Source: Desulfobulbaceae bacterium | GTDB taxonomy: Bacteria; Desulfobacterota; Desulfobulbia; Desulfobulbales; Desulfobulbaceae | NCBI GenBank assembly: GCA_024763055.1 | Contig: JANTGH010000023.1 | Coordinates: 1 to 33,780 of the forward strand | Length of the DNA: 33,780 nucleotides | Direction of reading: 5' to 3' | Shown here: positions 1 through 33,780 of the stretch, one piece after another | How positions within the stretch are numbered: the stretch's first letter is position 1 | How the letters are laid out: every line of letters starts with the position of its first letter | Position numbers and translations under genes: made by a program | Notes under the pieces: model-generated | What the model was told of the DNA's origin: nothing | Seen by the model: the letters and a program-made list of their open reading frames with translations, nothing else | Database searches by the model: none

Positions 1-2
1 AC

Positions 3-1724
3 TCAAACAGGACCATCGGCACAGGCCAGGCCCCAGGTACCCGGACCCATATGCACACCAGAGGTCAGGGACAGGGGAACAGACAAAAGCTCGGCCTTGG
101 GCAGCAATGTTCGAACCTGTGGCCGTACAGTATCCTGCAACCAGTCCTTATTGTCCGAATACTGAAGCAGAATAACCGGATTTGTGTATTTTAGAGCAGA
201 CTCTTCAAGTTTTTCCAGGGCAAATTCGAGCTGGCCCTTTCTGCTGCGAACCACCCCCACCTTGCGGACACCACCAGGCATGGGGCTGATCACTGGTTTC
301 ATCCGGAGAAGATCGCCGAAAAAACCACCGGCTCTTGATAGCCGGCCGCTGCGGGCAAGATATTCAAGCTCATCAATAAACACATATTCCCGAACATCAC
401 GGCAGCATTTCTCAGCATATCGTACTATCTGCCGGGCATCTTTCTCCTGGTCGGCATACCGGGCCGTCAACAGGGTTATCAGGGCAAGACGCCCTGAGGC
501 GGCTCCCGTATCCACCACTTCAAACAGGTTGTCCGGATCATTTTTTTCTTTCCAGGCCATGGCTGTAGAATAATTGCCGGTAAAGGCGGAACCGACACTG
601 AGATACAAGGTTCTGCCGAACCGGCGCAGAAGACTCCCATAACACTGATGCCGCTCAAAGGTGGAGGCCTGGGCCGTGGTAACCCGCACCCCCTGCCGCA
701 TCAGCCCATACACCTCCACCAGCGCGCACAGGCTCTCCGGCCGCGACTGATTTCCGTAAACAATATAGCTGTCAAGAAGCGTTATTCCCTTCCGGGCGGC
801 AAGCAACCTGGGCAATGAACCCGCCCCGTCGGTAACACAATGCAGAGTACGATTCCGATCCGCTGCCGACAATCTTGCCGCGCCATTAGTATCAATGGCT
901 TCATCCGACCAGCGGGTAATATCACCCATGTTTGCAAGACGCTCACGCAGCTGCGCGGGATCTTCAGTGTGTACATGGATTTTCAGGCGGGAATCATCCC
1001 GGACCACCACCACGCTCTGGCCAAGGGCCGCAAGTTTTTCCCGCATGGTATGCAGGTCATCTTCCACCTTAAGCGTTGCATCCACACAACAACGGCCGTC
1101 CTGATCGCCCTGAAAAGTTTCATCCAGTGAGAGCTGATCCTTAAACAGGTCAAGTACCGGGATACGGACCTGCTGCCGCCGGTCAAGCCGGCGGAAAAAT
1201 CCGGCAAAGAAGATAAACATGGCCAGGGCTCCGGCATCGACAACTCCGGCCCGTTGCAGCTCCGGTAAATGGCCGGTGGTCGCCAGTACAGCCCGGCAAA
1301 GCTGTTGTTCAAGAATTGTAAAGTCACGGTTGCCATCCCCTTCAAGGCCGATCTTCAACGCGTCAAAAACGCTCAACATGGTCCCTGCCCTGGGATCGGC
1401 CACGGCCTGCCAGCTTTTTTTGCAACCAATGGCCGCGCATTTCTCCAAATCCTCCCGGTTTTCAGCCCCGACGAATTCACGAAAAAAAGCGGCGGCGATG
1501 TTGCCGGAGTTTCCGGTGGCACAACGGCTAACCCGGCGGGCAGCCGACGCGCGGCCCCCCTCGACATCCCGAAGCGGGGCCAGGCTGATACGCAGGTTTG
1601 TGCCGGTATCACCATCCGCCACCGGAAACACATTGATCCGGTCCACCAGATCGGACCAGGCGACAAAACTCGCGTAACCCGCCGCAAAAGCGGGGGGAAG
1701 TTCTTTCTGCCGCTGCCCGCTCAT
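3..1724 (-). CDS. FakA/FakB-like fusion: DAK2 (DhaL-like) kinase domain joined to a DegV fatty-acid-binding domain
   Basis: The 573-residue protein joins two halves that are usually separate subunits of bacterial fatty acid kinase. The N-terminal half is DhaL/FakA-like: a nucleotide/metal motif DGDTGTN at residues 37-43, GNSGN near 71-75, VVDAGA near 160, and a segment around 220-275 with the FakA middle-domain pattern ending in KIHVHTEDP. From about residue 295 it is DegV/FakB-like, with TDGAGSL, TTAQAS, FTGNYSTA, LARSGRLS and GVHMGPGTWG. In the known system FakB presents a fatty acid to FakA, which phosphorylates it to acyl-phosphate. Here both could act in one cytoplasmic chain. The usual Ser of the first DegV motif (TDSA) is Gly. 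The start overlaps the stop of the upstream ligase by 4 bp, so the two are probably co-translated. The stop codon lies at 3-5, so the gene is complete. Domain calls are firm; substrate is inference. Confidence 0.85.
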   Translation of the reverse strand: MSGQRQKELPPAFAAGYASFVAWSDLVDRINVFPVADGDTGTNLRISLAPLRDVEGGRASAARRVSRCATGNSGNIAAAFFREFVGAENREDLEKCAAIGCKKSWQAVADPRAGTMLSVFDALKIGLEGDGNRDFTILEQQLCRAVLATTGHLPELQRAGVVDAGALAMFIFFAGFFRRLDRRQQVRIPVLDLFKDQLSLDETFQGDQDGRCCVDATLKVEDDLHTMREKLAALGQSVVVVRDDSRLKIHVHTEDPAQLRERLANMGDITRWSDEAIDTNGAARLSAADRNRTLHCVTDGAGSLPRLLAARKGITLLDSYIVYGNQSRPESLCALVEVYGLMRQGVRVTTAQASTFERHQCYGSLLRRFGRTLYLSVGSAFTGNYSTAMAWKEKNDPDNLFEVVDTGAASGRLALITLLTARYADQEKDARQIVRYAEKCCRDVREYVFIDELEYLARSGRLSRAGGFFGDLLRMKPVISPMPGGVRKVGVVRSRKGQLEFALEKLEESALKYTNPVILLQYSDNKDWLQDTVRPQVRTLLPKAELLSVPLSLTSGVHMGPGTWGLACADGPV

Positions 1725-3088
1725 GCCGACAGGAGCCGGGAAATGGCTTCCCGGTCGTATTTTCCGTTTTCCTTTATCGGAATCCGGTCAATGATGATAC
1801 AGGTTCGCGGCAGAGCATAGGGTTCCAGGGACTCGGCCAACGCTTTTTTCAGCAATCGAACATCAATTCTCCGCCCCTGAATGAGTGCGCCGATCCGGTT
1901 ACCGCGCCCGCCCGTGTCCGGCAGGGCCTGGACCACGCAGTCAATGACGCCGGGTTCTTTTTTTATCATCCCCCGTATCTCTTCAAGATCCACCCGCTTG
2001 CCGCCGACCTTGGTCACCCCGTCGGCCCGCCCTTGAAGGAAAAACCCCCGCTCACGGGCTTCCACCCGATCGGCAGTGAGAAAATATCCGTCCTCCATGA
2101 GCGGAAGATCCGGTGAAATGTACGGGGAACGGACCGCAAGCCGTCCATCCCTGAGTTTCCAATCCACGGTTGAAAAAGGGGTGAAATGTTCTTCTCCCCC
2201 GGCCCGGTTGCGGGTGGCGATACCGCCGGTTTCCGTGGAGCCGTACACCTCGACGACTCCAACGCCGTTATTGTGAAAAAATGCCAGACTGTCTCGCCGC
2301 GCAAGCATGCCGGCCGAAGAGACGGCTAACCGCAACGATGAACCGGACAGAGGCTTTTCCCGTAAAGCCCGGTAATGGGCGGGGACTGCGGCAAGAATAG
2401 TTGCCCCGCTCTCCTGTGCCGTTGCGGCTATGTCGGCCGGATACGAGGGCGTGGCGGAAACGACCCTGGCCCCGGAAACCAGCGGCAGAACAACCGAAAA
2501 AAGCAGGCCGTAGATATGATAGGGCGGCACCGTTGCCACAATACAGTCGTTTTCGGTTATCTTGAAATGACGGGCAAGAAACAGGGCCTCGCCAAAGATA
2601 TTCACCCCGGTTTTGGACCATACCCTCGGTGACCCGGTGGAACCGCCGGTAAAGATGCGAAGCAGCTCCAACTCGGGTTTCGCCCGGAACGAGGCCGGAA
2701 GCTTTTGATCACCCATCGGCTGCGGCCGGATTATCTGCGCCGAACCGTTGCCGACAAAATCCCTCTCCGCATCGGTGAGTATCGTTGCAAACCCGGTTTC
2801 CGCCTGCATACGGCAAAGGACGCGCTCGGATAATCCATAGGGCAGCAACAACCCGGGACCGCCTGCCAGCGAGGCCAGCAGGGCCGCCGCCATGACCGCC
2901 CTGCTTTCGGCGGCCAGACAGACCGCCTTATCTTCCGCCGCCTCCAGAGTTGTATAAATATGGGCAGCCATGGAGCGCACTTCGGCAAAGGTATATCCGG
3001 CGTGAATAAATTCACTCCCCGGGTATTCCGCGCCTTGTATTAGGGCGTCTACTTGTGCCTGTTCCATGGTGGACAGCCCACTTTTCAT
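1721..3088 (-). CDS. AMP-forming acyl/aryl ligase (ANL superfamily)
   Basis: A 455-residue adenylate-forming enzyme that should activate a carboxylic acid as acyl-AMP and then load it on CoA or an ACP. Visible core motifs are the P-loop TGGSTGSP at 147-154, the A5-type motif VYGSTETGG at 281-289, the hinge region GRADGVTKVGGKRVDLEEI (in the 350s-370s), and the C-terminal catalytic Lys context PIKENGKYD near 440. It is shorter than typical 500-600 residue acyl-CoA synthetases, as are the compact ligases seen in aryl-polyene loci. It lies between, and overlaps by 4 bp each, the radical SAM gene upstream and the FakA/FakB-like gene downstream. A likely job is activation of the starter acid or a recycled fatty acid for the polyketide genes to the right. 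Substrate cannot be read from the sequence. Confidence 0.85.
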   Translation of the reverse strand: MKSGLSTMEQAQVDALIQGAEYPGSEFIHAGYTFAEVRSMAAHIYTTLEAAEDKAVCLAAESRAVMAAALLASLAGGPGLLLPYGLSERVLCRMQAETGFATILTDAERDFVGNGSAQIIRPQPMGDQKLPASFRAKPELELLRIFTGGSTGSPRVWSKTGVNIFGEALFLARHFKITENDCIVATVPPYHIYGLLFSVVLPLVSGARVVSATPSYPADIAATAQESGATILAAVPAHYRALREKPLSGSSLRLAVSSAGMLARRDSLAFFHNNGVGVVEVYGSTETGGIATRNRAGGEEHFTPFSTVDWKLRDGRLAVRSPYISPDLPLMEDGYFLTADRVEARERGFFLQGRADGVTKVGGKRVDLEEIRGMIKKEPGVIDCVVQALPDTGGRGNRIGALIQGRRIDVRLLKKALAESLEPYALPRTCIIIDRIPIKENGKYDREAISRLLSA

Positions 3089-4350
3089 GGCCTGACCGTC
3101 CTCCCGAAGACTTGGGTTGCCAATGTTCTGTCCCTTGGCTGAAAACTGTTGTCCGCCATTTCTTTTTGCACCACCTGCTGAAAGAGCTTGACCATTTTTA
3201 TCTTCTGCGGTTCATCCTGATAAAAGGTATTCCAGGCATAATCAAGCAGCTCCTGCAGCTTGTCCGGACTCATATTTTTAGGCTGATAGACCACCCGGTC
3301 GGCGGAATATTTATCCCAGTCATAGGTCAGAATGCGGCCCTGCTGCTCAATCTCGGTAAAGGCCCTGGTGTGGGGGAACGGGGTCAGCACCGTGAACTCG
3401 GCCAGGTCAAGTTCAATTTCAAGGAGAAAATCAATCAGTTCTTTGATGCTTTCCTCGGTATGACTGTCAAGGCCCAATAAAATGGTGCCCTCCACACCGA
3501 TCCCATGGTCATGATACCGCCTGATGCGCTCCTTGATATAATCCGAAGTGTCAAAAACCGCCTGATACACATACCAGGCTCCGGCGCGAGCGGCCAGATC
3601 CAGCACCTCGGGTTTATCCTCAATGGGATGAGAGCACCATTTTTTCTTGAGCGGTATCATTTCCCGAAAGAGGTCTTTCTCCCACTGGGTGTTCTGGGCA
3701 AGCGAATTGTCAACGATAAACATGCGATTGTTGTCGATCCCGGCCATCTCTTCGATGGCCCTGTCAATGGGGCGCGGCCTGAAATCCCGCCCACCAAGAT
3801 AGGAGACGGCGCAGGGATAGCAGTTGAAGCGGCAGCCACGGGAAGCATGCACCAGGTCAACCATCTGCACGCCCTTGTAATTGTACAGATTGCGGTCTAA
3901 AATATCTCGCCGGGCCGGACCCACCAGGCCGATGTCGGGCCGGTCATCGATATAGTTGTAACAGGGCTTGAGGTTATCCTTGCGGAAATCCTCCAGCACC
4001 CCCTCCATCCGGCTTTCGGCCTCGCCAAGAAAGACCGAATCCGCGTGCTCCATGGTCTCTTCGGCGTGCAGCATGGTGGCAATGCCGCCAAAAATGACCC
4101 GCACCCCTTTTTTGCGATAGATATCGGCTATCTGCCAGCCCCGTTTGACCTGAACGGTCAGCATCATGGAGATGCCGACAAAATCGACTGAATCATCAAA
4201 ATCAATCTCCTGGAGATTTTCGTCGATAAAATCAATTTCCACATAGTCGGGCAGGGCGGCGGCAAAGACCACCGGCCCGTGCGGCGGCAGGTGAAATTCG
4301 GTCTGGCGGGCCAGCTTGGCCCATTTGGGATAGATAAGTCTAAATTTCAT
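3085..4350 (-). CDS. Radical SAM protein with N-terminal B12-binding-like domain
   Basis: The start is taken at the ATG at 4348-4350 because the protein then begins MKFRLIYPKW, a typical opening of the B12-binding-like domain. The open frame continues upstream to 4491, but that segment does not look coded. In this 421-residue form, residues 1-120 form a Rossmann-like domain (VIFGGIATMLHAEE) without a clear DxHxxG cobalamin motif. The [4Fe-4S]-SAM cysteines are C173, C177 and C180 (CRFNCYPC), followed by a radical SAM barrel with GTILLGLDSHTEE. Such enzymes often methylate unactivated carbons or rearrange lipids. The gene heads the leftmost minus-strand operon and overlaps the ligase gene by 4 bp, linking it to acyl activation. 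Reaction unknown. Confidence 0.82.
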   Translation of the reverse strand: MKFRLIYPKWAKLARQTEFHLPPHGPVVFAAALPDYVEIDFIDENLQEIDFDDSVDFVGISMMLTVQVKRGWQIADIYRKKGVRVIFGGIATMLHAEETMEHADSVFLGEAESRMEGVLEDFRKDNLKPCYNYIDDRPDIGLVGPARRDILDRNLYNYKGVQMVDLVHASRGCRFNCYPCAVSYLGGRDFRPRPIDRAIEEMAGIDNNRMFIVDNSLAQNTQWEKDLFREMIPLKKKWCSHPIEDKPEVLDLAARAGAWYVYQAVFDTSDYIKERIRRYHDHGIGVEGTILLGLDSHTEESIKELIDFLLEIELDLAEFTVLTPFPHTRAFTEIEQQGRILTYDWDKYSADRVVYQPKNMSPDKLQELLDYAWNTFYQDEPQKIKMVKLFQQVVQKEMADNSFQPRDRTLATQVFGRTVRP

Positions 4351-4573
4351 TGTGATGGAGTGTATTATGACGACCGGACCCGTATTTCGTCTATTTGGTC
4401 GTTCTGTTTTTACAAAATGATGAAAAAGTACACGAACAATTATAGGCTTCAAATTGTAATCCATTAACCGTAAAAGGGAAAAAGAAATCATTGATTCTGG
4501 AAAAATATGGATGGATCCTGAGCCGTGTGTTACATTTTCAACAACTCGATTTTACAAAGAAGAAGGCGTATGT

Positions 4574-5134
4574 ATGAGTTCTCATGAACAGCAATTATTT
4601 CTATTTGCCCTTGGCTCATTGATTCTTTTTCTTCTTGCCGGAAGACAGTTGAAAAATCCCGGCGTGCACGGGTTTTATCGTTTTTTTGTTTTTGAGGGTA
4701 TTCTTGCCCTTGTTCTGTTGAATTATCCTTTCTGGTTTATTGAGCCATTCTCACCGTTGCATATTTTTTCCTGGATATTGTTAGTTCTGTCGATTTATTT
4801 TATCCTGACATCCCTGTGGATGCTCAGACGGTATGGAGGCAGGAGGGAGCGCATGGACATGCCGGAAAACTTCCGCTTTGAAAATACGCTTCATATCGTT
4901 GATTCCGGTTTGTACCGGCATATCCGGCACCCCATGTACGGCTCATTGCTTTTGTTGGGATGGGGCGCTTTTTTCAAGCATCCTTCCGTCCCCGCCGTTA
5001 TTCTGGTTCTTGGGATAACAGGTTTTCTTTTTGCGGCAGCCAGAGTGGAAGAGAAGGAAAACAGGGAATTTTTCGGCTCAGGCTATGATGACTACATGCA
5101 GAAATCAAAGATGTTTATTCCATGGCTGTTCTGA
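4574..5134 (+). CDS. Isoprenylcysteine carboxyl methyltransferase (ICMT/PEMT)-like membrane protein
   Basis: A 186-residue membrane protein with about four to five hydrophobic segments. The start chosen is the ATG at 4574, preceded by GAAGAAGG; the frame is open back to 4511 but lacks a good ribosome site there. Family landmarks are RHPMY at 118-122 and the C-terminal pattern VEEKENREFFGSGYDDYMQ followed by FIPWLF. These match the catalytic C-terminal region of integral-membrane SAM-dependent methyltransferases. It directly precedes darA, so O-methylation of a pigment or lipid is conceivable, but no substrate can be inferred from sequence. The segment from here through darA is visibly richer in A/T than the polyketide genes to the right. 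It is divergent from the left minus-strand operon, with 223 bp between the starts. Confidence 0.8.
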   Translation: MSSHEQQLFLFALGSLILFLLAGRQLKNPGVHGFYRFFVFEGILALVLLNYPFWFIEPFSPLHIFSWILLVLSIYFILTSLWMLRRYGGRRERMDMPENFRFENTLHIVDSGLYRHIRHPMYGSLLLLGWGAFFKHPSVPAVILVLGITGFLFAAARVEEKENREFFGSGYDDYMQKSKMFIPWLF

Positions 5135-5321
5135 TGCCGACTACAGACAAAGCTCAGGGCCACGAAAAAGACAAATTGCCGCAGCCTTTCTTCGGGACGG
5201 ACAGTAACCAGCATGGCAGGGCCAAATTGACCGGCCGCAACGAACCATGAAAATTCTGCTTCGGCAGGGCAGCATCTGCCCTCCGCCGGGACTTTCATAT
5301 AACATGGTCGATGGGAGATAT

Positions 5322-6233
5322 GTGAAAAAAATTCTGGTGATTTACTATTCCCAAAGCGGACAATTAAAGAGAATTCTGTCCCGCATGGTACAGGGACTGG
5401 AAGAAAATAGTGGAGTGCAGTGTGATATTCGCGCTATTTCCCCCGTTGAATCCTATCCTTATCCATGGACTTTTTATCGTTTTTTTAATGTGTTTCCGGA
5501 AGCCGTTTCTCTGGATGGCTGTCCTGTACGTCCCGTTGATCTGGCCGACAATTATGATCTGATTGTCCTTGGTTATACAATATGGTTTCTCTCTCCAGCC
5601 ATTCCTGTTACAGGATTTTTACAGACGAAACAGGCGGCCCTGCTTTTTAAAGGAAAACCGGTGATTACTGTTATTGGCTGTCGAGACATGTGGTTAATCG
5701 GCCAGGAGAAGATGAAGACTCTGCTGGCAGATCTTGGAGCCCGTTTGTTGGATAATGTGGCGCTGACTGATCAGGGCAGGTCGCTGTATACCTTTGTCAC
5801 TACTCCCCGGTGGCTGCTTACGGGAAAAAAAGATTCGTTCTGGTTCTTTCCCAAGGCAGGAGTTGCGGAAGAAGAGATAAAAAAAATGGACCGTTTCGGC
5901 AAGCGCCTGGCAGAGGCCCTTGATCGGGATGAAGAACAGGGTGATGGTCCGTTGCTGTCCGGTCTTGGAGCTGTCAATGTCAATGGAAAGCTGATTGCAA
6001 CCGAACGTATTGCTCATCGTAGTTTTCTGATTTGGAGTAAATTGATTAAAACAGCAGGATCGCCTTGTTCACCGGGCCGCAACGTTGTGATAACCATTTA
6101 TACTGTTTTTTTACTCACTCTGGTGCTTACGGTCGTGCCGATGAATATGATTATACGACGACTGGTGTATCCTCTGTGCAAAAAATCAATTGCCGGGGCA
6201 GTGAGCTATTACGAGCAGCCTTCCGGGAGATAA
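5322..6233 (+). CDS. darA: Dialkylresorcinol condensing enzyme DarA
   Basis: The protein matches the DarA family closely as I know it: it opens with KKILVIYYSQSGQL, continues with YPYPWTFYRFFNVFPE, WFLSPAIPVT, VIGCRDMWL, FVTTPRWLLTGKKD and GLGAVNVNGKLIATERI, and ends with a hydrophobic segment (TIYTVFLLTLVLTVVPM) near the C-terminus. The N-terminal region is flavodoxin-like. In Pseudomonas and Azoarcus loci DarA works with the ketosynthase DarB to make 2,5-dialkylresorcinols from two fatty-acid-derived chains. The start is taken as the GTG at 5322, with GGGAG at 5313-5317. An ATG at 5304 in the same frame (6 residues longer) is possible. It is 13 bp upstream of darB. Confidence 0.9.
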   Translation: MKKILVIYYSQSGQLKRILSRMVQGLEENSGVQCDIRAISPVESYPYPWTFYRFFNVFPEAVSLDGCPVRPVDLADNYDLIVLGYTIWFLSPAIPVTGFLQTKQAALLFKGKPVITVIGCRDMWLIGQEKMKTLLADLGARLLDNVALTDQGRSLYTFVTTPRWLLTGKKDSFWFFPKAGVAEEEIKKMDRFGKRLAEALDRDEEQGDGPLLSGLGAVNVNGKLIATERIAHRSFLIWSKLIKTAGSPCSPGRNVVITIYTVFLLTLVLTVVPMNMIIRRLVYPLCKKSIAGAVSYYEQPSGR

Positions 6234-6246
6234 ATAACTGATTGTT

Positions 6247-7395
6247 ATGATTGCCGATGCTTATATAAATGGAATTGGCGCCTTTCTGCCCAATGATCCT
6301 GTGACCAATGATGAGATGGAAAACATTCTCGGCCTGGCCGGCAGCCGACCTTCCCGCGTGCGTAAACGAATTTTGCGCAGTAATGGAATAACCAGCCGTT
6401 TTTATGCCGTTGATCCGGCTACCGGCAATGCGACCCACACCAATGCCCAGCTCACCGCCGAAGCAGTCCGCGCGTTGAACGGTCAGGGATGCCCCTTTGA
6501 TGCAGTGGATGTTCTGGCCTGCGGCACGACCATGCCGGACCAGTTGCTGCCCAATCATGGTGTCATGGTTCTTGGGGAATTGGGCTGGCCCCCCTGTGAA
6601 GTGGCGGCCACGGCAGGTATCTGCATATCCGGCATAATGGCATTGAAATACGTCTATTTATCGATACGGGCCGGGGATAGCCGCAACGGGGTGGCAACCG
6701 GGTCGGAAAATGTTTCCACACTATTGCGTGGAAACTTGTATAGCAGAGAAACCGGACCCGATTCAAATTGCGCGTCCGAACAGAAGGAGCTGGCATTTGA
6801 CAAGGATTTTCTCCGCTGGATGCTCAGCGACGGGGCCGGTGCGGTCTGGGTAAGCAACAGAAAAAATACGGACGGCATCTCGCTGCGTATCGACTGGATT
6901 ATGCAGCAGTCTTATGCCGGGCAGCTTGAAACCTGCATGTATGCGGGCGCTGAAAAAACAGCGGACGGATCTCTTCAGGGATGGCGGACCTTTACCCCCG
7001 GGCAGTGGCTGACGGATTCCATTTTTGCCGTCAAACAGGACGTGAAGTTACTGAATCGTGAGATCATCACCTACACGGTCACCAAGCCTCTTCAAAAGCT
7101 ATTAGGAAGCGGTCGTCTTGATCCGGCAAAAATTGACTGGTATCTGCCCCATTACTCCTCCGCATTTTTCCGGGACAAGGTATATGCCGGCATGGTAGCC
7201 GCAGGATGTGAAATTGCTCAGGAAAAATGGTTTACCAATTTAAAGGCCAAGGGAAATACCGGCTCGGCATCCATCTATATAATACTTGAGGAACTGTTTC
7301 ACTCCGGTCGTCTGGCCAAAGGAGAAACCCTGCTCTGCTATATTCCGGAAAGCGGACGATTTTCCACTGCATTCATGCACCTGACTGTGGTGTAA
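6247..7395 (+). CDS. darB: DarB, KAS III-like ketosynthase of dialkylresorcinol synthesis
   Basis: A 382-residue thiolase-fold ketosynthase of the FabH-like type. The catalytic triad is visible: Cys126 in TAGICISG, His302 in LPHYSS and Asn337 in KGNTGSAS. Other family landmarks are RILRSNGITSRFY, DQLLPNHGVMV, DKDFLRWMLSDGAGAV and the C-terminal PESGRFSTAFMHLTVV, all as in DarB proteins. In the known pathway DarB carries out the head-to-head condensation of two acyl-derived precursors before DarA-dependent ring formation. Full length, no damage seen. It follows darA by 13 bp. Immediately after its stop the reading frame continues as a truncated remnant of an unrelated gene (7396-7602), which marks the left edge of an AT-rich islet. 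Confidence 0.93.
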   Translation: MIADAYINGIGAFLPNDPVTNDEMENILGLAGSRPSRVRKRILRSNGITSRFYAVDPATGNATHTNAQLTAEAVRALNGQGCPFDAVDVLACGTTMPDQLLPNHGVMVLGELGWPPCEVAATAGICISGIMALKYVYLSIRAGDSRNGVATGSENVSTLLRGNLYSRETGPDSNCASEQKELAFDKDFLRWMLSDGAGAVWVSNRKNTDGISLRIDWIMQQSYAGQLETCMYAGAEKTADGSLQGWRTFTPGQWLTDSIFAVKQDVKLLNREIITYTVTKPLQKLLGSGRLDPAKIDWYLPHYSSAFFRDKVYAGMVAAGCEIAQEKWFTNLKAKGNTGSASIYIILEELFHSGRLAKGETLLCYIPESGRFSTAFMHLTVV

Positions 7396-7602
7396 CTGAA
7401 AAGCGACAAGGTTCCACAACAAAATATTTCGACCTATGCCGGTAAGAACAAGGTCGTATATGCCATCGGCGATGGCGGCAAATACAGCCCAGTGGCATCC
7501 AGTGGCTGGAAAATGGAAAAAGCGACCATCAGGCAGGCTCTTGCCGAGCTCAGTCGACGAACGGAATCACAAGGGCTATATGTGAAAATTGATGGAAGAT
7601 GA
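7396..7602 (+). pseudogene. Truncated remnant related to the small conserved protein at 29869-30303
   Basis: Directly after the darB stop, in the same frame, 68 open codons (starting LKSDKVPQQN, ending with TGA at 7600-7602) have no usual start codon. The translated piece has the pattern VYAIGDGGKYSPVASSGW followed by QALAEL. This aligns without gaps to the N-terminal half of the protein at 29869-30303 (SYSVNSDGAYTLVSGSGW, then QAWREI). The C-terminal half of that protein (the RWRVRLHL region) is absent here. I read it as a 5' fragment of a paralog cut off by insertion of the islet or by deletion. A short protein starting from CTG is less likely. Confidence 0.55.
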
Positions 7603-7656
7603 GCAGTTTCAGGAAGAGATTATGGAGATGATTGATACTGAAGGTGGGGAGTAGCT

Positions 7657-7959
7657 ATGGACATTAATCCACTTATAGTTGATCTCAAGGAATACGGTGA
7701 TGAACTTGAAGATTCCATCATGATCGCTATAGGGCTTAAAGAACTGGAACTGGCAGACAGGCATATTGCGAATGCTATTGCTGAAATCAAGGGAGAAAAT
7801 TATTCTGAGACTCCTTTTCATCAAGTTTCGGAACTGTATAACCTGCCCGTTGATGAAGTGGTCAAAAACATTAGAGATTTCGTCAACAAAAGATATAAAA
7901 ATGAATTGATATTTGGAACCTCTGCCTCAATCAGGGATATTGAGTTCCAGCCCTTGTAA
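7657..7959 (+). CDS. Hypothetical protein, first gene of an AT-rich four-gene islet
   Basis: A 100-residue, acidic, mostly helical-looking cytoplasmic protein that I do not recognise. It has a near-ideal ribosome site: GGGGAG at 7646-7651, 5 nt before the ATG. There is no signal peptide or membrane segment. The sequence has an N-terminal helix-rich part (KEYGDELEDSIMIAIGLKELELADRHI) and a C-terminal basic helix (VVKNIRDFVNKRYKNEL). The gene is followed 3 nt later by the next gene, so the islet genes are probably co-translated. Base composition is clearly more A/T-rich than in the polyketide genes on both sides, suggesting a separate origin. It resembles neither a transposase nor a known toxin or antitoxin that I can name. 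Confidence 0.6.
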   Translation: MDINPLIVDLKEYGDELEDSIMIAIGLKELELADRHIANAIAEIKGENYSETPFHQVSELYNLPVDEVVKNIRDFVNKRYKNELIFGTSASIRDIEFQPL

Positions 7960-7962
7960 AAC

Positions 7963-8313
7963 ATGAAAAAACTGTCACTGACAAAACCATACAGCGTTGA
8001 TGAATTAGCCACAGAGCTGAACCTGTCAACAAAACTCAGAAATGGAATGCGTAATAATTTCGGTGATCCCATTTCCATAAAAGAACTCAATCATATTTCC
8101 AAAGATGAATTTTTCCAATGCGATCAATTCGGGGTGATAAGCTGGAAGGAATTCAGCAATGCATTATCAGTGTTCACTCTCCCAAACAAAGCGGTAACGC
8201 TTATTGAGAAGCCAAGCGAGAATTCTATAATCGTTGAGATTAACACCAGCAAACCCTTTGGAGAGGTCATACAGGGATTGGCGGACATTATGAAGACTGG
8301 TGAGGATGAATAA
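7963..8313 (+). CDS. Small protein with an RNA polymerase alpha-CTD-like helix-hairpin-helix segment
   Basis: A 116-residue protein. Residues about 8-60 (SVDELATELNLSTKLRNGM... ISIKELNHISKDEFFQCDQFG... SWKEFSNAL) follow the pattern of the RNA polymerase alpha-subunit C-terminal domain: L-S-x-R-x-x-N-x-L, then a loop, then L-x-x-x-S-x-x-E-x-x-x-x-x-x-F-G-x-x-S-x-x-E. That fold binds DNA or protein. The C-terminal half has a beta-rich appearance (VTLIEKPSENSIIVEINTS) and is unrecognised. It starts 3 nt after the previous gene and ends 2 nt before the next. The alpha-CTD likeness comes from reading the sequence only and needs a profile search. No function is claimed. Confidence 0.6.
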   Translation: MKKLSLTKPYSVDELATELNLSTKLRNGMRNNFGDPISIKELNHISKDEFFQCDQFGVISWKEFSNALSVFTLPNKAVTLIEKPSENSIIVEINTSKPFGEVIQGLADIMKTGEDE

Positions 8314-8315
8314 AA

Positions 8316-8672
8316 ATGGATAAAATGCAAAAATTTGCCCCTACCTGCGGATTGTCTGCGAGGGAAATAGGGATCATAAAATATCAAATCAAAAATAAGA
8401 TAAACCTGCAGCTTCCTATATTGCCGGAATCCACTGAAATGAAATTATTTCTTCAAGGAAGAGACGCATGGACGTTCAGGTGGTATCTGCAGAATAAGAA
8501 GTATCCTATATCCTCAAGGGATCCTATATCCCTTAAGGTCGTCGTAAAATTGAAAAAGGAATTTCATCAGTATCAAGAGACAACGCAGTATAAATTTTCA
8601 TGTACGGTCAAGATGGTAAAGGATGACCTGTATCATCCAAAAATAAGGATCAAAAACGTATCCCGGCCATGA
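8316..8672 (+). CDS. Hypothetical protein, third gene of the AT-rich islet
   Basis: A 118-residue basic protein that I do not recognise. It has no membrane segment or signal peptide. Lys and Arg are frequent, especially in the C-terminal half (KLKKEFHQYQETTQYKF, MVKDDLYHPKIRIKNV), and the predicted strands alternate, so a nucleic-acid or protein binding role is possible but unsupported. A ribosome site AGGA lies at 8303-8306, about 9 nt before the ATG. It lies 2 nt downstream of the alpha-CTD-like gene and overlaps the next gene by 4 bp (ATGA), so the four genes form one translation-coupled set. Confidence 0.55.
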   Translation: MDKMQKFAPTCGLSAREIGIIKYQIKNKINLQLPILPESTEMKLFLQGRDAWTFRWYLQNKKYPISSRDPISLKVVVKLKKEFHQYQETTQYKFSCTVKMVKDDLYHPKIRIKNVSRP

Positions 8673-9328
8673 ATTCAGTACCATTCAAAATAGGAAATAC
8701 AGTAAAGGTGAAGCCGGGAGTGCTTGATCCTGATTTCGGCAATAATATTGGTGGCTGGCAAGGTCGGATTTCCGAGGTTGATGGCGATATTGTCTGTATA
8801 GATTGGGACAGCATTACTCTTTCAAATTGCCCGGATAAATATATTCAACGATGCGAGGAAGAGGGACTGGACTGGGAAAAAATGTACCTCTCTATTGAAG
8901 ATATTGAAAGAGCTTCTCAACATGAATTTGATGCCGATCCAAGCAAGATAAGGGAAGGAATATATCTCAAGCACCGATGGGATCATCTCGGCGATGCCTG
9001 TAAGCGTATTCAAGAGGTTATGAAACAAGCCAACGGCACAGATGAATATGCGATGATGATGGCATGGGAACAATATCTCAACAAGAAATTATCTTTTCCC
9101 TTTGACGCTCAAATAACGGAATATCAACATAAGGTGCCATTACAGGAAGGAGACGAAGTAAGAATACATCGTGTCATCGCAACTGATGATCACTATGGAG
9201 TCATAATGTCATTAAGAAAGGGGAGAAAAGTTTTTGACTACCCCCTCGATCATCTCACCGTTTCCGACAGAGGATCACAGAATTACAGTATGGTGCATGA
9301 CTATAATATGTGGTTCTCAAACAGGTAA
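8669..9328 (+). CDS. Protein with N-terminal SH3-like segment and C-terminal CcbP-like calcium-binding domain
   Basis: A 219-residue soluble protein in two parts. Residues 1-70 (FKIGNTVKVKPGVLDPDFG... GWQGRISEVDGDIVCIDWDS) look like an SH3/KOW-type small barrel. The last 90 residues (QYLNKKLSFPFDAQITEY... PLQEGDEVRIHRV... YGVIMSLRKGRKVFDYPLDHL... NYSMVHDYNMWFSNR) match the pattern of the CcbP calcium-binding family first described in Anabaena. That family has FPFxA, PLxxGDxVxV and a C-terminal V-x-D-Y-x-x-W-x-x-N. The start overlaps the previous stop. It ends 33 bp from the convergent lipoprotein gene. Its link with pigment synthesis is doubtful; it more likely belongs to the islet. Family call is moderately sure, calcium binding is not shown. 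Confidence 0.7.
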   Translation: MNSVPFKIGNTVKVKPGVLDPDFGNNIGGWQGRISEVDGDIVCIDWDSITLSNCPDKYIQRCEEEGLDWEKMYLSIEDIERASQHEFDADPSKIREGIYLKHRWDHLGDACKRIQEVMKQANGTDEYAMMMAWEQYLNKKLSFPFDAQITEYQHKVPLQEGDEVRIHRVIATDDHYGVIMSLRKGRKVFDYPLDHLTVSDRGSQNYSMVHDYNMWFSNR

Positions 9329-9361
9329 TATTTCCGGCCGACCCGATCCAGGAATGCCGGA

Positions 9362-10006
9362 TTACATACCCTGCTGCGCACGGAGTAATTTCATCTTAAG
9401 GATATACCCGCCTTTTCCTACAGCTTGCAGGACGAGGGATCGGGCAAGTTGGTAGCCGTGGTTTAAGGAACAGTCGTGGGCGGTAATGGTTCGATCGGGC
9501 AGACCGGCGGCCGTCCAGGTTGTGATCCGCGGGCAACCGTCTTCGGTCGACATGACATCCGTGATTCCGCTCTTGTTCCTGTAACGACAGACGGATTGCC
9601 CTTCATCCAGCATTCCACAAAGGGGCGCGGCCTGCGGCCGGACAAATATTGTCCGCACATCCGCCAGCAGCCCCTGGGCAAAACCGGGTTTGTCAAAGGG
9701 CGACACAGCACGCAACACCTTGAGGGATCCGGCGGATTCCGCCTCAAAAAGCGTCATCCCCTCGGTGGTCGTCAAGGCGCATTTGATCGTCTGCCCGTCG
9801 AGCACGGTGACACCGATAACCGTGCCGCCTGCACCGTCCGCCAGGCTGAATTCAATCAGGTGAACAAACTGCCAGCTGCCCCGAGGAAAGGCCGAGGCGC
9901 AGTTCCGGCTGTCGGCGCAGGCGCGGGGATCATCAAGCCCGGGTGGACCGGATGCGGTACAGGCACAAAGAACGAGCAACAGGAGAGCAGCACAACAAGA
10001 CCTCAT
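9362..10006 (-). CDS. Lipoprotein, last gene of the dehydratase-FabG-LolA operon
   Basis: A 214-residue protein starting MRSCCAALLLLVLCACTAS: a short signal peptide with a lipobox-like LCAC, so it is probably lipidated at Cys16, with a Cys at the -2 position being unusual. The rest is beta-rich (FVHLIEFSLADGAGGTVIGVTVLDG) with several paired cysteines, as expected for a periplasmic or outer-membrane-anchored protein. Aryl-polyene loci carry small lipoproteins of this kind next to a LolA-like protein, and this gene overlaps the LolA-like gene by 4 bp. A role in holding or moving the lipidic product at the outer membrane is plausible. I cannot assign a named family with certainty. Confidence 0.75.
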   Translation of the reverse strand: MRSCCAALLLLVLCACTASGPPGLDDPRACADSRNCASAFPRGSWQFVHLIEFSLADGAGGTVIGVTVLDGQTIKCALTTTEGMTLFEAESAGSLKVLRAVSPFDKPGFAQGLLADVRTIFVRPQAAPLCGMLDEGQSVCRYRNKSGITDVMSTEDGCPRITTWTAAGLPDRTITAHDCSLNHGYQLARSLVLQAVGKGGYILKMKLLRAQQGM

Positions 10007-10599
10007 GGCGCGGCAAATAACCCTGCGTCTATAGGCGGATTAAACGCCGCCCCGGAAAAGATCAGCCGGGTGAAGGCCCCTTCTCCTTCATGGATGGTCA
10101 CGGAATCCAGCAGCCCCGGCCGATCGGAGAGTTTCAGCTCAATTGCGCTGATGAAAACGGCCATTCCCTTATCTTTTGGAACCAAACGCACGGCTTGACC
10201 GTCGCGGGTCACGGCAAAGGCCGCGTTATCGGTAAAACGTCCGTCCAGCCAGCCGCTGATTTCGGTCATCACCACCTGCATGGCATCCAGACGCATCCCT
10301 GTATCCTCAACAAACCGGCCGTTTTTTTCAATGAATTTCCTGACCCGTCCTTTATCCATCAGGAGGACGGAATGAAAGGGGCTTGTGTATTCCCAGCGCA
10401 GGGAATCCGGCGCCTTAAACAGAAACCGTCCCCGGGAAATAAGCGGCCGGACAAGGATTTTCAAATGCTTTTCCTGGGAAAAATCCGCCTGCACCGCCTG
10501 CACCCGGACAGGTTGAACAGCACTTCCACCGGCGGCCAATGCAATGACGGGCAAGATCAGGCCCGGCACAATCAGGAAAAATACTCGCAAAAAACGCAT
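10003..10599 (-). CDS. LolA-like outer-membrane lipoprotein carrier
   Basis: A 198-residue periplasmic protein with a signal peptide (residues 1 to about 23, ending ALAAGG) and the LolA fold pattern: FSQEKHLKILVRPLISRGRFLFKAPDSLRWEY, then VLLMDKGRVRKF and later FTRLIFSGAAFNPPID. LolA ferries lipoproteins through the periplasm in an open hydrophobic barrel. The paralogs in aryl-polyene loci are thought to carry the lipid pigment instead. The gene overlaps FabG upstream by 1 bp and the lipoprotein downstream by 4 bp, so all are made from one mRNA. A separate housekeeping lolA is expected elsewhere in the genome. Confidence 0.85.
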   Translation of the reverse strand: MRFLRVFFLIVPGLILPVIALAAGGSAVQPVRVQAVQADFSQEKHLKILVRPLISRGRFLFKAPDSLRWEYTSPFHSVLLMDKGRVRKFIEKNGRFVEDTGMRLDAMQVVMTEISGWLDGRFTDNAAFAVTRDGQAVRLVPKDKGMAVFISAIELKLSDRPGLLDSVTIHEGEGAFTRLIFSGAAFNPPIDAGLFAAP

Positions 10600-11336
10600 C
10601 AGATCATACCGCCGTTGACGGACAGAATCTGCCCGGTCATGTAGGAGGCGGCCTCGGAACAGAGAAAGGAAACCACCTTTGCCACCTCTTCCGGCCTGCC
10701 GATGCGGGCCATGGGAATCAGGGTCTTGATATGATCTTTGGGGGCCTCTTTGATCATGTCGGTCTCAATCAGGCCCGGTGCCACCACATTGACCCGGATG
10801 CCAAGGCGGGCCACTTCGCAGGCAAGGGCTCTGCTGGCGGCGTTCAAGCCGGCCTTGGCCGCAGCATAATTGGTCTGGCCACGATTCGGCATGAGCGAGG
10901 AAGCTGAAGAAATGGAGACAATCGAGCCTGCGCGCCTGCGCACCATTTTCTCCACAACCGGCCGGGTCATATTGTAAAAGCCGTTTAAACCGGTATCAAT
11001 AACCGACCGCCAGTTTTCCGGCGGCATCATCATAAACAGACCATCTTTGATAATCCCGGCATTGTTGACCAGGATATCAATTCGGCCAAACCGCCCTTCG
11101 ACATCCTCCACAATCCGCTCACAGCCCTCGGTATCTCTGACGTCAAACTGATTTATTTCACCTGTTCCGCCAGCCTCTTCAACCAGAGACAGTGTCTTTT
11201 CCGCGCCCTGCCTATCACCCATATAATTGATAACGAGGTGCCTGTCCGGACCGGCCAGCTCAACACAGATGGCCCTGCCGATACCCTTGCTGCCACCGGT
11301 AATGATGGCGATTTTTTTATTGTCCTGCCTGCTCAT
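10599..11336 (-). CDS. FabG-like 3-oxoacyl-ACP reductase
   Basis: A 245-residue short-chain dehydrogenase/reductase of classical FabG length. The cofactor motif TGGSKGIG lies at 13-20, NNAG at 91-94, and the catalytic Ser (SISS near 141-144), Tyr157 and Lys161 (NYAAAK) are intact. It should reduce 3-oxoacyl-ACP to 3-hydroxyacyl-ACP with NADPH, the step before dehydration to a double bond in each polyene extension round. It is the only ketoreductase in the window, so it probably serves all extension modules. It overlaps the dehydratase gene upstream by 4 bp and LolA downstream by 1 bp. Confidence 0.92.
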   Translation of the reverse strand: MSRQDNKKIAIITGGSKGIGRAICVELAGPDRHLVINYMGDRQGAEKTLSLVEEAGGTGEINQFDVRDTEGCERIVEDVEGRFGRIDILVNNAGIIKDGLFMMMPPENWRSVIDTGLNGFYNMTRPVVEKMVRRRAGSIVSISSASSLMPNRGQTNYAAAKAGLNAASRALACEVARLGIRVNVVAPGLIETDMIKEAPKDHIKTLIPMARIGRPEEVAKVVSFLCSEAASYMTGQILSVNGGMI

Positions 11337-11770
11337 TGTTCCCGTGCCTGAAAGAGCTGCAATGTGGCCCGACCGATAAGCGCATCATCCAGCCGCAGTT
11401 CACAGCTGATTTCCCGTAAATTTTCAAAGTTGTAGGTGTTCTCGGCGCGGACGATGACAGCGCCGCCCAGGGGAAGGATATCAACCAGAAAATCCGCATT
11501 TTTAATCGCCACCAGCCAGCCCATCTGGTTTGAATCCAGGCCCTGGGTCTGAATCCGGTCCCAGCCGTTGCACACCCCTGCCGTCTGCGCTGCCAGTTCC
11601 ACCAAAATCAAAGGATGCGCGCCGCCATCCCCGACCAGCGGCCAGGACTCGCTGACAACACACCGGGTAACAGCATGGCTGCTGTCAACCGCAATAACTT
11701 CATCGACAAGCAGCATGGGGCCTCTGTGGGGCAGCAGATCTTCCAGGCGCAGATTAGATATTTTCACCAT
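11333..11770 (-). CDS. ApeP-type 3-hydroxyacyl-ACP dehydratase (hotdog fold)
   Basis: A 145-residue single-hotdog protein. The opening LPHRGPMLLVDEV (His15) and VELAAQTAGV (Glu58 region) are the landmarks of the 3-hydroxyacyl-ACP dehydratases of aryl-polyene loci, here called ApeP type. It would remove water from 3-hydroxyacyl-ACP to form the conjugated trans double bonds of the polyene. It is the first gene of the minus-strand operon with FabG, LolA and lipoprotein and is divergent from the ACP gene at 12145. The 374-bp region between them must hold both promoters. Two other dehydratases of different types lie at 16720 and 22575. Confidence 0.85.
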   Translation of the reverse strand: MVKISNLRLEDLLPHRGPMLLVDEVIAVDSSHAVTRCVVSESWPLVGDGGAHPLILVELAAQTAGVCNGWDRIQTQGLDSNQMGWLVAIKNADFLVDILPLGGAVIVRAENTYNFENLREISCELRLDDALIGRATLQLFQAREQ

Positions 11771-11798
11771 TTCTCTATTTTGAAATATTCAATCTCAT

Positions 11799-11930
11799 GA
11801 TGGCGTCGTAAAAACTTCGATCTACTGCGTCGTGTGTCCTGTGGCGATTCTCAACATACTACATGTATAATTAAGACCCGCCACAGAACACTACTCCTCG
11901 GAGTCTCCGCTCCGCTGCGCTTACCTGTAT
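11799..11930. repeat. Palindromic intergenic element (copy A)
   Basis: A hairpin is formed by 11834-11846 and 11879-11891: 13 bp with one mismatch and a 32-nt loop. To its right a block at 11899-11926 (CGGAGTCTC ... GCTTACCT) is shared, with a 2-nt length difference and some changes, with the spacer at 33694-33719. It looks like one end of a dispersed non-coding repeat, of the sort common between genes in this bacterial group. No transposase is present. Confidence 0.5.
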
Positions 11931-12062
11931 ATCTGTGTTTTTACTTAGCCATCTTTAATCATTGTCTGGACTTTTTACGAGTTTATCAATCTCATAAGGC
12001 AATGCCATTTTATAACGGCCTATACAAATACATCATTTTACGGAAAGCGACCAGCAAATCTA

Positions 12063-12091
12063 ATGACAAACCATCGTCGGCATTATATATA
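12063..12091 (+). promoter_or_regulatory. Candidate sigma-70 type promoter for the ACP/ketosynthase operon
   Basis: ATGACA at 12063-12068 (5 of 6 to TTGACA), a 17-bp spacer, and TATATA at 12086-12091 (4 of 6 to TATAAT). This would start transcription close to 12098, about 47 nt before the ACP start codon. Supported by position and spacing only. Confidence 0.35.
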
Positions 12092-12144
12092 TTTTTCTTA
12101 GCCCAAAATAAATACCCCTTTTTAACGTAGTGGATATAAAAAAC

Positions 12145-12414
12145 ATGAATAACGATCTCGTCGAAGAACTCAAAATAAAACTCATCGATATTCTGAACCT
12201 CCCGGATGTGACCCCGGAAGATTTTGATGAAAACGCCCAGCTTGTCGGCGGCGAATTAGGCATCGACTCCATTGATGTCCTGGAAATGGTAGTCATGGTG
12301 GAAAAAGACTACGGCATTGTCATTAACAGCCAGGAGGTCGGGGAAAAGGTCTTCTCCTCCCTGACCGCCCTTGCCGACTATATCCGAAAACACGCGCAGG
12401 ACACCCCTTCTTGA
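12145..12414 (+). CDS. Acyl carrier protein 1
   Basis: An 89-residue, acidic, helical acyl carrier protein. The phosphopantetheine attachment site is Ser42 in GIDSIDVLEM. The spacing and the following helix (VVMVEKDYGI) are typical of ACPs of aryl-polyene loci. The ATG at 12145 is preferred; a GTG at 12130 in frame would add five residues but neither has a strong ribosome site. It overlaps by 3 bp with the TTG start of the fused ketosynthase, so ACP and its partner are translationally coupled. It should carry the growing chain during polyene extension. Two other ACPs lie at 17076 and 33407. Confidence 0.92.
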   Translation: MNNDLVEELKIKLIDILNLPDVTPEDFDENAQLVGGELGIDSIDVLEMVVMVEKDYGIVINSQEVGEKVFSSLTALADYIRKHAQDTPS

Positions 12415-14585
12415 ACAAGCAACAGGTCTACATCAGAGGGACCGGCATTGTCAGCCCCCTCGGGGGCTCAATTGCTGAAACTCTTGCGGCTTTACGGGAA
12501 AACAGATCAAAAGTTGCGCCGCTTGATCTTTTTCCGCTTCTCCAGGGCAGCCCATTGCCGGTCGGTCAGGTGCGCGGCATCGACACTGAGCCGACACTGC
12601 CCCGAACCCATCAGCTGGCCCTGACTGCGGCCACCCAGGCCATGGCCGGTTACGATCGGCCCCCTGATGCCATAGTCATCGGCACCACCACCGGCGGCAT
12701 TCCGACGACCGAACAGCTACTCCGGGACGGAATCACGGACAAAAATCAGTACCGTTTGCATGGCCTGAACACGGTGGCGGACGAGCTTGGCCGCCATTTT
12801 AACTGCAGCGGACCGGTCCTCACGGTTTCCACGGCCTGTTCCTCGGGCGCGGTCGCCATTACCCTGGCCATGGAACTGCTGCGGGGCAGGCAGGCAGAAA
12901 ATGTTCTGGTCGGCGGGGTGGATTCCCTCTGCCGCCTGACCTATTTTGGTTTTCATTCCCTGCAGCTGGTCGATAAAAACGGATGCCGCCCTCTTGATAA
13001 AAATCGCCGGGGAATGGCCGTGGCCGAGGGAGCAGGCATGCTCCTGCTGAGCAGTGAAAAGAAAGCGGACACGCCGGTGGAACTGCTCGGCGCCGGTCTC
13101 AGCTGTGATGCTTTTCACCCGGCGGCGCCGCACCCGGAGGGAAAAGGGGCCCGAACGGCTATGCGGGCGGCGCTTGCGGATGCGGGTCTTTCCCCGAGGG
13201 CAATCGATTATATCAATCTTCACGGGACCGGTACCCCGGAAAATGACCTGGCGGAATCAAGGGCCGTGCGTGCGCTTTTCCCCACCCCACCCGCCCTCTC
13301 CTCCATCAAAGGCGCGACAGGGCACAGCCTGGCCGCAGCCGGCGCTATTGAGGCCGTGATTGCCTCGCTTTGTATTACTCAAGACCTGGTTCCAGCTAAT
13401 ACCGGTCTGAGACAGGTTGATCCCGACCTGAAGCTGCATCCTGTGACAAAACCGGAAGACAGACCGGTAACAGCCGTTCTCTCCAATTCCTTTGGTTTTG
13501 GCGGCAACAACGGCTCTCTTGTGCTGGCAAAATCAGGAAAATTTACCCAATCTACCTCAAAAAAAACAACCAACCCTCTTTCCATCCTTGGCTCGGCCTG
13601 CCTGACAGGCGCCGGAGACACTGCGGCAACTCTGGCCGGGCTGCTGAATGAAAAAAGTATTGTCGGCCAGGCGGACGATCAAGCCATTATTCAAGACCTG
13701 CCGCCACGACTGATCAGGCGCTTAAAAAGACTGCCGCGCATGGCGCTCTCCCTCGCCGTCAATGCCTATAACAGATCACAAAGCGGAAAAAAATCATTGT
13801 CCATCTTCATGGGCACCGGCTGGGGAGCGCTTTCCGAGACCTATGACTTTCTGGAGCGATTGACGACCTCCCAGGAGCTATTTCCCAGTCCCACCGACTT
13901 TGTCGGTTCCGTCCATAACGGTCCTGCCGGCCAGGTGGCCATGCTGCTTGAGGCCACCGGCGCCAACATCACCACCAGTGGCGGTGATTACTCCTTTGAA
14001 CAGGCCCTGATGGCGGCCGATCTTCTCCTTAAAGATGATGAAACCGGCGTGGTGCTTGGCGCCGATGAAGGCCATGCCATCCTCTCTCCCCTGTTAGACG
14101 CTTCCATAGAACCGCAACCACACGTTGAAAACCTTGCCGACGGCGGCGGAGCCCTGCATCTCGGCAAAATGCCGCGGAACAAGGGCCGGGCTTGTATCAA
14201 GCTCTGTTTTTTCCATAGCTGCCGGACAGATGGTCCCATCTCCTCTCTGATAAAAAAGCTGGGCGGCGCGGATACATTGCAGAGCGACTGCGGCCTTGTC
14301 CTGACCGGCATTCCGGCTGCCGCAAAAAAGTTGGGGGAAAAACAACTTGAACAGTTTATAAAACTTTCCTCCCTTGCCGCTCCCGTCAGCCGTTACCGCA
14401 AATATATCGGGGAATTTGCCTCAGCCTCGGCCGTAACGGCGGCACTGGCCGCCTCCTGCCTGGAAAGCGGACAGGTGCCGGCCCTACTCACCGGGGGCGA
14501 TCCGATCTCCCTGGAAAAGAATAAAAAAATCCTGATCCTTGGTTTGGGAGAATATATCACGGCCATGGAGCTGTACCGGCCATGA
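12411..14585 (+). CDS. Ketosynthase fused to a chain-length-factor-like domain (KS-CLF in one chain)
   Basis: The 724-residue protein starts with TTG overlapping the ACP stop. Residues 1-376 are a FabF-like ketosynthase with intact Cys143 (TACSSGA), His271 (HGTGTPEND) and His305 (KGATGHS). From about residue 388 to 724 a second, shorter ketosynthase-like domain begins anew (LSILGSACLTGAGDTAATLAG). At the place of the nucleophile this domain reads TTSGGDYSFEQAL, with no Cys, so it cannot condense and fits a chain-length factor. In known aryl-polyene loci these two are separate proteins that form a heterodimer setting polyene length. The C-terminal domain lacks the later active-site histidine motifs too. 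It overlaps the next gene by 4 bp. Confidence 0.87.
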   Translation: MNKQQVYIRGTGIVSPLGGSIAETLAALRENRSKVAPLDLFPLLQGSPLPVGQVRGIDTEPTLPRTHQLALTAATQAMAGYDRPPDAIVIGTTTGGIPTTEQLLRDGITDKNQYRLHGLNTVADELGRHFNCSGPVLTVSTACSSGAVAITLAMELLRGRQAENVLVGGVDSLCRLTYFGFHSLQLVDKNGCRPLDKNRRGMAVAEGAGMLLLSSEKKADTPVELLGAGLSCDAFHPAAPHPEGKGARTAMRAALADAGLSPRAIDYINLHGTGTPENDLAESRAVRALFPTPPALSSIKGATGHSLAAAGAIEAVIASLCITQDLVPANTGLRQVDPDLKLHPVTKPEDRPVTAVLSNSFGFGGNNGSLVLAKSGKFTQSTSKKTTNPLSILGSACLTGAGDTAATLAGLLNEKSIVGQADDQAIIQDLPPRLIRRLKRLPRMALSLAVNAYNRSQSGKKSLSIFMGTGWGALSETYDFLERLTTSQELFPSPTDFVGSVHNGPAGQVAMLLEATGANITTSGGDYSFEQALMAADLLLKDDETGVVLGADEGHAILSPLLDASIEPQPHVENLADGGGALHLGKMPRNKGRACIKLCFFHSCRTDGPISSLIKKLGGADTLQSDCGLVLTGIPAAAKKLGEKQLEQFIKLSSLAAPVSRYRKYIGEFASASAVTAALAASCLESGQVPALLTGGDPISLEKNKKILILGLGEYITAMELYRP

Positions 14586-15928
14586 GGATACTTCTCATTT
14601 CGCCCAACACCCTCACGGTCCCCTACCCTGTCTATCCCATCGGCCTTGATTATGTGGCCGGATCCATCAGGGATACACATCAGGTCCGTATCGCGGACAT
14701 GAACAGCTCAACACCCGGACAATTAGACGATCTTCTGAAAAATTATACGCCGGAGATCATCGGCATTGCCTGCCGCAACATCGACAACACGGATGAAGGT
14801 GACTGCCGATATTTCATCAGAAGCTACCAACAGCTTGTGAACCATATCAGAGGGCGGTGCCGGGCGATAATCGTCTGCGGCGGTGCCGGGTTCACCATCA
14901 TGCCGGACAGGATTTTCGCGGAGCTTGGCGCCGATTACGGCATCATCGGTGAGGGCGAACGCTTCGGCCGGCTGGTTGAGGCAGTGGCGAATGGACAGGA
15001 GCCGACCACAATCCCGGGAGTGATCTCTTCTCCCGGAACCAATGAACTGCCGCCGCCCTGGCCGGGGAAACAGGTTCGTGCCTTTCGGCCGGAATCTTCG
15101 CACGCTCGTTTCTATACCGACAAAGGCGGTATGCTCAATCTGCAGACCAAGCGGGGCTGCGCCTTTTCCTGCATCTACTGTCCCTATCCCCATATTGAAG
15201 GGAAAAAACACCGGCTGATCGATCCCGGTGAGGTGGCGGCAACAGCAAAACAACTGCAAAAAGCCGGAGCGCGATATCTTTTTATTACCGATTCCGCCTT
15301 TAACTCGGACATCAAACACAGCCTGTCCGTTGCCCGGGCCTTTAAAAAAGCCGGCCTGTCCATTCCCTGGGGCGGTTTTTTTGCGCCGATCAAGCTGCCT
15401 GATGATTATTTCACCCTCATGGCCGACTGTGGGCTGGCCCATGTGGAATTCGGTACGGAAGCGCTTGCAGAGGCCATGCTTACAACATATAAAAAACCCT
15501 TTCGCATCAAAGATGTCTTTACCGCCCACGCCCGGGCTCGGGCGGCGGGGATCCACACCGCCCATTACTTTCTCCTTGGCGGGCCGGGCGAATCACGGGC
15601 AACGATTACCGAGTCCCTGGATAATATAGAAAAACTTAACCGGGCGGTCTTGTTTTTCTTTATCGGCATCAGGATTTATCCCTGGACAGCGCTCTACGAT
15701 ATCGCCCTGCAGGAAGAAAAGATACGCCCCCGGACCAACCTGCTTGAGCCGGTCTTTTACGAGGCCGATGATATTGACCACAAAACCATTTGCAATATGG
15801 TCACAACCCGAGCGGCCGATCGCCTCAACTGGATAGTGGGATCAGGCGGAGAAAAAAGTGCTGAAATTGTAAAGAAACTCCATGACCGGGGCTTTACCGG
15901 CCCGCTCTGGGAACACCTTGCCCACTGA
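14582..15928 (+). CDS. B12-binding-type radical SAM enzyme of lipid biosynthesis
   Basis: A 448-residue protein with an N-terminal cobalamin-binding-like domain (MRILLISPNTLTVPYPVYPIG..., with IVCGGAGFTIMPD and GADYGIIGEGE) and a radical SAM core with C193, C197 and C200 (CAFSCIYC). Later landmarks are FFAPIKLP, EFGTEALAEAML and HYFLLGGPGES. Members in similar loci are annotated as lipid biosynthesis B12-binding/radical SAM proteins. Such enzymes commonly methylate unreactive carbons using methylcobalamin. There is no obvious DxHxxG motif. It overlaps the ketosynthase-CLF gene by 4 bp, so the polyene chain or its ACP-bound form is a reasonable substrate, but the reaction is unknown. It is followed by a 264-bp gap before the next gene. 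Confidence 0.85.
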   Translation: MRILLISPNTLTVPYPVYPIGLDYVAGSIRDTHQVRIADMNSSTPGQLDDLLKNYTPEIIGIACRNIDNTDEGDCRYFIRSYQQLVNHIRGRCRAIIVCGGAGFTIMPDRIFAELGADYGIIGEGERFGRLVEAVANGQEPTTIPGVISSPGTNELPPPWPGKQVRAFRPESSHARFYTDKGGMLNLQTKRGCAFSCIYCPYPHIEGKKHRLIDPGEVAATAKQLQKAGARYLFITDSAFNSDIKHSLSVARAFKKAGLSIPWGGFFAPIKLPDDYFTLMADCGLAHVEFGTEALAEAMLTTYKKPFRIKDVFTAHARARAAGIHTAHYFLLGGPGESRATITESLDNIEKLNRAVLFFFIGIRIYPWTALYDIALQEEKIRPRTNLLEPVFYEADDIDHKTICNMVTTRAADRLNWIVGSGGEKSAEIVKKLHDRGFTGPLWEHLAH

Positions 15929-16080
15929 CTGTCCCGTTTCCATGCAAGCCGACTTCCGGGGATTGTCAAAAACGGAACACACTCTATCTGTGCATTAAAA
16001 AACAATATATACTGTGATTTTGAAAAAATCTTTTAAGGTTCCCTGCATGCGAGAGGAAATTTGTAATAAGTCAGCATCTA

Positions 16081-16109
16081 TTGAGTATTTTTTGCGCTGA
16101 TGGTATAGA
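16081..16109 (+). promoter_or_regulatory. Candidate sigma-70 type promoter for the 16193-23381 operon
   Basis: In the 264-bp gap after the B12 radical SAM gene, TTGAGT (16081-16086) and TATAGA (16104-16109) are 17 bp apart. Each matches consensus at four of six bases. Transcription would begin about 75 nt before the lipoprotein start. Nothing else of note is seen in this gap. Confidence 0.35.
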
Positions 16110-16192
16110 AAAGAGTCTTTTATTTGAGGATTTTTTTGCGACAGTTGTGATTTTTTGCGAATTTATCAAAATGAAAAAATAGAGGGGATGAA

Positions 16193-16681
16193 ATGAAGAG
16201 AATCGGTGTTTCCGTTGTTATGCTGGTTTTGTCATGTTTTCTGGCGTCATGTGTTCATAATTCGACATCCGGCCAGGCGGCGGAACAGGTGAAAAAACCG
16301 CAAATAAACTATATTCCCGACGCATCACGGGTAAAAAACCCTATCAAAACCATTACAACACTGCTGGAAGAGCAGCCACCCGCCTATGGGTATATTCCAA
16401 GTGACCTCAAAGTAACCGACAAAGCCATCAGGATGACCGTGGCCGCCGGAGGCTATTGGTTTACCTTTGGCGCACCGGTACCCGGCCAGAAAAAACAGGA
16501 GATTTATTATTACAAAACGCTGGGGACTCCTGTTGTTTCAAAACCTGAGAATGAATCGGTCTGGAATGTACAGATAATGGATAAACACGGCAATGTATTG
16601 TACTGGTTGTTTACCGACACCAGGGAAGATGCCGAGCGTTTTGCCGATGCCTTGTATTATATGATTCTCCATCATAAATAA
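16193..16681 (+). CDS. Small lipoprotein heading the second polyketide operon
   Basis: A 162-residue lipoprotein with a clear signal peptide and lipobox LASC (Cys20). The ribosome site GAGGGG precedes the ATG. The mature part is a small alpha/beta protein with aromatic-rich strands (GGYWFTFGAPVPG, EIYYYKTLG, NVLYWLFTDTREDAERFADALYYMI). I do not recognise a named family. As the first gene of an operon of ACP, dehydratase, radical SAM and ketosynthase genes it is probably part of product handling in the envelope. No outer-membrane avoidance signal (Asp after Cys) is seen: residue 2 of the mature protein is Val, so outer-membrane sorting is expected. Confidence 0.78.
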   Translation: MKRIGVSVVMLVLSCFLASCVHNSTSGQAAEQVKKPQINYIPDASRVKNPIKTITTLLEEQPPAYGYIPSDLKVTDKAIRMTVAAGGYWFTFGAPVPGQKKQEIYYYKTLGTPVVSKPENESVWNVQIMDKHGNVLYWLFTDTREDAERFADALYYMILHHK

Positions 16682-16719
16682 ATTTGTATGATTATTGTCT
16701 GCATATCCGGTAATGTCCC

Positions 16720-17079
16720 ATGACCTTGAGACACACCGTTTCCTCCTTAGCCACCAATATGGTGGGTAAGATATGTATTCCGGAGGACTCTCCCTGGTTT
16801 AACGGTCATTTCCCCGATGAGCCCATTTTCCCGGGTATTGCTCAGATAGAGTTGGCTTGTGATCTCATTGCCGATGAGTTGCAGGTACCGCTACAGCTGA
16901 TCCGTCTGAGTCGGGTCAAGTTTAAAAAAATTGTTCGTCCGGGAGAAATTCTTGACATTCGCGCTACGTGCGGCAATAAAGAAAATTCATATACCTTTAC
17001 AATAATGAGCGAGGGACGAGAGACGTGTTCCGGCATGATCATCCTGCAACCCTCGACAACCACATCACAGTCGCCATGA
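16720..17079 (+). CDS. FabZ-like 3-hydroxyacyl-ACP dehydratase
   Basis: A 119-residue single-hotdog protein. The catalytic motif FNGHFPDEPIFPGI carries His30, and Glu44 lies in GIAQIELA, both at the expected spacing for FabZ/FabA-type dehydratases. The C-terminal KFKKIVRPGE is the family strand. It is a little shorter than FabZ (about 140-150), missing part of the N-terminus. No strong ribosome site precedes the ATG. It overlaps the following ACP gene by 4 bp. It likely acts on a chain held by that ACP and is a different subtype from the dehydratase at 11333. Confidence 0.85.
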   Translation: MTLRHTVSSLATNMVGKICIPEDSPWFNGHFPDEPIFPGIAQIELACDLIADELQVPLQLIRLSRVKFKKIVRPGEILDIRATCGNKENSYTFTIMSEGRETCSGMIILQPSTTTSQSP

Positions 17080-17339
17080 GCAACGACAGCACCACCGTGA
17101 CCAAAATCGCCGAAATCATCATCAACGAGCTCAAGCTTGAAGATGTCACCCCGGAAAGCTTTGATGCCGATCTCGATCTGGTCGATGAAGTCGGCATTGA
17201 CTCCATGGACCTGGCAACCATTGCCCTCGTTCTCCGGGACGAATACGGCATACGGATCGATGAGGACGATTATCCCAAGCTGACCACTGTCCGCATCATT
17301 GCCGCTTATATCGAAGACAAACTGAACAGCAACGATTAG
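17076..17339 (+). CDS. Acyl carrier protein 2
   Basis: An 87-residue acidic ACP with the phosphopantetheine site at Ser43 in VGIDSMDLATI. The start is the ATG at 17076, which overlaps the dehydratase stop (ATGA); the frame is open back to 17025 but that part lies inside the dehydratase gene. The helix II sequence after the Ser (LATIALVLRDEYGI) differs from ACP 1 and ACP 3, so each carrier probably docks with different partners. It is followed 3 bp later by the radical SAM gene, which makes an ACP-bound substrate for the radical SAM pair plausible. Confidence 0.92.
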   Translation: MSNDSTTVTKIAEIIINELKLEDVTPESFDADLDLVDEVGIDSMDLATIALVLRDEYGIRIDEDDYPKLTTVRIIAAYIEDKLNSND

Positions 17340-17342
17340 CCC

Positions 17343-18395
17343 GTGCAGAGCCCGCAGAAGGAGTATAAATTCTCCGACATCATCGCCGATCCGGTTATTA
17401 GAAAGCGCTGGGAAAAGGTGCGTAGATATTTCTTTCTGCGTGAATCCACCTATGACATGAGCAACCGGTGCAATATCCGCTGCGAGGGATGCTATTATTT
17501 TACCGGTGAAAAACAGTTTGCCGACACCAACAGTGATCCCGCCGCCTGGCGAAATCTTTTCCTTGAGGAAAAGAAACGGGGCATAACCTTTGTGGTGCTG
17601 GCCGGGGCGGAACCGGCCCTGGAGCCGGAACTGTGCGAGGTTTGTTTTCAGGAGATTCCTCTTGGCGCCATTGCAACCAATGGCCTCAAACCCATTCCAA
17701 AACACATCGATTATCGAATGCACATCTCGGTATGGGGGAATGACCAGACCAGCCTTGCCGTTCGCAAGGCCCCGGACATGCTCCTCCGACAGATGGACAA
17801 CTATAAAAACGATCCCAGGGCCGTGTTCGTCTACACCTTTTCGCCGGTAAACATTGATGAGGCCCGGGAAGTCACCCAACTGCTGGCTGAAAACGGCCAA
17901 CAGATAACCTTTAACATGTTCTCGGCCCCTGTGGGCTACAACGGGCATCTGCGACATACCGCCGGGACGCTTGCCCACACCCGACAGGTCATGACCGAGC
18001 TGCTGTCCGAGTTTCCCGAAACCGTGCTCTTTTCACCGTACAATATTATCGCCCACACCGAAGAAAAGGGGTTGCATGAACTGTTTTCCTGCTCCTATCC
18101 CCGAATGAATCCGTCCACGGATATTGGCCTGGGCCGTTCCTTTCGCCAGTACCGCACCGATCTGCAGTGGGATCGGGATGCCGCCTGCTGCGTGCCGGAT
18201 ACCGATTGTGGCGACTGCCGCCATTATGCGGCCGGCAGCGCCGTGGTCACGGCCAGGATGTATCGCCATGCCACTGACCCCAAGACGTTTTCCGCCTGGC
18301 TGGACTATGTTGACACCTACCTTGCGGTCTGGGTACGTCGGTATGAGAAGGGAGACAACCTCTGCCCTGATCCGAAAATTCCGCCTGCTCAGTAA
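17343..18395 (+). CDS. Radical SAM enzyme with C-terminal auxiliary-cluster cysteines (paralog A)
   Basis: A 350-residue protein starting with GTG. The SAM-cluster cysteines are C43, C47 and C50 (CNIRCEGC). The usual GGEP SAM-binding motif is altered to GAEP near 88-91. A C-terminal group, C250, C282, C283, C289 and C292 (CCVPDTDCGDC), suggests an auxiliary iron-sulfur cluster of SPASM/twitch type. There is no B12 domain. It is clearly paralogous to the next gene: both share a CxxxCxxC-[YF][YF]F start, ATNGL, a SVWG/SLWG motif, Y-x-x-T/I-x-P, and the C-terminal cysteine group. Its place between ACP and ketosynthase genes implies action on a polyketide or its precursor. Reaction unknown. Confidence 0.83.
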   Translation: MQSPQKEYKFSDIIADPVIRKRWEKVRRYFFLRESTYDMSNRCNIRCEGCYYFTGEKQFADTNSDPAAWRNLFLEEKKRGITFVVLAGAEPALEPELCEVCFQEIPLGAIATNGLKPIPKHIDYRMHISVWGNDQTSLAVRKAPDMLLRQMDNYKNDPRAVFVYTFSPVNIDEAREVTQLLAENGQQITFNMFSAPVGYNGHLRHTAGTLAHTRQVMTELLSEFPETVLFSPYNIIAHTEEKGLHELFSCSYPRMNPSTDIGLGRSFRQYRTDLQWDRDAACCVPDTDCGDCRHYAAGSAVVTARMYRHATDPKTFSAWLDYVDTYLAVWVRRYEKGDNLCPDPKIPPAQ

Positions 18396-18444
18396 TCCCC
18401 TCTGCAACCCGGTATAAAACCAGAAAACTTGAAATAAAAATACA

Positions 18445-19443
18445 ATGATAACCGTCAGTTCCCTGCTCGATGACTACTGGTACGAGCGGTATAAAAAAAT
18501 ATCAAAACTCAACATCCGCAGCTCTATCTACGATGTGACCGACCGCTGCAACCTGCGCTGCAAGGGCTGCTTTTTCTTTTCCTCGGGCGAGCATGAACGG
18601 GCCTCTGAAGAAAAAGACGTGAACAAATGGCATGGCTTTGTTGAAAAAGAGATGGCGCGCGGCGTCAACCTGGCCATTCTCATCGGCGGCGAACCCACGC
18701 TCTGCCTGGACCGGATAGAGGCCTTTTACAAACGGCTGCCCACCTTCTGCGCCACCAACGGATTGATCAAGGTGCCGAGGGATCGTTTTCCGGACATGAT
18801 GGTCGGCCTCTCGCTCTGGGGTGATGCGGAAGATGAGAAAATCCTGCGCGGCAAGGACACCTTCAAGATCTCAAGCGCCAACTACGAGGGTGATCCCCAC
18901 GCCTATTACCTGTACACCATCACCCCGAAACAACTTGGAAAAACCGAGAAAATCATCAAAAAAATTCAGGATGTCGGCCTCAAGGTCCACATGCAGCTGC
19001 TGTCTAATGATGAAGGAGTGGACGGATTTTCCTGGCAGCCGGAAGAGCTTGTTGAGGTGCGGGCTGAAATGGATGACATGCTGGATAAATATCCGGGAAC
19101 AGTGATTTCATCAAAATACTACCATGAAGTCATCACCACCGGCAAAATGCTGGATCGAACATTCGGCTGGATGGAATGCCCCTCGGTGACCGAACCCATC
19201 GATAAGCGCAATCCCCGCCCGAAACGGCTGACCAACTTTATCCGCTGGGCCTCGGATTTGCAGACCATGCACCGCTGCTGCACCTCGGAGACCCGTGACT
19301 GTTCCACCTGCAAGGACGGCGCCGCCCACATGAGCTGGGTCATGGTCAACAAACGAGCCCACATCAAAACGAGCAAAGATCTGCAGAACTGGATCGAGGT
19401 GTACGAGATGTTCGCCAAGCTTTATCAGTTTATCCCCTGGTAG
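18445..19443 (+). CDS. Radical SAM enzyme with C-terminal auxiliary-cluster cysteines (paralog B)
   Basis: A 332-residue paralog of the preceding protein. The SAM-cluster cysteines are C35, C39 and C42 (CNLRCKGC), and the SAM-binding motif is intact as GGEP near 81-84. C-terminal cysteines C245, C278, C279, C286 and C289 (CCTSETRDCSTC) mirror paralog A with one residue difference in spacing, supporting a shared auxiliary cluster. It is 49 bp downstream of paralog A and 5 bp upstream of a ketosynthase gene, so all are in one operon. The two may act as a pair on one substrate, with paralog A having the weaker SAM motif. Function not known. Confidence 0.85.
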   Translation: MITVSSLLDDYWYERYKKISKLNIRSSIYDVTDRCNLRCKGCFFFSSGEHERASEEKDVNKWHGFVEKEMARGVNLAILIGGEPTLCLDRIEAFYKRLPTFCATNGLIKVPRDRFPDMMVGLSLWGDAEDEKILRGKDTFKISSANYEGDPHAYYLYTITPKQLGKTEKIIKKIQDVGLKVHMQLLSNDEGVDGFSWQPEELVEVRAEMDDMLDKYPGTVISSKYYHEVITTGKMLDRTFGWMECPSVTEPIDKRNPRPKRLTNFIRWASDLQTMHRCCTSETRDCSTCKDGAAHMSWVMVNKRAHIKTSKDLQNWIEVYEMFAKLYQFIPW

Positions 19444-19448
19444 AATAG

Positions 19449-20720
19449 ATGGACGACAGGAGCGTGGTCATCCTTGGCTATGATGCCATCTCCCCCTTAG
19501 GCATCGACCTGAAAAGTCAGTGGCAGGGAGCGCTGGCCGGACAAAGCGGCATCGGCCCGCTGACCCGTTTTCCTTTGCCGGAAGATTTCCCGGTCACTAT
19601 TGCCGGTCAGGTTCCCGATATTGACGATCCTGCAATTGAGAGCAAAAAATATCCCTTCCTCAGCGCCCGTCATCAGGCTGCCTGGAGCTCGCCGGTTTTC
19701 AAATACTCGATGCTCACCGTGGCCCGGGCGCTTGAGCAAAGCCGGATTGAAATAACCCCTGATATCGCGCCCCGGGTGGCCGTCACTTACAGCTCGGCTA
19801 TCGGCGGTGTGGATGCGGTGCTGCGAGCCGACCGTCGATTGCGTGAAAAAAAAAGACTCCCCCATCCGTACGCCAATCCCAACGCCTGCATCAATATGGT
19901 CGGCGGCAAGATTGCCATCCAGACCGGTGCCCAGGGCCCGATAACCACAACGATTTCCGCCTGCGCCACCGGCCTTACTTCGATCATTATCGGCGCCATG
20001 TTTCTTGCCCGGGGCAGGGCCGATGTAGCCATCTGCGGGGCAGTGGATTTTGCCCTGGTTGAACCCATAGTCGCCGGTTTTTATACCATGAACGGAGTCT
20101 ACATCCCGAAAAAGGGAAGGGAAAATGAGCCGCCGGAAACAACGAGCCGCCCATTTTCCATGGACAGACGCGGGTTTGTCATCGCCGAAGGAGCCGGAGC
20201 AATTATTCTGGCTTCTAAAACATTTGCCCAAAGCCATGACCTTCCCTATATTTTCGAACTTGCAGGCTGGGGCATGACCACGGACGCGCATCATTTTGTG
20301 GCCCCGCATCTTCCCACGGTGAAGCGGTGCGTAAACGATGCCATCCAGGATGCAGGCATCGCTCCGGCGGACATTGATGCCGTCAACGCCCACGCCGCCT
20401 CCACAAAGGTCGGCGACAAGGTGGAGTATGACGCCCTGCGGGCAGTCTTCGGCAAGAACGAAGAGTTGCCTCCGGTCACTGCCAACAAATCACTCATCGG
20501 CCATGCCATGGGCGCCTCCAGCGCCATTGAAACCATTTTTGCCCTGCAGGGCATGCGGGAAAATATGCTGCCGCCCACGATCAATTATACGCCGGATCCG
20601 GAAATTGCAATCAACTGCGTGAGCGAGGGGAAGAGGGTCGTCAACCAGGAGTTTATTCTGAAAAACTCCTTTGGATTCGGCGGCTGCAATGCCTGCGCGG
20701 TATTTAAAAATATCTCCTGA
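19449..20720 (+). CDS. FabF-like ketosynthase (first of a tandem pair)
   Basis: A 423-residue ketosynthase with intact triad: Cys172 (SACATGL), His314 (NAHAAST, where NAHGTST is usual) and His352 (NKSLIGHAMG). Other landmarks are RRGFVIAEGAG, MTTDAHHFVAPH and the C-terminal NSFGFGGCNA. It should condense malonyl-ACP with an acyl chain. The Gly-Thr to Ala-Ala change near the first His could affect the decarboxylation site or specificity. It is 31 bp before a related ketosynthase gene. In aryl-polyene loci extra ketosynthases are thought to be used for starter or special extension steps. It begins 5 bp after radical SAM paralog B. Confidence 0.9.
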   Translation: MDDRSVVILGYDAISPLGIDLKSQWQGALAGQSGIGPLTRFPLPEDFPVTIAGQVPDIDDPAIESKKYPFLSARHQAAWSSPVFKYSMLTVARALEQSRIEITPDIAPRVAVTYSSAIGGVDAVLRADRRLREKKRLPHPYANPNACINMVGGKIAIQTGAQGPITTTISACATGLTSIIIGAMFLARGRADVAICGAVDFALVEPIVAGFYTMNGVYIPKKGRENEPPETTSRPFSMDRRGFVIAEGAGAIILASKTFAQSHDLPYIFELAGWGMTTDAHHFVAPHLPTVKRCVNDAIQDAGIAPADIDAVNAHAASTKVGDKVEYDALRAVFGKNEELPPVTANKSLIGHAMGASSAIETIFALQGMRENMLPPTINYTPDPEIAINCVSEGKRVVNQEFILKNSFGFGGCNACAVFKNIS

Positions 20721-20751
20721 AACCCAGAGAGAAAAGCGGAAAGAATAAGAA

Positions 20752-22017
20752 ATGAAACCGGCAAAAAACAGACGAGTATTTGTGGTCGGATACGATGCCG
20801 CCACCTGTCTCGGCAAAGACTTTGCCGCCACCTGGCAAGGCGCGGTGGCAGGCAGGGCCGGATTTCGTCGCCTGACCCGCTGCGCCACCAGCAGCCGCGC
20901 CGACGTGGTTGGAGAAATCCCGGATTGGGATCCGACCGACTTACCTTTCGTTGACCGCAAAGAGGCCTCGCTCTGGGACGCGGCCTACGTCTTCCTGACC
21001 ATGGAGGTCTGCCGCCGGGCGCTTGCACACGCCGGACTTGAAATGACGGCGGAAACAGGCCCCCGCACCGGCTGCCTGATCGGCTCGGCCTTAAACGGAA
21101 CCGATGCCTTTCGGGTCGCCATGGATAACTATGTCAACCGGGGCCCGTTCAAGGTCAGCCCCTACCTGCTGCCCAATGTCTGCGCCAACCTGCCGGCGGG
21201 CAAGGCCGGTATGCTGCTGGGTTTTACCGGGCCGATTTTTTCACCCCAGGGCGCCTGCGCCTCGGCAAACCATGCCATAGCAATCGGCGCCAGAATGATC
21301 CGGGACGGTGACTGCGACTTTGTCCTGGCAGGCGGCGTGGAAACCTGCCTGATACCGGAGATCATCCAGGGATTTGCCAACATGCTGGCTACCATCAAGG
21401 TCGGCCCCAAAGACCGGGCCCATACCGATCCGGCCCATGCCTCACGGCCCTTCAGTCTTGACCGCAAGGGCTTTGTGTTAGCGGAAGGCGCGGGTGTGCT
21501 GGTGCTTGCCGCAGAAGAGATGACGCTTGCGCATGGCCTTGCGCCCAAAGCTGAAATCGCCGGTATCGGCTGGAATTCCGATGCGCACCACTTTACCCGG
21601 CCCAACATGGAGACGGTCACCCGGGCCATGCAGGACGCCATCGAGGATGCGGAGATCAACGCCTCCGATATCGGAGCGATCAACGCCCACGGCACCTCGA
21701 CTCCCAAGGGTGATGCCACTGAGGCCGACTGTCTACGAAACATCTTCGGCAATAAAGTAGGCAAAATACCAATCTCGGCCAACAAGTCCCAGGTCGGTCA
21801 CAGCCTGGGTGCCTCCGCTGCAACCGAAGCAGCGCTGGCCATTGAGGCCATGCGCCAGGGAATTGTTCTACCGACGGTCAACCATATCCCGGACCCGGAG
21901 TTCAGTGATCTTGATGTGGTTCCCAACCAGACACGTCGCCATCCGCACGAGTTTGTGCTCTCCAATTCCTTTGGCTTTGGCGGCACCAACTGCTGTATTG
22001 TGTTCAAAGGAGTATAA
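20752..22017 (+). CDS. FabF-like ketosynthase (second of a tandem pair)
   Basis: A 421-residue ketosynthase with intact Cys169 (GACASANHA), His312 (NAHGTSTPKGDATE) and His349 (NKSQVGHSLGAS). It is similar in layout to its upstream neighbour (V[IV]xGYDA at the start, SDAHHFTRPN, NSFGFGGTN), so the two arose by duplication and have diverged. With the KS-CLF protein and DarB it makes five ketosynthase-fold domains in the window, four of them with an active-site Cys. Likely role: extension or starter condensation on one of the ACPs. It is followed by an 84-bp gap before the thioesterase. Confidence 0.91.
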   Translation: MKPAKNRRVFVVGYDAATCLGKDFAATWQGAVAGRAGFRRLTRCATSSRADVVGEIPDWDPTDLPFVDRKEASLWDAAYVFLTMEVCRRALAHAGLEMTAETGPRTGCLIGSALNGTDAFRVAMDNYVNRGPFKVSPYLLPNVCANLPAGKAGMLLGFTGPIFSPQGACASANHAIAIGARMIRDGDCDFVLAGGVETCLIPEIIQGFANMLATIKVGPKDRAHTDPAHASRPFSLDRKGFVLAEGAGVLVLAAEEMTLAHGLAPKAEIAGIGWNSDAHHFTRPNMETVTRAMQDAIEDAEINASDIGAINAHGTSTPKGDATEADCLRNIFGNKVGKIPISANKSQVGHSLGASAATEAALAIEAMRQGIVLPTVNHIPDPEFSDLDVVPNQTRRHPHEFVLSNSFGFGGTNCCIVFKGV

Positions 22018-22101
22018 GCCTCTGCCGGCAAACCAGCGATCAGAAGGCCGGTATATTTTAAACAGATGGAATCCAGGTAGCTGATAAGAGGGTAGAAAGA
22101 A

Positions 22102-22575
22102 ATGCGACCCAGACCATTCATCCCGGAGTTGCTCGATGGCTCCTATGTCAAAGATGGCAACAGCGGAAAAATATGGCACCGGTGCGAATTGCGCACCCTG
22201 TATGTGGACACCGACCGATCGCAGGTGGTCTATCACGCCAACTACCTGAAATATTTTGAGTTCGGCAGGGCATCGCTGATGCGTGAGGCCTCCTATCCCT
22301 ATAAAAAAATCGAAGAAAGCGGCTATATCTATCCCATCATCAAAACCGAGCTCAACTATTACACCCCTCTTTTTTATGATGACCTGATGTATATCCATAC
22401 CCGGCCCGGCGCCCTGGAACTGGTCAAGTTACAATTTGATTACCTGATAACAAGGGCTGACAATGGAGAAATCGTCTGTACCGGCTTTACCCGGCACTGC
22501 GCGGTCAGTTCAAACGGTATTCCCGTTGAGATTGATGACAAGACGAGAAAGCTCTGGCAGGAATTTCCCCGCTGA
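22102..22575 (+). CDS. Acyl thioesterase of the 4HBT/YbgC type
   Basis: A 157-residue hotdog protein. The motif YVDTDRSQVVYHANYLKYFEFGRASLM (35-61) is the signature of YbgC/FadM-like 4-hydroxybenzoyl-CoA thioesterases, with Asp36 or Asp38 as the expected catalytic acid; Gly of the usual DTDxxGxVYH is replaced by Gln. It would release or edit an acyl chain from ACP or CoA. In aryl-polyene loci a thioesterase of this sort is common and its place next to the PKS-type dehydratase fits. Ribosome site AGGG precedes the ATG. The stop overlaps the next start by 1 bp (TGATG). Confidence 0.88.
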   Translation: MRPRPFIPELLDGSYVKDGNSGKIWHRCELRTLYVDTDRSQVVYHANYLKYFEFGRASLMREASYPYKKIEESGYIYPIIKTELNYYTPLFYDDLMYIHTRPGALELVKLQFDYLITRADNGEIVCTGFTRHCAVSSNGIPVEIDDKTRKLWQEFPR

Positions 22576-23381
22576 TGACCGCAGTCCGCTTTCCCGTAAC
22601 CCTGGCAATCCAGCCCTGGTTTTATGACCATGCCTTTGGCGGCCGCGCAGTACTTCCCGCAGTTGAAACACTGCGTCTGCTGGCGGCCACGGTCAAAGAA
22701 TACTACCCGGAGATTGTTGTCCGGCACATGACAATGGCCCGGTTTGCCAGGTTTCTTGAACTGCCGCCTGAGACCGGCTCCATCAAGCTCATGGTCGAAT
22801 GCGCAAGAGAGGACAAAGGGGCAATACGGGCGGCGCTGTTCAGCCGGGTCAGGTTCAAGGCCATGCGCAGAATGATTGAACACGGCAGGGTTTTTTTCCC
22901 GGACACAGAGACGGTTGCCCATGGTGAAAATACCATCAGCACCCTGCCGATAAAAAAAATAATGAAAAAAATTTCCGCAAAAGAAATCTATACGAAACTG
23001 GTCCCGTTTGGTCCGGCCTATCAGACACTGACAGGAACTCTTTTTCTCTCGACCGAAGAGGCCCGGGGAACGTTGCAGGCGCCTTCCCTGCCGACAACCG
23101 GCCCGGGGACGGAACTTCTCGGCTCACCGTTTCCTCTGGACGGCGCTCTGCATGCGGCCTGTGTTCATGGACAACAATATGTTGATTTTATACCTTTTCC
23201 GGTGGGATTTGGCAAACGTATCATCCACAAACCGACCCGGCCGGGAAAGAGCTACAGTACTCTCATCACGGCCCGCGCACGAACCAGGGAAGAGCTGCTT
23301 TTTGATCTAAAAATTTTTGACGAAAGCGAAAAGATCTGTGAAAGCGTTACCGGCATCCGCATGCGACATGTTCTTTTTTGA
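22575..23381 (+). CDS. Polyketide-synthase-type double-hotdog dehydratase
   Basis: A 268-residue stand-alone dehydratase of the PS-DH type normally found as a domain of modular polyketide synthases. The first hotdog has His19 in DHAFGGRAVLPAVE, matching HxxxGxxxLP(A)xE. The second has Asp189 in PLDGALHAA and the family pattern YTKLVPFGPAYQTL around 139-152. Together these are the catalytic His-Asp pair. It would dehydrate a 3-hydroxyacyl intermediate. It is the third dehydratase type in the window and lies at the end of the long operon, overlapped by 1 bp with the thioesterase. It could handle a different chain length or a non-standard step (for example forming a cis or displaced double bond). 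Confidence 0.85.
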   Translation: MTAVRFPVTLAIQPWFYDHAFGGRAVLPAVETLRLLAATVKEYYPEIVVRHMTMARFARFLELPPETGSIKLMVECAREDKGAIRAALFSRVRFKAMRRMIEHGRVFFPDTETVAHGENTISTLPIKKIMKKISAKEIYTKLVPFGPAYQTLTGTLFLSTEEARGTLQAPSLPTTGPGTELLGSPFPLDGALHAACVHGQQYVDFIPFPVGFGKRIIHKPTRPGKSYSTLITARARTREELLFDLKIFDESEKICESVTGIRMRHVLF

Positions 23382-23388
23382 CAAGCCC

Positions 23389-23760
23389 TTAGGCCGTCAT
23401 CTTGATAAGTTTTTCCATGGTTATTCTCGTCAGCCAACGCATGAAGATCAGCGAATAGGTTGCTCCGGAAAGATACATACCAAACAGAAAAACCAGATGC
23501 GACAGGCCGTAAACGAGTGGACAACCGATAGCGCCAAGCCAGGGTTCATGAAACCTGACGGACAGAAAACCGATGGCGGCAACCGCCGGCCAGCCAAGAA
23601 CAAAGCTGAAGGCAATGGCAAAGACACCGATTAAAATCACGGGCGTCGGTTTCTCCTTAAATGGCGACAAATCGGCCTTCTCTTCAATGGCGGAACGGAC
23701 AAAATCCGTCCGGGCTATTTTCCGTATGCTCTCTCTGATCATCAGGGTCGGCGTCAACAC
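23389..23760 (-). CDS. Small membrane protein of unknown function, opposite to its neighbours
   Basis: A 123-residue protein with three hydrophobic stretches (VILIGVFAIAFSFVLGW, a second around AAIGFL and GAIGCPLVYGLSHLVFLFGMYL, and a third near SLIFMRWL). The N-terminal part is basic and helical (IRESIRKIARTDFVRSAIEEK). No family recognised. It is transcribed against the flow, between the dehydratase at 23381 (convergent) and the glycosyltransferase (divergent start, 12 bp away). The coding call rests on amino acid composition and on the neat fit between genes; the plus-strand frame in the same place looks like a shadow. An alternative start is Met7. Confidence 0.6.
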   Translation of the reverse strand: MLTPTLMIRESIRKIARTDFVRSAIEEKADLSPFKEKPTPVILIGVFAIAFSFVLGWPAVAAIGFLSVRFHEPWLGAIGCPLVYGLSHLVFLFGMYLSGATYSLIFMRWLTRITMEKLIKMTA

Positions 23761-23772
23761 GTCTTTGCATTA

Positions 23773-24582
23773 GTGGGCAAAAAAATCTTGCCACAACAAC
23801 CTATACCACAACAGGTTCGACAATCAAGAGGGAATAGAATCGACAACGTGCAGACACACAATCCCGAGGCCCGGCCTTGCGGCTGGGATTTTTTTGACAG
23901 GATCTACTGTATTTCCCTTGACGACCGCAGTGACCGGCGCTTTCAGGCAAGGGACCAGTTTGCCTCCATCAATCTGCTGGATCGGGTCGAGTTTGTTCTT
24001 GTCACGAGGCACCCGCTGAACAGGGAACAGGGAATTTTCGAATCCCATATCCAGTGTTTGAAAAGAGGCCTTGCCGCCGGCGCCAAAACCATTTTAATCT
24101 TTGAAGATGATGTTTTTTTCAAAAATTTTGACCATAACGCACTGACCAGAGCATGCCGGTGCCTGCACAAAAAAAAATGGAACGCGTTTTTTTTAGGCTG
24201 CATTACCTCGGGCAGCCGCAGAATAAAAAAACATGCTCTTGCGGCCGTCACCTATCGATGTCTGTCCCATGGCTACGCCGTTCACCATGATTTTGCAAAA
24301 AAAATCATTCGGGAAAAATGGCAGAACGTTCCCTACGACACCATGTTGAAGCGCCATAATACTGAATTTTACGCGCTCTATCCCATGTGCGCCTTTCAGG
24401 GACTTTCCAAAAGCGACAACCAGACGATGGCCATTGACCGGATGCGTCGTCTCTGCGGCGGCCTGCCCTTTCTTCAGCAAGTCAACGAATTCTACCAGAA
24501 CCATAAGCGAACACTTATTGCAACCCATCTCATTGGGCTGTTGCTCCTGGGCGCCCTGACAGTCAAATTATTATTGTACTGA
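23773..24582 (+). CDS. Family-25-like glycosyltransferase with C-terminal membrane anchor
   Basis: A 269-residue protein. Residues 42-56 (DRIYCISLDDRSDRR) and 88-115 (FESHIQCLKRGL... ILIFEDDVFF) match the LPS/family-25 glycosyltransferase pattern, in which EDD (111-113) binds the metal and sugar nucleotide. Later, CLSHGYAVHHDFAKKI and PYDTMLKR are also family-like. A hydrophobic anchor occupies about 247-268. The GTG at 23773 is the longest start but lacks a ribosome site; a GTG at 23848 with AGAGGGA upstream is an alternative that keeps the whole domain. It is 6 bp before the exporter gene. It could glycosylate the pigment or its lipid acceptor. Confidence 0.75.
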   Translation: MGKKILPQQPIPQQVRQSRGNRIDNVQTHNPEARPCGWDFFDRIYCISLDDRSDRRFQARDQFASINLLDRVEFVLVTRHPLNREQGIFESHIQCLKRGLAAGAKTILIFEDDVFFKNFDHNALTRACRCLHKKKWNAFFLGCITSGSRRIKKHALAAVTYRCLSHGYAVHHDFAKKIIREKWQNVPYDTMLKRHNTEFYALYPMCAFQGLSKSDNQTMAIDRMRRLCGGLPFLQQVNEFYQNHKRTLIATHLIGLLLLGALTVKLLLY

Positions 24583-24588
24583 AAAAAG

Positions 24589-27500
24589 ATGCTCAACACT
24601 CGTCTCCTGTCTATCGTTTTCCTGTGTATTGGTCTTTTTACGGCCACAGGACTGCTACGGCTCAACATCGACACGGATGTCATCCACTCGCTTCCCGCAG
24701 GTGAAAAAGTCATTTCCGACAGCCTTGATATCTTTGAACATCACCCGATTCATGACCAGATTGCCGTGGATATCGGAATCAATACGGATAATCCGGAAAT
24801 CCTGTCGGCATGCGGGATTTACCTTGAACAGGAAATGCGGGCAAGCGGCTTGTTTGCCAAGGTCGGCATGGATGATATCGGCGCGCTGATTCCGCAACTG
24901 GCTATCCAGGTGGCCGGGAATCTTCCTCTGCTCTTTTCCGCAGAAGAATTAAGACGGGATGTCGCGCCCCGCCTGGAACCAGACCGGATAAGCGAACGCC
25001 TCAACAATCTGTACACACAGTTGAATTCCATGGAATCCATCGGCCAGGCCCGGTTTATCCGTTCCGATCCCCTTGGGCTGAAAGACCTGATTCTTGCAAA
25101 AATGGCGCCGCTGGCGCCGACGCAGGGCGCCGAATTTTTCAAGGGACATCTGCTCTCCCGGGATGGCCGCCACCTGCTCGTCACAGCCCGGCCTCTTGCC
25201 GGCGGCACCGACACCACCTCCGCCCGAAAGATTTCCCGGCTGCTGCAGAACGCCGCCGGCAGGCTGGCAAAACAATACGCTGATCAGGGAATACGTGTAA
25301 CCCTTACTCCGGCGGGAGCATACCGGGCCGCCCTGGACAATGAACAAATCATTCGCCACGATGTAAATCTGGCGCTGTTGCTTGCCACATTGGGAATCGG
25401 CCTGCTGCTGCTTGTTTCCTTTCCCAGACCGCTGCTTGGCCTGCTCTCTCTGGTTCCGGCCCTTGCCGGGACATCGGCCGCCCTGTTTGTCTATTCCCTG
25501 CTGCATTCGGACATTTCCATCATGGTGCTGGGATTTGGCGGAGCGATTATTTCCATCACCGTCGACCACGGCATCGGCTACCTGCTTTTTCTCGATCGTC
25601 CCCATGAAACCAGAGGCAGGGAAGCCGCCCACGAAATACGGGCCATCGGCTTCATGGCCGTAATCACCACCATCGGCGCCTTTCTAATCCTCGGATTTTC
25701 CGGATTTCCCATTTTTTCCGAATTAGGCCAGTTCACGGCTCTTGGTGTTCTCTTCTCCTTTCTCTTTGTCCACACGGTCTTTCCACGAATTTTCCCGGTC
25801 ATGCCGGCGGCGGGCAAGCGCAGCCTGCCGCTGCAAAAGCTGGTCAACATCCTGTATAAAAGCGGCAAACCGGGAGCCGTTGCCGCCGCAGCGCTGGCCC
25901 TTGGCCTGCTCTTTTTTGCCAAACCACAGTTCCAGGTCAGCCTGAGCAGCATGAACACGGTCAGCCGGCAAACCATGGAGGAAGACGCGCGGTTTACAAA
26001 GACATGGGGCAATATCGGCAGCCGGGTGTATCTGATGAACAGGGCCGGATCCACAAGCGAACTTCAATCAAATAATGATGCGCTGCTTGCAAAGATAGAT
26101 TCGGATATTAGGCAGAATATTCTTGCCGGGGCCTTTGTGCCGTCAATGCTTTTTCCCGGAAACGATCTGGCAGAGAGAAATCTATCGGCCTGGCATAACT
26201 TTTGGGCAGACGACCGGGCAAAACAAACCAAAAAAGTGCTACTCGGCGTAGGGAAAAAACTGGGTTTTACGCCAGCGGCCTTTACCGATTTTCTGACTCT
26301 GCTTGAACAGGGATATACCGCCGCGCCACCCCCGATTCCGGCCCGCTATTACAAGCTGCTCTCCATAACAGAGAATACTTCTGCGGGCGGAAACGAATCC
26401 GGGCTGATTCAATTTATTACCGTTCAGCCGGGGAAAAAATATGACAGTGCTGCTTTTTTCGCCCGGTACGGCACAAAATACAAAATCTTTGACGCCCCGT
26501 TTTTCTCCAAACAGCTGGCAAACATCCTGTTTTCCACCTTTACGACTATGCTGGTGATTATCGGCAGCGGCCTGAGCCTGCTGCTGTTTTTTTTCTACCT
26601 CGACCTGCGGCTCACCCTGCTGACCCTGACCCCGGTCATCTTCGCCTATATCTGCACCCTCGGAACATTGCGGCTGCTGGGCCATACTTTAGACATCCCG
26701 GCCCTCATGCTTTCCATCATCATCCTTGGCATGGGGGTTGATTACTCCATCTTCTGTGTTCGCGCTCACCAGCGCTACAGAGATATCGACCACCCGGGCT
26801 ACGGGCTGGTGCGCTCCACGGTCTTTCTTGCCGGAGCCTCCACCCTGATCGGATTCGGCGTACTCTGCTTTGCCGAGCACTCCATGCTTCGCTCCATCGG
26901 CATTACCTCCCTGTTAGGCATCGGATATTCCCTGTTAGGCACCTTCCTTCTGCTGCCGCCCCTGCTGCATCGCTATTTCAACAACAATGGTCTCCCGAAA
27001 AAAAAGGGCGGAAAAGGGGAAGAACGGACAATCGGGCAGCGCGTTTGCGGCCGTTATCAAACCCTTGAGGCTTATCCCCGGATGTTTGCCCGGTTCAAAC
27101 TCCAGTTTGACCCCATGTTTAAGGACCTGCCGAAGATGCTGGCACAGGCGGAGAAAACCGATGCTCTTATTGATATCGGCTGCGGCTACGGGGTGCCTGC
27201 CTGCTGGTGTCTTGAATACTTTAAAAACGCAAGGGTGTACGGGATTGATCCTGATCCGGAACGGGTCAGAGTCGCAACCATCGCCACCGGCAGGCAGGGA
27301 AAAATTTTCCGGGCCTGGGCGCCTGATCTTCCCCTGATTCCAAATCCGGCGGATATTGTACTTCTTCTCGACATGCTCCATTACCTTGACGAGGAGAAAG
27401 TTCAGGCGCTTTTCAGGAGCAGTCGGCAGGCGCTTGCATCCGGAGGAATTCTCATATCACGATTTGTCATTCGCCCCGAGAGCAAACCATCATGGTCCTG

Positions 27501-27669
27501 GCGATTAGAGGATACGCGCATTAAACTCTCGGGCCACACTGCATGTTATCGTCCGAGGGAAGAGATGCGAATGCTCATGGAAGCAGCAGGATTTTTGATA
27601 ATCGTCGACGAAATTTCCGCCGCCAACAGGGAACTGGCCTGGATCGTGGGCCGAAGTGCCCGGGAGTAA
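24589..27669 (+). CDS. MMPL/RND lipid exporter fused to a C-terminal SAM-dependent methyltransferase
   Basis: A 1026-residue protein. Residues 1-800 are an RND/MMPL exporter: a first membrane helix (5-23), a periplasmic loop, a first helix bundle around 259-410, a second loop, and a second bundle around 643-800 with IILGMGVDYSIF near 708. After a basic linker (GLPKKKGGKGEERT), residues about 830-1026 form a class I methyltransferase with motif I IDIGCGYGVPA near 860, an acidic GIDPDPERV, and LLLDMLHYLDEEKVQ. In other aryl-polyene loci exporter and methyltransferase are separate. The fusion ties product modification at the inner face to export. Both halves look complete. Confidence 0.88.
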   Translation: MLNTRLLSIVFLCIGLFTATGLLRLNIDTDVIHSLPAGEKVISDSLDIFEHHPIHDQIAVDIGINTDNPEILSACGIYLEQEMRASGLFAKVGMDDIGALIPQLAIQVAGNLPLLFSAEELRRDVAPRLEPDRISERLNNLYTQLNSMESIGQARFIRSDPLGLKDLILAKMAPLAPTQGAEFFKGHLLSRDGRHLLVTARPLAGGTDTTSARKISRLLQNAAGRLAKQYADQGIRVTLTPAGAYRAALDNEQIIRHDVNLALLLATLGIGLLLLVSFPRPLLGLLSLVPALAGTSAALFVYSLLHSDISIMVLGFGGAIISITVDHGIGYLLFLDRPHETRGREAAHEIRAIGFMAVITTIGAFLILGFSGFPIFSELGQFTALGVLFSFLFVHTVFPRIFPVMPAAGKRSLPLQKLVNILYKSGKPGAVAAAALALGLLFFAKPQFQVSLSSMNTVSRQTMEEDARFTKTWGNIGSRVYLMNRAGSTSELQSNNDALLAKIDSDIRQNILAGAFVPSMLFPGNDLAERNLSAWHNFWADDRAKQTKKVLLGVGKKLGFTPAAFTDFLTLLEQGYTAAPPPIPARYYKLLSITENTSAGGNESGLIQFITVQPGKKYDSAAFFARYGTKYKIFDAPFFSKQLANILFSTFTTMLVIIGSGLSLLLFFFYLDLRLTLLTLTPVIFAYICTLGTLRLLGHTLDIPALMLSIIILGMGVDYSIFCVRAHQRYRDIDHPGYGLVRSTVFLAGASTLIGFGVLCFAEHSMLRSIGITSLLGIGYSLLGTFLLLPPLLHRYFNNNGLPKKKGGKGEERTIGQRVCGRYQTLEAYPRMFARFKLQFDPMFKDLPKMLAQAEKTDALIDIGCGYGVPACWCLEYFKNARVYGIDPDPERVRVATIATGRQGKIFRAWAPDLPLIPNPADIVLLLDMLHYLDEEKVQALFRSSRQALASGGILISRFVIRPESKPSWSWRLEDTRIKLSGHTACYRPREEMRMLMEAAGFLIIVDEISAANRELAWIVGRSARE

Positions 27670-27672
27670 AAA

Positions 27673-28515
27673 ATGGGGTCGGGCGGTTATCAACAAAAAA
27701 ATAAGCGGAGAAAAATATCCCTTGCGGAGAAGAGCGGCATTGTGGCCATGCTGCTTGCCATGGCTCTCGCCCTTGTGTCGCTTCGTCTTGCCCTCATTCC
27801 CCTGGCTCTTTTTCTGCTGCTTTGTCTCGGCGCACCGTTTTTCCCCCAATTTTCCCTGTTTCTGCCCATTATCAGCCGGGGCAGACCAGGGACAAAAGGC
27901 GTGGCCCTGACCTTTGATGACGGTCCCTGCCCGGAATCCACACCTGTTCTGCTTGATCTCCTTGACCGGTATAACCTTTCGGCCACCTTTTTCATTGTCG
28001 GTAAACAGGTGGAAAAATATCCCGAGTTACTGCAGCAGATACTGGCACGAGGCCACAGTATCGGCAACCATTCCCTGCGCCACGATAATCTGCTCATGCT
28101 GCGCGGTTCCAAGGCCCTGGGCAAGGATATCCGCACGACCCAGGAAATAATACAAAAATTTACTGTTCAATCCCTTGTTTTCCGGCCGCCGGTCGGGATA
28201 ACCAACCCGCATCTTGGCCGGGTGCTTGCAGAGGAAGGCCTCATTACCATTGGCTACAGCTGCCGTGCCCTGGACCGCGGCAACAGAAATATCAGCAACC
28301 TGAGCAGAAAAATTTTAGAAAAACTCAACCCGGGAGACATCATCATGCTGCACGACCTGCCGCCCTACCAGAAAAAGATGACGTCCCGCTGGAAAGAAGA
28401 ACTTGAGCATCTCTTTGGGGCGTTACAGAGTGATTATACAGTGATATCACTTGAAAACCTCATCGGGCACCCGGTGATGAGACGTACGGGATTAAGGGTC
28501 ACGGAAAAAAAATGA
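27673..28515 (+). CDS. Polysaccharide deacetylase family protein (NodB domain)
   Basis: A 280-residue membrane-anchored NodB-type hydrolase. Two hydrophobic helices (about 22-62) precede the catalytic domain. The metal and catalytic motifs are intact: TFDDGP (Asp82/Asp83), HSLRH (His133 and His137), RPPVG (171-175) and IIMLHD (His227, Asp228). It would remove an acetyl or similar acyl group from an N-acetylated sugar or related amide. It follows the exporter-methyltransferase gene by 3 bp, and with the glycosyltransferase upstream suggests the product or its acceptor carries a sugar. Ends with a run of Lys; followed by a hairpin-rich spacer. Confidence 0.9.
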   Translation: MGSGGYQQKNKRRKISLAEKSGIVAMLLAMALALVSLRLALIPLALFLLLCLGAPFFPQFSLFLPIISRGRPGTKGVALTFDDGPCPESTPVLLDLLDRYNLSATFFIVGKQVEKYPELLQQILARGHSIGNHSLRHDNLLMLRGSKALGKDIRTTQEIIQKFTVQSLVFRPPVGITNPHLGRVLAEEGLITIGYSCRALDRGNRNISNLSRKILEKLNPGDIIMLHDLPPYQKKMTSRWKEELEHLFGALQSDYTVISLENLIGHPVMRRTGLRVTEKK

Positions 28516-28530
28516 TTTTCCCGTAATACG

Positions 28531-28640
28531 CCGGATTTTGCTTCAAATTCAAGGCGTGAAAATGGGCGCATATTGATGATATGTAACCTTTTCACAACGT
28601 AGCTGGAGCAAAAGACAAGCAGGATGGGATAATTATTTTT
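28531..28640. repeat. Nested-hairpin intergenic element (copy B)
   Basis: Between the deacetylase and the zinc-ribbon gene lies a nested imperfect hairpin: TTTTGCTTC at 28536-28544 pairs with GGAGCAAAA at 28605-28613 (one mismatch), GTGAAAA at 28556-28562 with TTTTCAC at 28589-28595, and CATAT at 28569-28573 with ATATG at 28579-28583. It has no T-run typical of a terminator on either strand and resembles a dispersed non-coding element. It could still end transcripts of the convergent genes. Confidence 0.55.
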
Positions 28641-28664
28641 TCCGGGGCCCCTAACTGTCACTGC

Positions 28665-28955
28665 TTATTCGATAACAACACCCTTGCCGGCAAACTGGAT
28701 ATGCTCAGCGCTTTTATGAATAGGAGCTATGGCATGCACCCCACCGCACTCGGGACACCTGCTGACATGGGTTTTCATGGTAAAGGCAGCGCCGCAGCCC
28801 TGACAAACGGTTTCATAGCCGCCGCCTTCAATCAGCTTGTCCCTGATGGTGCCCTCATGGGCATTATAAACAAATTCAACCAGTTCCCGACCGGTGGTAA
28901 AGGGGCCGCCGGACCCGTGTTTATCGACAGAACCGCAGCTTGGACATCCTTTCAT
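28665..28955 (-). CDS. Zinc-ribbon protein with three CxxC pairs
   Basis: A 96-residue small protein starting at the ATG at 28955, preceded on the minus strand by AGGAG with about 7 nt spacing; the frame is open to 29003 but without a ribosome site. Pairs C4/C7, C51/C54 and C67/C70 (CPSC, CQGC, CPEC) could hold one or two zinc ions; a fold between the first and second pairs is helical (GRELVEFVYNAHEGTIRDKLIEGG). No named family is clear to me. It is convergent with the deacetylase and divergent from the PagL-like gene. It is probably not part of the pigment pathway; a role as a small regulator or metal sensor is possible. Confidence 0.8.
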   Translation of the reverse strand: MKGCPSCGSVDKHGSGGPFTTGRELVEFVYNAHEGTIRDKLIEGGGYETVCQGCGAAFTMKTHVSRCPECGGVHAIAPIHKSAEHIQFAGKGVVIE

Positions 28956-29011
28956 GGTATATCTCCTGATATAAAATTTTACTTTCCGTGGATTTGTTAA
29001 CAATAAAAATT

Positions 29012-29040
29012 ATTTTACCCTTTATAAGAAAGGGTCTCAA
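29012..29040 (-). promoter_or_regulatory. Strong candidate promoter for the zinc-ribbon gene with an operator-like palindrome in its spacer
   Basis: Read on the minus strand: TTGAGA (29040-29035, 5 of 6), a 17-bp spacer, TAAAAT (29017-29012, 5 of 6). The spacer is almost all of a perfect inverted repeat ACCCTTT-5-AAAGGGT at 29017-29035. Placement of a dyad between -35 and -10 suggests a bound regulator. The transcript start would lie about 50 nt before the ATG at 28955. Confidence 0.5.
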
Positions 29041-29196
29041 GCGGAGATAAAAAATATCCGTCCGCCAATTGTATTCATTTCCCTTCCATCTGCCTGCAAC
29101 CGCTCAAAGCCCCTTGCAAAGTCCGGGCGTCCTGCGGTATAGATAATGCTCATCTTGAAAGTATCTCCGTGACCAACACCTTACCGAGAGAAAACA

Positions 29197-29832
29197 ATGG
29201 CAATGCATCAAACACGGCAAAGCGGCAGTGAACACTCTGTCCGACAAGCAACGACCAGGCTTCTTCCGTCCGTACTGTTCCTGTTGGGCTGCATCCTGAT
29301 ATCGGCTGCCGAGGCCGAGGCCGGCATTCTGCTCGACACCACCAATGACAGTTACTCCGTTTTAACCGGCTATGGCCAGAGCTTTCCCGGCTGGGGGATG
29401 ACCACCCAACGGGTGGAAACCATTGATCTGGTCTTTCGCCACAACCACCATATTTTTGATAATCTCGGATCCGGCTGGTACCAGGGTTTTCACTCCATCC
29501 TGATGGAGCTCCCTATTCATTTTGTCGTCAGCCCGGACGATTCGGTCATGATCGGTTTAAACTTTTTGGCCGCCTATACCTTCACGGCCAATGACAAGTG
29601 GCAACCCTACATTTTCGGAGGTGGCGGGCCGGTATACAGTTTTGCAGATATTCCGGGTATGGGTGCGGAATGGAACGGCAACTACCAGTTCGGCATCGGC
29701 GTTGAGCATGCCGTAAGCGAGGATCACAACCTGCTTTTTGAGTTCAGGTACCATCATATCTCCAACGGCGGTCACGAGGAACCCAATGAGCCGTTGAATT
29801 CCTGCAAGATGCTGATGGGCATTACCTTTTAA
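29197..29832 (+). CDS. PagL-like lipid A 3-O-deacylase
   Basis: A 211-residue protein with an unusually long signal peptide (hydrophobic core about 23-38, cleavage near EAEAG) and a beta-barrel-like mature part rich in alternating aromatic strands. The C-terminal FEFRYHHISNGGHEEPNEPLNS carries the His-Ser dyad context of the PagL/acyloxyacyl-hydrolase family (HxSN followed by PN). PagL removes the 3-O acyl chain from lipid A in the outer membrane. The ribosome site GAGAG lies 8 nt before the ATG. The gene is just before, and on the same strand as, the BtrH-like operon, so membrane lipid remodelling may accompany pigment insertion, but this is inference. Confidence 0.8.
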   Translation: MAMHQTRQSGSEHSVRQATTRLLPSVLFLLGCILISAAEAEAGILLDTTNDSYSVLTGYGQSFPGWGMTTQRVETIDLVFRHNHHIFDNLGSGWYQGFHSILMELPIHFVVSPDDSVMIGLNFLAAYTFTANDKWQPYIFGGGGPVYSFADIPGMGAEWNGNYQFGIGVEHAVSEDHNLLFEFRYHHISNGGHEEPNEPLNSCKMLMGITF

Positions 29833-29868
29833 CAGGTTGAAGACCACGTAGATTTGCCGACAAAGATA

Positions 29869-30303
29869 ATGGAGCAACCTCATGAAAAAGACGTCACCGA
29901 AGGACTTGCGACCGTCAGCTACTCGGTGAACAGTGACGGTGCCTATACATTGGTCTCAGGTTCCGGCTGGCATCCGGTCAATGTTGTTAATGCCCAGGCC
30001 TGGCGAGAGATTGAAAAAGAAATTTCCGCGGCTGAAGACAAGATTCGTTCCGGCCGGGCAAGCTGCCTGCAGTATTACATGACTGCCAACCAGATGGACA
30101 TCGGGCTGACGGCAAAATACACCGGTCAGGCTCGCTGGCGGGTCCGACTGCATCTTGTGCCCTTCTTTTTTTCCAGACTGACCCCGGACGCCATCCGGAA
30201 ATATGCCGAGCTTTTTCAAGTCACACCCGAGGACCTGAAAAACGGCCGACTCAAGCCCCCGGTTTATGAGCGCAGGAAAGATCAACAGCCGCATCATGAT
30301 TGA
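29869..30303 (+). CDS. Small conserved protein next to the BtrH-like acyltransferase
   Basis: A 144-residue soluble protein. Pattern: YSVNSDGAYTLVSGSGWHPVNVVNAQAWREI near the N-terminus, then an acidic helix, then QYYMTANQMDIGLTAKYTG and RWRVRLHLVPFFFSRL, with TPDAIRKYAELFQVTPEDL near the end. The part from QMDIGLTAKYTG to RWRVRLHL followed by a second helical stretch has the look of a helix-turn-helix module. Start is the ATG at 29869; a TTG at 29854 is possible. It overlaps the BtrH-like gene by 8 bp, pointing to a joint role. An N-terminal fragment of a paralog is at 7396-7602. No established function is known to me. Confidence 0.75.
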   Translation: MEQPHEKDVTEGLATVSYSVNSDGAYTLVSGSGWHPVNVVNAQAWREIEKEISAAEDKIRSGRASCLQYYMTANQMDIGLTAKYTGQARWRVRLHLVPFFFSRLTPDAIRKYAELFQVTPEDLKNGRLKPPVYERRKDQQPHHD

Positions 30304-31303
30304 TTTCACCCACCGCCAGTCCGCGCATTGTGAATCCGGTGTTGCGGCCAACCTGTTGACCTATAACGGAATTCATATTTCAGAAGCCATGGCGTTTGGT
30401 ATCGGAGGTGGTCTTTTTTTTGGCTATTTGCCGTTTATCCGCATCAACCACCTGCCCCTTGTCACCTACCGGGCAGCAGCCGGAAAGATCCTCCAGCAGA
30501 TCGCAGCTGTTCCCGGAATCACCATGGTCCGGAAAACATTCCGTGACCAGGCCCGGGCCATGGATGAGCTGGATAGAGCCCTTACGGCATCCATCCCGGT
30601 CGGGCTGCAGACCGGAGTTTTCTGGCTTCCCTACTTTCCCCGGGCCCTGCGTTTTCATTTCAATGCCCACAATCTTGTTGTCTATGGCAAAGAGGGAAAT
30701 GACTACCTGATAAGCGATCCGGTTTTTCCTGAACCGGTTCGCTGTCCGGCCAAAGACCTGCAGCGGGCACGATTTGCCTCCGGAGCCCTTGCTCCCAAAG
30801 GAAAAATGTATTACCTGAGCCGGGTGCCGACGGAGCTTGATCGCCCATCCCTGATCGTGCAGGGTATCAGGTTCGTCTGCAAGATGATGCTTGGCTCTCC
30901 CTTTCCCCTTATCGGGGTCAAGGGCATTACTTTTTTAGCCGGACGGCTTGAAAAATGGCCGCGCCGACTCGGCAGCGAGAAAGCCGATCTCCACCTCGGC
31001 CACGTTGTCCGCATGCAGGAAGAAATCGGCACCGGCGGCGGAGGTTTTCGTTTCATGTACGGAGCGTTTCTCCAGGAATGCGCGGACGAGATGCAGGACG
31101 ATTTTCTTCGCGACTGCGCAGCTACACTCACCCTTGCTGGTGATGCCTGGCGACAGTTTGCGGTCATGGCAGCCCGGATCTGTAAAAACCGTGCCGATCC
31201 GAAAGATACTTATCCCGTTATGGCCGGAACAATACGTCAATGCGCATCTCTGGAAAAGCATGTTTTTGAAAATCTGCAAACCTGGGTCAACGAACAGTCA
31301 TGA
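30296..31303 (+). CDS. BtrH-like acyltransferase (acyl-ACP to acceptor)
   Basis: A 335-residue protein (start at ATG 30296; an upstream ATG at 30266 lies inside the preceding gene). It opens with IDFTHRQSAHCESGVAANLLTYNG and continues with ISEAMAFGIGGGLFFGY, the signature of the BtrH N-terminal family. Cys12, His125 (HFNAHNLVVYG) and Asp141 (YLISDP) form a papain-like triad. BtrH of butirosin synthesis moves an acyl group from an ACP to an aminoglycoside. By analogy this enzyme may move a finished polyene or fatty acyl group from an ACP to the resorcinol, a sugar or a lipid. It overlaps the ABC ATPase gene by 4 bp. The family call is good; the substrate is inference. Confidence 0.85.
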   Translation: MIDFTHRQSAHCESGVAANLLTYNGIHISEAMAFGIGGGLFFGYLPFIRINHLPLVTYRAAAGKILQQIAAVPGITMVRKTFRDQARAMDELDRALTASIPVGLQTGVFWLPYFPRALRFHFNAHNLVVYGKEGNDYLISDPVFPEPVRCPAKDLQRARFASGALAPKGKMYYLSRVPTELDRPSLIVQGIRFVCKMMLGSPFPLIGVKGITFLAGRLEKWPRRLGSEKADLHLGHVVRMQEEIGTGGGGFRFMYGAFLQECADEMQDDFLRDCAATLTLAGDAWRQFAVMAARICKNRADPKDTYPVMAGTIRQCASLEKHVFENLQTWVNEQS

Positions 31304-32055
31304 ACGATATAAAATTTGCCGTTGAAGCCAGGGGCCTGATCAAGCGGTATAAAAATGCGGATCATCCGGCGCTTGATTCCTTTACCCTTAAGGTGAGCCA
31401 GGGAGAATTTTTCGGACTGCTTGGCCCAAACGGAGCCGGTAAAACCACGGCTCTTTCCATTCTCTGCGGTCTTTTGCCACCGGATGACGGCACGGTCTAT
31501 ATCCTGGGAATGGCGCCGGAACAACAGGCAACAAAAATCAAACAGATTCTCAGCGTAGTCCCGCAGGAAATTGCCCTGTACAACAAATTGACTGCCCGCG
31601 AGAACCTGACCTTTTTCGGAAAAATGTATGGACTGCGTGGAGATCGGCTGCGGGCAAGGATAAAAAGATGCCTGGAAATTGCCGGGCTTACCGACTCCGC
31701 CGACCAGCCTGTCTCTACCTGTTCCGGCGGCATACGGCGTCGCCTGAATCTGGTGGCAGCCCTGTTAAATGAGCCCGCGGTCCTTTTTCTTGATGAGCCA
31801 ACCGTAGGCATTGATGCCCAATCAAGACGGCTCATCCATAGACAGCTGCAAACTATTAACCGTCAGGGGACCACAATTCTCTACACAACGCATTACCTTG
31901 AAGAGGCCGGGGAACTGTGCGGTAGAATAGGTATTATTGATAATGGTCGGCTCATTGAGGAGGGCAGGCCCGATGATCTGCTCTCTACCAGCAACAGCAG
32001 AACCCTTGATGAGCTTTTTCTCCATCTTACCGGCACGCAGCTTCGTGATGCCTGA
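31300..32055 (+). CDS. ABC transporter ATP-binding protein
   Basis: A 251-residue ATPase. Walker A GPNGAGKTT (42-50), a Q-loop in VVPQEIALYNKLTARENL, signature CSGGIRRRLNL (141-151, where SGGxxRR replaces the usual SGGQ), Walker B VLFLDEPT (161-168) and the switch His in YTTHYLEEA. It is the ABC-2 exporter type. It overlaps the BtrH-like gene by 4 bp and is 18 bp from the permease, so it powers the permease below. It likely exports the acyl product or a lipid acceptor. Confidence 0.92.
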   Translation: MNDIKFAVEARGLIKRYKNADHPALDSFTLKVSQGEFFGLLGPNGAGKTTALSILCGLLPPDDGTVYILGMAPEQQATKIKQILSVVPQEIALYNKLTARENLTFFGKMYGLRGDRLRARIKRCLEIAGLTDSADQPVSTCSGGIRRRLNLVAALLNEPAVLFLDEPTVGIDAQSRRLIHRQLQTINRQGTTILYTTHYLEEAGELCGRIGIIDNGRLIEEGRPDDLLSTSNSRTLDELFLHLTGTQLRDA

Positions 32056-32073
32056 TTTTCTTTTCTTCTCATT

Positions 32074-33357
32074 ATGTCCCGGATAATTACCATAGCCGGC
32101 AAAGAACTGCGGCTGCTCGGGCGTGACCGGGCCGGTCTGCTTGTGCTCTTTCTCATGCCTGCCATCCTGGTGGTCATTATTACCCTGGTGCAGACCAATG
32201 TCATGCAGCGCAGCGGCCTGGTAAAAACGCGGGCTCTCTTTCTTGATCTGGATGGCCAGGCTGTCGGTTCCGCCCTGTACAAGCTCCTCAACACGGAAAA
32301 TTTGCACCTTGTTGGAGGAAATAAGAAAGAAAAAACCGCTTTTGATTTGGAAAAAGCGGTCCGTAACGGGAAATATCAGGTCGGAATCGTGGTCCCGAAA
32401 GGATCGACGAAAATATTGCGCCGAAATATTGCGCATCTCTTCGCAAAACCCGCTCAAAAGAACGAAAAAACACCTCTGGAAAAGGTCAGGTTAAAGGTCT
32501 TTTTTGATCCCGGTATCATGCCCGGGCTGCGGGCCGGAATAACAGCCCGGCTGCAGATGGCCGTTCAAACTCTTTCCTTTGAGGCAAAATTTTCCGCACT
32601 GGAAGAGGTGTTGAAAAAGGCGTCAGCTGAGCTGAATGTGCCGGCCGAAGGCTCGCCACTTCCCGCCGCCGGTCTGCGGGAACTCCTTGTCAGGCCTGTT
32701 TTTTCTCTGAGTGACAATGCGGCAACAGTTCCTTCCAAGAGCGGCGGCTATAATCCGGTGCAGCAAAATGTCATTGCCTGGGCCCTGTTCGGCATATTTT
32801 TTACCGCCATCCCTATTGCGGGAACCATGATCAAAGAACGTGTTTCAGCTATAAGCGACCGGCTGGCGACTCTGCCTGTGACCCCCCTGCAGCTCTTTGC
32901 CGGAAAAATTGCAGCCTATGTCGCTGTCTGCCTCTGCCAGTTCCTGTTGATTGCTCTTCTCGGCGCCTGTCTGTTCCCGCACCTTGGCCTTCCAGCCTTT
33001 ACCGTTACCGAAAATCCGGCCGGTATTCTGCTTATTGTCCTGCTCTCAAGCCTTGCCGCCTGCTGTTACGGTATTTTTTTAGGTACGGCCTGCAAGAGTT
33101 TTGAACAGGCCTCAACAATAGGCGCAACCACGGTTGTGGCGACCGCGGCCATCGGCGGGGTCATGGTTCCGGTTTATGCCATGCCCGATATCATGCAGCG
33201 TATAAGTATCATCTCGCCGATGAACTGGGGGCTGAACGCCGGACAGAGCCTGCTGATGCGGGGAAGTTCTCTTGCCGCGATATCCCCTGACCTCTATCGA
33301 CTGGCCCTGTTTTGCCTGCTGATGATTGTTCTTTCCCGATTACAACAAAACCGATAA
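32074..33357 (+). CDS. ABC-2 type permease
   Basis: A 427-residue membrane protein: one N-terminal helix (about 22-40), a large extracytoplasmic domain (about 45-235), then five to six helices (IAWALFGIFFTAIPIAGT, IAAYVAVCLCQFLLIALLGACLF, LIVLLSSLAACCYGIFLG, VVATAAIGGVMVPVYAM and the C-terminal ALFCLLMIVL). This is the layout of ABC-2 exporters of lipids, polyketides or drugs. It pairs with the ATPase directly upstream. A second exporter, MMPL-type, lies at 24589, so the locus has two export routes, possibly for the two acyl parts or for inner and outer steps. Confidence 0.9.
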   Translation: MSRIITIAGKELRLLGRDRAGLLVLFLMPAILVVIITLVQTNVMQRSGLVKTRALFLDLDGQAVGSALYKLLNTENLHLVGGNKKEKTAFDLEKAVRNGKYQVGIVVPKGSTKILRRNIAHLFAKPAQKNEKTPLEKVRLKVFFDPGIMPGLRAGITARLQMAVQTLSFEAKFSALEEVLKKASAELNVPAEGSPLPAAGLRELLVRPVFSLSDNAATVPSKSGGYNPVQQNVIAWALFGIFFTAIPIAGTMIKERVSAISDRLATLPVTPLQLFAGKIAAYVAVCLCQFLLIALLGACLFPHLGLPAFTVTENPAGILLIVLLSSLAACCYGIFLGTACKSFEQASTIGATTVVATAAIGGVMVPVYAMPDIMQRISIISPMNWGLNAGQSLLMRGSSLAAISPDLYRLALFCLLMIVLSRLQQNR

Positions 33358-33406
33358 CTCATTTTCTTGCTTAAAAATTACATCTTTTCAATCACTTGAG
33401 AGATGA

Positions 33407-33676
33407 ATGCCTTTTTCTATGAAAAAATTTGAACGCGAACTGCTGCAACTTATCTGTACCACCTGCAGATTGCAGGATGTGGACCTGGCACGGATACGTC
33501 CTGATGATCCTTTGATCGGCCCGGAGTCACCGCTCGGGACCGATTCCCTCGATGCCCTGGAAATTGCCGTCACCATTCAACAGGAATATGGCGTTCGGAT
33601 GGATTCGGAAAATACCAGCCGGGCGGTTTTACAAAACGTAGCCACTTTAGCCGATTATATACAGGCACAGATGTAA
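33407..33676 (+). CDS. Acyl carrier protein 3
   Basis: An 89-residue ACP with the phosphopantetheine site at Ser47 in LGTDSLDALEI. The ATG at 33407 follows GAGAG at 33398-33402, a short spacing; an internal ATG at 33419 is possible. Its sequence is distinct from ACP 1 and ACP 2, with an unusual pair of cysteines (CTTC) in the first helix. Sitting after the BtrH-like acyltransferase and ABC genes, it is a candidate donor carrier for the acyl transfer. It is the last gene in the window. Confidence 0.9.
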   Translation: MPFSMKKFERELLQLICTTCRLQDVDLARIRPDDPLIGPESPLGTDSLDALEIAVTIQQEYGVRMDSENTSRAVLQNVATLADYIQAQM

Positions 33677-33689
33677 CTGATCAGGGCAC

Positions 33690-33780
33690 CGCACGGAGTC
33701 TCGTTGCACTCGCTTACCTCTTCGCGCGGTCGCGACTGTACGCATAGAGGGGCTATAGCGGCCAGCCGCGCCTGCACGAA
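33690..33780. repeat. Hairpin-rich spacer (copy C), cut by the window end
   Basis: The block at 33694-33719 (CGGAGTCTC ... GCTTACCT) resembles 11899-11926. To its right GCGCGG (33724-33729) can pair with CCGCGC (33766-33771), and CGCATAG (33741-33747) with CTATAGCG (33753-33760, one bulged base). It looks like part of a dispersed palindromic repeat; the right end may lie beyond the window. Confidence 0.45.

Follow-up and report, generated by a model that had tools for sequence, protein, structure and literature searches.

What do two radical SAM proteins do when their genes lie side by side, between a gene for an acyl carrier protein (ACP) and a gene for a ketosynthase? The question is raised by a stretch of 33,780 nucleotides (here called the window) from a Desulfobulbaceae bacterium, in which twin genes, rSAM1 and rSAM2, occupy this position. 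The pair is real and occurs widely. It is also uncharacterised: no paper on it was found in the open-licence literature, and neither protein has a characterised close homolog. Judging from the sequences, its probable role is to modify a chain bound to a carrier, as part of a lipid or polyene cluster of oxygen-avoiding bacteria.

An aryl-polyene-like locus

The genes around the twins combine the parts of an aryl polyene cluster, with KS-CLF, ketoreductase (KR), dehydratase, ACP, ligase, thioesterase, LolA, and MMPL functions. By its genes the locus is of the aryl-polyene-like type, which agrees with the operon of polyketide genes described in the initial annotation. Its features are as follows.

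1721..3088, minus strand: AMP-dependent acyl/aryl ligase, ApeH-like role
3085..4491, minus strand: second B12-binding radical SAM protein (median 79% identity in related loci)
10003..10599, minus strand: LolA-like carrier, ApeL role
10599..11336, minus strand: ketoreductase, FabG/FlxB-like, ApeQ role
11333..11770, minus strand: ApeP-like dehydratase
12130..12414, plus strand: ACPb, second acyl carrier protein (PP-binding)
12411..14585, plus strand: ketosynthase with a second KS-like domain, an ApeO-ApeC-like KS-CLF fusion
14582..15928, plus strand: B12-binding radical SAM protein, TIGR04072 (rSAM_ladder_B12; 387.7 bits, cut-off 360)
16720..17079, plus strand: ApeI-like hotdog dehydratase (Pfam ApeI-like, 29.1 bits, cut-off 28.5)
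17076..17339, plus strand: ACPc, acyl carrier protein (PP-binding)
17343..18395, plus strand: rSAM1, radical SAM protein of the GAEP type (350 aa, GTG start; 80 orthologous loci)
18445..19443, plus strand: rSAM2, radical SAM protein of the GGEP type (332 aa)
19449..20720, plus strand: KS1, FabF-like ketosynthase (active-site Cys and both His motifs)
20752..22017, plus strand: KS2, FabF-like ketosynthase (active-site Cys and both His motifs)
22102..22575, plus strand: 4HBT/YbgC-type thioesterase (TIGR00051, 82 bits, cut-off 68.7), ApeK-like by position and syntenic
22575..23381, plus strand: double-hotdog PKS-type dehydratase (PF14765, PF21089)
23773..24582, plus strand: family 25-type glycosyltransferase-like protein, syntenic
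24589..27669, plus strand: MMPL (RND) exporter fused to a SAM methyltransferase, ApeM-like with the methyltransferase added
27673..28515, plus strand: polysaccharide deacetylase-like protein (PF01522)

The LolA, FabG, and ApeP-like genes are divergent from those for ACPb, the KS-CLF-like fusion, and the TIGR04072 protein. The ApeI-like gene and ACPc overlap at the stop of the first and the start codon of the second, and gaps of 3, 49, and 5 bases separate ACPc from rSAM1, rSAM1 from rSAM2, and rSAM2 from KS1. This spacing is consistent with an operon, and it places the twins between an ACP and a ketosynthase, as had been described. Since KS1 and KS2 both keep the active-site cysteine and the two histidines, they are not a KS/CLF pair.

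The B12 radical SAM gene at 3085-4491, whose product fits no curated family, has as neighbours a gene for a DAK/DegV fusion protein and that for the AMP ligase. A DarB/StlD-family ketosynthase (6247-7395) and, at the right end, a module of BtrH/DUF4872, ABC transporter, and ACP genes (30266-33676) are seldom common to the related loci that were fetched. The MMPL-methyltransferase fusion, a single protein of 1026 residues, is kept in many of them.

The twin radical SAM proteins

Both rSAM1 and rSAM2 are intact radical SAM genes with a CxxxCxxC motif (C43/C47/C50 in rSAM1, C35/C39/C42 in rSAM2), and as described they form a pair of adjacent radical SAM reading frames. Among 84,980 species genomes scanned, 269 relatives were confirmed, all of them close; the best 80 loci, which come mainly from metagenome-assembled genomes, were retained. 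Within these best 80 of 269 loci the motif is kept in 79 of 79 rSAM1 and 73 of 73 rSAM2 sequences (window included). Equally invariant in this set are five C-terminal cysteines in each protein: C250, C282, C283, C289, and C292 in rSAM1 (79/79), and C245, C278, C279, C286, and C289 in rSAM2 (73/73). Because all five are invariant in both lines, the matching of the two cysteine groups is not a matter of chance. In the same best 80 of 269 loci, rSAM1 carries GAEP in 77 of 79 cases and rSAM2 carries GGEP in 73 of 73; with each version lineage-wide, neither twin looks degenerate. The two proteins align at 27% identity over 320 residues (E 2e-37) and, by this sequence comparison, are paralogous. The initial annotation had seen paralogs with matching C-terminal cysteines, one with GGEP and the other with GAEP, and this description holds throughout the lineage.

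Curated models do not name either protein. The Pfam Radical_SAM model aligns only with the N-terminal part of rSAM1 and rSAM2, at 23.4 and 24.8 bits against a gathering score of 29.5. Among NCBIfam models, no equivalog came near its cut-off, and neither twin matched the LipS1 or the LipS2 model at E 1e-3. A full SPASM domain has seven C-terminal cysteines and two auxiliary clusters. Each twin conserves only five C-terminal cysteines, and not the seven of SPASM.

Predicted folds

AlphaFold2 models were built on alignments of the window proteins with the fetched relatives, giving a pLDDT of 83.9 and a pTM of 0.87 for rSAM1, and 88.3 and 0.89 for rSAM2. Both are predicted to contain the radical SAM barrel, with Z up to 18 against radical SAM structures. 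In VIA-align searches, the best match of each model is BlsE (rSAM1: Z 18.1, rmsd 3.4, 261 aligned; rSAM2: Z 17.8, rmsd 3.6, 254 aligned), followed by SkfB, SuiB, anSME, and viperin; ChlB is also among the best fold matches. The alignment with BlsE covers residues 22-327 and 30-330 of the two twin models, and thus includes the C-terminal region. Foldseek gave TM-scores near 0.5 for both.

The initial annotation had proposed such models as a means of placing the cluster ligands. They do provide a Twitch-like fold; the cysteine-rich stretch itself, however, is modelled at low-to-middling pLDDT. In rSAM1 the values are 46-50 for residues 251-270 and 61-71 for residues 271-300, and in rSAM2 they are 70-77 for residues 241-290, below the rest of the model. 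The five invariant cysteines per twin, together with the fold matches, agree with the SPASM/Twitch-like C-terminal cysteines that had been suggested, and each protein probably holds one auxiliary cluster at its five C-terminal cysteines.

Distribution and co-inheritance

The host taxa of the best 80 of 269 loci are mainly Desulfobulbales and Desulfobacterales. The cluster is also found in Chromatiaceae, in Thiorhodococcus and Allochromatium (L064, L067), with the order from the AMP ligase to the deacetylase unchanged. Among the best 80 of 269 loci, ACPc lies directly upstream of rSAM1 in all 77 that are testable; rSAM1 and rSAM2 are adjacent in 68 of 70, rSAM2 and KS1 in 57 of 58, and KS1 and KS2 in 50 of 53. 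The neighbourhood survey thus finds the twins together with these ketosynthases. Desulfobacter vibrioformis (L074) retains both twins, at a distance of ~7-9 kb from each other.

Orthologs of rSAM2 (>70% identity) are present in 19 of 247 genomes sampled from the phylum, and rSAM1 is present in 19 of those 19. Across 72 loci, the pairwise identities of rSAM1 rise and fall with those of rSAM2 (r = 0.85), a correlation at the sequence level that shows co-inheritance, not contact. Median identities are highest in the locus, among the proteins compared, for rSAM2 (86%) and ACPc (81%). A Desulfobacterota-like copy of the cluster occurs on a 5.8 kb contig (L071, JACNGQ010000165.1) of the Planctomycetota bin NIOZ-UU13; this placement may be a binning error.

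Two old subfamilies and their lone relatives

Each twin type also occurs without its partner. Lone GAEP relatives are present in G015, G708, and G722, and lone GGEP relatives comprise four Planctomycetota proteins. In a phylogeny of the kind that had been recommended, rSAM1 and the lone GAEP relatives split from rSAM2 and the lone GGEP relatives with support of 100/99, although long branches meet in this tree and placements within each side are unsure. Because each twin groups with its own lone relatives, GAEP is a trait of a subfamily rather than a sign of decay, and the twins are anciently separated; a recent duplication of one twin gene is ruled out on the same grounds.

The lone rSAM2-type proteins of Planctomycetota lie at the following positions.

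L138, 9581-10738
L139, near 9.7-10.9 kb, minus strand
L140, 5081-6196
L141, 9566-10663

All four (4/4) are in LipS1/LipS2 lipoate loci, and the loci read also contain lipoate ligase, GcvH-like, and HdrA/B/C-like genes; matches to the LipS1/LipS2 models were obtained for L140 and L141. LipS1 is found in 10 of 392 Planctomycetota, and the four genomes with lone proteins are all among those 10. The lone protein is a third, unnamed radical SAM protein beside the LipS1/LipS2-like genes. A term search of the main text of the LipS1/LipS2 paper (PMC10332631) returned no mention of Planctomycetota.

The GAEP-type lone relatives stand near P450 and carbamoyltransferase-like genes, with no ACP in view. 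In one genome a lone GAEP-type gene is duplicated on two contigs (L148, 4919-6034; L149, 7498-8622), beside P450-like and methyltransferase genes, and the L149 neighbourhood also has a carbamoyltransferase-like gene.

Ammonia lyase and the starter unit

For the function of the twins, an unusual starter or a modification of the chain had been suggested. The initial annotation had also noted a missing ammonia lyase and proposed that the twins could replace the ammonia lyase route. The first of these last two statements is correct for the genome as a whole: the assembly that contains the window, which is 97% complete, has no PF00221 ammonia lyase. The second fails. PF00221 is found in 10 of 22 twin-bearing genomes; the copy in G250 is a true histidine ammonia lyase. 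Four genomes (G126, G073, G036, and G045) have an aromatic ammonia lyase on the same contig as the twins and within about 16 kb of them. The genes in these sister loci are listed here.

L151, 7626-9188: aromatic ammonia lyase
L152, 4692-6227: aromatic ammonia lyase
L153, 15386-16942: aromatic ammonia lyase
L154, 504-2114: aromatic ammonia lyase

These lyases stand among the AMP ligase, B12 radical SAM, and related genes of the locus, and score below the NCBIfam cut-offs for histidine and tyrosine ammonia lyases alike. G122 has one within a fragment of the cluster, on a different contig from the twins. Since the twins occur both with and without an ammonia lyase, they are not its replacement. 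For the sister loci, the presence of the lyase points to an aryl starter. In E. coli, 4-hydroxybenzoate is the predicted starter of the aryl polyene (PMC8253772), and described aryl polyene loci therefore need no ammonia lyase. Chorismate lyase as a source of 4-hydroxybenzoate is ruled out here, as PF04345 is absent from the genome of the window and from all 22 twin genomes.

A proposed function and its alternatives

Linkage, conservation, the Twitch-like fold, and the lipoate context of the lone relatives argue for twins that act on a chain carried by ACPc. LipS1 and LipS2 are two radical SAM proteins that together form one lipoyl synthase, with a carrier-bound acyl chain as substrate (PMC10332631); by analogy, such neighbours of the lone relatives may be counted in favour of ACPc, whose synteny with the twins would not in itself prove that it is the substrate carrier. 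The sequences and motifs, the invariance of the cysteines, the layout of the operon, the co-inheritance, and the class of fold are shown directly; from these lines together we infer a substrate bound to ACPc, a pairing of the twins, an extra cluster in each, and the type of reaction. Two observations speak against this reading: the lone GAEP-type relatives have no ACP in view, and the cysteine-rich stretch is the less well modelled part of each twin. The tentative model, to which we give a little less than an even chance, is a Twitch/SPASM-like obligate pair in a FASII-type pathway of anaerobes that carries out C-H functionalisation without oxygen on the ACPc-bound chain. The two anciently separated subfamilies would act as an obligate pair in the aryl-polyene-like pathway, either as a heterodimer or in sequence. 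In each twin, the [4Fe-4S] cluster at the CxxxCxxC motif would generate a 5'-deoxyadenosyl radical, with one further cluster probably bound by the five C-terminal cysteines. The substrate would be an ACPc-bound acyl or aryl-polyene intermediate, from which hydrogen would be abstracted either ahead of elongation by KS1 and KS2 or between their steps, leading to oxidation or another C-H functionalisation without oxygen, so that radical chemistry would stand in for oxygen-dependent tailoring. A wider proposal seems doubtful: that this is a new two-protein radical SAM system for oxygen-independent C-H chemistry on an ACP-bound polyketide, within an undescribed family whose Planctomycetota sHdr/lipoate members would also work on carrier-held acyl chains.

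BlsE acts on a small molecule. As the best fold match, it favours a reading in which the twins make or modify an aryl or other starter as a free small molecule, for example from an amino acid, before the ACP stage, and the nearby AMP ligase and the lack of both aromatic ammonia lyase and chorismate lyase in the genome of the window point the same way. This reading is nevertheless unlikely, given the lyases in the twin loci of four genomes and in the cluster fragment of G122; its strong form, lyase replacement, cannot explain twins that are present with and without the enzyme. That the pair are SPASM-like maturases, which would equip some protein or peptide encoded in the locus with a cofactor or crosslink, is also improbable. 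In its favour, the best fold matches include SkfB, SuiB, anSME, and ChlB, and small ORFs without an assigned function lie at 7657-8672, but these ORFs, unlike the twins, are not seen in syntenic loci, the Pfam search found no PqqD-type recognition domain, and the invariant partners are ACPc and the ketosynthases. It is quite improbable that only one twin is catalytic, with the other as a scaffold or electron-transfer partner. GAEP in place of GGEP might weaken SAM binding by rSAM1, and LipS1/LipS2 offer a precedent for two radical SAM proteins in one synthase; however, the radical SAM and C-terminal cysteines are kept in both twins without exception, and GAEP is found as well in rSAM1-type enzymes that occur alone.

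A ladderane-type pathway, with the twins as counterparts of Kuste3342/Kuste3343, the radical SAM pair of anammox FASII clusters (PMC2649909, PMC4790861), is highly improbable. Its attraction is that the protein at 14582-15928 passes TIGR04072, that clusters of this kind were proposed for Kuenenia and Desulfotalea (Rattray 2009, PMC2649909), and that in anammox-type Planctomycetota loci, including G338 (Kuenenia-like by gene order), the TIGR04072 protein, 32-35% identical to that of the window, adjoins another radical SAM gene. That neighbour, however, is a cysteine-rich, SPASM-like protein (KKCNLRCLYCYSS) that differs from the twins in motif and cysteine layout, with 18% identity and generic profile similarity only. 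Among 392 Planctomycetota, the twin pair is present in G247 only, and the anammox-like genomes with TIGR04072 clusters have no twin match at E 1e-12. From these TIGR04072-bearing loci, the equation of the twins with Kuste3342/3343 and DP1855/DP1853 (Rattray 2009) is rejected for the anammox genes. In addition, D. psychrophila yielded no ladderanes (PMC2649909). Heterologous expression gave no new product, and the Kuste3342/3343 proteins were undetected (PMC2649909, PMC4790861).

Comparison with known systems

Sulfate reducers and their relatives thus have a widespread cluster with a strictly co-inherited radical SAM pair that curated family models leave unnamed. If the twins modify ACP-bound chains, they would bring an anaerobic tailoring route to the aryl polyene field, and would explain the radical SAM genes in anaerobe loci tagged ladderane or aryl polyene. 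The comparison also sets twin-bearing loci apart from true anammox clusters, a separation of practical weight, since loci of Desulfobacterota are labelled "ladderane" by automatic tools (PMC9902471). With the anammox/Desulfotalea FASII clusters (PMC2649909, PMC4790861) the window shares a TIGR04072 B12 radical SAM protein, multiple FabF-like ketosynthases, FabG, and FabZ-like, MMPL, and deacetylase-like genes. Of its radical SAM proteins, then, the window shares the B12 protein with those clusters and not the twins, the second radical SAM protein of the anammox clusters being the other, SPASM-like one.

LipS1/LipS2 resemble the twins in being two radical SAM proteins, and lone relatives of rSAM2 lie in their loci, but neither family model, LipS1 or LipS2, recognises the twins. 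BlsE, a Twitch radical SAM enzyme (PDB 7vob), is the best overall match in fold (Z about 18) at ~15% identity, and belongs to the blasticidin pathway, without an ACP context.

A gene-for-gene comparison can be made with E. coli apeA-apeR (PMC8253772). Shared are ketosynthases, including a KS-CLF, a ketoreductase, ApeI- and ApeP-like dehydratases, ACPs, an AMP ligase, a 4HBT thioesterase, LolA, and an MMPL exporter. The initial annotation knew of no such radical SAM pair in described aryl polyene loci, and the E. coli cluster bears this out: its genes include no radical SAM gene, and the term is absent from PMC8253772. Beyond the E. coli set, the window has the twins and two B12 radical SAM proteins, together with an additional ACP, two more FabF-like ketosynthases, and the MMPL-methyltransferase fusion. 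The ACPc-twins-KS1-KS2 module is thus an addition relative to the E. coli ape cluster.
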